Source of the DNA: Myroides oncorhynchi
Lineage (GTDB): Bacteria; Bacteroidota; Bacteroidia; Flavobacteriales; Flavobacteriaceae
Direction of reading: 5' to 3'
Assembly: GCF_020905415.1 (NCBI RefSeq)
Contig: NZ_JAJJMP010000001.1
Location: forward strand, 1,189,501-1,253,500
Length of the DNA: 64,000 bases
Under the pieces are notes generated by a model. The model saw only the letters and a list, made by a program, of their open reading frames with translations. It did not search any database and was not told the origin of the DNA. The stretch's first letter is position 1. Each line of letters starts with the position of its first letter. Below, one piece after another: positions 1-64,000 of the stretch. The translations under genes were made by a program, and so were the position numbers.

Positions 1-227
1 GAGGCAAAATGCAATATATAGTCTAATTGTCCAGGAACATTAACAAACTTAGTCACATCATGATGGTAAAACTCAAAATTTTCAAGTTTGAATAGATGTT
101 CTATATTTTTTAGATCTCCTGTTATTAAATTATCCATCCCAATAACGTGATATCCTTCTTTAATAAATCTATCACATAAATGAGATCCTAAAAAACCTGC
201 TGCTCCAGTAATTAATACTCTTTTCAT
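1..227 (-). CDS. NAD-dependent sugar epimerase/decarboxylase, UDP-glucuronate decarboxylase-like (5' part only)
   Basis: The reading frame starts at the ATG at 227 and runs leftward off the window edge, so only about 75 N-terminal residues are visible. They begin MKRVLITGAAGFLGSHLCDR, a Rossmann NAD-binding segment with the GxxGxxG motif of extended short-chain dehydrogenases. The following MDNLITGDLKNI and YHHDVT segments resemble UDP-glucuronate decarboxylases (UDP-xylose synthases) and dTDP-glucose 4,6-dehydratase relatives; the NLITG form favours the decarboxylase. It lies 86 bases downstream of rmlD on the same strand, so it probably belongs to the same surface-polysaccharide nucleotide-sugar operon. 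The exact substrate cannot be decided from the fragment. Confidence 0.75.
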   Translation of the reverse strand, partial: MKRVLITGAAGFLGSHLCDRFIKEGYHVIGMDNLITGDLKNIEHLFKLENFEFYHHDVTKFVNVPGQLDYILHFA

Positions 228-313
228 TCTTATATCAAACTTTAATCACACAAAATTAAACCAAATCAATAATGATAACACCATAAATAAGCTAAAACTA
301 GACATACTTAGCT

Positions 314-1087
314 CTACAACTCTAATACACTATATCTAGGTCTTCTAGCCTTAGTAGGATACTCCTCTGTACTTATGGGATTAACCTTTATGTCTATACT
401 ACTCTCTTTAAATATAGATATAGCAAAATCGTACCATGTACAAATCACTGATCCTCTATAATTATAGACACCATACGCCTTATTCTCTCTCACTAAAATC
501 AATATAAAATGACATAAATCAACAGCATGGGTAGGGCTACCTATCTGATCATTCACTACGCTAATTTCATCTCGAGTCTGCGCTAGTCTAAGCATCGTGT
601 TCTTAAAATTATGTCCGTAATCAGAATAAACCCAAGATGTACGCACGATATAGAACTTCTCTAATGACGCCTTAATATATTCCTCTCCTTTTAGCTTAGA
701 TGCCCCATATACATTGATAGGATTAGGTATATCCGATATTGTGTAAGGAGTATTCTTCTCTCCACCAAAGATAAAATCAGTAGATATATGAACTAAGGTA
801 ACACGATATTTAGTACACATCTCAGCTAATGACAATACTGCCGAGGCATTAACCTTATAAGCCAATTCTACCTCATCCTCTGCTTTATCTACCGCAGTAT
901 AAGCAGCAAGATTAATACAGTAATCAGGTTGTTGATTACTAAATACTTCTTCAATCTGATTTGCATTAGTAAGGTCTAGTTCTTTTGAATTTAGAAAAAC
1001 AAATTCCATATCACTGTATTCATTAGCAATAGATTGTAAGCACTGACCCGTCTGACCTTTTGCTCCCGTTACTAATACTTTAATCAT
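314..1087 (-). CDS. rmlD: dTDP-4-dehydrorhamnose reductase, C-terminally short
   Basis: This enzyme reduces dTDP-4-keto-L-rhamnose to dTDP-L-rhamnose, the last step of rhamnose donor synthesis. Visible features are the N-terminal Rossmann motif VTGAKGQTGQ (6-15), the STDFIFGG active-site strand (102-109) and the YxxxK pair (Y127, K131) in YGASKLKGEEY. The start overlaps the rmlC stop by four bases (ATGA), indicating translational coupling. The protein is 257 residues, while the family usually has about 285-300. It stops right after RRPRYSVLEL, where family members continue with roughly 25-30 residues holding the last helix. No continuation is seen in the other frames downstream, so this is a real truncation and not a simple frameshift. 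Activity is therefore uncertain. Confidence 0.85.
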   Translation of the reverse strand: MIKVLVTGAKGQTGQCLQSIANEYSDMEFVFLNSKELDLTNANQIEEVFSNQQPDYCINLAAYTAVDKAEDEVELAYKVNASAVLSLAEMCTKYRVTLVHISTDFIFGGEKNTPYTISDIPNPINVYGASKLKGEEYIKASLEKFYIVRTSWVYSDYGHNFKNTMLRLAQTRDEISVVNDQIGSPTHAVDLCHFILILVRENKAYGVYNYRGSVICTWYDFAISIFKESSIDIKVNPISTEEYPTKARRPRYSVLEL

Positions 1088-1632
1088 AGTGCTAAAGCAT
1101 TTTTAAATATAGGCAAAACTGCATCTTTTTCTGATACTATAATATCCTTCAAGTCAAAGTCCCAATTAATACCCAAACTAGGATCATTATATATAATTCC
1201 CCCCTCAGACTCTTTATTATAGATATTATCACACTTATACGCAAATATTGCAGTTTCACTTCTTACTAGAAACCCATGTGCACATCCTCTAGGGATAAAA
1301 ACTTGCTTAAAGTTATCCTCAGACAACACTTGTGTAAAATGTTGTCCATACGTAATAGAGTCCGTACGTAAATCTACAACGACATCTAATACTTCACCTT
1401 GTAATACATGTACTAATTTTGCCTGCTGATACTCTCCTCTTTGATAATGAAGTCCTCTAAGAACTCCTTTTGAAGACTTAGATTGATTATCTTGAATAAA
1501 GCGCACAGATAATCCTGTCTCCTTCTCAAAAACACTTTCATTAAAACTCTCAAAAAAATACCCTCTCTCATCGCAGAACACTTTAGGTTCTATTATTAAA
1601 CAATCGCTAATAGGTGTGCTGATAACTTTCAT
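1084..1632 (-). CDS. rmlC: dTDP-4-dehydrorhamnose 3,5-epimerase
   Basis: RmlC epimerises carbons 3 and 5 of dTDP-4-keto-6-deoxyglucose on the route to dTDP-rhamnose for lipopolysaccharide or capsule. The 182-residue cupin protein is full length. The RGLHYQ motif carries the catalytic histidine (H62), FIPRGCAHGF (112-121) is the second cupin strand, and YKCDNIYNKESEGG with the following NDPSLGINW is the conserved tail. It is first in the unit, followed by rmlD (4-base overlap) and an epimerase. rmlA and rmlB are not in view and may lie beyond the left edge. No clear TAnnTTTG promoter was found in the short gap before the start. Confidence 0.93.
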   Translation of the reverse strand: MKVISTPISDCLIIEPKVFCDERGYFFESFNESVFEKETGLSVRFIQDNQSKSSKGVLRGLHYQRGEYQQAKLVHVLQGEVLDVVVDLRTDSITYGQHFTQVLSEDNFKQVFIPRGCAHGFLVRSETAIFAYKCDNIYNKESEGGIIYNDPSLGINWDFDLKDIIVSEKDAVLPIFKNALAL

Positions 1633-1690
1633 TCTTATCTAATAAATTCTAAGTTTATAAAATTACATTTAAAATCACAATTGAACATAT

Positions 1691-1735
1691 AAAAAAAACA
1701 AAAAGCCATAGTAAAGAAATCTTTACTATGGCTTT
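1691..1735 (-). terminator. Rho-independent terminator of the M23/GH3/DUF6909 unit
   Basis: A perfect 15-bp stem (1702-1716 with 1721-1735, loop AAAT) is followed on the minus strand by a T-rich run (complement of the A-rich 1691-1701). It lies just past the stop of the 1764-3443 gene and before rmlC, separating the two transcription units. Confidence 0.9.
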
Positions 1736-1763
1736 AACTTATCTTAATTCATTTAAGTAATAA

Positions 1764-3443
1764 TTACTTAACGTTAAATATCTGTTCTAATATCTTAATT
1801 GTGATTAAGTATGTAGGTTTTACTCCTGTTGTACCTAATCCTCCTGATGCAAGAGTACTACCTGTTTCTAATGGATTATCAGAAGCATAGTATGCATATC
1901 TTACTTTTACATTTGGATTGATACTTTTTCTAATTTTAGAAGCAGACTGTATCGCTTTTTGATAATGTGCTCCTTCCATCTCTAGGCCGATTACACCCCA
2001 AGTAGAATCATGGAAGAATTTTAATAAGTCTTTATTCTGAAGTGACGTTCCTAATACAGTAACCATCGTTCCTCCGAATACTGGAATATCATCATTCTTA
2101 AACATATCTACAGTTAGTTCGTTATCGAATGGATAGTTATCTCCTGTTCCCTCATTAATATGAGCAAATGGAATCATAATATCTCCTTTATCCCCAACTA
2201 ATATACCTGCTTTCCCCATGATAGATACAGACTCTACATCTATCATAGTAGTCTTTTTATACGGTTTTAGGAGCTCATCAATAGTCTCATAAGCTTGCTC
2301 ACCGAAGGCGTAATCCATCACGATAATCACAGGATATTCTCCATCTATTAATGCTGTTTTGAAGTTTGTATCTTTAAGATTAATCATCGCTGTATCGAAG
2401 ATTTGTACATCGATATTAGTACCTGATTCATCTTTTAAGAACACCATACCTTCTCTTTCAGCACGCTCATTCACAAGATCTCTAAGATGTTTGTTCTCTG
2501 GCTTACTTAGCTCTTCGTATACCTCTAGTTCAGAACTCACTTCTAATTCACTCTTTACTACTGCAGGTGCGAAGATTGAGTTCATTACACTGTGCATATT
2601 CGCACTGATTACGTGGATAGGGCGTTCTAATAGACCTTTTTCTGTTAGTACCTCCTTAATTCTATCAGACCACATCTCACCATAAATATGATGACCTAAA
2701 CGCTCTCTTAAGAGTGGACTAAACGTAATAGTACGTTTATCATTATCTACCTCTTCCTCTATTGCTAATTTTCCTAACCAATAGATTACATCTAAGAAAC
2801 GATCAGGATTCTCAGGTATAGCGAACTTCTCATATATATCTAATACCTCAGCAAAAGAGCGTCCTAATACATTAGATAAATGAGACATTACTACCTCTTT
2901 CTCTTCTAATTCTAATGGTTCTTTCTTATTTGCTCCTGTTTCTATTTTTTTCCAGTCCCTTGTTACTTTTCCGTCTTCTCCTATAAGCACACGATCTTTA
3001 ATCTTATGTGACTCGATGAATATAAAAGTCAAGTGTGTCAATACATCATAAATATCTGATCTACCTCTAGTAATCTCAATATTCATTTGTTCTTCATCTA
3101 TTCGGTAACAGTTTCTTCTTCTTTTCGGCGGTACTATTGCAGTAAAATGAGAGAAAGAATAACCTTCGTCAGATGTCAAGTTGATATAACGGCATTCCTC
3201 TATCCCAATCGGAAGGCGTTCTATAACGTATAATAATCCATTTAACTCAACTTTCTCCTCTGCTATTGTACCATATATTTCTGGACGCAATTCTAACAGT
3301 GCTTCTCTTAACGTATCACCAGACACCCCCATCGGTTTATAAAAACCTCTGTTAAACAAATGGCGCATTGTAATATACATACGCTCTACGGCTGCAGACG
3401 ACACTTGTGCTCTCGTTCTAGATATATTTTTTATCTCTTTCAT
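1764..3443 (-). CDS. DUF6909-like conserved Bacteroidota protein with phosphorylase-type C-terminus
   Basis: This 559-residue protein resembles a conserved Bacteroidota family that I know as DUF6909; the name is from memory. The N-terminal half (about 1-250) is a conserved domain starting with an SRTRAQ...ERMYITMRHLFNRGFYKP segment. The C-terminal third looks like a purine nucleosidase/phosphorylase fold: GLEMEGAHYQ (486-495) resembles the MEG substrate-binding motif of MTA/SAH and AMP nucleosidases, and YYASDNP (near 522) resembles their SD catalytic motif. A nucleotide or nucleoside cleaving role is therefore an inference, and it could be a divergent AMP nucleosidase. It is the last gene of a unit with the GH3-like gene (37-base gap) and M23 gene, ended by the terminator at 1691-1735. 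Confidence 0.6.
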   Translation of the reverse strand: MKEIKNISRTRAQVSSAAVERMYITMRHLFNRGFYKPMGVSGDTLREALLELRPEIYGTIAEEKVELNGLLYVIERLPIGIEECRYINLTSDEGYSFSHFTAIVPPKRRRNCYRIDEEQMNIEITRGRSDIYDVLTHLTFIFIESHKIKDRVLIGEDGKVTRDWKKIETGANKKEPLELEEKEVVMSHLSNVLGRSFAEVLDIYEKFAIPENPDRFLDVIYWLGKLAIEEEVDNDKRTITFSPLLRERLGHHIYGEMWSDRIKEVLTEKGLLERPIHVISANMHSVMNSIFAPAVVKSELEVSSELEVYEELSKPENKHLRDLVNERAEREGMVFLKDESGTNIDVQIFDTAMINLKDTNFKTALIDGEYPVIIVMDYAFGEQAYETIDELLKPYKKTTMIDVESVSIMGKAGILVGDKGDIMIPFAHINEGTGDNYPFDNELTVDMFKNDDIPVFGGTMVTVLGTSLQNKDLLKFFHDSTWGVIGLEMEGAHYQKAIQSASKIRKSINPNVKVRYAYYASDNPLETGSTLASGGLGTTGVKPTYLITIKILEQIFNVK

Positions 3444-3480
3444 ATACTTCTCCTTTTTTACGTCTTATTTTTCTATTTTA

Positions 3481-4968
3481 CTAATATAATTTTAATCGAT
3501 CAGCAATGTTCCTATCATTGCTTAATCTTGGCAATTTATTTTGCCCTCCTAGCTTTCCTATACTCTTCATATATTCCTGAAAGCCATCTTGTTTTACTCT
3601 AGAGATGACTAATGTTCTCAATACCTTTCCTACTATTAAGTCATCATAATACATATTCTGTTTTCTCAGTGCACTATCTACCTTTAAAGAAAAAGCCTCT
3701 AAATCTTCAGGTTCATTACCAAACTCTATCAGCCACTCGTGATAAGGCAATCCCTCCTCAGGGTTAATCTGTGGCGCTACGGTAAACTCATTTACAGTTA
3801 CATCACTACCTTCCATTGCTTCTTGTATAGCTGACTCAACTTCCTTGCCAATTACATGTTCTCCAAAAGCTGATATAAAATGTTTAATACGTCCTGACAC
3901 TACTACTCTGTAAGGCTTTAGATTAACGAACTGTACCGTATCTCCAATGTTATAGCCCCATAGTCCAGCATTGGTAGAGATAATCAATACATAATTTACC
4001 CCTAACTCTACTTCACCTATTGTATATCGCTTAGCATTCTCATTAAAGAATTCGTCTACTTTTATAAACTCATAAAAGATACCAGCATTTAGCAGTAACA
4101 ACATCCCCTTTTCAGTCTGTGTATCCTGATAAGCAAAGAACCCTTCAGAAGCAGGAAACAATTCTATCGATGGAACTTTACGTCCTATCATTTGTTCAAA
4201 CTTACTTCGATAAGGTTCATAATTCACACCTCCATATATAAACAAATTAAAATTTGGGAAGATATCTCCTACTGGCATACCTTTTCTCTCTTTAAGCTTC
4301 TCGAAATACATTTGTACCCAACTTGGGATACCAGAGATTACACTCATGTTCTGATCAACAGTTTCCTCAACTACTGCATCCACCTTAGTTTCCCAATCTT
4401 CAATGCAGTTCGTCTCTAGGCTAGGTAATCTGTTTTTCTGTAGATACGCAGGAACATAATGTGCCACTATTCCAGATAGCCTTCCTAACTTAATACCATT
4501 CTTTTCATCGAGTATAGGACTACCTTGCAAGAATATCATCTTGCCATCTACAAAGTCTGCTTTACCAGTTTCATGTATATAAGCTAAGATAGCATTACGT
4601 GCTGCCTCAATATGATAAGGCATAGACTCTTTAGTCAATGGAATATATTTAGCTCCCGAAGTTGTACCCGAAGTTTTTGCGAAGTACAACGGTTGTCCTG
4701 TCCAAAGCACATCTTTTTCTCCAGCTACTACTCTATCTACATAAGGTTTTAGTCCTTCATAGTCTCGCACAGGTACTTGCTTTACAAAATCTTCGTAGCT
4801 ATTAATATAAGCAAAATTATGATCTTTTCCAAATGCTGTATGTTTAGCATCTTTAATCAACTGTTCAAAAACTTCCTTTTGTGTATTAATAGGATTAGTA
4901 ACCCATTTTTGTGTTTTCTTATCTATAATTGAAGCAAATATTTTTGCAGCAAATGACTTTATTGACAT
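3481..4968 (-). CDS. GH3 auxin-responsive-promoter family protein (acyl-adenylating)
   Basis: The 495-residue protein belongs to the bacterial GH3 family of the acyl-adenylate superfamily, which in plants couples amino acids to acids. The ATP-binding loop FAKTSGTTSGAKYIPLT is near residues 97-113, ELFPASEGFFAYQ is the conserved substrate-pocket motif, and GYNIGDTVQF resembles the adenylate-binding YxxGD region. The bacterial substrate is unknown. Seven bases separate its start from the upstream M23 peptidase gene, so they are cotranscribed. Such genes are common in Flavobacteriia. No signal peptide is present and the enzyme should be cytoplasmic. Confidence 0.88.
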   Translation of the reverse strand: MSIKSFAAKIFASIIDKKTQKWVTNPINTQKEVFEQLIKDAKHTAFGKDHNFAYINSYEDFVKQVPVRDYEGLKPYVDRVVAGEKDVLWTGQPLYFAKTSGTTSGAKYIPLTKESMPYHIEAARNAILAYIHETGKADFVDGKMIFLQGSPILDEKNGIKLGRLSGIVAHYVPAYLQKNRLPSLETNCIEDWETKVDAVVEETVDQNMSVISGIPSWVQMYFEKLKERKGMPVGDIFPNFNLFIYGGVNYEPYRSKFEQMIGRKVPSIELFPASEGFFAYQDTQTEKGMLLLLNAGIFYEFIKVDEFFNENAKRYTIGEVELGVNYVLIISTNAGLWGYNIGDTVQFVNLKPYRVVVSGRIKHFISAFGEHVIGKEVESAIQEAMEGSDVTVNEFTVAPQINPEEGLPYHEWLIEFGNEPEDLEAFSLKVDSALRKQNMYYDDLIVGKVLRTLVISRVKQDGFQEYMKSIGKLGGQNKLPRLSNDRNIADRLKLY

Positions 4969-4974
4969 ATTTTT

Positions 4975-5856
4975 TTATTCAAGATCTATAAATAATGAAC
5001 TATCTAAAGGATATGAATCCTTCCATAATTCAAAGTGAAAATACTTAGTAGAAGAATTTAATGCTGTAGCTTCACTGCTTCCATCAAACAAACCAATAAC
5101 CTCTCCAGACCGAACACTTTCATATTCTCCTTTAGTAAGTGATGTTAAATGCTTATAAACGGAAATCAATCCTTCATCATGCAATAAGATAATAGTAAAC
5201 CCATCTTTAATAGTCCAATCTACAAATAAGACGGTTCCTCTTCCTATTGCTTTGATAGGTGTATTAGCAGGTGCTCTAAAATCAATACCAAAATGCATCG
5301 TACGACTATCATACTTCTTGACTACCTCAGCATTTATAGGGCTAAACAAGACTTGACTAACTTTAGGTTTACTCTCTTCGAAGATATTATACTTATCTTC
5401 TAATCTCACCATTTCTCTAAGCTTTAAATCTGTATCACTAGGCTCCTTATGTTCAATCTGATTCAAAGGTTTTTGTGTTAGTTTTAAAGAGTCGATACTA
5501 GCTTCTGTAACTTGTATTTCGCCAAGCAACGCACTCTTAACTGCATTAAGATATTTTTGATTTCGAATAGACTCATTCTCTAACGAATCTACTTTTAATG
5601 CTAACTCTACCGCTCTCTGCTTCAATTCTGCTGAAGAATAACCAGGAATATATTCTTTAAGGGGTGTTAATACCAGCAAGAGCACTGTGGATAATATAAA
5701 AAGGAATACCAAAGTAGTACTTGCTCCAAAAACATTAAGCAAATTCAACTTAAAAGACTTAACGTCTTCAAAAGTTTTATCATTAACTATAACAATGCGA
5801 TATTTACTTAGAAGTGTACTTTTCCACTTTTTACTTTTGTTGCCCTTTCCTAACAT
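4975..5856 (-). CDS. Membrane-anchored M23/LytM-family protein with altered active site
   Basis: The 293-residue protein has a basic cytoplasmic N-terminus, one transmembrane helix (about 43-64), a coiled-coil-like linker (75-160) and a C-terminal M23/LytM domain (165-293), a fold that normally cuts peptidoglycan cross-links. H188 and D192 in MHFGIDF match two zinc ligands, and H236 in VYKHL is kept. The HxH motif that supplies the last ligand reads YFHFELW, with Y272 in place of the first histidine. Loss of this residue is typical of degenerate LytM factors that activate other hydrolases, so a regulatory role is possible. It is first in its unit with a TATATTTG promoter upstream. Confidence 0.85.
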   Translation of the reverse strand: MLGKGNKSKKWKSTLLSKYRIVIVNDKTFEDVKSFKLNLLNVFGASTTLVFLFILSTVLLLVLTPLKEYIPGYSSAELKQRAVELALKVDSLENESIRNQKYLNAVKSALLGEIQVTEASIDSLKLTQKPLNQIEHKEPSDTDLKLREMVRLEDKYNIFEESKPKVSQVLFSPINAEVVKKYDSRTMHFGIDFRAPANTPIKAIGRGTVLFVDWTIKDGFTIILLHDEGLISVYKHLTSLTKGEYESVRSGEVIGLFDGSSEATALNSSTKYFHFELWKDSYPLDSSLFIDLE

Positions 5857-5876
5857 CTATACATAGTATTACTACA

Positions 5877-5884
5877 CAAATATA
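5877..5884 (-). promoter_or_regulatory. Promoter -7 box for the M23/GH3/DUF6909 unit
   Basis: TATATTTG on the minus strand matches the Bacteroidota sigma-A -7 consensus TAnnTTTG. It lies 20 bases before the M23 ATG, giving a short leader. Confidence 0.6.
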
Positions 5885-6011
5885 ATAATTATAAAATTTG
5901 GCTTAGACTCTTTATCTAAATATTCACAATATAATAGGAAAAAATAGAACTACAAAAACGTTAAAAGTTAAATAAAACCTTTTATGAATAAGCGTTTTAT
6001 ATTTTTCTTAC

Positions 6012-6019
6012 TATATTTG
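6012..6019 (+). promoter_or_regulatory. Promoter -7 box for tatA
   Basis: TATATTTG (TAnnTTTG type) is 29 bases upstream of the tatA ATG and is the only strong match in the gap. Confidence 0.6.
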
Positions 6020-6048
6020 TCTCCAATTAATGTTTCAAACAGATTATT

Positions 6049-6264
6049 ATGAACTCGTTACACATATTTTTAGGAATGGTTGGACCATGGCAAGTAGTTA
6101 TTATTGTAGCTATTGTTCTTTTATTGTTCGGAGGTAAGAAAATTCCTGAACTAATGAAGGGTCTAGGTACTGGTATCAAAGAATTTAAAGATGCTACTAA
6201 AGACACAAATGCCCAACAAACTACTAAGAACGAGAATACTCAAGACAATTCTAAGACAGAGTAA
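6049..6264 (+). CDS. tatA: Twin-arginine translocase subunit TatA/E
   Basis: TatA forms the pore-like part of the Sec-independent twin-arginine export system for folded proteins. The 71-residue protein has a single N-terminal membrane helix (about 14-29, [18 protein letters not shown]), the FGGKKIPEL hinge and the amphipathic helix [14 protein letters not shown], followed by a polar tail rich in Q, N, K and T. It is monocistronic, with its own promoter and terminator, and no tatC or tatB gene is adjacent. The FGGKKIPE hinge and absence of a long tail favour TatA/E over TatB. Confidence 0.93.
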
Positions 6265-6290
6265 ACTTTGTTCTTAAATATTATATAGAT

Positions 6291-6325
6291 GCGTTATATA
6301 GCCTAGGCTGTATAACGCTTTTTTG
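6291..6325 (+). terminator. tatA terminator
   Basis: GCGTTATA...TATAACGC arms around a GCCTAGGC core (6291-6318) are followed by six T residues. It lies 27 bases after the tatA stop. Confidence 0.88.
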
Positions 6326-6410
6326 TTTTACATACTTCTTTATAGTATTTGACTAACCCTGATTCTGGATTAAATAACTATACAATATAGATTATCAATA
6401 ATATAAAACA

Positions 6411-6449
6411 AAAAAAGTGCCTATCTTGACAATAATAGATAGGCACTTT
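6411..6449 (-). terminator. Terminator facing tex
   Basis: The stem GTGCCTATCT (6417-6426) pairs with 6437-6446 and is flanked by A6 on the left, which is a T run for minus-strand transcripts. It lies about 150 bases past the tex stop, so tex mRNA would have a long 3' tail. Confidence 0.8.
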
Positions 6450-6600
6450 CACTTATAAAACATAATAAAAACACTACTTACCTGTTCGTTTTCTTTTTCA
6501 ATAACACTTTATTGTTTTCAAACTCAAGTACTACATTAAAAACAACTACCGTGCCAAAAACAAAGTTTCAAGAAGTATTTTTAAAATAAATGTCCTTTTA

Positions 6601-8727
6601 TTATTCTAAGATCATAGATAGCTGTACTCTCTTTTTAGCTACATCTACATCAGTAACCTTAACTTGTACATGTTGATGCAGCTTAACCACCTCATTAACA
6701 TCTGAAACAAAACCAGCTTTTAACTGAGATATATGAACTAGTCCACTTTCTTTAATCCCTACATCAACAAAACAACCAAAATTGGTAATATTATTAATTA
6801 TACCAGGTAGTACTTGCCCTATCTTTAAATCTGTAATCTGTTTCACACTAGGGTCAAACTCAAATACCTTAGCACTTCTTCTAGGATCAAGCCCTGGCTT
6901 CTCTAACTCTTTCAAGATATCTTGTAACGCTAATACTCCTACTTCTCCAGTAACATATTTCTTAGTATCCACTTGAGCGATTAATGCCTTATTTGAAATC
7001 ATATCACCAATAGAGACTTTCATATCCTTAGCAATCTTCTCTACTACACTATATGCTTCAGGGTGAACTGCAGAATCATCTAATGGATTCTTTGCATCCT
7101 TAATTCGCACGAATGCCGCTGCCTGCTGGAATGCTTTCTCTCCTAATCGAGGTACTTTTTTTAGTGCTGCTCTACTGGTAAATGGTCCATTATCAGCCCT
7201 ATATTGAACGATATTCTCAGCCATCTTCTCCCCTATACCAGATACATAACTTAATAGAGATTTACTCGCGGTATTAAGATTTACCCCAACTGAGTTCACA
7301 CATTTCATCACCACATTATCTAACTCCTTCTTAAGCATCGTCTGATCCACATCGTGTTGATATTGACCTACACCGATAGACTTAGGATCTATCTTCACTA
7401 ACTCTGCTAAAGGATCTGATAGACGACGTCCGATAGACACAGCACCTCTAACCGTTACATCATAAGTAGGAAACTCTTCTCTCGCTATCTTAGATGCAGA
7501 ATATACAGATGCTCCAGCCTCATTCACTATAAATACTTGTACTGGTTTGTCAAAAGCGATCTTCTTAATAAAGAACTCTGTCTCTCTAGAAGCAGTACCA
7601 TTACCGATAGCGATAGCCTCCACATTATAGGCATTCACCATAGAGCGGATCTTCTTCATTGCCATAGTTGTATCCTTCTGTGGTGCGTGAGGAAATATAG
7701 TCTCGTTATATAGCAAGTCTCCTTGCTCATCTAGACAGACTACCTTACACCCTGACTTAAATCCAGGATCTAACGCTAATATTCTCTTTTGACCTAATGG
7801 CGAGCCTAATAATAACTGTGTCAAGTTATCAGCGAACACTTGTATCGAATTAGCATCTGCTTTCTCCTTTGCTTCACTTAATGCCTCGTTAGATAACGCA
7901 GGTTCTAATAATCGTTTATAGCTATCTGCTACAGCCTTCTCTACTATCTTCCCACATTCATTCTTTCCTTTTACTACATTGTCTTCTATAAAGCTAATCG
8001 CCTCGTCTTTCTCTATTGCTACGTTAAACTTAATGAACCCCTCGTTCTCTGCTCTTAGTATCGCTAATAAACGGTGTGCAGGTATCTTGTACACAGGTTC
8101 AGCCCAATCAAAATATTGTACGAACTTCTGTGCAAGCTCGTCATCCTTCTTAGCCTTAACCACCTTAGTAGTGATCACACCACTGCGTTGAAATTTTCTT
8201 CTCAGTGATTTACGCACATACATATTCTCATTAATCCACTCAGCGATAATATCAGAAGCCCCTTGTATTGCCTCTTCTTCACTACCTACTTTATCATTAA
8301 GATAGTTAGACGCAATAGACTCTACATCAGTAGCATTCTGAGCCATAATTACTTTAGCTAACGGTTCTAATCCATTCTCTCTAGCTGTATCGGCCTTAGT
8401 TTTACGTGTTTTCTTATAAGGTAAATACAAATCTTCAATCTCTGTCAAGTCAAAGCTACTAGAGATCTTATGTCTTAATTCATCAGTCAGTTTACCTTGT
8501 TCTTCTATCGAATTTAGGATAGACTCTTTTCTCTTTACTATCCCATCGTACAGCTCACTATATCGTGCTATCTTCTCTATAACTACTTCATCTAAGTTAC
8601 CAGTACTATCCTTTCTATATCGAGCGATAAACGGTATCGTCCCCCCTTCTCTTAATAGAGATAAGGTATTCTCAATACTCTTCGCACTTGCATTCACAGC
8701 TTGTTGAATAAACTCAATCAACGTCAT
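6601..8727 (-). CDS. tex: Tex-family transcription accessory / S1 RNA-binding protein
   Basis: Tex is a conserved cytoplasmic nucleic-acid-binding protein related to eukaryotic Spt6 and affects transcription and stress tolerance. The 708-residue protein is slightly shorter than the proteobacterial type (about 770). Domains in order are a helical Tex N-region (1-~190), a YqgF/RNase H-like domain starting at ILALDPGFKSG (~313), helix-hairpin-helix repeats around GIGEKMAENIVQYR (~490) and RLGEKAFQQAAAF, and a C-terminal S1 domain (~633-708, GIINNITNFGCFVDVG). The gene appears monocistronic. No obvious TAnnTTTG box precedes it. Confidence 0.94.
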   Translation of the reverse strand: MTLIEFIQQAVNASAKSIENTLSLLREGGTIPFIARYRKDSTGNLDEVVIEKIARYSELYDGIVKRKESILNSIEEQGKLTDELRHKISSSFDLTEIEDLYLPYKKTRKTKADTARENGLEPLAKVIMAQNATDVESIASNYLNDKVGSEEEAIQGASDIIAEWINENMYVRKSLRRKFQRSGVITTKVVKAKKDDELAQKFVQYFDWAEPVYKIPAHRLLAILRAENEGFIKFNVAIEKDEAISFIEDNVVKGKNECGKIVEKAVADSYKRLLEPALSNEALSEAKEKADANSIQVFADNLTQLLLGSPLGQKRILALDPGFKSGCKVVCLDEQGDLLYNETIFPHAPQKDTTMAMKKIRSMVNAYNVEAIAIGNGTASRETEFFIKKIAFDKPVQVFIVNEAGASVYSASKIAREEFPTYDVTVRGAVSIGRRLSDPLAELVKIDPKSIGVGQYQHDVDQTMLKKELDNVVMKCVNSVGVNLNTASKSLLSYVSGIGEKMAENIVQYRADNGPFTSRAALKKVPRLGEKAFQQAAAFVRIKDAKNPLDDSAVHPEAYSVVEKIAKDMKVSIGDMISNKALIAQVDTKKYVTGEVGVLALQDILKELEKPGLDPRRSAKVFEFDPSVKQITDLKIGQVLPGIINNITNFGCFVDVGIKESGLVHISQLKAGFVSDVNEVVKLHQHVQVKVTDVDVAKKRVQLSMILE

Positions 8728-8757
8728 ATTTTATTATTTTAAGAATAGCTAAAATAC

Positions 8758-8765
8758 TACCTTTG
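8758..8765 (+). promoter_or_regulatory. Promoter -7 box for the DUF1294 gene
   Basis: TACCTTTG lies 18 bases before the ATG at 8784 and matches TAnnTTTG. Confidence 0.6.
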
Positions 8766-8783
8766 TAACAATAAATAAATCTT

Positions 8784-9047
8784 ATGAAGTTTTTATTCCT
8801 TTATCTGTTTATAATTAATTACCTAGCCTATACCATCTTTGCTCATGATAAAGAACAAGCTATTAAAAACAAAAGACGTGTTTCTGAGAAGAATCTCTTG
8901 TCTCTTTGCTTTTTTGGAGGAACACTAGGTGCATGGATTGCGATGAGTAAACTTAGACATAAGATATCTAAAGACTCCTTTAAGGTCAAGTTCTTCGCAA
9001 TACTAGCGATACAGGTAGCCCTGTTTTTTATGGTGTTTAAAAGATAA
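8784..9047 (+). CDS. DUF1294 small membrane protein
   Basis: The 87-residue protein has an N-terminal hydrophobic helix (1-18), the DKEQAIKNKRRVSEKNLL motif, a GGTLGAWIAM segment, the basic LRHKISKDSFK stretch, and a final membrane helix (70-86). This pattern is diagnostic of DUF1294, an uncharacterised inner-membrane family sometimes found fused to cold-shock domains. It is transcribed divergently from tex with a 56-base gap and has its own -7 box. An overlapping antisense frame was rejected. Confidence 0.88.
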   Translation: MKFLFLYLFIINYLAYTIFAHDKEQAIKNKRRVSEKNLLSLCFFGGTLGAWIAMSKLRHKISKDSFKVKFFAILAIQVALFFMVFKR

Positions 9048-9055
9048 TACCCCCC

Positions 9056-9094
9056 CAAAAAAAAAAAGACTTATAACCACAGTCATAAGTCTCT
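9056..9094 (-). terminator. Terminator for the 9157-9780 gene
   Basis: The stem AGACTTAT pairs with ATAAGTCT (9067-9092), followed on the minus strand by a T11 run. An adjacent C7 tract (9050-9056) makes an unusual C7A11 double homopolymer. Confidence 0.8.
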
Positions 9095-9156
9095 TGTATC
9101 TTAATCTTTTCCATCTCTTATTGGTATTTAAAACTGTACAGTTTTTTCAGGACGGG

Positions 9157-9780
9157 TCAAACATACCAAAAACCAAGATTCATACTGCCCTCGTCGATTA
9201 AACCAAGAAGAGAAAGACAAGCCTCATTCCCAAAATAACCATAGCAAATCTCCTTCGTATTGCCTAAGGTTAGACCTAATACGATTTCGGCATATTGGTT
9301 ATCGCCACGAGTGGAGATAAAGTGTCCTTTTGTGTTCTCGAAAGCATTGAGGTAAGATTCTTCTACAGCATCCGAAGCAGATAATAGAGTAGAGGCTTGG
9401 GCGGTATCTTTAAGAGAAAACTTACCATTCTCAATACAGCCAAAGTAGGAAGGCACTGTGAAGTTAGACTTACTTATCTCATGATACTCTATCTGCACTG
9501 TATTCATGTCTACCATACTGAAAAAGTCTTGGGTTTCTTTTGTATTTCCTATCACTGTTTCTAATGACTTAATCGCATCCATGGAAGTAGCGAACAGCAC
9601 ATTCGCATACTCGTTATCATAGTTGCGCACTAAGCAATGATATACTAGTCCTTCTACTTGGGTCAGCTGTCGCTCAAATCGAGCTACTACAAATAATAAT
9701 TCGTCATCACTGACTGTTGCTTTTTTTCTAAAACTGGTGAACTCCATCGCACACACTGGTGCATTACTTAAGCGTATCAT
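9157..9780 (-). CDS. Hypothetical protein, possible dimeric alpha/beta-barrel fold
   Basis: I do not recognise this 207-residue protein. It has no signal peptide or membrane helix and no catalytic motif. The first half (LLFVVARFERQLTQVEGLVYHCLVRNYDNEY in two pieces around residues 28-58) alternates strands and helices in the manner of antibiotic-biosynthesis-monooxygenase-like ferredoxin folds; this is a weak structural impression only. It has its own TACTTTTG promoter and terminator, so it is monocistronic. It sits beside an AraC regulator gene on the same strand, 73 bases downstream, which may be relevant to its regulation. Confidence 0.6.
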   Translation of the reverse strand: MIRLSNAPVCAMEFTSFRKKATVSDDELLFVVARFERQLTQVEGLVYHCLVRNYDNEYANVLFATSMDAIKSLETVIGNTKETQDFFSMVDMNTVQIEYHEISKSNFTVPSYFGCIENGKFSLKDTAQASTLLSASDAVEESYLNAFENTKGHFISTRGDNQYAEIVLGLTLGNTKEICYGYFGNEACLSLLGLIDEGSMNLGFWYV

Positions 9781-9805
9781 ACTTTCTATTGTTAAGATTA
9801 TGGAG

Positions 9806-9813
9806 CAAAAGTA
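9806..9813 (-). promoter_or_regulatory. Promoter -7 box for the 9157-9780 gene
   Basis: TACTTTTG on the minus strand, 25 bases before the ATG at 9780, fits TAnnTTTG. Confidence 0.55.
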
Positions 9814-9853
9814 GAGTAGGGTAGTGACAACCTTTTGTCAGGGGTGTATACGC

Positions 9854-10654
9854 TTATTTTTTAATTTTAGGATATACTTTCATGATGTCAAAGTAAGAGT
9901 TCCTAAAAGCAACTAGGCTCTTATATCCTACTTTAAAAGCGATTTCGCTCAAGGTAAATTCTCTTGTATCTACTAGCTCTATACTCTTCAAGATACGGAT
10001 GATCTGAAGGTACTTCTGTAGAGTGATACCCGTCTCTAGTTTGAACAGGCGCTGTAGATTGCGCACAGACATAGTAGAGATACTGGCTAGTTCATCTAAG
10101 TCTAGCGTTGAGGTAAAATGCTCATTGATATAAGCACATACAGGTATTAACCTATGATCTGTAGGAATAGGTAATTGAAGCGATTGATTCTCTTCACAGA
10201 ACGATTTTAAACTCATCAGAATAGCCTGTAAAAACTGTTCTTTCTCTAACTCTGTATGGACTACTCTGTTCCACTTCGTCGCGTACTGTAGCATCTCTCT
10301 CAGCACAGTAGGCGCAGGGAATATATGTACTTGATCATAGAATGAGTCAGCCGGCACATCTTTATACAACAGTACTTTTAGGTTGATATCCTTCGCTGTA
10401 GAAGTAGTAGCGTGCTGCTGTCCAGAAGGTATCCAAGCTACGTGATACTGAGGCACTAGATAGATACAGTTATCTACGTGAAGGTACTGATAGCCCTGTT
10501 CTACATAGGTGAGTTGATATCGCTGATGAGCGTGCTGATATTCATCGTGAACGAAGTTGTCCTCATACCATACATACGCCTGTACCTCATTAGTATCATC
10601 ATATACTCCTAAGAGTTTCTCAGTCAATCCACATTTGATATTGGCGTTTTGCAT
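9854..10654 (-). CDS. AraC-family transcriptional regulator
   Basis: The protein has an N-terminal cupin-like sensor region (about 1-130, with YQHAHQRYQLTYVEQGYQ and IPSGQQHATT) and a C-terminal AraC double helix-turn-helix (about 165-266), including LDELASISTMSVRNLQRLFK and LSEIAFKVGYKSLVAFRNSY. I chose the ATG at 10654, giving 266 residues, because the longer frame from 10690 would run through the TATATTTG promoter box at 10666-10673. It is divergent from the flavodoxin-RidA gene, and the two promoters lie within about 35 bases, so this regulator may control that gene. The ligand is unknown. Confidence 0.85.
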   Translation of the reverse strand: MQNANIKCGLTEKLLGVYDDTNEVQAYVWYEDNFVHDEYQHAHQRYQLTYVEQGYQYLHVDNCIYLVPQYHVAWIPSGQQHATTSTAKDINLKVLLYKDVPADSFYDQVHIFPAPTVLREMLQYATKWNRVVHTELEKEQFLQAILMSLKSFCEENQSLQLPIPTDHRLIPVCAYINEHFTSTLDLDELASISTMSVRNLQRLFKLETGITLQKYLQIIRILKSIELVDTREFTLSEIAFKVGYKSLVAFRNSYFDIMKVYPKIKK

Positions 10655-10665
10655 ATATTTTTTGA

Positions 10666-10673
10666 CAAATATA
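10666..10673 (-). promoter_or_regulatory. Promoter -7 box for the AraC regulator
   Basis: TATATTTG on the minus strand lies 11 bases before the ATG at 10654, predicting an almost leaderless transcript and supporting that start. Confidence 0.5.
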
Positions 10674-10689
10674 ATATAAACTGCATACA

Positions 10690-10697
10690 TACCTTTG
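10690..10697 (+). promoter_or_regulatory. Promoter -7 box for the flavodoxin-RidA gene
   Basis: TACCTTTG (TAnnTTTG) lies 23 bases before the ATG at 10721. A TTTG at 10661-10664 could be a -33 element, although the spacing of 25 is long. Confidence 0.6.
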
Positions 10698-10720
10698 TGA
10701 TTATACTTAAAATAAATAAT

Positions 10721-11866
10721 ATGAAAACATTATATACTGCACTAATCACTTGTGCACTACTCTTCACAACATCACAGATTATGGCAAAAGATACCCTAAC
10801 CAAAATATTAGTACTTATCCACTCTGATACGGGAGGTACATATAAAATGGCACAAAAAATCGCTAAGGGAATAGAAAGCAATCCTCACACAGAGGCGACT
10901 ATAAAACTAGTACAACCTTCAGAAAACGCACTGTTAAGTAATCTACAGATAGCTACACCTGAGGAGCTACCTACTTATGATGGCATCGTATGGGGATCGC
11001 CTGTCTATTTTGGTAATATCAGTACTCCGATGAGTGCCTTTCTAGCGAAGACTGTTGATCTATGGACTGCTCATACCTTAGAAGGAATGCCTACGGCGGT
11101 ATTTATGTCTGCTGGTAGTGGAGCGGGGAAGGAGCTAGCATTACAGTCGTTCTGGAACAATCTAGCAGTACATGGGATGATACTAGTATCGAATGGCATC
11201 AGAGCTATGGATAAGCTAGATAAGAGCATTCCGCAGGGGAACAGTGTCTTAGGAGCAAGTAGCCTTGCCTCTAATAAGGCAGTCGTACGCCCGAGTGAGA
11301 GCGAATTACTAGTCGCTTATGAGCAAGGAATGAACTTCGCTAAAGTAGCTACAGCCTTAAAAGGAACTTTTAATAAGACTGAAATTACTATCGCTAAACA
11401 ACCGACTACAGATATCAAAACAACGTTAAAACAAAAGAATATAATACTACCTACAGCGCCTAATCCTGTAGGGAACTATACTCCGTACTCTAGATCAGGT
11501 AATCTTGTCTTCATTAATCAAGTGGCTCTGAAAGAGGGGAAAGTACTCTATCCTGGTAAAGTAGGAGTAGACGTCACAGAAGAAGAGGCTAAGAAGGCTA
11601 CAGAGCAAACTATGCTTAACGTAATCGCTGTGCTTAAACTTGCGGTAAATGGCGACCTAAACAGAGTAAAGAAAACGGTACAACTGACGGGTATATTTAA
11701 CACCACTACTGATTATACCCAACATGCTAATCTAATGAATGTAGCATCTGACTTATCCGTAGCTATATTTGGCGATAAGGGTAAGCACGCTAGAGGTACT
11801 TTAGGTGCAAGCTCTATCCCTGTTAATTCTCCTGTAGAGATACAAGCTATCTTCGAGGTGGAATAA
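10721..11866 (+). CDS. Exported flavodoxin/WrbA-like and RidA two-domain fusion
   Basis: Starting at 10721 (after the promoter box) gives 381 residues: a signal peptide (1-22, hydrophobic, ending QIMAKD), a flavodoxin/NAD(P)H-quinone-oxidoreductase-like domain (28-210) with FMN loop HSDTGGTYKMA (34-44), WGSPVYFGN and MSAGSGAGK, and a RidA/YjgF domain (about 240-381) with PVGNYTPYSRSGNLVFINQV and the conserved arginine R358. RidA proteins hydrolyse reactive imines and WrbA-type proteins reduce quinones. A periplasmic fusion is odd because both families are normally cytoplasmic. Flavin loading before Sec export would be a problem. The gene is divergent from an AraC regulator. Confidence 0.8.
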   Translation: MKTLYTALITCALLFTTSQIMAKDTLTKILVLIHSDTGGTYKMAQKIAKGIESNPHTEATIKLVQPSENALLSNLQIATPEELPTYDGIVWGSPVYFGNISTPMSAFLAKTVDLWTAHTLEGMPTAVFMSAGSGAGKELALQSFWNNLAVHGMILVSNGIRAMDKLDKSIPQGNSVLGASSLASNKAVVRPSESELLVAYEQGMNFAKVATALKGTFNKTEITIAKQPTTDIKTTLKQKNIILPTAPNPVGNYTPYSRSGNLVFINQVALKEGKVLYPGKVGVDVTEEEAKKATEQTMLNVIAVLKLAVNGDLNRVKKTVQLTGIFNTTTDYTQHANLMNVASDLSVAIFGDKGKHARGTLGASSIPVNSPVEIQAIFEVE

Positions 11867-11948
11867 ATAAAGGCAGTCTTTGAATACTGTTATTTAGTCT
11901 TTAAGATTATCCCTAACTTGGCATTTCTAATACCCTAATCGGTTAGAT

Positions 11949-12393
11949 ATGCGGTACCCATACTACTCACTTACAGCGAATAAAGAAAAAACAGTCTATG
12001 AGTTTACTAGTGTATCTGATAGCAAAGTAATCAAGAAATTTATTATCTTTGACCTTATCAAAAGCTTATAATTTAAGCTTTGGAGATAGAACAAATTCTA
12101 ATGAGGATTTTTTACGTATAAACGATAGAATTGTTAGTAATAATGGTGATATGAATAGAGTATTGGCTACTGTATTTAGGGCTGTCCTTGACTTTACAGA
12201 TGATAAAGGTTTCTATAAAATATACTTTACAGGCAGTACTCCAGCAAGAACGCGATTATACAGAATGGCTATATCAAATAACTATGATAATCTATCTAAA
12301 TACTTTGTCATTTATGGATTAACTATTAATGGTGGCTTTGTAATATTTAAGAAGGATACAAAGTATTTTGGTTATATGATTACACCAATTTAA
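11949..12393 (+). pseudogene. Frameshifted DUF6934-like gene
   Basis: The N-terminal part reads from ATG 11949 (MRYPYYSLTANKEKTVYEF and on to FDLIKSL) and hits TAA at 12066. The rest (YNLSFGDRTN, SNNGDMNRVLATV, GSTPARTRLYRM, ending at 12393) continues in the next frame. Removing one A from the A4 run at 12060-12063 joins the frames exactly as ...FDLIKAYNLSFGD, restoring about 147 residues. The joined product fits a small Bacteroidota family that I know as DUF6934. It may be a true pseudogene, a slippage-expressed gene or a sequencing error. The downstream 68-residue frame follows after 21 bases. Confidence 0.75.
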
Positions 12394-12414
12394 AGACATC
12401 TAAACTAATTAGTC

Positions 12415-12621
12415 ATGAAACAAACTATAGAACAAAATAAGCGAATGAAAGCCTCTACTTCAGATATTATAGAAACAAATGATGTTATCTATACAGAAAT
12501 ACACAATCCTAAACTAGAAGCTGCGAACAAACTTTTTGAAGAATTAAAAGCATCAGGAGCTTTAGACAGATTAGATAAACTTATAGAACAAACTAGAGCA
12601 GAAAAAAAATCTCAAGAGTAA
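12415..12621 (+). CDS. Small acidic/helical hypothetical protein paired with the DUF6934 gene
   Basis: The 68-residue protein is polar and predicted helical, with LEAANKLFEELKASGALDRLDKLIEQTRAEKK in its second half (residues ~35-65). It has no signal peptide or membrane helix. It starts 21 bases after the DUF6934-like pseudogene, so the two look like a two-gene unit ended by the terminator at 12715-12752. A small-partner or toxin-antitoxin-like pair is conceivable, but nothing in the sequence shows this function. I do not recognise the protein. Confidence 0.6.
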   Translation: MKQTIEQNKRMKASTSDIIETNDVIYTEIHNPKLEAANKLFEELKASGALDRLDKLIEQTRAEKKSQE

Positions 12622-12714
12622 CTATTCTATTCTCTAATGCAATACAGCAGATGATGAAGGAGTATGGGGAATAGTGAAATATATCACAGAATATAATCAA
12701 AGACAGTAATAAAA

Positions 12715-12752
12715 CAAAAAAGCACGTAGTCTATAGACTACGTGCTTTTTTG
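12715..12752. terminator. Bidirectional terminator between the 12415 gene and rpiB
   Basis: The arms GCACGTAGTC and GACTACGTGC (12722-12745, loop TATA) are flanked by A6 on the left and T6 on the right, so the structure can end transcription from both sides. Confidence 0.92.
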
Positions 12753-12777
12753 TTTTTAAAATATGCTGATTACTCAC

Positions 12778-13209
12778 TTATGCGCAAGTAATCTTGTTCA
12801 CTCTATTCTGGTGTCTTCCACCTTCAAAAGCTGTATTTAAGAAAGTCTCTACCATCGCCACAGCTTGTTCTATAGAAGTATAACGAGCAGGTATACTGAT
12901 CACGTTAGCATCATTATGCAATCTCGCTAACTCAGCTATCTCTTTAGTCCAACACAATGCACAGCGTACACCTTGGTGCTTATTAGCGGTCATCGCTATA
13001 CCATTACCACTACCACAGATAACGATACCGAAGTCTGCCTTACCTTCATCTATATCTGCACCTACTTTATGTGCATAATCAGGATAATCTACAGATGAAA
13101 AGTCATCTACTCCATAGTTAGTTACAGTAATTCCTTTGTCTTCTAAATACTTCACGATAGCCTTTTTGTATTCAGGTCCCGCGTGATCATTTCCGATTGC
13201 TATTTTCAT
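12778..13209 (-). CDS. rpiB: Ribose-5-phosphate isomerase B
   Basis: RpiB interconverts ribose 5-phosphate and ribulose 5-phosphate in the pentose phosphate pathway. The 143-residue length is normal. Diagnostic segments are IGNDHAGPEYK at the N-terminus, VICGSGNGIAMTANK with the catalytic cysteine (near residue 65), HNDANVISIPARY, and the phosphate-binding GGRHQNRV near the C-terminus. It has its own TAACTTTG promoter upstream and shares the bidirectional terminator downstream. The acyl-CoA synthetase gene upstream on the same strand ends 48 bases earlier but probably belongs to a separate unit. Confidence 0.95.
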   Translation of the reverse strand: MKIAIGNDHAGPEYKKAIVKYLEDKGITVTNYGVDDFSSVDYPDYAHKVGADIDEGKADFGIVICGSGNGIAMTANKHQGVRCALCWTKEIAELARLHNDANVISIPARYTSIEQAVAMVETFLNTAFEGGRHQNRVNKITCA

Positions 13210-13235
13210 TGTGTGTTGTGTTGAATAATTTTGTA

Positions 13236-13243
13236 CAAAGTTA
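13236..13243 (-). promoter_or_regulatory. Promoter -7 box for rpiB
   Basis: TAACTTTG on the minus strand is 26 bases before the rpiB ATG and fits TAnnTTTG. Confidence 0.6.
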
Positions 13244-13257
13244 AGAATAAATCTTTT

Positions 13258-14871
13258 CTACACCCCTAATTCTTCCACTGCTATTTGTCTCATCTCTACT
13301 TTTCTTACCTTACCTGATATGGTCATTGGGAATTCTGATACGAACTTCCAATACTTCGGTATTCTAAAGTGGGCTATCTTCTCATTACAGAACGCCTTTA
13401 GCTCCTCAGGAGTAACGGTCATTCCAGGTTTAAGAATAACCCAAGCCATAATCTCTTCTCCATATTTATCATCAGGAACACCGATAACCTGTACATCGGC
13501 AATATTTGGATGCGTATATAAGAAGTCCTCTATCCACTTAGGTGATATGTTCTCTCCACCACGAATGATAAGATCCTTCATACGCCCTGTAATCGCGATA
13601 TATCCATCTTCATCCATAGTAGCCAAATCTCCTGTATGCATCCATCTATTCTCATCTAATACTTCAGAAGTCAGTGTGCGATTATTCCAATATTTCAGCA
13701 TCACTGAATACCCACGTGTACACAGTTCGCCTGCTTCACCTCTAGGTACTATTCTACCAGTTTCAGGATCTATAATTTTTATTTCTAGATGATCTTGTAC
13801 AGTTCCTACTGTGGTCGTCTGTTTAACAATATCAATACCAATATGAGTTTGAGTAGATACAGGTGAAGTCTCTGTCATACCATAACAGATACTCACTTCC
13901 TCCATATTCATCTCAGACTTTACCTTACGCATTACTTGCTCAGGGCATAACGAGCCTGCCATAACTCCCGTTCTCAAAGAAGTAAGGTTGTACTCTTTAA
14001 AGTTAGGCAACTGTAACTCTGCGATAAACATAGTAGGTACACCATATAATGAAGTACACTTCTCGTCTTGTACTACCTGAAGAGTCTTCGCTGGGTCAAA
14101 TCCATCATTTGGAATTACCATTGTAGCTCCATGAGAAGTGCAACACAGATTACCAATAACCATCCCAAAACAGTGATAAAAAGGCACTGGGATACAGACT
14201 CTATCTGCAGTAGTGTACTTTAAACGCTTGCCAATAAAATAGCCGTTGTTTAGGATATTGTGATGTGTAAGAGTTACTCCCTTAGGGAAACCTGTAGTCC
14301 CTGAAGTATATTGTATATTAACAGCTTCTCCGAACTGTACAGAATCTTCTATAATGGCTAGTTCTCCATCTGTTATTTGATCGCTATCTGATAAGAAAGT
14401 ATCCCATTCTTCTCCTAAGAAAACAACTTCTTTTAACGAAGGACAATCTTCAAAAATCAAGGAGATAATCTTTCTGTAATCGCTGCTTTTAAAACTTGGG
14501 GCAGATACAATAAGAGATATTTCTGATTGATTAACTGCAAACTCTATCTCATGTGCTCGATAAGCAGGGTTAATATTAACTAGAATTACCCCTATACGAG
14601 CTGTAGCAAACTGCATGAGCACCCATTCATAACAGTTGGGCGCCCATATCCCTACGCGATCCCCTTTCTGTATATTGTGCGCTAACAATGATTTTGCAAC
14701 TTGAGTAGTCAAGTTATAGAACTCTTGGTAAGTTGCTCTGAATCCTTGATGAACGCTGACTAATGCCTCGTTATTGGGGTATTGATCTGTTATCTTTTTT
14801 AGATTCTGTCCTATGGTTTCTCCTAACAATGGTGTATCAGATGCACCATGCACATAAGAAATAGTGTTCAT
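13258..14871 (-). CDS. AMP-binding fatty-acyl/medium-chain acyl-CoA synthetase
   Basis: The 537-residue protein belongs to the ANL adenylating superfamily and should activate a fatty acid to acyl-CoA through an acyl-adenylate. It shows the ATP loop YTSGTTGFPKGVTLTHHN (about 188-205), YGMTETSPVS (A5 motif), GYSVMLKYWNN, TGDLATMDEDGY and GRMKDLIIRGGENI (A8 hinge), and the C-terminal lysine in TISGKVRK. This matches short/medium-chain enzymes of the FadD3/AcsF type more than true FadD. It is monocistronic or weakly linked to rpiB. The substrate chain length cannot be set from sequence alone. Confidence 0.9.
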   Translation of the reverse strand: MNTISYVHGASDTPLLGETIGQNLKKITDQYPNNEALVSVHQGFRATYQEFYNLTTQVAKSLLAHNIQKGDRVGIWAPNCYEWVLMQFATARIGVILVNINPAYRAHEIEFAVNQSEISLIVSAPSFKSSDYRKIISLIFEDCPSLKEVVFLGEEWDTFLSDSDQITDGELAIIEDSVQFGEAVNIQYTSGTTGFPKGVTLTHHNILNNGYFIGKRLKYTTADRVCIPVPFYHCFGMVIGNLCCTSHGATMVIPNDGFDPAKTLQVVQDEKCTSLYGVPTMFIAELQLPNFKEYNLTSLRTGVMAGSLCPEQVMRKVKSEMNMEEVSICYGMTETSPVSTQTHIGIDIVKQTTTVGTVQDHLEIKIIDPETGRIVPRGEAGELCTRGYSVMLKYWNNRTLTSEVLDENRWMHTGDLATMDEDGYIAITGRMKDLIIRGGENISPKWIEDFLYTHPNIADVQVIGVPDDKYGEEIMAWVILKPGMTVTPEELKAFCNEKIAHFRIPKYWKFVSEFPMTISGKVRKVEMRQIAVEELGV

Positions 14872-15134
14872 AAATATAATTTTTTTGTTGGTTTTTCTAA
14901 AGTACGAAATTTTAAATACAATTCGGTTTATATAATTAATTGCTATAAATAATCTTAGTTATACTACATAAAAGGCATCATTATCCTCAAAAAATTACTC
15001 TATTCTCTAATTACGCCCTTTTAGTCAAATCAACAAGTAATTAACACCATAAATATGGGTATAGCAAAAACAACTAACAGATTATAAATCAGTAACTTTA
15101 TAGAACCCTATAAGTATAATTAAAACAGTTGAAT

Positions 15135-16019
15135 ATGAGACAACTTAGATTAATAGGAATACTATGCATAGTCTTCTGTTCTATAAGTATGTATGCACAA
15201 ATAGACGATGGTACTTACAAATATGCGGATACAAATAAGCCCTAAAATGGGAAGCTAAAGTGCTTTTATGCCAACAACCAATTAGCAGAAGAGGTAACCT
15301 TAGTCAATGGTAAAAAAGAAGGTATTAATAAAAGCTACTACGATAATGGAAAGCTAAAAAAAGAATGTACCTACAAAGACAACGAACTAAACGGAACGTT
15401 TAAAGAATATTATGCAAATGGCAAACTAACCTACTCTACAAATTACGTAAATGGAGATAGAGAAGGATTAGCTCAAACTTACTCAGAAAATGGACTGCTA
15501 GAAGATGAGTACAATTATAAAAATGGAGTACTTAATGGGATTTCAAAAGACTACTTAGACGGGAAGCTTCTACAGAAATCTACCTATATACAGGATAAAC
15601 TCGATGGGGAATTCTTCTATTATCACCCTAATGGCAAAGTAAAGATTAAAACACTTTATAAGAATGATAAAAAAGATGGTCCTGAGAAAGTATACGCCCC
15701 TGCAGGTACGTTACTAGAAGAAAATTATTATCTAAATGGCAAGAGGAGTGGTTTAAGAAAAGTCACGAACACTAAAGGTAATCCTGTTAAAGAAATGAAC
15801 TATGTCAACGGTCTCTTAGATGGGGAGTACAAACAATATGCTGCTGCTGATCTATACATCAAAAGAACATTCCAAAACGGGTATGAAGTAGGTAGACCGA
15901 CTCTACACAATGCTAAAGGAAAACTGGTAGATCAATCAGATGTCATTTATAAAAGTGTCCACGAACCACTAGTTATTAAAGCAATGCAAACCTTTAATCC
16001 TGATGAAGATGAAGAGTAA
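15135..16019 (+). pseudogene. MORN/YwqK-type repeat protein gene interrupted by a stop codon
   Basis: From the ATG at 15135 the frame reads a signal peptide (MRQLRLIGILCIVFCSISMY...AQ) and DDGTYKYADTNKP, then an in-frame TAA at 15243-15245. It then continues without further stops through about ten MORN-like YYxNGKL repeats to 16019. The paralogue next door has KPLNGK at the same place, so a single T-to-A change of a leucine codon (TTA to TAA) explains the break. The rest of the frame is intact, pointing to a recent lesion, an assembly error or stop readthrough. The end overlaps the next gene by 17 bases. Confidence 0.8.
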
Positions 16020-16602
16020 AGCTATATTTTCAATTTTATGTATTTTGCTTACTTGCACAATAACAAATGTATATGGACAAGAAGAAGCTGTATTATTTCA
16101 ACTAGACGGCAAGCCGTTAAATGGCAAAATACAACGATACAATGACTATGACATAAAAGTAGAGGATGTCACTTATGAAAAAGGAATGCGCACTGGGATT
16201 AGAAAAACGTACTATCGAAATGGAGTGCTTTTCTCAGAAGGCAAATATGTACAAGGTAAGCTAGAAGGAGAGTACAAAACCTTTTATGAAAATGGCAAGA
16301 CAAAGGGAATATATGCTTATCAAGAGGGATTAAAAGAGGGGATAAGTAAGTTCTATGATGATGATGGAAAGATAGAATATGAGACATTATTCAGAAACGA
16401 TAAGAAAGAATTACACCACCGCTTTTATGACAATGGTAAAATAAAATATACAACTACATACGTAGAGGGTATTATTACGCAACAAGATAAGTTTACCTCT
16501 AGAGGAAAACTTGACCAGAGAAGTTACTACAAAAACGAAAAAGTAATCAAAATAGACTATTACGAAAATGGGAAGTTCTCACATGGATTAAACTTTGACT
16601 AA
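16003..16602 (+). CDS. Exported MORN/YwqK-type repeat protein
   Basis: The 199-residue protein has an N-terminal signal peptide (about 1-28, ending NVYGQ) followed by tandem MORN-variant repeats such as TYYRNGVLFSEGKY, TFYENGKTKGIY, KFYDDDGKIEYE and RFYDNGKIKYTT. Such repeats form extended beta-hairpin stacks; YwqK proteins are sometimes labelled antitoxins, but no toxin is nearby. It overlaps the interrupted paralogue upstream by 17 bases and ends at the terminator at 16638. A start at 16009 is equally possible. The role is unknown. Confidence 0.8.
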   Translation: MKMKSKAIFSILCILLTCTITNVYGQEEAVLFQLDGKPLNGKIQRYNDYDIKVEDVTYEKGMRTGIRKTYYRNGVLFSEGKYVQGKLEGEYKTFYENGKTKGIYAYQEGLKEGISKFYDDDGKIEYETLFRNDKKELHHRFYDNGKIKYTTTYVEGIITQQDKFTSRGKLDQRSYYKNEKVIKIDYYENGKFSHGLNFD

Positions 16603-16637
16603 TCCACTTTTACACTACGTTAAAGGAATAAATTGTA

Positions 16638-16680
16638 AAGCAAGAATAGGATATTGAGGTACCTTATTCTTGCTTTTTGT
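16638..16680 (+). terminator. Terminator after the MORN genes
   Basis: AAGCAAGAATAGG pairs with CCTTATTCTTGCTT (one bulge) across an 11-base loop and is followed by T5. Confidence 0.82.
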
Positions 16681-17004
16681 ATTATTTCACTTCTCTTTTT
16701 AAGAGATTTTTGGAAAATAAACTAGAACACTATAAATTTGCATTATCAAACGTACTTAAAACAATGAAAGTACAGTGTACTGATCAACGATAAAATATAA
16801 GTATTAAATAACTCAACCTTCCTTTCTCTAAAGAGTTATTTCTCGACCTATTTCTTCAAAAACTTAGCTACAAAAGAGGAAATACTATCGTTGATTAAAA
16901 CAATCAAATTAAAATATTACTAAAAATAGGATAAAACAGTTAGTAATTCGTACATTTAAGAATAATTACCAACCCTATTTTAGGTAAACATAATGAATTA
17001 GAAA
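16681..17004 (+). ncRNA. Candidate structured 5' leader of rnr
   Basis: This stretch before rnr has no gene. A promoter (16708-16740) would give a leader of about 260 bases. Within it, ATCAACGATA (16783-16792) pairs with TATCGTTGAT (16886-16895), GTATT (16801-16805) with AATAC (16881-16885), and AAATAACTC (16806-16814) with GAGTTATTT (16833-16841). These helices nest without conflict. This suggests an ordered leader RNA that could control RNase R, but no known riboswitch was recognised. Confidence 0.45.
16708..16740 (+). promoter_or_regulatory. Promoter for rnr
   Basis: A TTTTG -33-like element (16708-16712) is 20 bases from TAAATTTG (16733-16740), the best two-part Bacteroidota promoter match in the gap. 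Confidence 0.65.
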
Positions 17005-19182
17005 ATGGCAAAAAACCTTAAACATAAGAAGAGTAAATCATTTGATTTTGCTCCTAAAATATTAAAGTTCTTATCTAAGAACACAACCAAATCTTATAAC
17101 TATAAGCAGATAGCTGGTCAGTTAGGAGTAGATGATACACAAGGTAGAAATGAAATCATTAAGGAGATCAAACACCTTATCGCTAAAGGAAAAATAGAAG
17201 AAATAGAAACTGGTAAATACAGATTTATCCCTCAAGCTAATTATGTAGAAGGACGTATAGATATGACGTCTCGTAAGACAGCTTACTTAGTAGTAGAAGG
17301 AGTAGAGGAGGATGTATTTATCCCAACGAACAACTTAAACAAAGCACTTGATGGTGATTTAGTTAAAGCGTATATCTACAACAAACGAAAAGGTAAAAAA
17401 CCAGAAGGTGAAGTGGTAGAGGTTATTGAAAGACACAAAAACCAATTCGTTGGAGTTATTGAAATTCAAAAGAACTTTGCATTTGTCTCTACATCAGATG
17501 CTAAAATGTACACAGACATATTCATACCTAAAGAAAAAGTAGGGGATGCTCGCGATGGAGAAGTTGTTGTAGTGGAATTAGAAGATTGGCCAGAGAAAGC
17601 TGATAGCCCATTTGGTAAAGTAATGAAAGTCTTGGGTAAACAAGGAGAACACGATACCGAGATACATGCTATCTTAGCTGAATATGGATTAACAGCTGAA
17701 TTCCCTAAAGAAGTAGATGACTTCGCTAACAAAATAGATACATCAATCAATGATGATGAAGTAGCTAAGCGTAGAGATATGCGTGAAGTGCTTACGTTTA
17801 CCATTGACCCTAAAGATGCAAAAGACTTTGATGATGCCTTATCATTCCAAGTATTAGAGAATGGTAACTACGAAATCGGTATTCATATCGCTGACGTTTC
17901 TCACTATGTAAAAGAAGGTACAATTTTAGATGAAGAAGCTTATAACAGAGCTACTTCCGTGTATTTAGTAGACAGAACAGTACCTATGCTACCAGAAGTA
18001 TTGTCTAACTTCGCTTGTTCGCTTAGACCTAATGAAGATAAATTTACATTCTCTGCAGTATTTGAATTAGATGACAAGGCTGAGATTAAAAACAAGTGGT
18101 TCGGACGCACTGTTACACATTCTGATCAACGTATGGCTTACGAAGAAGCTCAGTATATCATAGACTCTAAAGATAGAGTAATACCTGCTGACACTTCGCT
18201 TACAGGTGAAGATCAAGAAATCAGTGAAGAAGTAGCGAATGCAGTACTTAAACTAGATGAATTAGCTAAAATAATGCGTAAACAACGTATGAGTGACGGT
18301 GCTATATCATTTGATAAAGTTGAAGTAAAGTTTAACTTAAACGAAAATGCTGAACCTGTAGGTGTATTCTTTAAACAATCTAAAGAGGCTAACCACTTGA
18401 TCGAAGAGTTTATGCTACTTGCAAATAGAAAAGTATCTGAGTTTATAGGTAAACAAAAGAAAACTTTTGTTTATCGTATTCACGATGAGCCAGATCAAGA
18501 GAAATTATTCGGTCTTCAAAATGTTATCTCTAAATTCGGACATAATCTAAACTTTAAATCTAAAGCAAGTATCTCTAAATCTATCAATAAACTACTGAAA
18601 GATGTAGAAGGCAAGAAAGAACAAAATCTTGTGGATACACTAGCAATCAGATGTATGAGTAAGGCAAGTTATTCTACAAACAATATTGGTCACTATGGAC
18701 TAGCATTTGATTACTATTCACACTTTACATCACCTATTCGTCGTTATCCTGATGTTATGGCTCACAGGCTATTACAACATTATTTAGACCATGGCGCTAA
18801 TGTGAATCCAGAAGTTTTTGAGGTTAAATGTTCTCACTGTTCTTCTAGAGAAAACCTGGCTGCTAATGCAGAGAGAGACAGTATTAAATACATGCAGGTT
18901 AAATATATGCTAGACCAAAAGGATACAGAATTCCTTGGTGTTATATCTGGTGTTACAGAGTGGGGTATCTATGTAGAAATAGTAGAAAACAAATGTGAAG
19001 GTATGGTGCGTATTAGAGAGATTAAAGACGATTATTTTGTCTTTGATGACAAACAATATGCTTTAGTAGGTCAGTCAACTAAACAACTATTACAACTAGG
19101 TGACGAAGTTATTGTAACTGTAAAAAATGCAGATCTAGTGAAAAAACAATTAGACTTCAACTATATTAAAAAAGTAAACTAA
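17005..19182 (+). CDS. rnr: Ribonuclease R
   Basis: RNase R is a processive 3'-5' exoribonuclease that degrades structured RNA and acts in RNA quality control and cold adaptation. The 725-residue protein has a basic N-terminus, a winged-helix-like segment (about 15-75), two cold-shock/OB domains (about 80-225), the RNB domain with the catalytic aspartate cluster IDPKDAKDFDDALS (about 268-281), and a C-terminal S1 domain (about 639-722, GVISGVTEWGIYVEI). It lacks the long lysine-rich tail of the E. coli enzyme, as is usual in this phylum. A DUF2807 gene follows after two bases. Confidence 0.95.
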   Translation: MAKNLKHKKSKSFDFAPKILKFLSKNTTKSYNYKQIAGQLGVDDTQGRNEIIKEIKHLIAKGKIEEIETGKYRFIPQANYVEGRIDMTSRKTAYLVVEGVEEDVFIPTNNLNKALDGDLVKAYIYNKRKGKKPEGEVVEVIERHKNQFVGVIEIQKNFAFVSTSDAKMYTDIFIPKEKVGDARDGEVVVVELEDWPEKADSPFGKVMKVLGKQGEHDTEIHAILAEYGLTAEFPKEVDDFANKIDTSINDDEVAKRRDMREVLTFTIDPKDAKDFDDALSFQVLENGNYEIGIHIADVSHYVKEGTILDEEAYNRATSVYLVDRTVPMLPEVLSNFACSLRPNEDKFTFSAVFELDDKAEIKNKWFGRTVTHSDQRMAYEEAQYIIDSKDRVIPADTSLTGEDQEISEEVANAVLKLDELAKIMRKQRMSDGAISFDKVEVKFNLNENAEPVGVFFKQSKEANHLIEEFMLLANRKVSEFIGKQKKTFVYRIHDEPDQEKLFGLQNVISKFGHNLNFKSKASISKSINKLLKDVEGKKEQNLVDTLAIRCMSKASYSTNNIGHYGLAFDYYSHFTSPIRRYPDVMAHRLLQHYLDHGANVNPEVFEVKCSHCSSRENLAANAERDSIKYMQVKYMLDQKDTEFLGVISGVTEWGIYVEIVENKCEGMVRIREIKDDYFVFDDKQYALVGQSTKQLLQLGDEVIVTVKNADLVKKQLDFNYIKKVN

Positions 19183-19184
19183 AC

Positions 19185-19856
19185 ATGAGAAAAATAGCTC
19201 TTATTATAGCTTTTATGGCTAGTACACTTACATTCGCTCAGACTACGAAGGTAGTAGGAGAGTTTAAAAAACTAGCTGTTTATGACCAAATTGCCTTAAC
19301 CCTTATACCTGGAGAAGAAGGTAAAATCGAAATCGAAGGAGATAAAGAAGAATACGTTAATGTAGTAAACAAAAATGGTTTCTTAAAAGTTAAAATGAAC
19401 TTCGTTAATAGTTTTCAGGGAGAAGATATTAAGGTTAAACTGTACTATAAAGATTTAAGTGAAATAGTTGCAGAACAAGGAGCAACTATAAAAGGAGAGA
19501 TAGCAATTAAAGCTACCTCATTAATTCTTAATGCTAAAACAGGAGGTATTATTACAGCCCAAATAGATACAGATAAAGCAATAATTAAATCAAGTGCAGG
19601 ATCAGTAATTACCCTAACAGGAAAAACAAATGTACAAGATGTACTAAATAGTTCAGGAGCAAAAGTAAAAAACAAAGATTTAAACTCTAATCAAGCTCTT
19701 GTAACGGTAAATGCAGGAGGAATTGCTGAAGTAAAAGCGAGTGATTTAGTAGAGGCTAAAGTTAGAGCAGGTGGAGAAATTAGAATTTTTGGAAACCCTA
19801 AAAAAATAAACGAGAAGAACGTTTTAGGAGGTGTAATTACAAAAGTAAGTGAGTAA
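19185..19856 (+). CDS. Head-GIN domain (DUF2807) exported protein
   Basis: The 223-residue protein starts with a signal peptide (MRKIALIIAFMASTLTFAQ). The rest is a head-GIN/DUF2807 beta-solenoid with repeated G-rich strands (GATIKGEIAIKA, AKTGGIITAQI, SSAGSVITLTG, VNAGGIAEVKA, RAGGEIRIFG). The family is common on Bacteroidota cell surfaces and is called putative auto-transporter adhesin, though the function is unproven. It begins two bases after the rnr stop, so it is cotranscribed with rnr, and ends at a strong terminator. Confidence 0.88.
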   Translation: MRKIALIIAFMASTLTFAQTTKVVGEFKKLAVYDQIALTLIPGEEGKIEIEGDKEEYVNVVNKNGFLKVKMNFVNSFQGEDIKVKLYYKDLSEIVAEQGATIKGEIAIKATSLILNAKTGGIITAQIDTDKAIIKSSAGSVITLTGKTNVQDVLNSSGAKVKNKDLNSNQALVTVNAGGIAEVKASDLVEAKVRAGGEIRIFGNPKKINEKNVLGGVITKVSE

Positions 19857-19907
19857 AACACACATATTATTTAAAAATAATGTATCTTGCAAAAAGATTT
19901 TGAATAA

Positions 19908-19936
19908 ATGCCAATTTTAGGATTGGCATTTTTTAA
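19908..19936 (+). terminator. Terminator after rnr-DUF2807
   Basis: AATGCCAAT (19908-19916) pairs with ATTGGCATT (19922-19930), followed by a T run. It sits only 10 bases before the LysE start. Confidence 0.88.
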
Positions 19937-19945
19937 TTATATAGG

Positions 19946-20629
19946 ATGTTTGATAATTTATTAACAGGTGTCACACTTGGATTCTTTCTAAGTTTTATGA
20001 TAGGCCCTGTTTTTTTTATTCTTATTGAGACAAGTATAACTAGAGGTTTTAAAGCAGCTATTGCATTTGATATAGGTGTAATACTAGCTGATGCGGTATT
20101 CTTTGCTATAGCGTTTTTCAGTAGTTTTAAACTAATCAATGCAATAAAAGATGACCCTGCACTATTTCTCTTTGGAGGAATGATTATGTTAACTTACGGT
20201 ATCATATCATTTGTAAAACTAAAGAAAGTACAGGTACATACCTTACAACTAGCACCACCAAATCTAAGACGTGAATACTTAAACCTCTTTGCTAAAGGAT
20301 TCTTACTTAATTTTATTAATGTAGGAGTACTTGGTTTTTGGCTAGGTATCATCATCACATTAGGTCCTCAGATGGATATGGATCCTAACAAGATGTTTAC
20401 CTTCTTTGGATTCACTATTCTAGCTTACTTCATTACTGACCTATTTAAAATATTCTTAGCTAAGAAACTACGAGAGAAGTTAACTGCTAAAAACATCCTA
20501 AAAGTAAAGAAGATCAGTAGTATCGTTATTATAATCTTCGGACTAGTAATCATGATAAAGGGGATATTGCCTAAATCAACTGAAAATGGTATCAATCTAC
20601 CTCTTTCTAATCTAGAGAAGACAAAATAA
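19946..20629 (+). CDS. LysE-family exporter
   Basis: The 227-residue integral membrane protein matches the LysE/RhtB family of amino-acid and metabolite exporters. The N-terminal GVTLGFFLSFMIGPVFFILI carries the conserved GPxxF motif, ITRGFKAAIAFDIGVILAD matches the second conserved loop, and six membrane helices are apparent. The C-terminal tail (about 205-227) is polar. It follows the DUF2807 terminator directly and must use a promoter inside that region or readthrough; no clean TAnnTTTG box was found. The exported solute is unknown. Confidence 0.9.
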   Translation: MFDNLLTGVTLGFFLSFMIGPVFFILIETSITRGFKAAIAFDIGVILADAVFFAIAFFSSFKLINAIKDDPALFLFGGMIMLTYGIISFVKLKKVQVHTLQLAPPNLRREYLNLFAKGFLLNFINVGVLGFWLGIIITLGPQMDMDPNKMFTFFGFTILAYFITDLFKIFLAKKLREKLTAKNILKVKKISSIVIIIFGLVIMIKGILPKSTENGINLPLSNLEKTK

Positions 20630-20697
20630 GTAAATTACACTTAATATAAACATTCAAAATTGGGTAGAAAAGTGTAAAATAATCTCTTTGCCTTATA

Positions 20698-20995
20698 ATG
20701 GATAGCCCAGAAATACTAAAATTAATCTTACCTACTTAGTAGAACACTTTAATAATATAAAAATAGAAGAATCAGAATCAAAACTACATATCTACTTCGA
20801 AGAAAAGTATAATTATGGAAATCAGCTGATCCACAATCAATCTCAAAAGTCTTTCATAGTATAATTACCATTGAAGACTTTCCATTATGAGGCAAGTCAC
20901 TTAAGCTACATGTACATCATAATCATTGGACAAATAAACAAACAAGAGAAATAATAATACACGATTGGAATATAATCCCAAGTACTTAGCTGCAA
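20698..20995 (+). pseudogene. Relic of an ISAon1-type transposase N-terminal region gene
   Basis: ATG 20698 begins MDSPEILKLILPT, then the frame shifts (VEHFNNIKIEESESKLHIYF, EEKYNYGNQ), then shifts again to TIEDFPL, a stop, and GKSLKLHVHHNHWTNKQTRE, IIIHDWN. Order and spacing match the N-terminal region proteins of ISAon1-family elements (LPxxLVxHF..., EDFPLRGK, RRRW). At least two frameshifts and several in-frame stops mark it as long dead. No catalytic transposase part follows in the window. Confidence 0.75.
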
Positions 20996-21109
20996 AGCTA
21001 TAGGTAAATTTTTGGTGTTAAAGCAGAGAAGTCTCAACTCCAATAGATGTAAATAGACGTTAGAGATAAAAAAAATTGTCCTTTAGATTAACTAAGTATT
21101 TTACTAGGT

Positions 21110-21259
21110 TCCCTACTTTTGACTGTGATTCAATATTTCTTCAACATTACCCCAACATTGTTCCGCTATAAGTCCTTTTTATTGAAGAATTCTTGAGCCA
21201 CTCTTGATGAGCTCTTGACTCAACTATATTGCCTAGTCCCCAACTTTTGACTGTGATCC
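21110..21259 (+). repeat. Pair of direct repeats near the IS relic
   Basis: TCCCTACTTTTGACTGTGAT (from 21110) and TCCCCAACTTTTGACTGTGA (from 21237) share CTTTTGACTGTGAT and nearby bases, differing by one or two positions. They may be remnants of IS ends, but no matching inverted partner is evident. Confidence 0.5.
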
Positions 21260-21287
21260 CTTATATTGTTTTCTTAACTTTTAGACA

Positions 21288-21318
21288 TAAAAAAAGGATA
21301 GCTGTTACACTATCCTTT
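21288..21318 (-). terminator. Terminator of tRNA-Cys
   Basis: AAAGGATAG (21293-21301) pairs with CTATCCTTT (21310-21318); on the minus strand the stem is followed by T residues. Confidence 0.85.
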
Positions 21319-21324
21319 AGTTTG

Positions 21325-21395
21325 AGGCTTCGAGCGGATTCGAACCGCTGTAGACGGTTTTGCAGACCGCTTCCTAGCCACTCGGACACAAAGCC
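21325..21395 (-). tRNA. tRNA-Cys (GCA)
   Basis: The minus-strand cloverleaf has acceptor arms GGCTTTG and CGAAGCC with discriminator T, a D-arm TCC...GGA, an anticodon arm GCGGT-CTGCAAA-ACCGT with anticodon GCA, and a T-arm AGCGG-TTCGAAT-CCGCT. The U73 discriminator and GCA anticodon identify cysteine. CCA is not encoded. A hairpin terminator lies directly downstream. Confidence 0.95.
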
Positions 21396-21483
21396 TTGTC
21401 CTTGAATTGGATTGCAAACTTACAACTAATTTTGATATTTCAAAACCATTCGATGTACTTTTTTACAACAATTTGAACACTAT

Positions 21484-21840
21484 TTATCTAACTCCTTGCA
21501 TTTCAACAGTTACATATTCTACGTCACCACCCACAGGAGGATTGATTTTAGAAACTAGTACCGTTATATCCTCTACCATTGTTATTTCAAGTAGTATTCT
21601 ATCAATAATTCGTTGTGCTACATGTTCTAACAATTTAGATCTGATAGCCATTTCCTCCTTTACGATAGTGTTTAAAGTAACATAATCTATAGAGTAGTGA
21701 AGATCATCTGTAGCTGCTGCCATAGTAAAATCTCCTTTAGCTATTAAGTCTACGCGGTAGTCAGAACCTATTTTTGCCTCTTCATCCATACATCCATGAA
21801 AAGAAAAAGTTCTGATATTATTTAATTTAATTATTCCCAT
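21484..21840 (-). CDS. folB: Dihydroneopterin aldolase
   Basis: FolB splits dihydroneopterin to 6-hydroxymethyl-dihydropterin and glycolaldehyde in folate synthesis. The 118-residue protein has the conserved N-terminal FHGCMDEEAKIGSDYRVDL segment (about 14-32), with the catalytic-region glutamate of the DEE motif, YSIDYVTLNTIV (substrate tyrosine region) and the C-terminal KINPPVGGDVEYVTVEM. Length is typical. It is transcribed alone, divergent from glnS across a 129-base gap and followed by tRNA-Cys on the same strand. Confidence 0.92.
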   Translation of the reverse strand: MGIIKLNNIRTFSFHGCMDEEAKIGSDYRVDLIAKGDFTMAAATDDLHYSIDYVTLNTIVKEEMAIRSKLLEHVAQRIIDRILLEITMVEDITVLVSKINPPVGGDVEYVTVEMQGVR

Positions 21841-21941
21841 AACAGTCGTATTTGTATAATAAAGGCTAAAAGTACAAATAATTTGACTGCTTTATATGTA
21901 TAATATGCCGAAAGACTATCAGCAATTGATTAGTTTTTTGA

Positions 21942-21949
21942 TACCTTTG
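21942..21949 (+). promoter_or_regulatory. Promoter -7 box for glnS
   Basis: TACCTTTG lies 20 bases before the glnS ATG. Confidence 0.65.
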
Positions 21950-21969
21950 TAGTTATAATAATTATTTCC

Positions 21970-23652
21970 ATGTCAACAAAAGAGAAATCATTAAACTTTA
22001 TTGAGCAAATCATTGAAGAAGATATCAAGAATGGTTTGCCTACAGAAAAACTTCATTTCCGTTTTCCGCCTGAGCCTAATGGTTATTTACATTTAGGTCA
22101 CGCGAGTTCTATTTGTTTAAACTTTGGATTAGGTATTAAATACAATGCGCCTGTTAACTTGCGCTTTGATGATACCAACCCATCTAAAGAAGAACAGGAG
22201 TTTGTTGACGCAATCAAACATGACGTAGAATGGCTTGGGTACAAATGGGCAAATGAGGTTTATGCTTCTGACTATTTCCAACAGTTATACGACTGGGCTG
22301 TCCAAATGATTAAGGATGGCAAAGCATACGTAGACAGCCAGACTTCAGAAGTTATGGCGCAACAAAAAGGTACTCCAACTACTGTAGGTGTAGATAGTCC
22401 ATATAGAAATCGATCTGTAGAAGAGAACCTAGATTTATTCGAAAGAATGAAAAACGGTGAATTCGAAGAAGGTACTCATATCTTACGTGCTAAAATAAAT
22501 ATGGCACATACTAATATGCTTATGCGTGACCCTATCATGTACAGAATCATGAAAAAGGCTCACCATAGAACGAATAACGATTGGTGTATTTACCCAATGT
22601 ATGATTGGGCTCACGGAGAGAGTGACTACTTAGAGAGTATCTCACACTCATTCTGTACTTTAGAGTTCCTTCCTCACAGAGAATTATACGATTGGTTCTT
22701 AGATCAGATCGTTGATGAGAATAATATACGCCCAAAACAACGCGAGTTCGCTAGAAGAAACCTTTCTCATACAGTAGTAAGCAAGCGTAAACTAGCTCGT
22801 CTAGTAAGCGAAGGATTTGTGACTGGATGGGATGATCCACGTATGTCTACAATCTCTGGATTGCGAAGAAGAGGGTATACAGCGGCTTCTATTGTCAACT
22901 ATGCTAATACGATTGGTATCGCGAAGAGAGATAACCTTATCGATGTATCTCTTTTAGAATTTTGTATTAGAGAAGATTTAAATAAAATTGCTCCTCGTGT
23001 TATGGCTGTTTTAGATCCTGTGAAGTTAGTGATTACTAACTATCCAGAAGATTATGAAGAATGGTTAGACGCTGAGAATAACCCGGAAGAGGAAGTTATG
23101 ACTTACCGTAAAGTTCCGTTCTCTAAAGAGCTTTATATCGAGCAAGAAGACTTTAAAGAAGAAGCGAATAACAAATTCTTTAGACTAACACTTGGTAAAG
23201 AAGTACGTCTTAAAAATGCTTATATCATCAAAGGTGAAAGCGTAGTGAAAGACGAGAATGGAAACATCACTGAGATACACGCTACTTATGATGCAGACAG
23301 TAGAAGTGGAAGTGGAAGTGAAGCGAGTAAGCGAAAAGTAAAAGGAACTATCCACTGGGTATCTATACCACATGCTGTAGAGGCTGAAGTGCGTATCTAT
23401 GATCGTCTATTCATAGATGAAAATCCTGATGGAAATAAAGAGGTTGACTTTGTAGAATTCGTTAATCCTAATTCACTACAAGTAGTTAAAGGATATTTAG
23501 AACCAAGCTTAAGCACTGCTGTAGAGGGGGATAAGTTCCAATTCCAAAGATTAGGTTACTTCTGTGTAGACAAAGAAAGTACTGCCAATAAATTAGTATT
23601 TAATAAAACTGTAGGTTTAAGAGATACATGGTCAAAACTTGAACAGAAATAA
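21970..23652 (+). CDS. glnS: Glutaminyl-tRNA synthetase
   Basis: GlnRS charges tRNA-Gln with glutamine. The 560-residue length is normal. The class I HIGH motif lies in FPPEPNGYLHLGHASS (about 31-46), the second signature is VSKRKL (about 269-274, KMSKS counterpart), and FDDTNPSKEE, DWAHGESDYLESISHS and STISGLRRRGY are GlnRS-specific. The C-terminal anticodon-binding beta barrels are complete. Having both glnS and gltX in this window means direct Gln-tRNA charging and no need for the GatCAB route for glutamine. It has its own promoter and terminator. Confidence 0.97.
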   Translation: MSTKEKSLNFIEQIIEEDIKNGLPTEKLHFRFPPEPNGYLHLGHASSICLNFGLGIKYNAPVNLRFDDTNPSKEEQEFVDAIKHDVEWLGYKWANEVYASDYFQQLYDWAVQMIKDGKAYVDSQTSEVMAQQKGTPTTVGVDSPYRNRSVEENLDLFERMKNGEFEEGTHILRAKINMAHTNMLMRDPIMYRIMKKAHHRTNNDWCIYPMYDWAHGESDYLESISHSFCTLEFLPHRELYDWFLDQIVDENNIRPKQREFARRNLSHTVVSKRKLARLVSEGFVTGWDDPRMSTISGLRRRGYTAASIVNYANTIGIAKRDNLIDVSLLEFCIREDLNKIAPRVMAVLDPVKLVITNYPEDYEEWLDAENNPEEEVMTYRKVPFSKELYIEQEDFKEEANNKFFRLTLGKEVRLKNAYIIKGESVVKDENGNITEIHATYDADSRSGSGSEASKRKVKGTIHWVSIPHAVEAEVRIYDRLFIDENPDGNKEVDFVEFVNPNSLQVVKGYLEPSLSTAVEGDKFQFQRLGYFCVDKESTANKLVFNKTVGLRDTWSKLEQK

Positions 23653-23677
23653 TAGATTTTATTGATAATATAATTAT

Positions 23678-23725
23678 AAAATGGTGTTTTAACTAAGTAT
23701 TAACGGTTAAAGCACCATTTTTTGT
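23678..23725 (+). terminator. glnS terminator
   Basis: AATGGTG-TTTTAAC pairs with GTTAAA-GCACCATT around a 12-base loop, followed by a T run. Confidence 0.82.
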
Positions 23726-23763
23726 TTAATTTTAAAGTATTAATCATTTTAAAAACAATTGTT

Positions 23764-24105
23764 ATGTCAAAGAATTTAGGAAATACAGCTATCGCAGTAT
23801 TAGCGGGAGTAGTAGTAGGAGCAGGATTAGGAATTTTATTTGCTCCTGATGAAGGAAAAAAAACACGTAAAAAAATAAAAAAATCCTTTAATGATTCGAA
23901 AGATGATTTAAGTGATAAGATTGACGAATTAAAAAAACAAGTTCGCAACACTGTTTCTAAAAAGAAGCATGACTTCGAAACTGGATTCAATGAATTTCTA
24001 GCAAATTCAGAAGATAAAAAAGACGATGTTATTGCTAACTTAGAAAAAAAATTAGCCGAATTAAAAGCTAAAGCTGATACAATAGCAGATAGCGTTAAAA
24101 AATAA
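23764..24105 (+). CDS. YtxH-domain protein
   Basis: I use the ATG at 23764 (MSKNLGNTA), since the longer frame starts inside the glnS terminator region. The 113-residue protein has one N-terminal glycine-rich membrane helix (AIAVLAGVVVGAGLGILFAPDEGKK in two parts, 9-33), the FAPxxGxxxR YtxH motif, and a long lysine-rich coiled coil (about 35-113). YtxH proteins are small stress-associated membrane proteins of unclear function. It starts a three-gene unit with a holin-like protein (11-base gap) and a DUF6327 protein. Confidence 0.87.
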   Translation: MSKNLGNTAIAVLAGVVVGAGLGILFAPDEGKKTRKKIKKSFNDSKDDLSDKIDELKKQVRNTVSKKKHDFETGFNEFLANSEDKKDDVIANLEKKLAELKAKADTIADSVKK

Positions 24106-24116
24106 TAAGGTAGATA

Positions 24117-24467
24117 ATGGCATTTGAGGATATAAAGGATAATATAAGTGATATACGAAAAGATTCAGAGGAGTTAATCAATACTAGTCTGGATTATTAT
24201 CGCTTATGGGGATTTAAAGTTACAGCTAAAGCTGGTAGTAAGTTTATGACTTTACTGCTTGTCTCACTTTTTATTATGATGTCTCTTTTCTTATTTTCTC
24301 TATGTGCTGCCTATGCCCTAGCTGTATATTTTGAAAGCAATGCTATCGGTTTTTTAATGATGGGAACTTTTTATCTAATCATTGCATTTATAGCTTATAT
24401 ATTTAGAAAGCCCCTAGTAGAGAGACCATTTATCAAGAAGTTGTCTGAAATAATTTTTAACGATTAA
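24117..24467 (+). CDS. Phage-holin-superfamily-like (DUF1469-type) membrane protein
   Basis: The 116-residue protein has a polar helical N-terminus (1-40) and two membrane helices (about 43-73 and 77-97), then a basic tail. This matches the putative Actinobacterial-type holin-X/DUF1469 family. In flavobacteria this protein accompanies YtxH and DUF6327 proteins and is not part of a prophage; no phage genes are nearby. A role in envelope stress or membrane organisation is a guess. Confidence 0.8.
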   Translation: MAFEDIKDNISDIRKDSEELINTSLDYYRLWGFKVTAKAGSKFMTLLLVSLFIMMSLFLFSLCAAYALAVYFESNAIGFLMMGTFYLIIAFIAYIFRKPLVERPFIKKLSEIIFND

Positions 24468-24478
24468 ATATTTATTTG

Positions 24479-24730
24479 ATGAAGAAGTCATATTCCTCTA
24501 TTGAAGAAATTAATGCTGATTTAGAGATTCTGAAAGTTCAGAAAGATATTCATTACTATAAGATCTTTCAATCTGTAGATAATATCAAAGAAGAACTAAC
24601 ACCAAATAATCTCGTTAGGAATACTTTTGGTACTGTTACGTCCTTTGTCAAAGGATCTAATAATGCTCAAGCTTTTCTGATATCCGCGGCAATGAAATAC
24701 TTTTTCAAAAAGATACGAAATAATAAATAG
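24479..24730 (+). CDS. DUF6327-like small protein
   Basis: The start is the ATG at 24479, giving 83 residues. The protein is mostly helical, with SIEEINADLEILKVQKDIHY (6-25), NIKEELTPNNLVRNTFGTVT and a weakly hydrophobic C-terminal segment ending KKIRNNK. It matches in pattern a small flavobacterial family I know as DUF6327. It closes the YtxH/holin-like unit. Its stop codon lies inside the left arm of the long palindromic terminator at 24722-24779. Confidence 0.75.
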   Translation: MKKSYSSIEEINADLEILKVQKDIHYYKIFQSVDNIKEELTPNNLVRNTFGTVTSFVKGSNNAQAFLISAAMKYFFKKIRNNK

Positions 24731-24779
24731 CATAAAAAAAGCTCCTGAACTTTCAGGAGCTTTTTTTATGCTATTTATT
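24722..24779. terminator. Long perfect palindrome acting as bidirectional terminator
   Basis: Two 28-base arms (24722-24749 and 24752-24779) are perfect reverse complements around a CT centre, with A7/T7 tracts and a GCTCCTGAA core. The stop codons of both convergent genes (24728-24730 and 24775-24777) lie within the arms. Confidence 0.92.
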
Positions 24780-25761
24780 CGTCTTCTAAGGCTTGTTCAT
24801 ACCCGCCGTGACTACTATTATCATTTCTGGTAGAAGATCCATCATAACGATTAGAATTACCGTTATCTATACTCATTTCTTTCATCTTGCTACTTGCAGC
24901 AAATGATGCTATCATATTCGTCAACATATCACTAGCTGCTGATGGAGCATTAGGTAGTAAGATCAAGTTAGATCTACTATCCGCACCTACAGACTGAAGT
25001 GTATCATAATGCTGAGTAACCACTATTAAAGCTGAAGCTTCTTGTGAGTTAATTCCAACTTTATTCAATACATCCACGCTCTCTACTAGTCCTTGAGCAA
25101 TCTCTCTACGTTGGTCAGCGATACCTTGTCCTTGAAGGCGTTTAGATTCCGCCTCTGCTTTTGCCTTTGCTACGATACGTATTCTACTAGCTTCAGCTTC
25201 ATATTCAGCTGCCACTTTCTCTCTATCCGCAGCATTAATACGGTTCATCGCGTTCTTAACTTGAATATCTGGATCAATATCTGTAATTAGTGTATTAATT
25301 ATATCATACCCATAAGTAGTCATTGCCTCATTTAATTCACGCTTTACTGCTACTGCTATGTTATCTTTTCTCTCGAATACATCATCTAATATCAGCTTAG
25401 GTACCTCTGCACGTACAACATCGAAAACATAAGATGTAATCTGATCGTGTGGATACTCTAATTTATAGAACGCATCTTCAACGCGATCTTGAATAACCTT
25501 AAACTGAATAGAAACTTTCAATTTAACGAATACGTTATCCTTAGTCTTAGTCTCAATTAAAACATCTAATTGTTGGATGCGTAGGTTAACTACCCCTGCC
25601 TTTCTATCCACGAAAGGTATCTTAATTTGTAATCCTGAATGTCTAATACTATTAAATCTTCCGAATCGTTCGATGATAACAGCTGACTGCTGTTTTACTG
25701 TAAAAAAACCTAAAAGCAATAGTATTACTATCGCTCCAACTATAAAGTACATTGGTGTCAT
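24775..25761 (-). CDS. SPFH/Band 7 family membrane protein (slipin/stomatin type)
   Basis: The 328-residue protein has an N-terminal membrane anchor (about 4-22), the stomatin start VKQQSAVIIERFGRFNSIRH, an SPFH domain to about 190, and a charged coiled-coil region (AADREKVAAEYEAEASRIR) followed by a disordered Ser/Asn/Asp tail. SPFH proteins form membrane-associated oligomeric scaffolds, often linked to protease control. No NfeD partner is adjacent. The upstream lipoprotein gene on the same strand is 58 bases away and may be cotranscribed. Confidence 0.92.
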   Translation of the reverse strand: MTPMYFIVGAIVILLLLGFFTVKQQSAVIIERFGRFNSIRHSGLQIKIPFVDRKAGVVNLRIQQLDVLIETKTKDNVFVKLKVSIQFKVIQDRVEDAFYKLEYPHDQITSYVFDVVRAEVPKLILDDVFERKDNIAVAVKRELNEAMTTYGYDIINTLITDIDPDIQVKNAMNRINAADREKVAAEYEAEASRIRIVAKAKAEAESKRLQGQGIADQRREIAQGLVESVDVLNKVGINSQEASALIVVTQHYDTLQSVGADSRSNLILLPNAPSAASDMLTNMIASFAASSKMKEMSIDNGNSNRYDGSSTRNDNSSHGGYEQALEDE

Positions 25762-25819
25762 AGTGCAATTTTTATGAATTATCCTGTTAAAATAAAAATT
25801 TATTTACTAAATACCAAAT

Positions 25820-26338
25820 CTATTCCTTAACTAATATGATATTAGCAAACAACTTACTTAACTGACTATGCTCTAGATGTTCTATCTCTGGGAATAAAGG
25901 TATAAGATATGGCTTTACAGCCTTAGCAGGTAGTGCTAATACAAGTACTTTCTCAGATTTTTTAAGTAGAATTGTTTGGACTTCTGTACCATCTTGAAGA
26001 GTAAAACTAAGTTCTCCTAACTTGTGATTCCACTTAAAATTAGTGCTTGCTAAAACACAATTTTCAACTGACTTATTAAACATTCCTGTGAAGTCATCCT
26101 TTAATAGAAGCTTATCTTTATTACAGTTAGCTTTATGGTGATAAGGAGTATTGAAAACAGCAGCACCTATCAGCGGTTTTACTTCTATCTGATAGGGAGT
26201 CCATTCGCCTATAAGGTGTTTCTGCACGAATTTGATCCATTCTTTCTCAGCCTTTGCTCCAGCACTATCATCATCCTTAGAACACGATGTAAATACCATT
26301 CCTAAAGCGATTAATCCTATGTATAAATACTTTCTCAT
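25820..26338 (-). CDS. Lipocalin-like lipoprotein
   Basis: The 172-residue protein has a lipoprotein signal peptide with lipobox VFTSC (cysteine about 19) followed by SKDDD, so it should be lipidated and exported. The body (HLIGEWTPYQIEV, CNKDKLLLKDDFTGMF, FKWNHKLGELSFTLQDGT) resembles the lipocalin-like domains common in Bacteroidota lipoproteins, with two cysteines that could pair. The ligand is unknown. It lies between gltX and the SPFH gene on the same strand. Confidence 0.78.
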   Translation of the reverse strand: MRKYLYIGLIALGMVFTSCSKDDDSAGAKAEKEWIKFVQKHLIGEWTPYQIEVKPLIGAAVFNTPYHHKANCNKDKLLLKDDFTGMFNKSVENCVLASTNFKWNHKLGELSFTLQDGTEVQTILLKKSEKVLVLALPAKAVKPYLIPLFPEIEHLEHSQLSKLFANIILVKE

Positions 26339-26419
26339 ATTGATAGTTGTAAATTGTTATTTAAAATTAAGCAATTAATTCAAATCTATCATCAATATCA
26401 AAAAATAAGCTATAACAAT

Positions 26420-26451
26420 AAAAAAAGCCCCAGAATATAATTCCAGGGCTT
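26420..26451 (-). terminator. gltX terminator
   Basis: AAGCCC...GAAT pairs with ATTC...GGGCTT (two central mismatches), followed on the minus strand by T residues. Confidence 0.72.
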
Positions 26452-26458
26452 ACTTATA

Positions 26459-27973
26459 CTATTTATTAGCTTCTACAGCTATTGCTAATCTTTCGATTGT
26501 TTCTTCTTTTCCGATCATTTCGATGATATCAAACAAGTCTGGACCTTTAACAGCTCCAACTAAACTTAGACGTAGGGGTTGCATTACTTTCCCCATTCCG
26601 ATACCTTGCTCATTGATCCAATCTTTAACGATTGTCTCAATATTCTTTGCTTCAAATGATTCGATACTCTTAATCACTGCAGCTACTTGATTCATAATAT
26701 CAGAAGTATCTTCTTTCCAATTCTTTAATGCCTTAGCATCATACTCTGTTGGTTTTACAAAGAAGAAGTCACTTAACTCATAGAAATCAACTACGAATGT
26801 AGCTCTCTCTTTAATAAGTCCGACTACTTTCTCTACATAAGCATCAGATGCATCAATACCTTTTTCCTTAAGGATAGCTTGATAAGCCACAGCTAAGTCA
26901 GCATCACTCTGAAGCTTTAAATAATGTTGATTAAACCACTTGTTTTTCTCTGGGTCAAACTTAGCCCCAGCCTTGTGTACACGTGTTAAATCAAACTTCT
27001 CTACTAACTCTTCTAAAGAGAAAATCTCTTGATCTGTTCCGTCATTCCAACCTAATAAAGCAAGGAAGTTTACCACTGTCTCAGGGTAGAATCCTCTCTC
27101 TCTATATCCTGAAGATTTCTCTCCTGATGTAGGATCTTGCCAATCTAATGGGAAAACTGGGAAACCAAGTTTATCACCATCACGCTTAGATAATTTACCA
27201 TTACCTACTGGCTTAAGGATTAGTGGAAGGTGAGCGAACTCAGGTGCTTCCCATCCGAATGCTTTATATAATAGCTCGTGTAATGGCATAGATGGCAACC
27301 ATTCTTCTCCTCTAATCACATGTGAAGTCTCCATTAAATGGTCATCCACGATATTAGCTAAGTGGTAAGTCGGCATACCATCACTCTTATACAATACTTT
27401 GTCGTCTAATAGACTTGTCTCAAACTTGATATCACCTCTGATAATATCCTTTAAGTGCAATGTCTCTCCAACTGGTGTTTTAAAGCGTATAACGTACGCA
27501 TCACCATTCGCTATCTTAGTAGCTACCTCATCCTTACTTAACTTAATAGATGTGCTTAACTGCTCTCTATTGGTATGATTGTATATAAACGTCTTTCCTT
27601 CAGCTTCTGCTACTTTTCTCAATTCATCTAATTCCTCAGCTGTATCAAAAGCGTAATATGCCCAACCGTTCTCTATAAGTTGATCAGCATATTGTTTGTA
27701 TAATTCCTTGCGTTCACTCTGTCTATAAGGTCCGAACTTCTCATTCTTACCAATAGTTTCGTCAGGTGAAATCCCTAACCATTCTAAAGCCTCTAAAATA
27801 TAAGCTTCTGCTCCAGGTACAAAGCGATTTTGGTCTGTATCCTCAATTCTAATATAGAATACACCATTGTGCTTTTTAGCAAATAAATAATTGAATAATG
27901 CGGTTCTTACGCCACCAATGTGTAAAGGTCCTGTTGGACTTGGTGCAAAACGCACACGAACTTGCTTAGCCAT
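26459..27973 (-). CDS. gltX: Glutamyl-tRNA synthetase
   Basis: GluRS charges tRNA-Glu. The 504-residue protein is complete, with the HIGH motif in FAPSPTGPLHIGGVRTALF (about 8-26), the KMSKS-type KLSKRDGDKLGF (about 259-270), GWNDGTDQEIFSLEEL, and the C-terminal anticodon-binding domain. It has its own TATCTTTG promoter and a terminator directly after the stop. The gene is distinct from glnS at 21970, as expected from their different KMSKS forms. Confidence 0.97.
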   Translation of the reverse strand: MAKQVRVRFAPSPTGPLHIGGVRTALFNYLFAKKHNGVFYIRIEDTDQNRFVPGAEAYILEALEWLGISPDETIGKNEKFGPYRQSERKELYKQYADQLIENGWAYYAFDTAEELDELRKVAEAEGKTFIYNHTNREQLSTSIKLSKDEVATKIANGDAYVIRFKTPVGETLHLKDIIRGDIKFETSLLDDKVLYKSDGMPTYHLANIVDDHLMETSHVIRGEEWLPSMPLHELLYKAFGWEAPEFAHLPLILKPVGNGKLSKRDGDKLGFPVFPLDWQDPTSGEKSSGYRERGFYPETVVNFLALLGWNDGTDQEIFSLEELVEKFDLTRVHKAGAKFDPEKNKWFNQHYLKLQSDADLAVAYQAILKEKGIDASDAYVEKVVGLIKERATFVVDFYELSDFFFVKPTEYDAKALKNWKEDTSDIMNQVAAVIKSIESFEAKNIETIVKDWINEQGIGMGKVMQPLRLSLVGAVKGPDLFDIIEMIGKEETIERLAIAVEANK

Positions 27974-27991
27974 TTTGTTTTAAATTTTTTA

Positions 27992-27999
27992 CAAAGATA
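27992..27999 (-). promoter_or_regulatory. Promoter -7 box for gltX
   Basis: TATCTTTG on the minus strand is 18 bases before the gltX ATG. Confidence 0.62.
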
Positions 28000-28066
28000 A
28001 ATACTAACAATATTTATCTACTGCTATTTAGGATAATATTTTCTATCATTTCACTCTACAAAGTGA

Positions 28067-29359
28067 TTAACTGCGTTTATCTATAAACGTAATCGGTTTT
28101 CGACTCATCGGATTAAATACAATTGGTTGTAGTACTTCGAAGTCTTCTATCGCTACTTTAGGAGCTACGCGCAACTTTGCTCTAAAAGTATCTTTGATGT
28201 TTTTAGAAAACTCGTGACTGTTATCTTCCGTTACGATGCGAATGATGATTTCATCAGTTCCAATCTCGTTTGTACTTACTTCTACCAAGTATAACTTAAT
28301 TTGAGGAAACGAATTCAGTAAATCAAAGATAGCAGGTGGATATAGTGTTGTCCCTTTATATTTAATCATGTGTTTCTTACGTCCCTCCACAGGTCCTATG
28401 CGATAGCTATGTCTTCCGCATTGACAAGTAGTTGAATACTTACGCACCATATCTCCTGTCTTAAATCGAATTAATGGCAATGCTTCTACCCCAAGTGTTG
28501 TCACTGTTAACTCACCTAACTCGCCGTCAGCTACTACATTATTTTGTTCATCTAATACCTCTGTGATAATTAACTCAGGGTTCACATGCCCACCTACATT
28601 GTGCTCACACTCTGTAAACGCTGCTCCCATCTCTGTAGATGCGTACGTAGAATACAGCTTAATATTCCACTTGTCAGTAATACGCTGTGCTAAGATAGAC
28701 GGACTCAAATCATCCTTGCGAAGTGATTCGCCTATGCAAATTACCCCTTGTACACTACTGTTATTATAATCAATGCCATTCTTTTCAGCATAGTCGATTA
28801 ACTTTAATAAAAATGAAGGTACAGCGATTACATACTTTGGTTGATACTGTAAGATCGAATCCCACTGTAGTTGTGGTATCCCAGCACCCACGCGGATTAC
28901 TCCAGCACCAAGCTTGCGAAGTCCTAAGAAATACGCTAACCCCGCCATAAACCTCCTATCAATAGTCGTCATCAGTTGTACCACATCGCCTTTCTGTACA
29001 CCAGCTATCTTAAATGACTGATACTCATTCTCCGCTAAACGATCTAAATCACTATCTGTCAATCCAAATGTAACAGGATCCCCAAGTGTTCCAGAAGTCG
29101 TAGCATAGTCGATAATTGCAGTCTTCGGTACACAAAAGAAATCATCATTTCGACGTTGTACCTCATCTTTTGTAGTCAACGGCAATTGTTGCAAATCCTC
29201 TAATGTTTTTATCTTACTTACATCGATTCCTTCTTCTTCGAATAGCTCTTTATAATAAGGAGAATTCGCATTGACATAAGCTAATACTTCTTGTAACCTT
29301 TGCTCCTGATAAGTCAAAATATCTTCGGCTGATTGATAATCTATACGAGAGATGTCCAT
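28067..29359 (-). CDS. PaaK-like AMP-binding ligase of the pigment cluster
   Basis: The 430-residue protein belongs to the phenylacetate-CoA ligase branch of adenylating enzymes, with ATP loop YATTSGTLGDPVTFGLT (about 86-102), STYASTEMGAAFTE, and the C-terminal GRKKHMIKYKGTTLYP. It should activate an aromatic or fatty acid as acyl-AMP and load CoA or ACP; coumarate from the cluster's ammonia-lyase is a reasonable candidate substrate. It is the last gene of the 38264-28067 operon and its start overlaps the stop region of the C45 gene by one base. Confidence 0.88.
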   Translation of the reverse strand: MDISRIDYQSAEDILTYQEQRLQEVLAYVNANSPYYKELFEEEGIDVSKIKTLEDLQQLPLTTKDEVQRRNDDFFCVPKTAIIDYATTSGTLGDPVTFGLTDSDLDRLAENEYQSFKIAGVQKGDVVQLMTTIDRRFMAGLAYFLGLRKLGAGVIRVGAGIPQLQWDSILQYQPKYVIAVPSFLLKLIDYAEKNGIDYNNSSVQGVICIGESLRKDDLSPSILAQRITDKWNIKLYSTYASTEMGAAFTECEHNVGGHVNPELIITEVLDEQNNVVADGELGELTVTTLGVEALPLIRFKTGDMVRKYSTTCQCGRHSYRIGPVEGRKKHMIKYKGTTLYPPAIFDLLNSFPQIKLYLVEVSTNEIGTDEIIIRIVTEDNSHEFSKNIKDTFRAKLRVAPKVAIEDFEVLQPIVFNPMSRKPITFIDKRS

Positions 29360-31014
29360 TACTTATTTCTTATTTTGTTTAAATACTTCTTTATCTGTTT
29401 TTCTGCTGGTAATGTTGTTACCTCTTTAGTCAATGCAATATTAAACTGCTCACGAGCTAAAGCATATTCCTTGTGTTGCATATAATACTGTCCTGCTCTA
29501 TAATACACTAACCAATACGCTGGATTTAAATCCTGATAAGTAGTAATATACTCCTCTAACACTGTTTCCTTCTGCTTTATCTTCTTTTGAAAGATGTGAT
29601 CTTCTACTCTAAAACGCTCGTAATCTTTAAACGCTTTACTAGTAATAAACGAATCTTTAACTATAGTCAAACTATCTATTCCTAAGTGATAGTTCTCACT
29701 CTTGTCCTTAAATATTTTAGTCAAATCATACGCTACAAATTCCCCCAGTTGATAGGGATTAGACGATACCCAGACTAATCGTTTCTCAGGTTGAAATACA
29801 ATACCATGGTGTGCAAGGAGTTGATTTAACGCCTTCTCATTACCATAGCCTATTTCTTTACCCTCTAATCCTTTGGTATCTCTAAGAATATCCACCATCT
29901 TCTGTGGAGTGAGTACCTCATCATTTGTCACATACTCATTCACCTTATCCCATCGATACTGAGAATGACTCTCTTCTATTTGCTTTAGATTGCGTTTATC
30001 TTCTTTAAAAGCTTCACTTTGAAAGTGATTAGAGCAGATAAGTGCACTGCTATTCGCGACCGCATATACACCGAAATTCTTAGGTGCGATCTCGATTAAT
30101 ACTGCCCTCTTATCCTCTGCACTACCCACCATAATCGACTCCGATACGAATACCTTTTTCGTCTTGGCTATAGCGATAGCTTGTTCTATATTATCTGCAT
30201 ACTGTAGTATCTCACGCGCTACTACAGAGATAGGTGTTTTTGCTTTTAGAGGTATAGACGACTTACCCGCATTGAGTGTTACTGTCAGTCCCTTCTCATT
30301 CATTCCAGATACAACACCTGTCATCCCTCCCCAAGTCACAGACATAAACGCATTACCCTGCTCTGGCTTTATAAATGCGATTATCTTATTCTCAGCAAAA
30401 TCATCTCCCACATAAAAGTCAAAGTTTCGCCCTATAAGCAATCCGCCATCTGCTGAGTTCTCTCCCCATACCGCTAGCGATGTACAACCGACTAATGCCA
30501 AGTCTTGAAAAGCATGGCCTATATCATGTGCACCGTGTAAGTAAAGATTGCGTTGATAAGCCTCTCCTAAGAAATCAAATCGAGTAGTAGCATATTTACT
30601 CAGTCCGTAAATTTCCGCTTTATATTCATTAGGGATATACTTATACAAATCCCTATTGTAATATTTTAATGCCTTGATAAGCAGTTTTTGTTTAAATCCA
30701 GGAGGAACTAACTCTTCTACTTTCGAGAAGAAGATTGTTTCTTGTTTTTGATATAACGACTCTGTTAGAGCGCCTGTATTCAACCCTATCTGATAAGCAT
30801 CACCACTAACATATAATTCCCACAACTGTTGCTTATTCTTACTTAAAAACCCCTTATTAGTGGTATACACACTATCATTGACTTTAACCACATGAGGTAC
30901 TATCGTGTCATAAGCGGATAAGACAGGGACATCTCTTAGCCCTCTCTTCACACCACAACTCGCTACGACAGCGCTCAGCGCTAAAATCAAAAAATAGTTA
31001 TACCAATGCCTCAT
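29359..31014 (-). CDS. C45-type N-terminal-nucleophile hydrolase/acyltransferase, exported lipoprotein
   Basis: The 551-residue protein resembles acyl-CoA:6-aminopenicillanate acyltransferase/C45 peptidases (penicillin amidase relatives). The likely nucleophile is C177 in LVGCTSLAVWG, followed by GGLLIGRNFDFY and WGGMTGVVSGMNEKGL. The N-terminal signal with lipobox AVVASC suggests anchoring in the envelope. The C-terminal 80 residues look helical, TPR-like (NPAYWLVYYRAGQYY...). In flexirubin clusters it may form or cut the ester/amide link of the pigment; that is inference. It overlaps the oxidoreductase gene by 17 bases. Confidence 0.85.
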   Translation of the reverse strand: MRHWYNYFLILALSAVVASCGVKRGLRDVPVLSAYDTIVPHVVKVNDSVYTTNKGFLSKNKQQLWELYVSGDAYQIGLNTGALTESLYQKQETIFFSKVEELVPPGFKQKLLIKALKYYNRDLYKYIPNEYKAEIYGLSKYATTRFDFLGEAYQRNLYLHGAHDIGHAFQDLALVGCTSLAVWGENSADGGLLIGRNFDFYVGDDFAENKIIAFIKPEQGNAFMSVTWGGMTGVVSGMNEKGLTVTLNAGKSSIPLKAKTPISVVAREILQYADNIEQAIAIAKTKKVFVSESIMVGSAEDKRAVLIEIAPKNFGVYAVANSSALICSNHFQSEAFKEDKRNLKQIEESHSQYRWDKVNEYVTNDEVLTPQKMVDILRDTKGLEGKEIGYGNEKALNQLLAHHGIVFQPEKRLVWVSSNPYQLGEFVAYDLTKIFKDKSENYHLGIDSLTIVKDSFITSKAFKDYERFRVEDHIFQKKIKQKETVLEEYITTYQDLNPAYWLVYYRAGQYYMQHKEYALAREQFNIALTKEVTTLPAEKQIKKYLNKIRNK

Positions 31015-32536
31015 TCGTTCTAAACTTATTTAGTTTGTGCATTAAAGTCTCTTTATCTACCATCTCGAGACAAGTCACAAATGCTCCGATAGTCACTCCC
31101 ATCACACCATGCATACGCACATTCTGTCCCGAGAAGAATAGGTTACCAATCTTAGAACGAGGAGAGATAAATGTCTTCATAGGGCTATTCGCATCCTTGA
31201 CGAAGCCATACATATTACCGCCTTCTGATCCTATAAAGTCGCGATAAGATAGGGGAGTAGAAGAGTGTACGCTTAATATCGCTTCACGAATACCAGGATA
31301 TTTAGCCTCTAACTTCGCTAATAAGAGTTGTTCTTTTTCTTTCTTAAACGACTCATAACTTTCGCCTCGACTGTCAAGTTCCTTTATCGTTGATACATTA
31401 AACGTATCTTGCCATTGCTTGACTTCCTCTATATCCATATACGTCATCACAGTCATACTATCTGCCCACTTCTGATTTGGCGCAGTACAGTTCATAGACG
31501 CCACTAATAAGTTAGGCCATCTATCCGCAACTTTATGATGTGTATCCCATACATCTTCTATACTGTTATAGTGGTATATATTGCTATTCTGATATGGATA
31601 ACTATCTTTTTTAAATACAATGTAAAGAGAGAATACCGATGGCACCTCTTCTAAACTCATGATACGCTTAACGAATGGCTTAGAGAATCTATCTGCTCCT
31701 ACCATGCGTATCGTATGTTTAAGATTGATATTAGAGACAAATTGGTCTGCGTGATATTGCATTCCATCAGCCGTTGTACATGAACTTAAACGTTGGTCAT
31801 CAAAAGTAAATCCAACTACTTCTTTATGCTTATAGATTTCGCCTCCATAGCTCTTAAGTATCTTGATTAAAGCCCTGCTAATTTGGCTACCGCCATTGAC
31901 ACATCGCCAAGCACTCTGTATATAAGAGTTTACTGTTAGTGCGTGTACATACAGGGGTGTCTTTTCCTTATCAGCTACGTACAAAAAGTTAGAACCTATA
32001 AGCACAGCCTTTAGTTTCTCATTAGTAGTTATCTCATTTAAGAAATCTACAAGTTTTATACACACTACATTCTCGTCATACCCCTTGCCATCTTCCAGGT
32101 TATACATTGGAAATTGATGACATATCTCATTGATCTTATCACAGTAGATACGCAGTGCTTTCTCCTCATTCGGAAAGTGAACAAGTAATTGTTGTACGAA
32201 GTTTTCATAGCCTTGTGCATGGGGATACTCAATATTCTCTCCTTCAAAAGAAATCATATCATACCCATCCTTATCTAATCTGTGAAGTTTTAGCTTATCC
32301 ATGATACCAAGATAAGAGAAGTACTTGTATAAGTTCTCTCCTTCCCTTAAACCACCGATATAATGCACTCCTGTATCGAACACTGATTTGTCTCGAGAGA
32401 ACGTCTGTAGATTACCTCCATACTGCGTATTTTTCTCTAGTACACAAACCTTCTTCCCTTCTTTCGCTAAGATCACAGCAGAAGCTAATCCCCCAAGACC
32501 ACTTCCTATTATCACTACATCATACTTCTTCTCCAT
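30998..32536 (-). CDS. Phytoene-desaturase-like FAD oxidoreductase
   Basis: The 512-residue flavoenzyme starts with a dinucleotide-binding motif VVIIGSGLGGLASAVILAKE (7-26) and VLEKNTQYGGNLQTF, typical of CrtI/amine-oxidase-like desaturases and isomerases. The C-terminus has the matching GNLFFSGQNVRMHGVMGV flavin motif. No carotenoid genes are nearby, so it probably acts on the polyene or resorcinol part of the pigment as a desaturase, saturase or isomerase. It lies 5 bases after the MMPL-acyltransferase gene and overlaps the next gene. Confidence 0.88.
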   Translation of the reverse strand: MEKKYDVVIIGSGLGGLASAVILAKEGKKVCVLEKNTQYGGNLQTFSRDKSVFDTGVHYIGGLREGENLYKYFSYLGIMDKLKLHRLDKDGYDMISFEGENIEYPHAQGYENFVQQLLVHFPNEEKALRIYCDKINEICHQFPMYNLEDGKGYDENVVCIKLVDFLNEITTNEKLKAVLIGSNFLYVADKEKTPLYVHALTVNSYIQSAWRCVNGGSQISRALIKILKSYGGEIYKHKEVVGFTFDDQRLSSCTTADGMQYHADQFVSNINLKHTIRMVGADRFSKPFVKRIMSLEEVPSVFSLYIVFKKDSYPYQNSNIYHYNSIEDVWDTHHKVADRWPNLLVASMNCTAPNQKWADSMTVMTYMDIEEVKQWQDTFNVSTIKELDSRGESYESFKKEKEQLLLAKLEAKYPGIREAILSVHSSTPLSYRDFIGSEGGNMYGFVKDANSPMKTFISPRSKIGNLFFSGQNVRMHGVMGVTIGAFVTCLEMVDKETLMHKLNKFRTNEALV

Positions 32537-32541
32537 ACATT

Positions 32542-35500
32542 CTATTCTCTTGTATATACGCTGATATATTCATTATCAGTCGTTAATCTAAACCCTGATT
32601 CAGGAACATAGTCATTCGCTTTTCGCTTCAAAACGACTACTTTATTTATCTGTTCATTGACATAACTAATCCCTGTTGTAGATATTAGCAATGTTATCAC
32701 ATTATGCTCTATCTTATCTCTTTCGGTTAGATAGATAATACTTCTGCGTTTAGTTATATAATTAGTCTCTGCTATACTGCGTTTATAGGCATCACTAATA
32801 TAAGCATATACCTTGCGTCTGCTTTGTTGTAAAGTTAATAAGAAATTCACTTGTCCATAGTCTTCACCCAGATGTAATATTTTCTCATTGTCTGCCAAGT
32901 GATTATTTAGTTCATAGTAATCTTCACTATATAACTTAAAGTCTGCTTTCACCTCCGCTAAGACAGTTCCTTCTTTATAATAATAACTTAAGAACAACTT
33001 CTTTCTAAAGTAGTTTTTATCTTCTAACTGAGTTCGAATCTCTTTAAACTGTGCTTTATAAAACTTACTTATCTTCTTAGTACGTTCAGAATAATCCTTT
33101 CCAAAGGCCATATCATCATAAGCAATACGCTCTCCTACAGTAGTGATAATATGCCCACCATAGATGATATAATCACTCTTGCCATTTACCTCAGCATTAC
33201 CATGGATATACATCGGTAGGATATCTAACTTCAGTGTTTCTGCTAAGAAGAAAGCCCCCTTGTGAAAACGCTGTACATCATTAGTCATCGAACGTGTTCC
33301 CTCAGGAAATATCATCAATGAAAAGCCTTGCTTCACACGTTCTTCTAAGTGTTCTACACTATTATCCACTCCTTGAGATACAGGATAGAACCCTGCCATC
33401 TGTACTGCTCTACCAAACACAGGTGACTTATATACCCAATCATTTACTAAATAAACGATATTCGAATTAACCCTCCCTATCGTCAGCGAATCTAAAAATG
33501 ATGTATGGTTAGCGATGATAATAGCTGGCTTCTTAAAGTCTTCTTTTTGTTTATTGATAATTCCCTTTTTAGTAAAAGGATTTAAGGCAAGAGTAGAAGA
33601 CATATACATTGACATCCCTTTACCAAACAACCTCAACTTTACCACCTTTCTCAATGGTAATATCAACATTAATATTCTCGCTATACACGAATATAATATT
33701 CCACATACACCGAAGTAAGTAAACGACACAATACTAAATAACAATATCCCAAGTGAGATAGGCGATTTGCCTTTACTTTGTCTATTTGTAAAACAGAAAC
33801 GATATAATCGAGGATACAACACAAATGCTACGATAGCAGATACAGATAATCCCAATAATGAAACTACAGAAATAGAACGCAAAGCAGGGTGCTTAGCGAA
33901 TACTAATGTTCCAACTGCTAATAATGTAGTCAATACAGCTAATATGATCGATACTCTATAGGTAGGACTATCATCCTTACCTGTGGTATACTCTTTTTGT
34001 AAAGCATTCGTCATGAAGATCGTAAAGTCAACCCCTTGACCGAAAACTAAGGTACAAACTATCGAACTAAAAATATTAAATTCTATTTTAAAAAGCCCCA
34101 TCACTCCAGCCGTAATAAGCCCCGTCACAAGGATAGGTACCATACTTACCAGCACCATCTCTATACGTCTAAAGAAGAACCACAAGATAAGTAATACTGC
34201 TATCATCGAGTAATTTACTAAACTGGTAAAGTCATTTACCAGGTTACTTAAAAATGTCTCGTTAATAGCCTTTCTATCGATGATAAGAAAGTCTTCTACA
34301 CCAAACTTTATTTCCTTAACGAACGTGGCTCTATCCTCTTCTGTAACTTTTACTAAGCTATTAATGGTATAGAATCCGTCTTTCTCTATTAAGAACTCAT
34401 CCATAATTTGTGGATTGAGTTGTGTATATTCTTGTATTGGAATAGTTTTAAATGAAGTACTTAATAAGTCATAAAATCCATTATATGTATTCTCCATAAA
34501 GTCAAACTTATATCCCTCTTGGATTAAAGTGTGCTTAATAGCAGATACATCTTGCTTGTTCCAGAAGTCATTCCACAGTTTCAACTTCTGTTCTTGTTGC
34601 CCCTTAGACAATACGATATCACCTAATGAACTATATTGTACTATATTCCCTTGGTTCTTTTGTTCTTTAAGAAGTTGTGTCAACTCAGCATTATGTTCTA
34701 CTACTTTATTCACATCCTCTCCATAACAAGTCAGGTAGATAGACTTGCCCTCACCATTCATCGTACTCTCTAACTTTCGTTCTGCTTGTTTTAGTTCCTC
34801 TGGAAAGTAATTCATTGAAGACAAATCTTTGTTGAATGTTGTCTTGTCTAAAGTGAATACACTCACTATCACAGCTAATAAACACAACCATAATAACCAC
34901 TTACTCTTGTCAAATGGATACTTTGCTACCTTGTCTATTATTGTATTTGATTCTCCTATCTTATCTTTTTCAGATGGTTTATACAGATGAGGAATGAACA
35001 ATAAAGAGAATACACCTGCAGCCATCACTGTGATAGAAGCGAATATTCCCAAATCTTTTAATGCTTCTGAATGTACGAATATCAAACACAAGAACGCTAC
35101 AGCTGTAGTAGCACAGCTCATCATTATAGGTCTTGTAATCTCTTGATACACCTCTTTAATATTGCCACAATGCTTATAATGTGTCATGATATGCAGGGCG
35201 TAATCTATGGTAATCCCTATCAATATAGCCCCGACACTTAGAGAAATAGCAGAAATAGAATCTTTAATAAAATACAATACAAACAACGCCATGATAGCAG
35301 AACACACCGTCGGTATAAATAGTATAATAGGAATAAGTAACTTGCGATAGAACAGCATTAGCATAATCATTAATGCTGTTGCAGATATTGCTACTGTCTT
35401 TTGGATATCACTCTTGATCTGTTTTGCATTAGCCACAGCAACGAATGACGCACCGAAGTAATCTACACTTACCTTATCAACATAAGCCTTGTTTAGCTCA

Positions 35501-36207
35501 CCCTTCACTCGCTCAAGATAATTGACAAAAACAGTATTGTGCTCTGTCTCTGTACCATCGTAGACAGGATCAATAAAAAGAAGTAATTTATCTTCAGCTT
35601 TATTCATAATAAACCCATCCACTAAGTGAAAGTCATCACCAATATTAAGCTGTTGTAATTTCTCCAGAGCCATAAAGCCTATCCCAAGTGGATCACGCTG
35701 TATAAACTGCTTAGCGACCATTCCCGTCGGAGAGATAAACGTCTTATAGTTACCTTCTACTACTTGTTTCAGACTATCATTATTTAGCTTTGTTGCTATC
35801 TTATCATAGTCTTTCTGCTCTAAGAATAATGGTAGGTGTGCATATACAAAGTTGATTGCTTCACTGATATTCTCATCATCTACCTTACCTTGTATAGACT
35901 TGACATACTCGCTTTTCACTGCTAAGGAATCCAAGAATTGATTAGCCGTTTCTACTAAATCCTCTGTACTTCCATCCTTTTGTTTCTCAATAATGACAGA
36001 TACCTTATCAGAGAATCGCAATTGACTAAGTACTTTCGAAGTAATAGTTGTCTTCTCATTCTTAGGTAAAATACGCGTGATATCCTCTTCAAATTTTATA
36101 TTAAATGCACCATACGCTGTCAATGCCACAAATAGCAATGACAATATAAAGAACAATATTTTATTCTTTTGTCCCCAAATATAGATATGGTAAAACATAC
36201 TAGACAT
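32542..36207 (-). CDS. Three-domain MMPL transporter / lysophospholipid acyltransferase / SAM-methyltransferase-like protein
   Basis: This 1221-residue protein has an RND/MMPL exporter with two sets of membrane helices and large external loops (about 1-850), a PlsC-like acyltransferase (about 870-1060) with IIIANHTSFLDS (HxxxxD near 899) and IFPEGTRSM, and a C-terminal Rossmann-like region (about 1090-1200, ILHLGEDYGQVNFLL) resembling SAM methyltransferases but degenerate in the glycine motif. One chain may thus acylate and export the lipid-like pigment. It overlaps the glycosyltransferase gene by 8 bases. Confidence 0.9.
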   Translation of the reverse strand: MSSMFYHIYIWGQKNKILFFILSLLFVALTAYGAFNIKFEEDITRILPKNEKTTITSKVLSQLRFSDKVSVIIEKQKDGSTEDLVETANQFLDSLAVKSEYVKSIQGKVDDENISEAINFVYAHLPLFLEQKDYDKIATKLNNDSLKQVVEGNYKTFISPTGMVAKQFIQRDPLGIGFMALEKLQQLNIGDDFHLVDGFIMNKAEDKLLLFIDPVYDGTETEHNTVFVNYLERVKGELNKAYVDKVSVDYFGASFVAVANAKQIKSDIQKTVAISATALMIMLMLFYRKLLIPIILFIPTVCSAIMALFVLYFIKDSISAISLSVGAILIGITIDYALHIMTHYKHCGNIKEVYQEITRPIMMSCATTAVAFLCLIFVHSEALKDLGIFASITVMAAGVFSLLFIPHLYKPSEKDKIGESNTIIDKVAKYPFDKSKWLLWLCLLAVIVSVFTLDKTTFNKDLSSMNYFPEELKQAERKLESTMNGEGKSIYLTCYGEDVNKVVEHNAELTQLLKEQKNQGNIVQYSSLGDIVLSKGQQEQKLKLWNDFWNKQDVSAIKHTLIQEGYKFDFMENTYNGFYDLLSTSFKTIPIQEYTQLNPQIMDEFLIEKDGFYTINSLVKVTEEDRATFVKEIKFGVEDFLIIDRKAINETFLSNLVNDFTSLVNYSMIAVLLILWFFFRRIEMVLVSMVPILVTGLITAGVMGLFKIEFNIFSSIVCTLVFGQGVDFTIFMTNALQKEYTTGKDDSPTYRVSIILAVLTTLLAVGTLVFAKHPALRSISVVSLLGLSVSAIVAFVLYPRLYRFCFTNRQSKGKSPISLGILLFSIVSFTYFGVCGILYSCIARILMLILPLRKVVKLRLFGKGMSMYMSSTLALNPFTKKGIINKQKEDFKKPAIIIANHTSFLDSLTIGRVNSNIVYLVNDWVYKSPVFGRAVQMAGFYPVSQGVDNSVEHLEERVKQGFSLMIFPEGTRSMTNDVQRFHKGAFFLAETLKLDILPMYIHGNAEVNGKSDYIIYGGHIITTVGERIAYDDMAFGKDYSERTKKISKFYKAQFKEIRTQLEDKNYFRKKLFLSYYYKEGTVLAEVKADFKLYSEDYYELNNHLADNEKILHLGEDYGQVNFLLTLQQSRRKVYAYISDAYKRSIAETNYITKRRSIIYLTERDKIEHNVITLLISTTGISYVNEQINKVVVLKRKANDYVPESGFRLTTDNEYISVYTRE

Positions 36208-37399
36208 GACTTTCTTTTTTATTGAATATAGATAATAATATATAACTTCCTATTCCGAATATCGCACTAACTATACTCGCTAATGCAATGCTTCCTATTA
36301 GATATTGTACTAAATGAGTAGACATTGACTCTAGCGAATATTCGTCTAAGATAATGTCTTTTGTTCCATTTGGAATCAAGTAATATCCTGTTCTAAGTGA
36401 TGCGAATATGATAATAGGGATCATTGGAGGAATACTCACATTAGAAAATGTAAAAGCCAATACTTTATTTAATCTAAATGTTATAGCCAAAAAGATAGAT
36501 AAAAATGACTGTAGTCCCCACAACGGAGCTATACCTATAAAGACTCCTAGGCTGATAGAGATTGCTTTTATACTTGGCGAATCATCACTACCTAAAACAT
36601 CTTGTCTGACAAAGTCTTTAAAGCTTTTTTTTTTGAACTTTCTGATAAAATTACGTGGTATGATATACAGTAACAACAAGGTTACTAATACGGTATTTAA
36701 GATACTAATACGCGTAAAGTCTTTAAACGGTCTGAAATGAGATACTCGCTCTGACTCATCATAGAGCACCTGTACAGGTACATTACGTACAGCCACATCA
36801 TTCCAAGATGCTCGTACAATAACTTCTATCTCGAACTCGAACTTCTTCGTATAATACTTTTTTGCTAATGAATTAAGAGGGTATAGGCGATATCCTGACT
36901 GTGTATCTGTCAACCTAACACCTGTCTCAAACCAAAACCAGAAATTAGAGAATTTGTTGCCAAAACTACTCTTCTTCGGCACGCCTTCTTGAGCCATATT
37001 ACGACTCCCGATTAACAGCAAATTCTTCTCTTCACTATCCACTAATGCCTGTACGAACACAGGTATATCAGTAGGGTAGTGCTGCCCGTCGCTATCTATC
37101 GTTATTGCATACTGATACCCCTGACGAATAGCTTCTCTAAAACCAACTGTCAATGCATTTCCCTTACCTTTATTATTGGGCAATGTGATGATATGTATTT
37201 TGGTAGTATATTCTGCAAGTATAGCTGAAGTATCATCAGTGGATCCGTCATTAACGACAATGATCTTATCCGTATAAGACAAGACTCCGTCTATAACCCG
37301 TCGTAAAGTTTTATGGTTATTATAAGTCGGAATTAAGACACAGATGCCTAATTCGGTAATCGTATTATTTGTGTTGAGTAAGGTAAGGTTGTCTTTCAT
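36200..37399 (-). CDS. Glycosyltransferase family 2 fused to DUF2062
   Basis: The 399-residue protein has an N-terminal GT-A domain (about 17-235) with VLIPTYNNHKTLRRVIDG, IIVVNDGSTDDT and the metal-binding DSDGQH (102-107), close to dolichol-phosphate-mannose-synthase types. It is followed by a C-terminal DUF2062 membrane region (about 270-390, four helices, GIAPLWGLQSF). It might glycosylate a lipid or the pigment at the inner membrane; known flexirubins are not usually glycosylated, so the role is unclear. It overlaps the MMPL gene start. Confidence 0.88.
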   Translation of the reverse strand: MKDNLTLLNTNNTITELGICVLIPTYNNHKTLRRVIDGVLSYTDKIIVVNDGSTDDTSAILAEYTTKIHIITLPNNKGKGNALTVGFREAIRQGYQYAITIDSDGQHYPTDIPVFVQALVDSEEKNLLLIGSRNMAQEGVPKKSSFGNKFSNFWFWFETGVRLTDTQSGYRLYPLNSLAKKYYTKKFEFEIEVIVRASWNDVAVRNVPVQVLYDESERVSHFRPFKDFTRISILNTVLVTLLLLYIIPRNFIRKFKKKSFKDFVRQDVLGSDDSPSIKAISISLGVFIGIAPLWGLQSFLSIFLAITFRLNKVLAFTFSNVSIPPMIPIIIFASLRTGYYLIPNGTKDIILDEYSLESMSTHLVQYLIGSIALASIVSAIFGIGSYILLSIFNKKESHV

Positions 37400-37413
37400 T
37401 TATTTATCTTCCG

Positions 37414-37893
37414 TTACAGAAGTTTTTTTCTCTCTTCAGTAGTGAACGCTTTTGATTGATTAGCATAGCCACTTATCCATTTCTTAATATCTGCAGATTG
37501 ACTGCTGTAGTTCTCTATTATCACCTTTTTATCTTCTTGTATAAACATCTTATACTTCACGATACCTGGTACATTCTCCTGTATAATTAACCTAATTAAT
37601 CTTATCTCTAAGTCTTTCGGTTTATTCTTAACGGCATTGTCTAATAGGTCAGCACCTTTCACAATCAGCGGTTTCTTATTCTTGATTCCCTTCTCAAACT
37701 TCGCCTTAGTGATTAATGCACTTCCTAAGTATGCATTAGACAAATCAGAACTACTAAGTGCACTTGCTTGCTTATAGAATACCTCCGCCAGTTCGGCAGA
37801 TTCATCTGCATGTTCAAAACTCTCTCTAATCTGTCCATTAGCAGACTGAAACCAGCATAACATGCTAATAAAAAATATAGTCAATAATCTCAT
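37414..37893 (-). CDS. Small exported hypothetical protein of the pigment operon
   Basis: The 159-residue protein has a signal peptide (1-20, ending SANGQ) and a helical mature part with SALSSSDLSNAYLGSALITK and GADLLDNAVKNKPKDLEIR segments resembling TPR-like helical hairpins. I do not recognise a catalytic motif. It lies 2 bases after the hotdog gene and 14 before the glycosyltransferase gene, so it is surely cotranscribed. A periplasmic helper in pigment export or assembly is a plausible guess. Confidence 0.75.
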   Translation of the reverse strand: MRLLTIFFISMLCWFQSANGQIRESFEHADESAELAEVFYKQASALSSSDLSNAYLGSALITKAKFEKGIKNKKPLIVKGADLLDNAVKNKPKDLEIRLIRLIIQENVPGIVKYKMFIQEDKKVIIENYSSQSADIKKWISGYANQSKAFTTEERKKLL

Positions 37894-37895
37894 AA

Positions 37896-38264
37896 TTACT
37901 GTTTATTATAAGTACTACTCATCTTTAATGCTATTTCCCCCATGAAGTCAATAGAGCTTTTTACCTTCAATATCTCTTCCTGCTCATCTATCTGTAGAGA
38001 GAAAGTCAATTCATTACACTTTTCAGGATTGATTAAAGCCATAAACTTTACATTGAGCACTTGCTCCATAAATAGTTCACGCTTCACTATCCCTTCAGAC
38101 AATTCTTTAATTATCTGCATCATACATATACCTGGCATCACCGGATTATTGGGGAAATGCCCTTTAAATACATCATGTGAAGTATTTAAGCGAACTAATG
38201 CAGAATATAAATTAGTGTCAGTATTATTAATACTAACTACCTCATAAAAATTGTCTATAAGCAT
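37896..38264 (-). CDS. FabZ-like hotdog 3-hydroxyacyl-ACP dehydratase
   Basis: I start at the ATG at 38264 (MLIDNFYEV) and not the one three codons upstream, because family members begin this way. The roughly 122-residue hotdog protein has the FabZ active-site loop GHFPNNPVMPGICMMQIIKE with the catalytic histidine, and a matching acidic residue in the following helix. It should dehydrate 3-hydroxyacyl-ACP during polyene chain growth. It is the first gene of the second pigment operon, with a TAGTTTTG promoter just upstream. Confidence 0.85.
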   Translation of the reverse strand: MLIDNFYEVVSINNTDTNLYSALVRLNTSHDVFKGHFPNNPVMPGICMMQIIKELSEGIVKRELFMEQVLNVKFMALINPEKCNELTFSLQIDEQEEILKVKSSIDFMGEIALKMSSTYNKQ

Positions 38265-38296
38265 AAAAAACAATGTTATATATTATAATAGTATTG

Positions 38297-38304
38297 CAAA
38301 ACTA
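38297..38304 (-). promoter_or_regulatory. Promoter -7 box for the second pigment operon
   Basis: TAGTTTTG on the minus strand, 32 bases before the ATG at 38264, fits TAnnTTTG. Confidence 0.6.
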
Positions 38305-38927
38305 ATTAAAAAAAACAAATACCTATTTAAACGCCGTTTAACTTATTTACAAAAATTCCCCTTTATAGAGTAGCTATTTTCTTATTTATCCGATAATTCC
38401 TCCTAATCACTAACATATAACTCTAAACCATTAGGTTAATTTTTAATATATCTGAAAAATTAAACTTTATTCATCTCTTTTGCACTCAACCTAATCATCT
38501 TCTTCTCTATCCATTACAACAATTTATAACACTCGTAGAACAACAACACCCCTCCCTTCTTCAAATCCCTTCTACACAGAACCAAGTTACCCATAGAAAA
38601 ACGTCTTCCTATTTATGTTCTATCTAAGGTTTCCTCTTCTTTATCCCTATGTGTTCCCTATGTGGTAGGCTGTTTTTGGCACTTTTCAGCCGACCAGATG
38701 CCGACCACCCCATTTTCAGCACAAAAAACACCATCCTATAATCACTGAGAATAGGCTCAATACATACTCGTTTTTCACCTTGGACTAACCAAAATTGTGA
38801 TTATATAATATTGATTATGCTAGTGTAATAATCTTTTGTTTATAGTACATTCACTATCTAGTACAATACACATTTACTTGTCAAAGGATTATTAAGCATA
38901 ATGTCCTAGAAAGATGAAACATCACTA

Positions 38928-38973
38928 TATAAAAAAAGGTTTAAACTATTCTCTCGAACAACTTAAACCTTTT
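38928..38973 (-). terminator. Terminator of the first pigment operon
   Basis: AAAAGGTTTAA (38935-38945) pairs with TTAAACCTTTT (38963-38973), and the minus-strand product ends in T residues. It lies 12 bases past the stop of the outer-membrane protein gene. Confidence 0.8.
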
Positions 38974-38984
38974 CTATCAGCAGA

Positions 38985-39578
38985 TTAAAACTTAAAGTAA
39001 GCTCCTATCTGGAAAGTATTATTACGCATAGTCTCAGAACTGTCATAATAGTTACCACTGTATGAATAATTACCTGTGTCGTTTATATCTATAATCCCAG
39101 GCATCCATCTAGCTTCTATCCCTAAACGTCTAGTAATATCTATTCCAAGACCAAAGTTAAATGTCAAATCTACTGGTGTAATATTCGATTCGTTACTACT
39201 AGTATTAATTGCAATACCAGGTCCTACTTGTAGATTAATTCGACCGAAATGGAATTTATTAATCATATTAATGTCTATATAATCAATAGTCATATCTGTG
39301 TTACCACGATAATTCTCAGGGTAAACATATCTATCAGTAGCATTATTAGCCCCTTGACGTGAGTAAACTAGCTCTGGTTGTAATTCATAAAACTTAGCTA
39401 AGCGAATAGGTAACTGAACTCCAGCATAGAAATTAGTACGATACTCCCCTCCAGTATTTGTTATATTACTAATGCTCCAACCTGCACGTACACCAGGGTT
39501 TAGTTTTCTTTGTTTCTCTTTAGCATAAGTCTGACTTACACCTGTGATCACTAATAAGAGTAATAATAGTTTCTTCAT
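38985..39578 (-). CDS. Outer-membrane beta-barrel (porin-like) protein
   Basis: The 197-residue protein has a signal peptide (MKKLLLLLLVITGVSQTYA) and alternating-polarity strands typical of small eight-stranded barrels (PGVRAGWSISNITNTGG, RTNFYAGVQLPIRL, LTFNFGLGIDITRRLGIEA). It ends in phenylalanine (FQIGAYFKF), the usual signal for the BAM complex. It is last in the 24-gene operon, so it may help place the pigment in the outer membrane, or may be a cotranscribed general porin-like protein. Confidence 0.85.
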   Translation of the reverse strand: MKKLLLLLLVITGVSQTYAKEKQRKLNPGVRAGWSISNITNTGGEYRTNFYAGVQLPIRLAKFYELQPELVYSRQGANNATDRYVYPENYRGNTDMTIDYIDINMINKFHFGRINLQVGPGIAINTSSNESNITPVDLTFNFGLGIDITRRLGIEARWMPGIIDINDTGNYSYSGNYYDSSETMRNNTFQIGAYFKF

Positions 39579-39610
39579 GATTATAGTGTGTTATTTTGTT
39601 AGTAGATGTT

Positions 39611-40237
39611 TCACTCTTCACTGACAGGAGTAAGTATAATCTTCATCGGGAAGTTATAATGCTCTATCGATAAGACTGGCTTACCATTTTCGACTGCTGT
39701 ATAGCAATAAGATACTTTAGCTTTCTTTGGTGTACCATAGACTACACGAGATACTCTCTCTAAGTAATTATCCCAAAACACGACAGTCTTAAGCTTATTA
39801 TACGTCCCAATAAAGATAGTCTTAGTCTCCCCTAATGATACAGCCGATGTAGGTAGCTTTACAGCTGTAAACAATTGAAAATCATTAGCTAGTATATTCA
39901 ATATAAATTTCTTATTTATATCAGTCATCACATAATTTGCTGTGTATCTATCCGAATAAATAGAAAAATCAAACAATGTGTTGCCAAAGTCTGACGTCAT
40001 AACTACTCTATGTAAATCTTTATCTATGCGCTTAATCACTAATAATCCGCTTAGCTCATTTTTAAACACAGTCACATTCGCCCTAAAAATATGTTCTTCT
40101 CCGACCTTAGCAAAGTAGTTATTATCGATAACTATTTCTTTAGGAGTGAAGGTGTCATTATATACATTATCTAGCTTAACACTCTTACATGAGACCACTA
40201 TTAATACGCAAATGCTAATTAGTAAAACTCGAATCAT
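39611..40237 (-). CDS. Lipoprotein, possibly LolB-like
   Basis: The 208-residue protein starts with a lipobox signal (CVLIVVSCKS, cysteine 17). The body is beta-rich with RANVTVFKNELSGLLVIKRI, FSIYSDRYTANYV and a C-terminal KILLSIEHYNF-like strand series (LSIEHYNFPMKIILTP). Its start overlaps the LolA-like gene by 23 bases. A LolA gene next to a beta-rich lipoprotein suggests a dedicated LolA/LolB-like pair carrying the hydrophobic pigment across the periplasm. That assignment is inference from context; sequence similarity to LolB itself is not obvious. Confidence 0.72.
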   Translation of the reverse strand: MIRVLLISICVLIVVSCKSVKLDNVYNDTFTPKEIVIDNNYFAKVGEEHIFRANVTVFKNELSGLLVIKRIDKDLHRVVMTSDFGNTLFDFSIYSDRYTANYVMTDINKKFILNILANDFQLFTAVKLPTSAVSLGETKTIFIGTYNKLKTVVFWDNYLERVSRVVYGTPKKAKVSYCYTAVENGKPVLSIEHYNFPMKIILTPVSEE

Positions 40238-40844
40238 TTAACTTGATATTAGTTTTCTTATTCTTAAATACGATGCGGGTATAATCATCCGAAGGTTCGA
40301 TAAGCTTCACTTCTGATACAGTGCTTTGTCCTTCATCGAAGTATAATTCTATCTGTGAGATATATTGAGTTATTTCTTTACTAGTAGGTACTAGTTTAGC
40401 AATACTTCGTTTGTTGTTTTTATAATAAGTGATTTTAAACTCCTTATCATCAAACATATTTCCACTGATACTACCTACGATAAGCGTATTAATCTTTGCG
40501 AACTTCTTATTGTTTCCGATGTCTATTTTATTCTTCTTACCCTGATCATTGATACTGATTTTATTGTCTTTAAAAGCAATACTGTATTCAAATGGATTAC
40601 TATATTTCCACAATAATTTATTCGGTACCTGAAGTAACATCGAACCCTTAGATTCTATGTCTTTAGACATAAAACTCATGTGTTTATACTGGGTAAAATC
40701 AGTTGATAGACTAGTTATTTCCTTCGTTTTAGAGATGACGTCTTTCTTAAATGTTGCAATCTCAGTCTGACTCATTGCCTTTTCTTGTGCTAAAGAAACT
40801 GTTGTAATAACTAATAAAAACAATGTGCTTAATACCTTATTCAT
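40215..40844 (-). CDS. LolA-like periplasmic carrier
   Basis: The 209-residue protein has a signal peptide (1-19, ending SLAQ) and the LolA pattern: TSLSTDFTQYKHMSFMSKDIESKG, MLLQVPNKLLWKYSNPFEY and IVFKNKKTNIKLNDSSF at the end. LolA normally carries lipoproteins to the outer membrane. Copies inside aryl polyene and flexirubin clusters are thought to carry pigment or lipid products. It follows the polysaccharide-deacetylase gene by 4 bases and overlaps the downstream lipoprotein gene. Confidence 0.88.
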   Translation of the reverse strand: MNKVLSTLFLLVITTVSLAQEKAMSQTEIATFKKDVISKTKEITSLSTDFTQYKHMSFMSKDIESKGSMLLQVPNKLLWKYSNPFEYSIAFKDNKISINDQGKKNKIDIGNNKKFAKINTLIVGSISGNMFDDKEFKITYYKNNKRSIAKLVPTSKEITQYISQIELYFDEGQSTVSEVKLIEPSDDYTRIVFKNKKTNIKLNDSSFTN

Positions 40845-40848
40845 ACTT

Positions 40849-41610
40849 TTAATTGTTTAATAATTCATCTAGAGTGACCATCTCATACCCTTGTTTAGTG
40901 AGTTCTATTAACAACATCTCTAGCACCTGTACAGTTTTATCTGTCGTATCGTGAAGCAAGATAATTCCTCCAGGCTTTATCTTGTGTTTTATACGTTCAA
41001 AAATACGTTGTTCTTTGTTAATAACGGTATCTAATGACCTAATATTCCAACCTGCTATCTTATAATGTGTTTTAGCTAACGCTTGGGCTATTTTAGGATT
41101 AGTCACTCCAAAAGGTGGTCTATACCACCCTGGTCTAATACCCGTAACCTCCATTATGGCGTGTTCTGCAAGTGAAATTTCTTGATAAACCTCATCTACT
41201 GAAAGAAAACCCATACGTGTCGTATGTGTATAAGTATGATTGCCGACAAGATGTCCCTGATCAAGGACTTGGCGCAAAATATGAGGATATACTTCTACTT
41301 GTTTTCCAATGCTAAAGAATGTCGCTTTCGCATGATACTGACTCAGTAAGTCGAGTACTTTAGGAGTAACTAGGGTAGGACCATCGTCAAAAGTAAGGGC
41401 AATGCGCTTACGAGATTCACCCTTGCGACAAGAGATTGCCTTGACAAAAACGTTTAGTCGAATATCAAAAGACCCCCAAGCGAGCATACCTAACCATAGA
41501 GCTCCACCTAATAGAAACCAACATAGGCTTGCCTTATAAATATATACAACTAAAGCAACTGCGATGAAATACAAGATTCCAACAGAGTTGATAAGTCTTA
41601 ATCTCAGCAT
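40849..41610 (-). CDS. Polysaccharide-deacetylase (NodB) family membrane protein
   Basis: The 253-residue protein has two N-terminal membrane helices (about 9-25 and 31-47) and a NodB domain with TFDDGP (73-78; metal and base aspartates), the metal-binding GNHTYTH, WYRPPFG and ILLHDTTD. All key catalytic residues are present, so it should be an active CE4-type deacetylase facing the periplasm. Its natural substrate in the pigment pathway is unknown; removal of an acyl group from an intermediate is possible. It overlaps the upstream ketosynthase-like gene by 7 bases. Confidence 0.9.
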   Translation of the reverse strand: MLRLRLINSVGILYFIAVALVVYIYKASLCWFLLGGALWLGMLAWGSFDIRLNVFVKAISCRKGESRKRIALTFDDGPTLVTPKVLDLLSQYHAKATFFSIGKQVEVYPHILRQVLDQGHLVGNHTYTHTTRMGFLSVDEVYQEISLAEHAIMEVTGIRPGWYRPPFGVTNPKIAQALAKTHYKIAGWNIRSLDTVINKEQRIFERIKHKIKPGGIILLHDTTDKTVQVLEMLLIELTKQGYEMVTLDELLNN

Positions 41611-42617
41611 TTTTGAAGTAAAGTTAGACTGTGATCTTTGCCATCGAATTGATTATACACTAAAAGATATTCTATAGATTTAGATTCTCCTGTACTTAAT
41701 AATACCTGTTTTTTCAACATTTCACAGGCATTTAAAAGACCAAAAGCCGAAGCTGTATGATATTCACCACTAAACTCCTTAAAGGTTTCTACTACACTAT
41801 TAGGACATATAGCTTCTGCTTGTAAATAGTAATCTCCATCATTAGCTGTCTGATTAATTCCTAGAACTAATACGTCTATCTGTGCACTCGTCAAAGAATT
41901 TCTCGTCAAAAATGAATGAATAAACTCTCGTACATTATCTATCTTATTACAGTTAGTAGTATCTACTAGTTCTGCATACGATGTGTCTGTATTCTTCTTA
42001 TCTAGCATGATAAAAGTAGCCCCTTCGCCATAGTTAACTCCTTTAGGAAATACTACATCTGTAGTATTAATCTTCTTCGATAGTTGTAGAAAATGCATGG
42101 TAATATCTCCAATTTCATCTATACCTCCTATTAATGCATTTGTCAATTCACCAGACTGCAACTGTAACATACCATCCAATAGAGCAGATTCGAATGAAGT
42201 ATTCTGATGCACATAGGTAAAATTATATCCTGTACACTGTAGCTGTAATGCAATCTGTCCACCTACTGTATTATGCGTAGATTGGATAAACGAAGTAGGT
42301 GTAAGATAACTCTCTTGATTATCTAACATTGTTGATAAAAACTTCTCTGAATCTATCAGACATCCTAACCCAGTACCCGTAATGACAGCATCAGGTATCG
42401 CTATAGCAGCTTCTTCTAAAGCTGAATGTGATGCATATATTCCCATCTTTACTCCCTTAGCCATACGTCTGATCATTGCGGCAGGAATAAGTTCTTTATA
42501 AGAAGGTTGTTTGGCTAGATTAATTCCCTGTTCTACTCTTTCAAGTTTAACTGATTTAAAATCTCTCGTTCCCTCCTGAAAAGAGACTGAACCGATACCA
42601 TTTATATATACTTTCAT
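41604..42617 (-). CDS. Ketosynthase-like chain-length-factor protein lacking the catalytic cysteine
   Basis: I start at the ATG at 42617 (MKVYINGIGSVSFQEG), which leaves a 4-base gap to the upstream ketosynthase; the longer frame would overlap it. The 337-residue protein has a ketosynthase fold, but at the nucleophile site it reads VHQNTSFESALLDG with no cysteine, and the HGT and GH histidine motifs are absent. It therefore probably pairs with the 42622-43818 ketosynthase as a chain-length factor, like the KS/CLF pair of aryl polyene pathways. Confidence 0.83.
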   Translation of the reverse strand: MKVYINGIGSVSFQEGTRDFKSVKLERVEQGINLAKQPSYKELIPAAMIRRMAKGVKMGIYASHSALEEAAIAIPDAVITGTGLGCLIDSEKFLSTMLDNQESYLTPTSFIQSTHNTVGGQIALQLQCTGYNFTYVHQNTSFESALLDGMLQLQSGELTNALIGGIDEIGDITMHFLQLSKKINTTDVVFPKGVNYGEGATFIMLDKKNTDTSYAELVDTTNCNKIDNVREFIHSFLTRNSLTSAQIDVLVLGINQTANDGDYYLQAEAICPNSVVETFKEFSGEYHTASAFGLLNACEMLKKQVLLSTGESKSIEYLLVYNQFDGKDHSLTLLQKC

Positions 42618-42621
42618 AACC

Positions 42622-43818
42622 TTATTTTTTAGAAAAAATAACTGTTGAACAATTACCTCCAAAACCAAATGAATTAGATAATACAATATTAACTTCCTTA
42701 TGTAATAAGTCAGTCTGTGGTCTAATCGAAAGTTCTTCCATTGGAGTCACATTATTCAGATTAGGAAACACTATTCCATACTGCATTGCTAATATACTAT
42801 ATACAGCTTCGATAGCTCCTGCAGCTGCAAGAGTATGCCCTGTATAGGGTTTTGTCGAGCTAAAGACAGGCATTTTATCAGTAAAAATACGTTCCATAGC
42901 CCTACCTTCTGATAAATCATTGTTTGGTGTTGCAGTACCATGTGCATTAACATAATCTATCTCATTAGGAGATATGCCTGCCATCTTTAATGCTTTTTGC
43001 ATCGCTAAGTAAGCACCTTCTCCATTCTCAGATGAGGCAGTCTGATGATAAGCGTCATTAGCATTACCATATCCACTGATTATACCTAGTATAGTCTTAC
43101 CATCTGCCAGTGCAACTCCTTCACGCTCTAATACTAAGTAAGCTGCAGCTTCTCCTAAATTTAATCCCTTTCTGTTTTGATCAAAAGGTGTATTATACCC
43201 ATCCGTAAGAATCATCAAAGTATTAAAACCATTAATTGTAAATTTAGATAAAGCATCAGTACCTCCAACGATAACGCGATCAAGTTTACCCGCTTTAAGT
43301 AATCTTGATCCTTGCATAATTGCATTAGCAGCTGATGAACATGCAGTACTAATCGTAGTAACTAGACCATGTAAACCAAGATAATCTGCTATCTTATCTG
43401 TAGAGTCTCCTGCTCCCTGTGTATCGATATACTTGCGACTAGTCTCTGTCTTCTCAAATTCATAGAAGAACTTCTCTGTATAATCCATGCCTCCAACAGA
43501 AGTAGAAGATATCAATCCTGTTGCACGAGAATTGATATCCTTTATTCCTGCATTAGCTACAGCCTCTCGTGCAGCATAAGCTCCCAATAACGCTGTACGT
43601 GTATAGTTATTATTAGCGTCTAATCCAAGTTCGCTTATTAATTCATCTGTTGTCTTTTTGACTTCTCCGACTTTAATAACTCCTCGATGAATAGATTCAA
43701 ACAAGGTCATCTCACCGATACCAGACTGACCTGATAATAGAGCATGATAATTCTCTTCGACAGTATTACCTATTGCCGAGATGATGCCCATACCTGTAAT
43801 AACTATACGTTCTTGCAT
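42622..43818 (-). CDS. Beta-ketoacyl-ACP synthase (KS of a KS/CLF pair)
   Basis: The 398-residue thiolase-fold enzyme carries the full Cys-His-His triad: C160 in TISTACSSAANA, the first histidine in NAHGTATPNND and the second in GHTLAAAGAIEA. It should condense malonyl-ACP with the growing aryl polyene chain. The adjacent downstream gene encodes a cysteine-less partner, and the ACP gene is 5 bases upstream, so these probably act together. It is more like FabF/ApeO than the primary-metabolism FabF. Confidence 0.92.
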   Translation of the reverse strand: MQERIVITGMGIISAIGNTVEENYHALLSGQSGIGEMTLFESIHRGVIKVGEVKKTTDELISELGLDANNNYTRTALLGAYAAREAVANAGIKDINSRATGLISSTSVGGMDYTEKFFYEFEKTETSRKYIDTQGAGDSTDKIADYLGLHGLVTTISTACSSAANAIMQGSRLLKAGKLDRVIVGGTDALSKFTINGFNTLMILTDGYNTPFDQNRKGLNLGEAAAYLVLEREGVALADGKTILGIISGYGNANDAYHQTASSENGEGAYLAMQKALKMAGISPNEIDYVNAHGTATPNNDLSEGRAMERIFTDKMPVFSSTKPYTGHTLAAAGAIEAVYSILAMQYGIVFPNLNNVTPMEELSIRPQTDLLHKEVNIVLSNSFGFGGNCSTVIFSKK

Positions 43819-43823
43819 TGGAT

Positions 43824-44081
43824 TTATTTTGTTCTGTTAGCAGCTATATAAGTTGCCATTGTTTCTATTGATTGGAAGATACTACGACCTTCTTTTGGAT
43901 CACTTAACTTAATTCCATAATCCTTGTCCATTAACACGATTAACTCTAATGCATCAATAGAATCTAACCCTAGACCATCACCAAAAAGTGCATCATTATC
44001 TTGGATATCTTCTACAGTGATATCTTCTAAGTTTAATACATCGATAATCTTAGTCTTTAATTCAATCTTTAAATCTTCCAT
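43824..44081 (-). CDS. Acyl carrier protein
   Basis: The 85-residue acidic helical protein has the phosphopantetheine attachment site LGLDSIDALEL, with serine 41. It is a dedicated carrier for chain elongation in the cluster and one of two ACPs here (the other is at 53529). Its start overlaps the end of the 44069-44704 gene by 13 bases, implying coupling. A phosphopantetheinyl transferase gene is not in the window. Confidence 0.94.
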   Translation of the reverse strand: MEDLKIELKTKIIDVLNLEDITVEDIQDNDALFGDGLGLDSIDALELIVLMDKDYGIKLSDPKEGRSIFQSIETMATYIAANRTK

Positions 44082-44704
44082 TTCCCTTTATATAAATTTT
44101 TAATATTCTCTTTTGTGTGATCTAATAATTCTTCCTGATATGATGAAACGATATACCCAAAGAAACGATACTCTCCTTCAAGGTAATTAACCCAAGCACA
44201 GATGACTTTCTTCGCTCTATCACTCGCTAATAGATAAGTGGCCTGCGTGTACATTAAGTCAACATCAAAGGAAGGAGAAATAAAAAACGCATTCTCTGAC
44301 TGTAACTTATGTCTAATACTAACCTCAGCTAAACAGATATTGGCTAATGTATAGACAAACACTGCAGGGCTAGGATAATAACTATCTTTATCTACTATAG
44401 TTTCACTGTGTTTAATATCCGTGTCTAAACTAGAACTAGCGTTACTAAACAACAAAGCTATATCTGAATTAGGTTGTTCAAATTCTTCTCCTTGAAGCAA
44501 ACATTCTGATCCTATAAACGCAAGTTTACTCAACGCATCCATCTTAAAAAATTTAGGATACTCTATTTCATTTGCTTTATAATACGCTTTTGCGAAGACA
44601 CCGAAGTCACCTTTTTCTCCTTCAAAAACAACCTTATCTAAACGACTTACTACTTCGTCTGATACAGTACACCATTGGCTGATGCTATATTTGTGCTGTT
44701 CCAT
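44069..44704 (-). CDS. Short ketosynthase-like protein without nucleophile
   Basis: The 211-residue protein resembles only the N-terminal half of a ketosynthase: LSKLAFIGSECLLQ, DIALLFSNASSSLDTD and PAVFVYTLANICLAEVSIRH follow the KS core order. At the nucleophile position there is TLANI with no cysteine, and the histidine-bearing C-terminal half is missing. It is therefore unlikely to be a condensing enzyme by itself. A structural partner or specificity factor for the adjacent ACP and ketosynthases is possible. The gene sits between two ketosynthase genes and an ACP gene. Confidence 0.72.
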   Translation of the reverse strand: MEQHKYSISQWCTVSDEVVSRLDKVVFEGEKGDFGVFAKAYYKANEIEYPKFFKMDALSKLAFIGSECLLQGEEFEQPNSDIALLFSNASSSLDTDIKHSETIVDKDSYYPSPAVFVYTLANICLAEVSIRHKLQSENAFFISPSFDVDLMYTQATYLLASDRAKKVICAWVNYLEGEYRFFGYIVSSYQEELLDHTKENIKNLYKGKWKI

Positions 44705-44709
44705 CTTAC

Positions 44710-45834
44710 TTATTGTCGTTTAGCTATTAATAATGCAGTATTTGAACCTCCAAAACCTGATGCTGTTTTCAGAGCGATATTTAATGGCACAATACTATTC
44801 TCTGTAATTATATTTAAATCTCTTGACACACCTGATAATTCAAATCCTTTAGAAATTATCAATTGCTCATGAAGCATGCTTTCTGTCACCAACACTAGTT
44901 CTAACAATCCAGCGGCTCCAAGTGTATGACCAAAATATCCTTTAAGACTATGTGTATATTTAGAAGCAAGACCAGATCTTTCAAAAGCAATAGACTCCAT
45001 CTCATCGTTATAGTTAGTCGCTGTACCATGAGCTGATACTAAGTCTACTAAATCAGCAGATATACCTGCTTCTCTAAGTGCTCCTTGTATGCTTTGATAC
45101 AGTCCTTCTCCTGTACGAGATGGCCCTGATATATGATTTGCATCTGCTATAGATGCTTCTCCGATCACTTCGAATACTGTAGTATCCAAAGATCTATCAG
45201 CTGATAACAATACCGCTGCTGTAGCTTCTCCTAAAGTCACTCCCTTACGAGAAGCATCGAAAGGACGACATGGTTCATCACTCATCGCCTGAAAGCTATT
45301 GAAGCCAGACACAACAAATGGCGTAAGTTCATCACCAGCTAAGATATAAGCATCCTCACATCTACCCATCTGTATCATTCTCTTTCCAACTGATACTGCT
45401 AAAATACCAGAAACACAAGCATTACATACCACTACAGGTTTAGTACTAAATCCAAACAAATCTGCAATGCGCTGTATCATTACATTGATATCTGCTCCTT
45501 CAGCACCAGACTGAGCGATGTCTGCTATGTTTCCTTTAGTTGTAGCTAAAATTAACTGAGATGTAGGAGTAGGTAGCTTATGATCGATTAAAGGCTTTAG
45601 TGCTATGATAAGCATTTGCTCTAATCGAGTATAATTACCTGATATATTCAAGGTATTCCATTGCTCAGCGATAACATCATCTGCTATCTGACCTGCATAG
45701 ATGTCCTCTATAAAACCAAGTTGTTTTACTTTCCTTATTCCTGTTCGACCTTCTTTTATTCCTTGCCATGTAAGATGCTTATCAGCGCCTACACTACTCA
45801 GACAAGAAGTAGATGTGATATATACTTTCTTCAT
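44710..45834 (-). CDS. Beta-ketoacyl-ACP synthase
   Basis: The ATG at 45834 (MKKVYITSTSCLSSVG) is chosen because it follows the thioesterase stop by one base; the longer frame overlaps it. The 374-residue enzyme has C140 in VVCNACVSGILAV and both histidine motifs, SAHGTATNYND and YFGHTLGAAG, so the triad is complete. It is diverged from FabF and is probably specific for a stage of pigment chain elongation. It is one of four thiolase-fold enzymes with an intact Cys in the cluster (with 42622, 50591 and 53785). Confidence 0.92.
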   Translation of the reverse strand: MKKVYITSTSCLSSVGADKHLTWQGIKEGRTGIRKVKQLGFIEDIYAGQIADDVIAEQWNTLNISGNYTRLEQMLIIALKPLIDHKLPTPTSQLILATTKGNIADIAQSGAEGADINVMIQRIADLFGFSTKPVVVCNACVSGILAVSVGKRMIQMGRCEDAYILAGDELTPFVVSGFNSFQAMSDEPCRPFDASRKGVTLGEATAAVLLSADRSLDTTVFEVIGEASIADANHISGPSRTGEGLYQSIQGALREAGISADLVDLVSAHGTATNYNDEMESIAFERSGLASKYTHSLKGYFGHTLGAAGLLELVLVTESMLHEQLIISKGFELSGVSRDLNIITENSIVPLNIALKTASGFGGSNTALLIAKRQ

Positions 45835-45835
45835 A

Positions 45836-46282
45836 CTACAATAAACCAACGGTTCTTTTCCACTCTTCATAAAAATCAGGCAACTGCAATTGTAGATTAC
45901 CCTCTTTATCTAAAAATACCTGTACTGTTTCTCCTGTACAGACTACTTCTTCTTTCTGATTAAATATCTTGAACTTAAATATAATCTTAGCTGCGAGAGT
46001 ATTGATATAACTTGTCTCTACTCTAAGCACATCTCCATACTTGACCGTTAACTTATGTGAGCAAGATGAAGACACAATAGGTGTAACATAACCGTTATCT
46101 ATAGCGTCTAAATAAGATATATTATACTTGCGACCGAACGCTTCACGTCCATCTTCAAAATAAGTAAGGTAGTTCCCATGCCACACTATCCCTAATGCAT
46201 CCGTCTCATTAAAACGAACCCTTACTTCTGTTATCTCTATTAATGGAGATACTTCGTTATAAAGATCTTTTTTTCTTATCAT
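45836..46282 (-). CDS. 4HBT-type acyl-CoA/ACP thioesterase
   Basis: The 148-residue hotdog protein has the 4-hydroxybenzoyl-CoA thioesterase signature VRFNETDALGIVWHGNYL and YFEDGREAFGRKY, with the expected catalytic-region acidic residue in TDALG. It should release or edit thioester-bound intermediates, and may cut the finished chain from ACP or CoA. Its start overlaps the ABC permease gene by 26 bases and the next ketosynthase starts one base after its stop. Confidence 0.9.
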   Translation of the reverse strand: MIRKKDLYNEVSPLIEITEVRVRFNETDALGIVWHGNYLTYFEDGREAFGRKYNISYLDAIDNGYVTPIVSSSCSHKLTVKYGDVLRVETSYINTLAAKIIFKFKIFNQKEEVVCTGETVQVFLDKEGNLQLQLPDFYEEWKRTVGLL

Positions 46283-47540
46283 AAAACAGGGCTATTAATA
46301 GTATTAGTATTGAAAACAAAAGTAGCAAAATAATCATATAGCGTGCTTCCCATAAGCCTCCATCCCTAAGTAAGATTGTATAATACCCTTCTAATGCCCA
46401 GTTCATAGGTGAAGCACTAGCGATGTATTGCATTACTTTAGGCATCGCAAACGTAGGTACCCATACTCCACTTACAGCTGCTAGTATAACAACAAAAGTA
46501 GCTCCAAATGGAGAAGACTGTTCTTGTGTTTTAGCTACTGTCCCTAGAAGCACTCCTAAAGAAACTGCTGCTAACCCTGAAAATAGCGTTACAACTGTCA
46601 GTCCTATTAGGTTACTACTAAACTCAAACGATGCTAATCCAATCAATGGAAATATATATTTTCCAACTAAAATGATTAGATAAAACTGTAATAAGCATAT
46701 CGTGAGATAGGTAATTACTTTCCCTCCTAAAGTAATGATAGGAGAGGTGGGCATGGTATATAATCTGATATTTGTTCCTTGGTTTTTTTCTTTGACAATG
46801 TTCATCCCAAGTGGGACAATAATAAAGAATATAGCGAACAAGCTCCATGCTGGTACATTGTGCTGCACTGCATTCGGAATCTTATTCAATTCCTGTTCTT
46901 TTGGCGCTATTTCTTTAAACTGTATTAAGCTTTCTTGAGCGAATAATGATTGAGGTTCATCACCATCGCTCAACTGAGTTGCAAAAGCTCCGTATATCGT
47001 CTTATTCTCTATCGTAGCAACTATCTTGTCTATTGCTCCTTTTATTCCTTCTTTAAAAGAAGTCTGTAAAGCAGGATCGAAATATAACTTTACTTCCTTC
47101 GGGACGAATACTTCCTGATTATTAAGCGTATCACCCTCCATAAAATGAGCAAGTACTCGATTAACATTGCTATCTATACGCTCTGTTAATGAACTACTCA
47201 AATGTTCAGGGATAACAATAGCCAATTGATACTGTCCTTTAAGCACAGCTTCTTTAGCTCCTTGTTCTGTCAAAGGAGTATTGTTCATTACACTGATAAA
47301 CTCAAATGTACCAGACTGCTTTACTTCAGTTATTAGCTTGTTAGATATCTCGCCTTTATCATTATCAACCAATAGAATCTCCATCTTTTGATTTGTAATA
47401 TTCTCATAGGTGTTATTCTGAATCAAGGTAACTGTAATTACCAAAAATACAGGCATCACAAAGAGTATCGCCAATCCACCAAAGTCGCGAATCAACAACA
47501 AGAACTCCTTGCGTATGGTCATCCACAGTTTATACATCAT
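46257..47540 (-). CDS. ABC-2 type transporter permease
   Basis: The 427-residue permease has one N-terminal helix (about 20-40, GLAILFVMPVFLVITVTL), a large periplasmic domain (about 45-225), then five C-terminal helices with PFGATFVVILAAVSGVWVPT, the ABC-2 pattern. It pairs with the ATP-binding protein encoded just upstream (11-base overlap). The large external loop is like YhhJ/DrrB exporters of hydrophobic compounds, fitting pigment or lipid export. Confidence 0.92.
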   Translation of the reverse strand: MMYKLWMTIRKEFLLLIRDFGGLAILFVMPVFLVITVTLIQNNTYENITNQKMEILLVDNDKGEISNKLITEVKQSGTFEFISVMNNTPLTEQGAKEAVLKGQYQLAIVIPEHLSSSLTERIDSNVNRVLAHFMEGDTLNNQEVFVPKEVKLYFDPALQTSFKEGIKGAIDKIVATIENKTIYGAFATQLSDGDEPQSLFAQESLIQFKEIAPKEQELNKIPNAVQHNVPAWSLFAIFFIIVPLGMNIVKEKNQGTNIRLYTMPTSPIITLGGKVITYLTICLLQFYLIILVGKYIFPLIGLASFEFSSNLIGLTVVTLFSGLAAVSLGVLLGTVAKTQEQSSPFGATFVVILAAVSGVWVPTFAMPKVMQYIASASPMNWALEGYYTILLRDGGLWEARYMIILLLLFSILILLIALFYDKKKRSL

Positions 47541-48282
47541 CTCTAAGATTAGTACCAGTCAGAGATAAGAATGCTTGTTCTAAAGTCTCAGTCTCCGTCT
47601 GATTTTTCAATTCTTCACTTGTACCTAGTGCATAGATACTACCTTTATCAATAATAGCGATCTGTGTACACAGTTCTTCTACCTCAGCCAAATGGTGCGA
47701 GGTATATAAAATAGTCGTTCCTTTACGATGTAACTGTTTAAGGAAATCAACGATAACTAACCTCGATTGTAAATCAACGCCTACGGTAGGCTCATCTAAG
47801 AAAAGAATACTGGGTTCATGGAGTATACCTGCTATTAGGTTTACTCTACGTTTCATCCCACCTGAGTAGGTATCAACTCTCTTGTGCTTAAAAGCTTCTA
47901 ACCCTAAATAATCAAGGTAGTGATTTACTCTTTCTTTTAATACTTTACCTTTAAGCCCATACATACTCCCTAAGAAACACAAGTTCTCATAAGCAGTAAG
48001 CGTCGGATACAAAGCATATTCTTGAGGTACTACACCTATCTGTTGTTTTATCACACTATCATGCGTACTATAAGATAAATCATTGACTAAAAGCTTTCCA
48101 GAAGTAGGCTTAATTAATCCACATAGCATAGATATCAAAGTCGTCTTCCCAGCACCATTCGGCCCCAAAAAGCCAAAGAATGTACCTCTATCTATACTAA
48201 GGGTAAGGTCCTTCACTGAGAAGAACTCACTACCCTCATACTTCTTATAAAGACATTCGATATCTACTATCTTATTTTGCAT
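47530..48282 (-). CDS. ABC transporter ATP-binding protein
   Basis: The 250-residue ATPase has Walker A GPNGAGKTTL (about 39-48), the Q-loop VPQEYALYPTLT, signature YSGGMKRRVNL, Walker B SILFLDEPTVGVD and the H-loop TSHHL. It is of the DrrA/CcmA export type. Its stop overlaps the permease start and its start overlaps the BtrH-like gene end by one base, so a dedicated two-gene exporter lies within the pigment operon. Confidence 0.95.
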   Translation of the reverse strand: MQNKIVDIECLYKKYEGSEFFSVKDLTLSIDRGTFFGFLGPNGAGKTTLISMLCGLIKPTSGKLLVNDLSYSTHDSVIKQQIGVVPQEYALYPTLTAYENLCFLGSMYGLKGKVLKERVNHYLDYLGLEAFKHKRVDTYSGGMKRRVNLIAGILHEPSILFLDEPTVGVDLQSRLVIVDFLKQLHRKGTTILYTSHHLAEVEELCTQIAIIDKGSIYALGTSEELKNQTETETLEQAFLSLTGTNLRDDV

Positions 48283-49277
48283 TATATCACTTTTTTCAAT
48301 TTTTTAAAGAATACTTCCTCTCTATCTGCTAAGTTCATTAACTCTTTAGATAAAGCAGTATAGACATCCTCTGTATTGCTGCGTTTCTTATAAACACGAG
48401 CAGCATTCACAGCAAAATCACGCCAACTATCACCAATGGCTGTCATCTCTTTAGATAAATCCTCTAGAACAGTATTACCTATTTTCTGTCCAGCTTCTTG
48501 TAAGAAAGCAGCATATATAAATCTAAATCCTCCACCACCAGTACCGATTTCTTCTTGCATACGCACCATCTGTGCTAAATAGTGATTTGCTTTAGCTATT
48601 CCTACTTTTTTAGGCCATTTCACAATTGCTTTAGCGACCATACGTATTCCCTTAACCCCTACTATGGGTACTGGAGCTAACATATCAGTACATGTTTTCT
48701 TAATTGCTTTCTTAATTGCATATTCCCAATCTATCTCTTTAGGAAGAGCTATGGGATAATATATCTGACCTTTAGGTGCAAAAGCTCCTTGTGCAAAACG
48801 TACTCGTTCTAGTTCTTCTGGAGTAAGTAGGGTAGTAGATTCCATCACTGGATCACTAACTAAGAACCTACCATCCTCTTTGCCATAAACAACTAAGTTG
48901 TGTGCATTAAAGTGAAATCTATATTCATCAGGGAAATAAGGCAAGTGATACACACCTACCTGTAATCCACATGGAATACCCTCTGCTATCTTTTGTTCTA
49001 ATACTTGTTGTGCCTTAGCTTTATTAGAAAACTTAATACGCTTTACTTTTAATCCTAAACGCTTAGCCAAACGATTAAAAATCAATCCAGGTAAAGGACG
49101 ATAACTAATCGCAGGGGCATGATTAACTTTAATAAAAGGCAAATAAACATAAAAAAGCCCTGAACCAAGCCCGAAAGCCATTGGTTCGCTCATCTCCAGT
49201 CCTTGATTTATTAATAAATTAGAAGCAACACCATTTTCACAATGTGCTGATTGGTGATGTATAAAATCTACGATCAT
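48282..49277 (-). CDS. BtrH N-terminal-domain protein
   Basis: The 331-residue protein matches the BtrH/DUF4872 family: HHQSAHCENGVASNLLINQG near the N-terminus holds a conserved cysteine (residue 13), and FHFNAHNLVVYG holds a histidine, giving a papain-like Cys/His arrangement. BtrH in butirosin synthesis transfers an acyl side chain from an ACP to an aminoglycoside. By analogy this protein could move an acyl group from an ACP onto another pigment part. That function is inferred, but the context with two ACPs is suggestive. Confidence 0.82.
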   Translation of the reverse strand: MIVDFIHHQSAHCENGVASNLLINQGLEMSEPMAFGLGSGLFYVYLPFIKVNHAPAISYRPLPGLIFNRLAKRLGLKVKRIKFSNKAKAQQVLEQKIAEGIPCGLQVGVYHLPYFPDEYRFHFNAHNLVVYGKEDGRFLVSDPVMESTTLLTPEELERVRFAQGAFAPKGQIYYPIALPKEIDWEYAIKKAIKKTCTDMLAPVPIVGVKGIRMVAKAIVKWPKKVGIAKANHYLAQMVRMQEEIGTGGGGFRFIYAAFLQEAGQKIGNTVLEDLSKEMTAIGDSWRDFAVNAARVYKKRSNTEDVYTALSKELMNLADREEVFFKKLKKVI

Positions 49278-49280
49278 AAT

Positions 49281-49688
49281 CTATTCTTTTCCCTTAAATG
49301 CTTTTAATTCATCTATCGTGATACTAAATGCATCCGCATATCTCTGTAATACTTTATTACTTAACCCTTTAAATACAGACGGTTTAAAATGTCTTTTCAC
49401 TCTCCATTTCCACATTGATACATAAGCACATAGTGTCTGCATATCCATTCTGTGTACTTCCATATAATACACGATAGGACTACATATTCCATCGCTTACT
49501 TGTTGTTTAGCCATATCTATACGTTCCTGTATTTGTGACAAAGTCGCTTCTTGTACAATTGTTTTAGTATCCCATCCAGAGCTCAACGTTGTTACATATT
49601 CTCCTTCCTCATTTACAGCATAGCATAACTCTTTTATGTCATTCTGCTTTAGACTACTCTTATCTTGGGGTACGTCAGATTCTTTCAT
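49281..49688 (-). CDS. Small hypothetical protein with HTH-like C-terminus
   Basis: The 135-residue protein has no signal peptide or membrane helix. The C-terminal half (LCAYVSMWKWRVKRHFKPSV, then FKGLSNKVLQRYADAFSITIDELKAF) has the spacing of a helix-turn-helix, like small XRE-type domains. The N-terminal half has a two-strand EEGEYVTTLSSGWD pattern. It is conserved in position between the hotdog and BtrH-like genes. It may be a regulator or a binding partner of the BtrH-like protein; neither is shown. Confidence 0.65.
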   Translation of the reverse strand: MKESDVPQDKSSLKQNDIKELCYAVNEEGEYVTTLSSGWDTKTIVQEATLSQIQERIDMAKQQVSDGICSPIVYYMEVHRMDMQTLCAYVSMWKWRVKRHFKPSVFKGLSNKVLQRYADAFSITIDELKAFKGKE

Positions 49689-49690
49689 TG

Positions 49691-50149
49691 CTATTGTTTT
49701 TGTAAGAATAGATTAAGTTCTGCGCACATTATCTCTACATCATGTAATAATGTATTCACTTGCATTACACAAATTACTGTATCTTCTCCTTCTATTTTAG
49801 ACACTAAAGTCCCCATAGTTAATATCTCTTCACCTACTTTAGGGAGCTTTTTAATACTCACTTTTTTAATAGAGCTAATGAATCCAAGTACTCGAACATT
49901 CTGCTTCTCTTGATCATTTTCATCAAAAAAGAATGACTGTCCCACTATAGCAGCACACGTTTGGGCAGCATTTTCTATCAAAGCTACTTCCTGTAAAGTT
50001 CCATTCTTTACGAAGATATTATCTTCCTCTATCAAAAATGTCGTACTCACCGCTATATTAGATATCTCACTAATTATATCTACCATCAACATAGGTTCAC
50101 GATGAGGTAAGTAATTTTGAATATCAACAGCCTTAGTAGATCTTCCCAT
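49691..50149 (-). CDS. ApeP/FabA-like hotdog dehydratase with catalytic histidine
   Basis: The 152-residue hotdog protein begins YLPHREPMLMVDII, where H16 matches the catalytic histidine of ApeP-type aryl polyene dehydratases, and E59 in ALIENAAQTCA matches the acidic partner. It should dehydrate 3-hydroxyacyl-ACP intermediates. It lies 3 bases after the 50153 gene, which encodes a similar protein lacking the histidine. The two probably form a heterodimer, like the ApeI/ApeP pair. Confidence 0.83.
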   Translation of the reverse strand: MGRSTKAVDIQNYLPHREPMLMVDIISEISNIAVSTTFLIEEDNIFVKNGTLQEVALIENAAQTCAAIVGQSFFFDENDQEKQNVRVLGFISSIKKVSIKKLPKVGEEILTMGTLVSKIEGEDTVICVMQVNTLLHDVEIMCAELNLFLQKQ

Positions 50150-50152
50150 TAC

Positions 50153-50590
50153 TTAAGTTTTTGCTAATACAGTCTTCATCGAACCTGAAGCTATTATTAT
50201 TCCTTCACAGTAAGTTACTAACTCTACTAAAGTCACTCCCATAAATTCCTGTAATATATTTACTTTAGTATAAATCATATCTCCTACTTTAGGTAGGCTA
50301 TTTATATCTATTTTCTTAATTGAACCAATATATCCAACAGGAGCGGGCTCTTGACGTAAATAGAATTGATATCCAGTATGCAATGCCACTGACTGAGCCA
50401 TGTGTTCTATTATACCTACTTCTCTTAATACACCGTTACTCACACATAAATTACTCTGCTCTATTGTTAGTCCAGCAGTTATTTCTGTCTCCGTATATTC
50501 GTATAGCGCATCTACCATCACGATGGGTTCGCGCTGAGGTATCAACTGCTTTACTAAAACTCTATCTATTATATCTACTAACTTCTCCAT
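50153..50590 (-). CDS. Hotdog dehydratase-like subunit lacking the catalytic histidine
   Basis: The 145-residue protein is a clear paralogue of the next gene product: LIPQREPIVMVDAL, VGIIEHMAQSVALHTG and the YIGSIKKIDI strand align. At the position of H16 in the paralogue it has Q19, while the acidic residue E62 is kept. It is thus probably a non-catalytic or half-active subunit of a heterodimeric dehydratase. Its start abuts the DarB stop with no gap. Confidence 0.8.
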   Translation of the reverse strand: MEKLVDIIDRVLVKQLIPQREPIVMVDALYEYTETEITAGLTIEQSNLCVSNGVLREVGIIEHMAQSVALHTGYQFYLRQEPAPVGYIGSIKKIDINSLPKVGDMIYTKVNILQEFMGVTLVELVTYCEGIIIASGSMKTVLAKT

Positions 50591-51724
50591 CTACACTACT
50601 TTTAAATATGCATAAGCATAAGAGAATCGTCCACTCTCAGGTACAGATAACATAATACGATCACCTGATTTTAATTTACCAGAGTTCATCAGTTCTTCTA
50701 GCATTAAATATATAGATGCAGATCCAACATTACCCACTTTTTTAAGATTCATAAACCACTTTTCTTTAGCTATTTCTAAACCTGCTTCTTTAAACATAGT
50801 ACATAAATTATCTACGAAATAATGTGATGAGACATGAGGTAAAAAGTAATCTATATCCTCTGTAGTAATATTGTGTTTAGTCATCGTTTCCTTCATACTA
50901 TGTACGCCACGTTGCAAAATATTTTCATTTAAAATCTTTACATCTTGCTTTAAAGAAAACACTGATTCAGTAAGCCATTCACTAGCTTCGTAATCACTCC
51001 AAGGCTTGATAGAGCCATCTTCTAACTTATCTCCACCTGCATACATACAGGCTTCTAACTCATAAGCATATGAGTAAGCATCCATCCACATAACCTCAAG
51101 AGATGTTGTCTCACGTGGTTTGTTCTCTAATAATAAAGCTGCTGCTCCATCAGATAACATCCATCTTAGAAAGTCCTTCTTAAATGCTATAATAGGCGTT
51201 TGTTCCAACTCTTTTAGATTCTCTACTTCTGCTTCAAATCTATCAGCTTTCATCCATGACGATACACGCTCTGAACCGGTACAAACTGCATTCACAGAGT
51301 TACCTGACTTCACAGACATATACCCATATTTTAACGCGCTCATCCCAGAACAACATACACCTGAAGCCGAATTAAGCTCTACTGACTTAGTCTTCATTAA
51401 ACCATGTACCATGGCTGCATGCGAAGGTAGCAAATGATCTGGAGTAGAGGTCCCACATGACAACACTTCAATATCTAAGAGATCAAAGTGACTATCACAT
51501 AGCCCTTTTATACTTTCATAAGTAAGATCAGTGTTAGTATGAGTAACATCGCCATTATCATCTATAGCATAATAGCGTTGTTCAATACCATTATTGCGCA
51601 ATACAATGCGTCTAGCTTTAGATTCTTTATCATCAATCTTACCTAATTTAGCTTCCATTTGATCATTATCAACTGCTTTATTAGGTAGAAATTTGGCACT
51701 TCTAGTTATGTAAACTTTATTCAT
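50591..51724 (-). CDS. darB: DarB-like ketosynthase III for dialkylresorcinol formation
   Basis: The 377-residue KAS III-like enzyme has the nucleophile in SASGVCCSGMSALKYG (C125), the histidine in YFLPHVSSHYF and the asparagine in KKVGNVGSASIYLM, a complete Cys-His-Asn triad. DarB joins two beta-keto acyl units, giving the intermediate that DarA aromatises to a 2,5-dialkylresorcinol, the alcohol half of flexirubin. The adjacent upstream darA and the pigment context support the assignment. Confidence 0.9.
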   Translation of the reverse strand: MNKVYITRSAKFLPNKAVDNDQMEAKLGKIDDKESKARRIVLRNNGIEQRYYAIDDNGDVTHTNTDLTYESIKGLCDSHFDLLDIEVLSCGTSTPDHLLPSHAAMVHGLMKTKSVELNSASGVCCSGMSALKYGYMSVKSGNSVNAVCTGSERVSSWMKADRFEAEVENLKELEQTPIIAFKKDFLRWMLSDGAAALLLENKPRETTSLEVMWMDAYSYAYELEACMYAGGDKLEDGSIKPWSDYEASEWLTESVFSLKQDVKILNENILQRGVHSMKETMTKHNITTEDIDYFLPHVSSHYFVDNLCTMFKEAGLEIAKEKWFMNLKKVGNVGSASIYLMLEELMNSGKLKSGDRIMLSVPESGRFSYAYAYLKVV

Positions 51725-51732
51725 AGTAATTT

Positions 51733-52635
51733 CTAGTCTATTCCTTTAAAATATCGTTCATCCTTTTTAATCTTCCCATAGTTAATAGGGTATAAGATTA
51801 GATGAATAATATGTACGATAGGCGAGATTAGCCATATCGCTATAAATAAATAATAATTAAATATCTTTAATAATGTTTTTCTCTTCTTACTCTTGTAGAT
51901 AAGTGATGACCATATCTTAAACATCTTATTTGCTTTGCGATCCATAGATACTAAAAAGTGGCGCACTTCTACAGCTCCTAAGCCAACTAACACATCTTGC
52001 ATACCTTGGTAATTATCTTTTAATAAATATTCGCTAATTACCGTTCCAAAACGATTACTACTGTTTATTTCTTGATCTGAAATACCTGGTTTTGGCAAAA
52101 AACCCCAAACCTTGCGTTGTTTACCACTAAACATCCAATCAACAATAGTAATCACACTAACTAAATTAATACTGCGATCTACTAGAGCAATATTACCTAC
52201 AAGTGTGCTGTCTAAATCATTTAATAGTATCTTTATCTTCTGCTGTGCCATAACCCACATATTTCTACTTCCACTTACTGTAACTACGGGAGTATCTTTA
52301 AATAAAGTTTTAGCATAAGAGCTTTTTAAAAAAGAATTAATTGGAATAGAGGGGGAAAGATACCAGACTTGATATCCTAATACAATTAAGTCATATTTTG
52401 TATTTAATACTTCAGTACAGGGAGGGGATACTGACTGAGGTATCTGTTTAAATGATTCTGGAAAAACATTAAAGAAAGTCTCTTTGTCCCATGGGAAATC
52501 AAATTCTTGTTCTAACTGTATTTTACAATATGTAATTTCTACACTATCACATTGACTTATTGGCTCTGTTAAACGGTCCATAACACGTTTCAGCTGCCCT
52601 GATTGCGAATAATATAAAACAAGTACTTTCTTCAT
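51733..52635 (-). CDS. darA: Dialkylresorcinol condensing/aromatising enzyme DarA
   Basis: The 300-residue protein has a flavodoxin-like N-terminus (KVLVLYYSQSGQLKRVMD), a central IVLGYQVWYLSPSIPI segment and two C-terminal hydrophobic stretches (about 258-285). DarA acts with DarB to form dialkylresorcinols, completing ring formation and aromatisation. It lies 8 bases upstream of darB in the operon. The flavin-binding-like loop suggests a redox step. Assignment rests on family resemblance and the adjacent darB. Confidence 0.88.
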   Translation of the reverse strand: MKKVLVLYYSQSGQLKRVMDRLTEPISQCDSVEITYCKIQLEQEFDFPWDKETFFNVFPESFKQIPQSVSPPCTEVLNTKYDLIVLGYQVWYLSPSIPINSFLKSSYAKTLFKDTPVVTVSGSRNMWVMAQQKIKILLNDLDSTLVGNIALVDRSINLVSVITIVDWMFSGKQRKVWGFLPKPGISDQEINSSNRFGTVISEYLLKDNYQGMQDVLVGLGAVEVRHFLVSMDRKANKMFKIWSSLIYKSKKRKTLLKIFNYYLFIAIWLISPIVHIIHLILYPINYGKIKKDERYFKGID

Positions 52636-52641
52636 CTTTTA

Positions 52642-53523
52642 TTACATCCTATCTGAATCCCAAAAATCATAATAGTTAAACCATTGCAATGGATACTCTT
52701 TTACTATCTGAGTAACACTATCACAATATGTTTTTAATAGATGCTGTGCATCTCTATGTTTTACCTCTGCACGGCGAGTATAGAGGTGATAATGTAATCC
52801 GCGTTCCTTCATTACATATACATATGCAACTGGAACCTTCATACGAGAAGCTATACTAAATGGTCCTGCTGGAAAAACAGCTTGCTCACCCAAAAACTCC
52901 TCTACCAATACCTTGCTTCCAGGAAAATATCTATCCCCTGTAAAACAAATAATTTCATTATTTGACAAACAATTATTAATCTCAAATATATGGGATAGAT
53001 CATCCTTTACTATAATAAAATTAAGGTTTGTCTTGATAGATATACTCTCAAAATATTCTTTTATAAATGAGTGTTCTCTATCTGTTGTTACCAAATTTAT
53101 TCGGCACTCAAAATCAATGTCAGCAAAAAAATACTCTGCTACTTCAAAGTTACCTACATGAGCACTTATTAATATCGCTCCTTTCTTCTCTTCTAATAAT
53201 TGTTTAAGTATTTCAATTCCATCAAAATCGTAAGTAAAACGATCTCGTAAACCTAGAGAAATTGCTGTCTTATCTATAAGAACTTGTCCAAATCTAAAAT
53301 AGCTCATGTACATCATTCCAATACTTTTTAACATAGAATATCTATGTCTATTGTGTAAATAATAATACAGTGAACGATTAGACTTCCATGCTGTTGTTAA
53401 ATAGTAAAAAGCTACAAATATCAAAACACTATAAGCTGTTCTAATACCTAGCTTCTTAATACAAAAAACAAATATTCTATATCCTAAGAGTGTCCCTTTT
53501 GATTTACCTTGCCATTGTGTCAT
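52642..53523 (-). CDS. LpxL/HtrB-like lipid acyltransferase
   Basis: The 293-residue membrane-associated protein resembles Kdo2-lipid A acyltransferases, with a helix near 30-46, the H-x4-acid motif AHVGNFEVAEYF (H122 and E127; the family usually has D or E), and FTGDRYFPGSKV. In pigment clusters such enzymes are thought to transfer an acyl chain from ACP onto a hydroxyl, so it may form the ester between the aryl polyene acid and dialkylresorcinol. An ACP gene lies 5 bases upstream. Confidence 0.85.
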   Translation of the reverse strand: MTQWQGKSKGTLLGYRIFVFCIKKLGIRTAYSVLIFVAFYYLTTAWKSNRSLYYYLHNRHRYSMLKSIGMMYMSYFRFGQVLIDKTAISLGLRDRFTYDFDGIEILKQLLEEKKGAILISAHVGNFEVAEYFFADIDFECRINLVTTDREHSFIKEYFESISIKTNLNFIIVKDDLSHIFEINNCLSNNEIICFTGDRYFPGSKVLVEEFLGEQAVFPAGPFSIASRMKVPVAYVYVMKERGLHYHLYTRRAEVKHRDAQHLLKTYCDSVTQIVKEYPLQWFNYYDFWDSDRM

Positions 53524-53528
53524 TTCAC

Positions 53529-53777
53529 TTACTTTGCTGCAACTTTTGTTTCTATAAGTGTATAAAAATCTTGAAATGTTACAATATTAGCAAAATCAGC
53601 TTCAATTAACTTAACTCCAAAGTTTGACTCAATTAACACAACTAAGTCTACATAATCCAAACTATCCAAATCAAGACTTTCTTTCAAGTTATTGTCATTC
53701 GCAATAACATCTGCATCTACTTCAAATTCTTCTATTAAAATTTGATTAATCTTTTCTAAAATCTCTTCGTGATTCAT
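53529..53777 (-). CDS. Acyl carrier protein
   Basis: The 82-residue acidic protein has the attachment motif SLDLDSLDYVDLVVLIE with serine 39. It is the second ACP of the cluster and lies between a ketosynthase and the LpxL-like acyltransferase gene, so it probably carries the acyl chain used by those enzymes. Its divergence from the ACP at 43824 suggests separate chain-building lines for the aryl polyene and dialkylresorcinol parts. Confidence 0.95.
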   Translation of the reverse strand: MNHEEILEKINQILIEEFEVDADVIANDNNLKESLDLDSLDYVDLVVLIESNFGVKLIEADFANIVTFQDFYTLIETKVAAK

Positions 53778-53784
53778 TTCTTAT

Positions 53785-55005
53785 TTATATTTTTTTAACT
53801 ACTAATGCTGAATTTGTTCCACCAAATCCAAAAGAATTAGACAAATATATATCAAATTTTTTATCTAAGGTCTTATTCGTTATATTTAATCTACTTGAAT
53901 CCTCATCAGCATTTTCAAAATTCAAATTAGGCGCAATAAAATCATTATTCATCATTAAAGTAGAATAAACAATCTCAGATGCTCCCGCCATCCAACACTC
54001 ATGTCCAGTCAATGATTTAGTAGAACTAACCACAGGTGAATATCCTTTAAATACATCATAGATAGCCTTTGCTTCATTTGCATCACCTAATGGAGTAGAG
54101 GTAGCATGAGCATTAATATATCCTATCTCATCGATTGCTACTCCAGACTGTTCTATCGCTCTTCTCATCGCTGTAGCTGGTCCATCTACATTTGGTGTAG
54201 AAATATGTCCTCCATTAGAAGAGAAACTATATCCCATAACTTCTGCTATTATAGTAGCCCCACGTTTCATGGCTGATTCGTAACTTTCTAAAATTACAGT
54301 AGCTCCACCACCACTAGGTACTAATCCTGTTCTAGAAGCATCAAATGGTCTAGACGCTTTATCTGGAGTAACTCCTTCTTCAGCGAAAACTCCTAATCCA
54401 TCAAAACTTGCCATAGCATAAGGATTAATCTCCTGTGCTCCACCACAGATCACAATGTCCTGTAGTCCACCCTTTATCATCAGATATCCTAATCCTATCG
54501 CATGTGATCCACTAGCACATGCAGCACTAATAGTCATATTGATTCCTCTTAATTTAAAGATAGTTGATAGATTCATCGTAACAGTAGAATTCATCGATTT
54601 AAAAATGGCACCTGACCCAATTAAAGCAGTATCCTTTTTCTCTCTAAATATATCTGTTGCCTCTATCACTGCATTAGACACACTGTCATTACCATATAAT
54701 ATTCCTACTTCATGTTGCTCTAAATAAGCATCTGTAATCCCTGCATTCTTTAATGCCTCCACTGTAGCCACGTAAGCATACTCAGTCTCTTCTCCAATAG
54801 AAATACGCTGTCTTCTGCTCAATTCACTTTTTAAATCAGGACGTGGTACCATACCTGTATAGGCTGATCTAAACCCTTTATCATGGCGCTGTTGATCATA
54901 GATAATACCTGAATTACCTGTATATAACGATTTTTTTACTTCTTCTAAATCTAGTCCAAGACAAGAGTAAATACCCATACCCGTAATTACTACTCTGTTA
55001 TTCAT
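53785..55005 (-). CDS. FabB/F-like beta-ketoacyl-ACP synthase
   Basis: The 406-residue enzyme has C163 in TISAACASGSHAIG, histidines in NAHATSTPLGD and TGHECWMAGASE, and the lysine in SSTKSLTGH, so the active site is complete. The HATST form and WMAGASE segment resemble cluster-specific FabB-like enzymes of aryl polyene pathways. It lies between fabG and an ACP gene, a compact elongation set. Confidence 0.93.
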   Translation of the reverse strand: MNNRVVITGMGIYSCLGLDLEEVKKSLYTGNSGIIYDQQRHDKGFRSAYTGMVPRPDLKSELSRRQRISIGEETEYAYVATVEALKNAGITDAYLEQHEVGILYGNDSVSNAVIEATDIFREKKDTALIGSGAIFKSMNSTVTMNLSTIFKLRGINMTISAACASGSHAIGLGYLMIKGGLQDIVICGGAQEINPYAMASFDGLGVFAEEGVTPDKASRPFDASRTGLVPSGGGATVILESYESAMKRGATIIAEVMGYSFSSNGGHISTPNVDGPATAMRRAIEQSGVAIDEIGYINAHATSTPLGDANEAKAIYDVFKGYSPVVSSTKSLTGHECWMAGASEIVYSTLMMNNDFIAPNLNFENADEDSSRLNITNKTLDKKFDIYLSNSFGFGGTNSALVVKKI

Positions 55006-55008
55006 ATC

Positions 55009-55740
55009 TTAAGAATATATACCTCCATTAATATTAATGACTTCTCCTGTGATATATCCAGCTTTATCAGAAGCTAAGAAACCAACTAAATCTGCTACTT
55101 CTTCTGCCTTACCAAAGCGGTTAGCTGGTATCATTTTCACAAGTTCTTTCTGATCCAGTTCAGCTGTCATATCTGACTCTATAAATCCTGGTGCTACAGC
55201 ATTCACAGTGATGTTTCTCTTAGCTACCTCCTGAGCTAATGCCTTAGTAGCCCCTATTACTCCAGCCTTAGCCGCTGAGTAATTTGTCTGACCTGCTGTA
55301 CCCTTTACTCCAGATACAGATACAATATTAATGACACGACCATATCGATTGCGCAACATTTTTTGCATAAAGAACTGCGTTACATTATAAAAGCCATTTA
55401 AACTAGTATTTAACACTTTATTCCAATCTTCAATTGGCATCCACATAAACAGTCCATCACGAGTAATACCAGCATTATTAACAATGACTTCCACTATAGC
55501 AGATGGATTAGTCTCTGTCCATTCATTTAAAGTTGATACTACATCATCGTGATTACTCACATCGAACTTAATAATCTCTCCTGTCGCTCCTAATGCTTCT
55601 ACATCAGCTAGCGTCTCTAAAGCTTTAACCTCATTAGATTGATAGTTGATTAATATATGATATTTATGTTCTGCTGCTAGACGCAAACATATTGCTCTAC
55701 CTATTCCTCTTGATCCTCCAGTTACTATAGCAGTTTTCAT
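55009..55740 (-). CDS. fabG: 3-oxoacyl-ACP reductase
   Basis: The 243-residue short-chain dehydrogenase has the NADP(H) motif TGGSRGIGRAI (7-17), NNAGIT (88-93), catalytic S141 and the Y154xxxK158 pair in NYSAAKAG. It reduces 3-oxoacyl-ACP to 3-hydroxyacyl-ACP, supplying the hotdog dehydratases of the same operon. It is a cluster copy and need not be the housekeeping FabG. Confidence 0.93.
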   Translation of the reverse strand: MKTAIVTGGSRGIGRAICLRLAAEHKYHILINYQSNEVKALETLADVEALGATGEIIKFDVSNHDDVVSTLNEWTETNPSAIVEVIVNNAGITRDGLFMWMPIEDWNKVLNTSLNGFYNVTQFFMQKMLRNRYGRVINIVSVSGVKGTAGQTNYSAAKAGVIGATKALAQEVAKRNITVNAVAPGFIESDMTAELDQKELVKMIPANRFGKAEEVADLVGFLASDKAGYITGEVININGGIYS

Positions 55741-55750
55741 ACTCTATTTT

Positions 55751-56866
55751 TTATTTACTAAATAATTCTAAGTTGTCATACCACTTATTGCCTAACAACT
55801 CTCCTTTGGTATTGATATACCCCCATTTTTTATCTTTTTTGACTCTAGCTACTCCATCCTTAAATCCTTTACCCTGAGTCTTAAAAGAAAAACCAAGTGC
55901 TGTTATATCATACTCAAATGGTACTACTAACGTACCTTTAGTATCTATAAACCCCCACTTATTATCCTTTACAGCTGCTAATCCATCTTTAGAGAACGCT
56001 AATGCATCTGTATATTTATGAGGAATTATTATCTCATTGTTTTCATTTATATATCCCCACTTCTTATCTGTCTTTGCTGCTATAAGCCCCTGAGACATTT
56101 GTCGCAAGTTATCGTAAATTGGAGCGATTGACCACTCTAGCTTAGCATTTACCACTCCCCATGATCTACCATTACGAGCAATAATATACTCAGGATTCTC
56201 TATATCTAATATCTTATCGGCACCGATAATCTCCTTAAAATTACCTTGATAGATTATTCCAAAACAGTTACCAAACTTAGCCCAAGCATAACCATTAATA
56301 TAATTACCTATTTCTAAATATTCTACTGGTACTACTTCAATACCATTACTATCTATAATACCCCATTTCTTACTAAGACATACCTTAGCATATCCATCTG
56401 TAAAGGGACGTATAATATCATATTTAGGTTCTACTATCACCTGAGCCTGAGCATTAATCAGTCCTACGCGTTCTCCTTGTTTATAAATAGCTACCCCTTG
56501 TTCGTTAAACTCAAACAGTTTATAATTAGAAAACGGAACTTCATTACCTTGTTTATCTATATAGAATGTTTGCTTATCTTTTACAACTATTGCAATCCCT
56601 CCTTTAAAACTAGTAACAGAACTATAAATAGGTTGAATCACAAACTCACCGTTTGTATTTATATAACCATACTTTTTACCAGAATAAGCAGCAGCAGCTA
56701 ATCCGTCCGAAAAGCCAAGTGCTTTACTGAATACAGGTTTTATAGCAGTCTCACCCTTTTTATTAATAAAACCAACCTTGCCATTATTATTAAATAATGC
56801 TAGTTCTTGACCGTAAGCAAATACCATCATCATTGATAGTCCTATTGTTAAAACGAGTTTATTCAT
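55751..56866 (-). CDS. Exported WG-repeat protein
   Basis: The 371-residue protein has a signal peptide (MNKLVLTIGLSMMMVFAYGQ) and about eight WG/KWGY-type repeats (KVGFINKKGETAIKPVF, KYGYINTNGEFVIQPIY, KWGIIDSNGIEVVPVEY, KWGYINENNEIIIPHKY and others), predicted to form a beta-rich repeat domain. WG-repeat proteins have no fixed function. Its place directly after the ammonia-lyase gene (6 bases) within the pigment operon is unusual. It may help hold or present pigment in the envelope. Confidence 0.88.
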   Translation of the reverse strand: MNKLVLTIGLSMMMVFAYGQELALFNNNGKVGFINKKGETAIKPVFSKALGFSDGLAAAAYSGKKYGYINTNGEFVIQPIYSSVTSFKGGIAIVVKDKQTFYIDKQGNEVPFSNYKLFEFNEQGVAIYKQGERVGLINAQAQVIVEPKYDIIRPFTDGYAKVCLSKKWGIIDSNGIEVVPVEYLEIGNYINGYAWAKFGNCFGIIYQGNFKEIIGADKILDIENPEYIIARNGRSWGVVNAKLEWSIAPIYDNLRQMSQGLIAAKTDKKWGYINENNEIIIPHKYTDALAFSKDGLAAVKDNKWGFIDTKGTLVVPFEYDITALGFSFKTQGKGFKDGVARVKKDKKWGYINTKGELLGNKWYDNLELFSK

Positions 56867-56872
56867 ACAAGT

Positions 56873-58390
56873 TTATTTTTTTAAATATTCTTTTACTTGT
56901 TGTAGGAATGGGTACATCACTACATCCTCTACGAATGTAGGAATTATAGCGCGTATATCATTATACCATTCTAATGTTGTTAGCGATAATTTATCTTTGC
57001 ACTGTAAAGCATCTACTGCTTGAGCAATAGTAATCATCTGTATAGATAATACCTCGAAGCTGTTCTCTATTACTTTATCACATAATACAGCAGCATTAGT
57101 ACCCATACTCACAATATCTTGATTATCATTGTTATTAGGAATACTATGTACATACATAGACGTAGATAATGTCTGACACTCTGCAGTAGTCGAAGTAGCG
57201 GTAAACTGTACCCCTTGCATACCGAAGTTAAACCCTAATTTACCTAGATTAACAAATGCAGGTAAAAGTTCATTTATTTTTGCATTTAGTAGATAGTTAA
57301 GCTGTCTTTCTGATAACATCGTTAGCCTAGTGATTACTAACTTTAGTTTATCCATTTCTAATGAAACATAATCTCCATGGAAATTACCTCCGTGATAAAC
57401 TTGCTTAGTTTCTAGATCAACAATAGGGTTATCATTAGCAGAGTTAATCTCATTCTCTAGCACTTTTCCTACTGTACTTATCGTATCATATACTGGACCT
57501 AAGATCTGAGGTACACATCTAATAGAATAGTACTCTTGTACTTTATCTTTAAAGATACTCTCTTGATTTTCTCCAGTATATAAGTGTTCCTCTCTCTTTT
57601 TTATCAGTTGACTAGTAGATAGATTAGCACGCATTTGTTCTGCGATATACTGCTGTCCTTCATGTAGTTTAGCTTGATTTAGTTCTACTGAAAAATGGTC
57701 ATCATATGCACTTACTATTTCGTTGACTGCACATGACATTTTCACTGACCAATCTAATAAAGTATTAGCATTATGCCAATTTAATATCCCTATACCTGTC
57801 ATCACTGACGTACCATTCATTAGTGATAGTCCCTCCCTAATACGTATCTCTATAGGTACTAATCCCTCTAGTGCAAATACTTCTTTTGTACTTCTACGTT
57901 CTCCTTTATAGAATACTTCTCCTTCACCTATTAATACTAATGCTAAATGTGCTAACTGTACTAAGTCACCACTAGCTCCAACACTTCCATGTGCAAAAAT
58001 TAAAGGAGTAATATGTCTATCTAATAATTCTTTCATCAACTGAATGACACTAAGATTAACTCCTGAATATCCAAGCGAAAGTGTATTTAAACGTGCTAAA
58101 ATAGCTGCTCTAACCTGATCTACTGATAGAGGATGACCAATACCAGAAGCATGGCTCCTAATCAAATTATATTGCAATTGAATACACTCATCTTCTTGTA
58201 TACGGTACTGAGCCATTGGTCCAAAACCTGTATTCACACCATAAATAACTTTATTCTTAGAAAAATCTAATAGAAAAGAGAAGCTATTCTCTACACGAGC
58301 TACCAACTCTTCTGATAAAACTATTTTCTCTTTATCACTTAAGATAGTTACAAAGTTTTTTAGGGTCAAGAAGTCTTTTAAGATATTCAT
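56873..58390 (-). CDS. Aromatic-amino-acid (tyrosine) ammonia-lyase
   Basis: The 505-residue HAL/PAL/TAL-family enzyme has the MIO-forming triad A139-S140-G141 in GSVGASGDLVQLAH, the catalytic tyrosine Y50 in VIYGVNTGFG and the selectivity segment NLIRSHASGIG (76-86). It is very like the characterised tyrosine ammonia-lyase of Flavobacterium johnsoniae, as recalled from memory, sharing NLIRSH and MAQYRI. It should convert tyrosine to 4-coumarate, the starter of the aryl polyene chain. It is the first gene of the 24-gene operon and has a TAAATTTG promoter box upstream. Confidence 0.93.
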   Translation of the reverse strand: MNILKDFLTLKNFVTILSDKEKIVLSEELVARVENSFSFLLDFSKNKVIYGVNTGFGPMAQYRIQEDECIQLQYNLIRSHASGIGHPLSVDQVRAAILARLNTLSLGYSGVNLSVIQLMKELLDRHITPLIFAHGSVGASGDLVQLAHLALVLIGEGEVFYKGERRSTKEVFALEGLVPIEIRIREGLSLMNGTSVMTGIGILNWHNANTLLDWSVKMSCAVNEIVSAYDDHFSVELNQAKLHEGQQYIAEQMRANLSTSQLIKKREEHLYTGENQESIFKDKVQEYYSIRCVPQILGPVYDTISTVGKVLENEINSANDNPIVDLETKQVYHGGNFHGDYVSLEMDKLKLVITRLTMLSERQLNYLLNAKINELLPAFVNLGKLGFNFGMQGVQFTATSTTAECQTLSTSMYVHSIPNNNDNQDIVSMGTNAAVLCDKVIENSFEVLSIQMITIAQAVDALQCKDKLSLTTLEWYNDIRAIIPTFVEDVVMYPFLQQVKEYLKK

Positions 58391-58471
58391 TACTAGTAAA
58401 TTATTATTTTTTGATTAAACGCTTTTTATTATTAAATAATGTCAATAAATTTGATGTACAATATTTTAAGG

Positions 58472-58479
58472 CAAATTTA
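58472..58479 (-). promoter_or_regulatory. Promoter -7 box for the 24-gene pigment operon
   Basis: TAAATTTG on the minus strand lies 81 bases before the ammonia-lyase ATG and fits TAnnTTTG. Confidence 0.58.
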
Positions 58480-58507
58480 ATACTATTAACATAATAACAA
58501 CTATAAA

Positions 58508-59761
58508 ATGTTAAATGAAAATGTAGATGTTTTAGTCATCGGAGCAGGACCCTCAGGTAGTGTAGCGGCAAGCTATCTACATAAAATGGGAGTGAATGTA
58601 AAAGTAGTAGAGAAAACTAAGTTTCCTCGAATCGTAGTAGGAGAAAGCCTAATACCACGTGTAATGGATCATTTCGCAGAAGCAGATTTGTTACCAGCAC
58701 TGGACACAATGGGATTCCAAAAGAAACCTGGTGCACGTTTTATACGTGGCAATGAAATATGTATTTTTGACTTTAGTGACAAGTTTTCTGAAGGATGGGA
58801 TTGGACTTGGCAAATCCCAAGAGCCGATTTTGACCTAGCTATTGCCAATGAAATGATTAAAAAAGGAATAGATCTAGAATTTGAATCTGAAGTAACGAAC
58901 ATCGAATTTAACGGAACTGATTCTATTACCACTATTATAGATAAAAATAAAGAAGTAAAGCAAGTACATGCTAAATTCCTAATCGATGCTAGTGGGTATG
59001 GACGCGTATTACCACGCTTACTTAATTTAGATGCAGCATCTAAATTAAGTCCTCACTCAGCTATATTCAGCCATATAAATGATATCCGTAGACCTGAAGG
59101 TGTAGAAGGTACTCAGATTTCTTTTGATATATTAGAAACTAAAGTTTGGTTATGGGTCATACCATTCTCTAATGGCAATACTAGTGTAGGAATAGTTGCT
59201 CCTACTGACTTTATTAACTCTCTGTCTACTAATGACTCTACTAAAGAAGCATTAGAAAAAGCCATAACACTATCAGACTTCTACATTAACCGATTCGGTG
59301 ATTTGCCTTTTGAATTTACTCCTATTAAGTTAGCTAATTATTCAATTAGTGTACAAAAAATGTTTGGAGATGGATATGTACTAACTGGTAACAGTACAGA
59401 GTTCTTAGATCCTGTATTCTCGTCAGGTGTCTGTTTTGCAACAGAATCAGGTATGCTCGCAGCTAAACTGGCATTAAAGCAAATCAAAGGGGAAGATGTA
59501 AACTGGCAACAGCAGTATAGTGATCATATGAATAAAGGAATTGACGTATTTACTACTTATATTCAAGAATGGTACACAGGTAATCTACAAGAATTATTCT
59601 TCCATCAACCAGAAAATCCTGATGTAAAAAGAAAAATTTGCTCAGTTTTAGCTGGATATGTTTGGGATGAAGAGAATCCTTTCGTTAAGAAACATGACAA
59701 AGTCATCAGTAATATGGCTCACCTAATCAAAATGGAAAAAGAAGGTAAAAATCAGCAATAA
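58508..59761 (+). CDS. Flavin-dependent halogenase-like oxidoreductase
   Basis: The 417-residue protein has the FAD motif VIGAGPSGSVAASYL (10-24), VGESLIPRV (44-52), GFQKKPGARF with candidate catalytic lysine (K72/K73), the halogenase motif WTWQIP (99-104) and the C-terminal FLDPVFSSGV. The WxWxIP motif marks flavin-dependent halogenases as opposed to monooxygenases. Chlorinated flexirubins are known, so it may chlorinate the aryl ring; hydroxylation is the alternative. It is transcribed divergently from the ammonia-lyase operon, 117 bases away, and ends at a strong terminator. Confidence 0.86.
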   Translation: MLNENVDVLVIGAGPSGSVAASYLHKMGVNVKVVEKTKFPRIVVGESLIPRVMDHFAEADLLPALDTMGFQKKPGARFIRGNEICIFDFSDKFSEGWDWTWQIPRADFDLAIANEMIKKGIDLEFESEVTNIEFNGTDSITTIIDKNKEVKQVHAKFLIDASGYGRVLPRLLNLDAASKLSPHSAIFSHINDIRRPEGVEGTQISFDILETKVWLWVIPFSNGNTSVGIVAPTDFINSLSTNDSTKEALEKAITLSDFYINRFGDLPFEFTPIKLANYSISVQKMFGDGYVLTGNSTEFLDPVFSSGVCFATESGMLAAKLALKQIKGEDVNWQQQYSDHMNKGIDVFTTYIQEWYTGNLQELFFHQPENPDVKRKICSVLAGYVWDEENPFVKKHDKVISNMAHLIKMEKEGKNQQ

Positions 59762-59770
59762 TATCATACT

Positions 59771-59802
59771 TAAGGTCACTTGTAACAGAGTGACCTTTTT
59801 TT
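59771..59802 (+). terminator. Terminator of the halogenase gene
   Basis: AAGGTCACT (59772-59780) pairs with AGTGACCTT (59789-59797), followed by eight T residues. Confidence 0.9.
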
Positions 59803-60926
59803 TGTATACCTAACTATAAGCCTATCAAATCATGAATTATATAATTTGACAAATATGCCTTTTTAAACATTATCTCTTACACTAATATATATGTCTTTTA
59901 AACTATAAAGAATAGATCGTTCTTCTCTCTTCAATAAACATCTCAAAGTTTGTTTGCACACCATTCTCCACAAGTATTTACCAAAAATCATATAAAAACT
60001 TCTCCACTAATTCTTTATTTTTTTTTACTTTTCCATTCCTAAACAACTAAGAAAATTACTTTTTAGCACCCTAAATCATCTCTTTTTTTGATTTATCACT
60101 TCCAAATACAATCTAAATCTTCTTTTTGATAAATTTTTGTCTTTTTTTTTAAAGCACTTTTTTATTAATTTATTGTTTTTCAATCATTTAACTAATATTC
60201 CTTCAATTAACTAATTTCCTCAAACACCCTTTGCACCCAGTAAATTCAAGCCTTATGTTGGAATTATAGGACATTAAAAGGACAATCATAGGACTATACT
60301 TGGGCTGAGAAGGTTTTTGTCCTTGTATAGTCTTATTATTCTTCTCGAGCTTTCCCTCAAAAGCAAAACTCTTCTACACACTACTCACAGTAAAAACAAT
60401 ATAAAATCAACACTTATAAAAGAATAAAAAAGGCATAATACATAGGTATATATCTACCCTTAATCATAGAGTAATATTTCCGTATTTCTCAGTTCAAAAA
60501 TTGAGTGTTTTGATAGTCTTTTAAAGAACAACATTGATTATTTTTTTGATGTATTTACAAGCAAAAAATTCCCCTATAAAAGATGACATAAAAGAATTTT
60601 TAAAAACTAGTTTTTTACTTAAAAACGATCAGTACCTGTATACGTAATAGTCAAAAAAAATACCTGTAAAACGGATGTGAATTTTAAAAATAATGAGAAA
60701 AACACCAGTCTAGTAAAGTTTGATTTTCTTAAAAATCCAATTTAAATAGATGAATAATATGTTTGAAATTCACCTAAAAATAATGCGTTTACTAGTAAAA
60801 AATATGGTGAAAAGGGTGTTATACATAAACAATAAAAGTTCACAACAGGCATTAAAATAAATAGTAACCAAATTTACTATATTTTGTAAAGTATTATAAA
60901 ACAATCTTTTACATTCTAAACACCAT
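59803..60926. other. AT-rich noncoding DNA left of the origin candidate
   Basis: This 1.1-kb stretch has no supported gene in either strand, many A and T runs and the interleaved inverted repeat at 60278-60332. It is probably the left flank of the replication origin region. Confidence 0.6.
60278..60332. repeat. Interleaved inverted repeats with pseudoknot topology
   Basis: AAGGACAA (60278-60285) pairs with TTGTCCTT (60317-60324), and GACTATAC (60292-60299) pairs with GTATAGTC (60325-60332). The order is a-b-a'-b', each arm 8 bases and perfect. No gene overlaps it. Confidence 0.6.
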
Positions 60927-61378
60927 TGTTAATAAGATACAGTATAGTATTGATTTTAAACAAACTAAGATTTAACAATTTGTGTTGATAACTGTAAAAA
61001 CTTAGAAAAAACTTTTTTTTGTTTATTTCAAATAAATTACAATACAGCTCATCCACACACATTTGCAAAAATACTTTCTAAAAGATATTGTAAGGATATT
61101 AAGATCAAAAGTATGGGTTGTGAACAGTTTTACATACCCTCATTTATCTAAAAATAGCTGTTGATAACCAAAAAGTAGCTTGTTAATAACCAATATAAAC
61201 AATTTATTTTAAAGGATTTATGAATTAACATCCTGTTGATAAGTTTTAATAATCAAGTTTAAAGAATTTATAGAAAAAAGTTATTGTACATATTAACAGA
61301 CAATACTATACTACTAGTTTATTTTAAAATTTTAAAAAATCTATTTATATATATTATAGATGTTAATAACGTTGATAA
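60927..61378. other. Candidate chromosomal replication origin (oriC) with DnaA-box cluster
   Basis: Seven 9-mers of TGTTGATAA/TGTTAATAA type lie in one orientation at 60927, 60983, 61159, 61181, 61234, 61361 and 61370 (the last CGTTGATAA, abutting the one before). TCATCCACA at 61049 is one mismatch from the E. coli consensus. A 40-base stretch at 61321-61360 with only two G/C bases could be the unwinding element. It lies between divergent gene directions, near mnmG (a common origin neighbour) and parS-like sites. dnaA is not in view. Confidence 0.65.
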
Positions 61379-61987
61379 CTGTTTTTGTTTTCGATGTATG
61401 GTATGATATCTTGTTCGATATGAAATATTGAAGCTATGGAGGGTTGTTTTTTAAAACTTGGAAGGATGTGTTTTATCGAAATATTTTTCGACGCTTTGTA
61501 GTTTGCTTAAAAAAATATAAGTAGGTTCTAATTTTATAAAATGCATTGTTCATCGTGCAACAATTTATAGATAGCTTCTGTAATTTGTGTATATGTTTTT
61601 TGGTGGGCCACAGGGTTAAATATAGAAAATGTATTGTGTGTTTTTGGACTTGGATTTTTAAGATATTTAGTATCTCATTATTGGATCTAGATGTATATTT
61701 TTTAAATAAGATATTTAGTTTTATTTTTCTAGAATAAGGTAATTTTTAGATGGTAAATTTTTAGGAGTACAAGGAGAATTTTAAGTTTAAAATTTAGAAT
61801 TTCGTAGTCTTATTTTATTATTTTCTTCTCTGATTAGTTTTGGATATCCAACTGGTGTGTAGTTCTTTTTTAGTAAGGTTAAAAGAAAATAGTATTTGGT
61901 AATCTTCCTGTATTTAGCAAATATTTTATATGATCTATGCTAAATAAAAAATAGTGTAGTAGTGGTTAGCCATTCATAAAAGTAAAA

Positions 61988-62003
61988 TGTTCCTCGTGGA
62001 ACA
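61988..62003. promoter_or_regulatory. parS-like site 1
   Basis: TGTTCCTCGTGGAACA matches the 16-base parS palindrome with one mismatch in the centre. Confidence 0.7.
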
Positions 62004-62402
62004 TTTTGTTATACCATTACTTTTTTGATTTACTTCATTTTCTTTTTATAGATTTTTTACGTATAGGTTTTTTCGGAGGACTTTATCTTACGTCTTTAGT
62101 TTTTTGGAAAAATAATAATCTTTTATAACGCTCTGAGATTTCCATATTTTTTTTTGAATGTGACTTAGTCCGTTTTATGGAAATTATAGCAAGGAAATTA
62201 GTTTCTTTTAAAATGTATGTTTAAATGTTTTTATCTAATAATCGAAGTAGGCGATGTAGTTGTTCTATTTAGAAAAATGTTTTACACAAAATATTTTAAA
62301 GGAATTGTAATGGGGTAAATAATAGTTCTCGATTTGTCTTTTTGTAGTTTAGTTCTTAGCTGTTGATCAAAGTATGTGTTCTGATTGTTGTATTTAAAAA
62401 AA

Positions 62403-62418
62403 TGTTGCACGTGGAATG
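62403..62418. promoter_or_regulatory. parS-like site 2 (weaker)
   Basis: TGTTGCACGTGGAATG keeps the TGTT-n-CACGTGGAA core but differs at the right end. Confidence 0.5.
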
Positions 62419-62757
62419 TTTTAGGGAAGTAGTGAAGGGTAATCGAAATAATTATTTTTATAGTTTTCTCTTTTGTTAGTGTAAAGGGAAATGATTTATG
62501 TAACTTTGGTTTTCTAAATTTATTAGGTTTCTTTACTATTGTAGATTTTTATTAAAACTTCGCGTCGTAGTTTTGATATTTGAATTTTACTTTATAGATG
62601 CGTAGAATATTGAAAGCTCACGTGGTTGTATTGACTATGAGCATGTGTTTTGGTGCGTATTTAAGGGAGTTAAAGCTAATTCATTAACTATCTGAGTTTT
62701 TAATTCGTAAGATTGATATTTTAAGGGCTTTTTAAGTCTATTTTTTATTTTTCCGTG

Positions 62758-62765
62758 TACCTTTG
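62758..62765 (+). promoter_or_regulatory. Promoter -7 box for ybeY
   Basis: TACCTTTG lies 28 bases before the ATG at 62794 and decides that start over the longer frame, which would overlap the box. Confidence 0.65.
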
Positions 62766-62793
62766 CAACAATTATTTTTTAATAGAGAAAAGA

Positions 62794-63213
62794 ATGATAT
62801 TTTTTAACTATGAAACTGATTTTCAATTAGTTGATTTAACTAAATATGAAGATTGGATAGAAGAGATAGTAACTTCAGAAGGATTAATCCCTGGTGATAT
62901 CAGTTATATATTTTGTGATGATGAGTACTTACATGAGATAAATGTAAAATATTTAGATCATGATACATTGACAGATATTATTAGTTTTGATTATTGTGAA
63001 GGTAAAATAGTTTCAGGAGATATTTTCTTGTCTGTAGAAAGAGTTCGTGAGAACGCCAAGGAATTTAATGTTGATTTTGATGTTGAATTAGTGAGAGTTA
63101 TGGCTCATGGTGTGTTACACTACTGTGGATATAAAGACAAATCACCAGAAGACGAGCGTTTAATGCGCAGTAAAGAAGAGGAGAAAATGGCTATGTTCCA
63201 CGTGGAACAATAG
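62794..63213 (+). CDS. ybeY: Endoribonuclease YbeY (16S rRNA maturation factor)
   Basis: YbeY is a metal-dependent endoribonuclease needed for 16S rRNA 3'-end maturation and ribosome quality control. The ATG at 62794 gives 139 residues, normal for the family. The HGVLHYCGYKDK motif corresponds to the zinc-binding HGxLHLxGYDH; the first two histidines are present, but the third is replaced (K-D-K), which I believe is usual in Bacteroidota. SGDIFLSVERV is also conserved. The last codons (MFHVEQ) are formed by a perfect parS-like palindrome at 63194-63209. Confidence 0.93.
   Translation: MIFFNYETDFQLVDLTKYEDWIEEIVTSEGLIPGDISYIFCDDEYLHEINVKYLDHDTLTDIISFDYCEGKIVSGDIFLSVERVRENAKEFNVDFDVELVRVMAHGVLHYCGYKDKSPEDERLMRSKEEEKMAMFHVEQ
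63194..63209. promoter_or_regulatory. parS-like site 3, inside the 3' end of ybeY
   Basis: TGTTCCACGTGGAACA is a perfect 16-base palindrome of parS type and encodes most of the FHVEQ end of YbeY. Confidence 0.8.
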
Positions 63214-63237
63214 TATTTTCTAAGTAATTTAATTTAA

Positions 63238-63253
63238 TGTTTCACGTGGAACA
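63238..63253. promoter_or_regulatory. parS-like site 4, abutting the mnmG start
   Basis: TGTTTCACGTGGAACA ends one base before the mnmG ATG and fits the parS consensus in 15 of 16 palindrome positions. ParB bound here would cover the translation initiation region of mnmG in DNA terms. Confidence 0.8.
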
Positions 63254-64000
63254 ATGAGTATATTCGCTGATAAATATGATGTAATAGTAGTAGGAGGAGG
63301 GCACGCTGGTTCAGAAGCTGCTGCTGCTGCTGCAAATATGGGTTCTAAAACTTTATTGATAACAATGAGTTTGCAAAACATCGCCCAGATGTCTTGTAAT
63401 CCTGCAATGGGAGGAATCGCTAAGGGGCAAATCGTTAGAGAGATTGACGCTTTAGGGGGGTACTCTGGAATTGTCTCTGATAAAACAGCGATACAGTTTA
63501 AGATGCTTAACAAATCTAAAGGGCCTGCTATGTGGTCACCCCGTGTTCAGTCGGATCGTATGCGCTTCGCTGAGACATGGAGACTGATGCTAGAGGGAAC
63601 TCCTAATTTGGATTTTTACCAAGACATGGTACGCTCACTTATTATTAAAAATCATAAGATAGAAGGAGTAGTTACTAATCTGGGCTTAGAGATAAAAGCT
63701 GAAACGGTAATTCTAACTAATGGTACATTCTTAAATGGACTTATCCATATCGGTGAGAAACAATTCGGTGGAGGTAGAGCTGGAGAGAGTGCTGCTTATG
63801 GTATTACTGAAGACTTAGTGAAAGCTGGTTTTGTTTCAGGACGTATGAAGACAGGTACACCTCCGCGAGTAGATGGACGTTCTTTAGATTATAGTAAAAT
63901 GGAAGTTCAAGGTGGTGATGTTAACCCTTCTAAGTTCTCATATTTAGATATAACAAAACCATTAGTAGAGCAAAGAGATTGCTATATGACATATACTTCG
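63254..64000 (+). CDS. mnmG: tRNA uridine-5-carboxymethylaminomethyl synthase MnmG (5' part)
   Basis: MnmG (GidA) with MnmE installs the cmnm5 group on wobble uridine of several tRNAs, using FAD and folate. The frame begins MSIFADKYDVIVVGGGHAG at 63254 and is open to the window edge (about 249 of some 620 residues). Diagnostic segments are the FAD motif VVGGGHAGSEAAAAAANMG, NPAMGGIAKGQIVREIDALG, GPAMWSPRVQSDR, FGGGRAGESAAYG and RMKTGTPPRVDGRS. It follows ybeY by 40 bases, and parS site 4 sits directly before its start. It is often an origin neighbour in bacteria. Confidence 0.96.
   Translation, partial: MSIFADKYDVIVVGGGHAGSEAAAAAANMGSKTLLITMSLQNIAQMSCNPAMGGIAKGQIVREIDALGGYSGIVSDKTAIQFKMLNKSKGPAMWSPRVQSDRMRFAETWRLMLEGTPNLDFYQDMVRSLIIKNHKIEGVVTNLGLEIKAETVILTNGTFLNGLIHIGEKQFGGGRAGESAAYGITEDLVKAGFVSGRMKTGTPPRVDGRSLDYSKMEVQGGDVNPSKFSYLDITKPLVEQRDCYMTYTS

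Follow-up and report, generated by a model that had tools for sequence, protein, structure and literature searches.

The closest described counterparts of the locus reported here are the chromosomal parS sites of Bacillus subtilis, Caulobacter and Pseudomonas. These sites are 16-bp palindromes with a CACGTG core that occur in multiple copies near the origin, and the ParABS systems to which they belong have a canonical ParB with a GERRxRA box and an adjoining ParA-like gene. In many studied bacteria, ParB bound at parS also loads Smc. The nucleoid occlusion protein Noc, which binds NBS sites, shares the protein family and the use of palindromic sites, and its sites are scattered over the chromosome. 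Another relevant case is that of Bacteroidetes gut bacteria examined by Hi-C. According to the accessible portion of that report, parS clusters and GC skew served to place origins that are not always at dnaA, and two Bacteroidetes had no known condensin, yet one of them showed a secondary diagonal (PMC10197239).

The locus of Myroides oncorhynchi described here shares the palindrome, its core, the clustered copies near the origin, the canonical ParB and the adjoining ParA-like gene with the first group, and the parS clusters, the origin away from dnaA and the lack of a detected condensin with the gut bacteria. Unlike the ParABS systems of B. subtilis, Caulobacter and Pseudomonas, it has its parB 0.9 Mb from parS, its sites flank mnmG, one site forms the 3' end of ybeY, and neither an SMC over the cut-off nor ScpA was found. 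The flanking of mnmG and the ybeY tail also set it apart from the gut bacteria, as neither is described in the accessible portion of that study. We conclude, with a probability of about 0.95, that these sites constitute the parS centromere belonging to this chromosome's ParABS system. This identity, which had been proposed in an earlier note on the same DNA, is supported because the sites cluster genome-wide, a single canonical ParB with the matching specificity residues is encoded, the sites are conserved in relatives, and the codons that overlap one of them are constrained. The features are collected in Table 1. The window is the whole 64,000-nucleotide stretch that was analysed, C1:1189501-1253500 of a genome of 4,156,454 bases in 2 contigs; contig 2, of about 3.4 kb, is perhaps a plasmid.

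Table 1. Features of the parS region in window numbering.
Feature	Position	Strand	Remarks
Putative oriC: six DnaA-box-like 10-mers (TGTTGATAAC, ≤1 mismatch)	60983..61379	+	Holds the cumulative GC-skew minimum, 61078
Degenerate parS-like palindrome	61547..61562	-	2 mismatches; no counterpart in L049
parS-like palindrome TGTTCCTCGTGGAACA, extended dyad around it	61988..62003	.	1 mismatch; no counterpart in L049
Degenerate parS-like site	62403..62418	+	2 mismatches; no counterpart in L049
ybeY (rRNA maturation RNase), C-terminus MFHVEQ*	62794..63213	+	TIGR00043, 106.8 bits, cut-off 45
Exact parS TGTTCCACGTGGAACA, within the final codons of ybeY	63194..63209	.	0 mismatches
Exact parS TGTTTCACGTGGAACA, immediately 5' of the mnmG start codon	63238..63253	+	0 mismatches
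mnmG (gidA), truncated by the window end	63254..64000	+	TIGR00136, 848.1 bits over the whole gene
Exact parS 3' of the mnmG stop, outside the window	65168-65183		Whole-genome pattern scan

The earlier note had listed four near-consensus sites and a weaker one at 61547, and all five are where it placed them. Of these, 63194 and 63238 match TGTTnCACGTGGAACA with no mismatches and 61988 with one; 62403, with two, is weaker than was implied. The same is true of 61547, which has three mismatches on the plus strand and two on the minus strand. Exact copies of parS number three (63194, 63238 and 65168), and they are 16-bp palindromes close to TGTTNCACGTGNAACA. At up to 3 mismatches the window contains 10 matches, corresponding to 5 palindromic places, against 0.87 expected, and none of 100 shuffles reached 10. 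Within 59762-62754, a stretch without any open reading frame of at least 80 aa, 0.008 places at up to 2 mismatches are expected and 3 are present, a number not attained in any of 2000 Markov simulations. The claim that such a cluster is unlikely by chance is thus borne out by the shuffles, these simulations and the whole-genome scan, and chance clustering was rejected as very unlikely on these grounds.

The whole-genome search that the earlier note had suggested, conducted with TGTTNCACGTGGAACA at up to 2 mismatches, returned 16 matches at 10 places, and the control with the pattern written backwards returned 5 matches. The 10 places comprise the five in the window, the exact site at 65168 (C1 1254668, 36 bases past the mnmG stop), a one-mismatch site at 73764 (C1 1263264), and three elsewhere with 2 mismatches each, which are of the order of the chance level judged against the backwards control. 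Equally good sites are therefore not spread around the chromosome; they are clustered almost exclusively in the origin region and rare elsewhere, as parS sites are. The place at 73764 was considered as an additional parS and set aside. It lies inside a gene for an MltD-like lytic transglycosylase and encodes an LPRETQ motif, and it is probably a coding coincidence, because in the homologue of the relative G018 this motif is encoded, in the same frame, by the identical 16-mer. Of the 18 genus members read, G018 has the most similar MnmG, and it has no counterpart of 61547, 61988 or 62403 at up to 2 mismatches within 6.2 kb upstream of mnmG. A near-mode search of a plasmid collection found no plasmid relative of the stretch, and no Rfam model run over L040 3000-9300 reached the gathering threshold.

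The genome has one ParB match, which exceeds its curated cut-off and is the sole protein above the parB_part cut-off. Its gene is at 2.16 Mb, which puts 0.91 Mb between it and parS, and the best PDB match of the protein by sequence is 7bnk, a 'ParB family protein' (3e-52). The protein contains the motif GERRLRA, which we take to be the CTP box of ParB. Residues R173 and G201 are reported to contact parS in ParB, with Q and R in their place in Noc (PMC7383237, in the portion accessible). In the alignment, the ParB of this genome has R at 173 and G at 201, the parS-type combination and not the Q173/R201 of Noc. Among 30 aligned ParBs (one from this genome and one from each of the 30 relatives except G027), R173 is found in 30, G201 in 29 and GERRxRA in 29. 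Directly upstream of parB, on the minus strand (L041:4438-5202), lies a ParA-like gene whose product has a KGGVGKTT Walker motif, as expected of a ParA partner. The best NCBIfam match of this product is ParA_partition at 112.7 bits against a cut-off of 180, and it exceeds no curated cut-off among the 25 families listed.

A set of 31 genomes was used for comparison, consisting of this genome, 18 others of the genus and 12 of the order. ParB exceeds its cut-off in all 31, this genome included, and TGTTNCACGTGNAACA at up to 1 mismatch occurs in 29, with 123 forward matches versus 12 for the backwards control. The two genomes that have ParB and no parS match at this stringency, G023 and G029, both carry a departure in ParB: the former has an altered GERRLTA, and the latter (L223) has Ala at the G201 position, and its ParB and its site may have changed together.

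As the earlier note had proposed, the sites were compared in related genomes, where they recur around mnmG. The 29 genomes with matches provide 30 loci, and mnmG is present in every one of them. Sites at up to 1 mismatch flank mnmG on both sides in 26 of the 29, this genome included and G014 on two contigs, and are one-sided in the remaining three (G025, G026 and G028); the site of G028 may be a coding match. A wider sample was formed by what we call the named loci, the best 80 of at least 589 loci encoding a MnmG relative, of which 76 had sufficient flank and 4 were dropped. A site was counted within 1000 bases 5' of mnmG or within 400 bases 3' of it. Among these 76 of the best 80, a site at up to 1 mismatch is found 5' in 70, 3' in 66 and on both sides in 64, and at up to 2 mismatches 5' in 74, 3' in 74 and on both sides in 73. 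The expectation per locus, with the rest of the same loci as background, is 0.02 and 0.05, respectively. Three loci lack the pair at 2 mismatches: L113, whose site at 475 bases is past the limit, L140, which has none, and L149, which has a 3' site only. In a draw of 31 genomes across the phylum (this genome included), which gave 30 loci, 29 of the 30 have a site no more than 520 bases from mnmG when 2 mismatches are allowed, and 27 of the 30 when 1 is; the locus without a site within this distance at 2 mismatches is L246. Outside the class, the sites of this draw are often one-sided relative to mnmG. One locus, L072, has up to 10 sites upstream of mnmG at up to 1 mismatch. The separation of parB from parS also recurs, being 0.85 Mb and about 1.2 Mb in the single-contig relatives G010 and G020.

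The exact site at 63194-63209 spans the final codons of ybeY, ATG TTC CAC GTG GAA CAA TAG, and every one of the 19 genus members read, among them this genome, has the corresponding tail. For the codon analysis, codons played no part in choosing the tails: a tail was any FH close to the end of the protein that is followed by V or M and next by E, K, G or R. The 110 loci examined gave 61 distinct ybeY genes with the tail and 43 without it; in 5 loci ybeY or mnmG could not be read, and 1 was a duplicate and was left out. The His codon of the tail is CAC in 61 of 61, against 474 of 1381 in the background of mnmG and ybeY from the same loci, and the Val codon is GTG in 59 of 59, against 747 of 4455 in that background. 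These genes share ancestry, so that the counts are not phylogenetically independent and are given here with no exact probability. The peptide itself changes from Glu to Lys in 7 of 61 tails and from Val to Met in 2 of 61. That CAC and GTG are fixed while the peptide varies indicates that the DNA, and not the peptide, is what is conserved in the ybeY tail. The 43 tail-less ybeY genes include 35 at named loci, and 30 of these 35 retain, 5' of mnmG, a site with no more than 1 mismatch. The exact site on the other side of mnmG has a second peculiarity. A 17-pair hairpin lies just after mnmG (L040:8657-8694, or 65157-65194) and has this site as the upper part of its stem. With a stem ending in a T run and a fold z of -6.8, the hairpin resembles an intrinsic terminator, which the terminator scan puts on the opposite strand. 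This site may be a transcription terminator and a parS at once.

Several other explanations of the sites were weighed against the reading as a centromere. Exact sites at the end of ybeY and directly 5' of mnmG are positioned such that a bound protein could alter mnmG expression, and the palindromes might accordingly be the operators of a transcription factor for ybeY and mnmG. We regard this as very improbable, since the sites also occur 3' of mnmG and in arrays, as many as ten in L072, and since their sequence is the parS expected for the ParB type of this genome; a side-effect of ParB on mnmG transcription is possible. It is just as improbable that the peptide FHVEQ is important to YbeY and the resemblance to parS secondary. 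The presence of this tail throughout the genus members read agrees with a role of the peptide, but the synonymous codons are fixed where peptide changes are tolerated, no tail among the 61 writes its His with another codon, and most tail-less named loci keep a site 5' of mnmG. Binding of the sites by a Noc-type nucleoid occlusion protein has next to no likelihood. The ParB of this genome does score 235 bits with the Noc model TIGR04285, though the cut-off there is 315, and the one protein that exceeds the parB_part cut-off carries R173 and G201; moreover, the sites cluster at the origin, unlike those of Noc.

A different question concerns the three imperfect sites at 61547, 61988 and 62403, which may be weak or decaying. 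That they are decayed remnants no longer bound by ParB is compatible with the other sites being the centromere, and we consider it a serious possibility that falls a little short of even odds. They have 1-2 mismatches and lack counterparts upstream of mnmG in G018, as a remnant would. On the other side, they keep partial dyad symmetry and lie far above chance, and the ParB of P. aeruginosa is reported, in the accessible part of the source, to bind half-sites (PMC10419367).

With the centromere reading, and by analogy with known ParABS biology, the following course of events can be proposed. ParB dimers would recognise the palindromes at 63194, 63238 and 65168, with weaker recognition possible at the degenerate 61988, 62403 and 61547. 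ParB would be loaded with CTP as clamps and would spread across the oriC-ybeY-mnmG region. Movement of the ParB complex by ParA would then part the sister origins shortly after the start of replication, which would be at about 61.0-61.4 kb.

Loading of Smc at parS appears to be missing from this scheme. Three families were searched, namely SMC (TIGR02168), ScpA (PF02616) and MksE/JetB (PF13835). Weak SMC matches occur in all 31 genomes and none exceeds the cut-off, the best being 32.9 bits against 567 with at most 15 candidates scored per genome; in this genome all 28 candidates were scored, and the best reached 24.3 bits. ScpA was found in 0 of 31 genomes, as was MksE/JetB, the latter model being positive in 1 of 14 control genomes. 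The same 14 controls gave an SMC match in 14, over the cut-off in 10, and ScpA in 9. An encoded Smc-ScpAB, on which parS-Smc loading would depend, was thus not found by the SMC and ScpA searches. Given no SMC over the cut-off and no ScpA, parS here is best read as serving segregation driven by ParA, without Smc loading.

The position of the replication origin was assessed by GC skew. The cumulative skew curve, begun at 40001 and run to the end of L040, is lowest inside the cluster of six boxes. At up to 1 mismatch TGTTGATAAC, which we infer to be the DnaA box in this genome, has 12 matches in the window against 6.27 expected; 2 of 100 shuffles reached 12, and 6 of the 12 matches fall in the cluster, which is the probable oriC. 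Among twenty 10-kb skew samples from the genome, the six between 0.1 and 1.07 Mb are negative, and the one at 1.15 Mb is close to zero. Between 1.27 and 3.26 Mb the values are mostly positive, with those at 1.57 and 2.41 Mb slightly below zero. The skew is again close to zero at 3.46 Mb and is negative at 3.67 and 3.95 Mb. This pattern is the one expected if the origin is near 1.25 Mb, with the terminus at around 3.3-3.5 Mb. The assembly begins at dnaA (C1:37-1422), and since this gene is 1.25 Mb from the skew-defined origin, it is not an origin marker here. Two side observations concern the sequence to the left of the origin. Positive-skew patches occur at 15000-25000 of the window within a strongly negative region and could stem from leading-strand genes or from DNA that was recently inverted or inserted. 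Flexirubin-type pigment genes lie just left of the origin on the minus strand (53785-58390), with a FlxA tyrosine ammonia-lyase at 878.8 bits and genes adjoining it that we take to be FabG- and FabF-like.

The earlier note had regarded the parS cluster as independent support for the origin call. The call itself is independently backed by the skew minimum and the genome-wide samples, but parS follows mnmG rather than oriC. The skew minimum lies 0.5-2.2 kb from the parS sites of the window in this genome. In the two single-contig relatives, with the minimum sought within 80 kb, it lies 16-18 kb from parS in a gene-free gap (G010) and 19-21 kb from parS at the edge of a gene-free gap (G020). Because of these distances, parS gives the origin region only: it is tied to mnmG and marks the origin region to about 20 kb, not the exact oriC. 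A search for pairs of DnaA boxes was tried as an oriC finder in relatives and abandoned, as it matched 3 of 31 genomes, this one included, which has 2 extra pairs elsewhere. Among 99 loci with 3 kb upstream, three or more DnaA-box-like sites 5' of ybeY are found only in L040 and L049. The available parts of two genome reports bear on the same region. One puts the origin at mnmG in a flavobacterial genome (PMC12843772). The other labels oriC of a Mariniflexile genome at leuB_2/dnaA and ter at mnmG, and says that dnaA misfits the skew (PMC11278836); these two labels may be swapped, given parS at mnmG in relatives.

The kind of element described here is well known, and what is less expected is a site embedded in a coding sequence, a broad link to mnmG, and a condensin that escapes detection. 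Among the papers listed by a literature search over titles and the beginnings of abstracts, with subscription papers mostly outside it, none described a Flavobacterium parS, mnmG flanking or the ybeY tail. For the Bacteroidota as a whole a wider picture can be put forward tentatively, at somewhat less than an even chance. An ancient centromere would have been welded to mnmG, with parAB moved off and oriC at a variable distance; in many Flavobacteriaceae the centromere would lie within ybeY, whose C-terminus would be dictated by ParB binding, and the system would work without Smc-ScpAB.

If this is true, the organization of the origin without Smc-ScpAB would rest on ParAB alone or on a new factor that aligns the chromosome arms. 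The locus described here gives the group, where dnaA need not mark the origin, a conserved centromere locus, and parS at mnmG is a landmark for locating the origin region. The ybeY tail provides an example of a centromere that constrains the C-terminus of a protein. These bacteria also offer a natural setting in which ParABS may act without the usual condensin, so that the separate roles of ParB-parS and Smc become testable.
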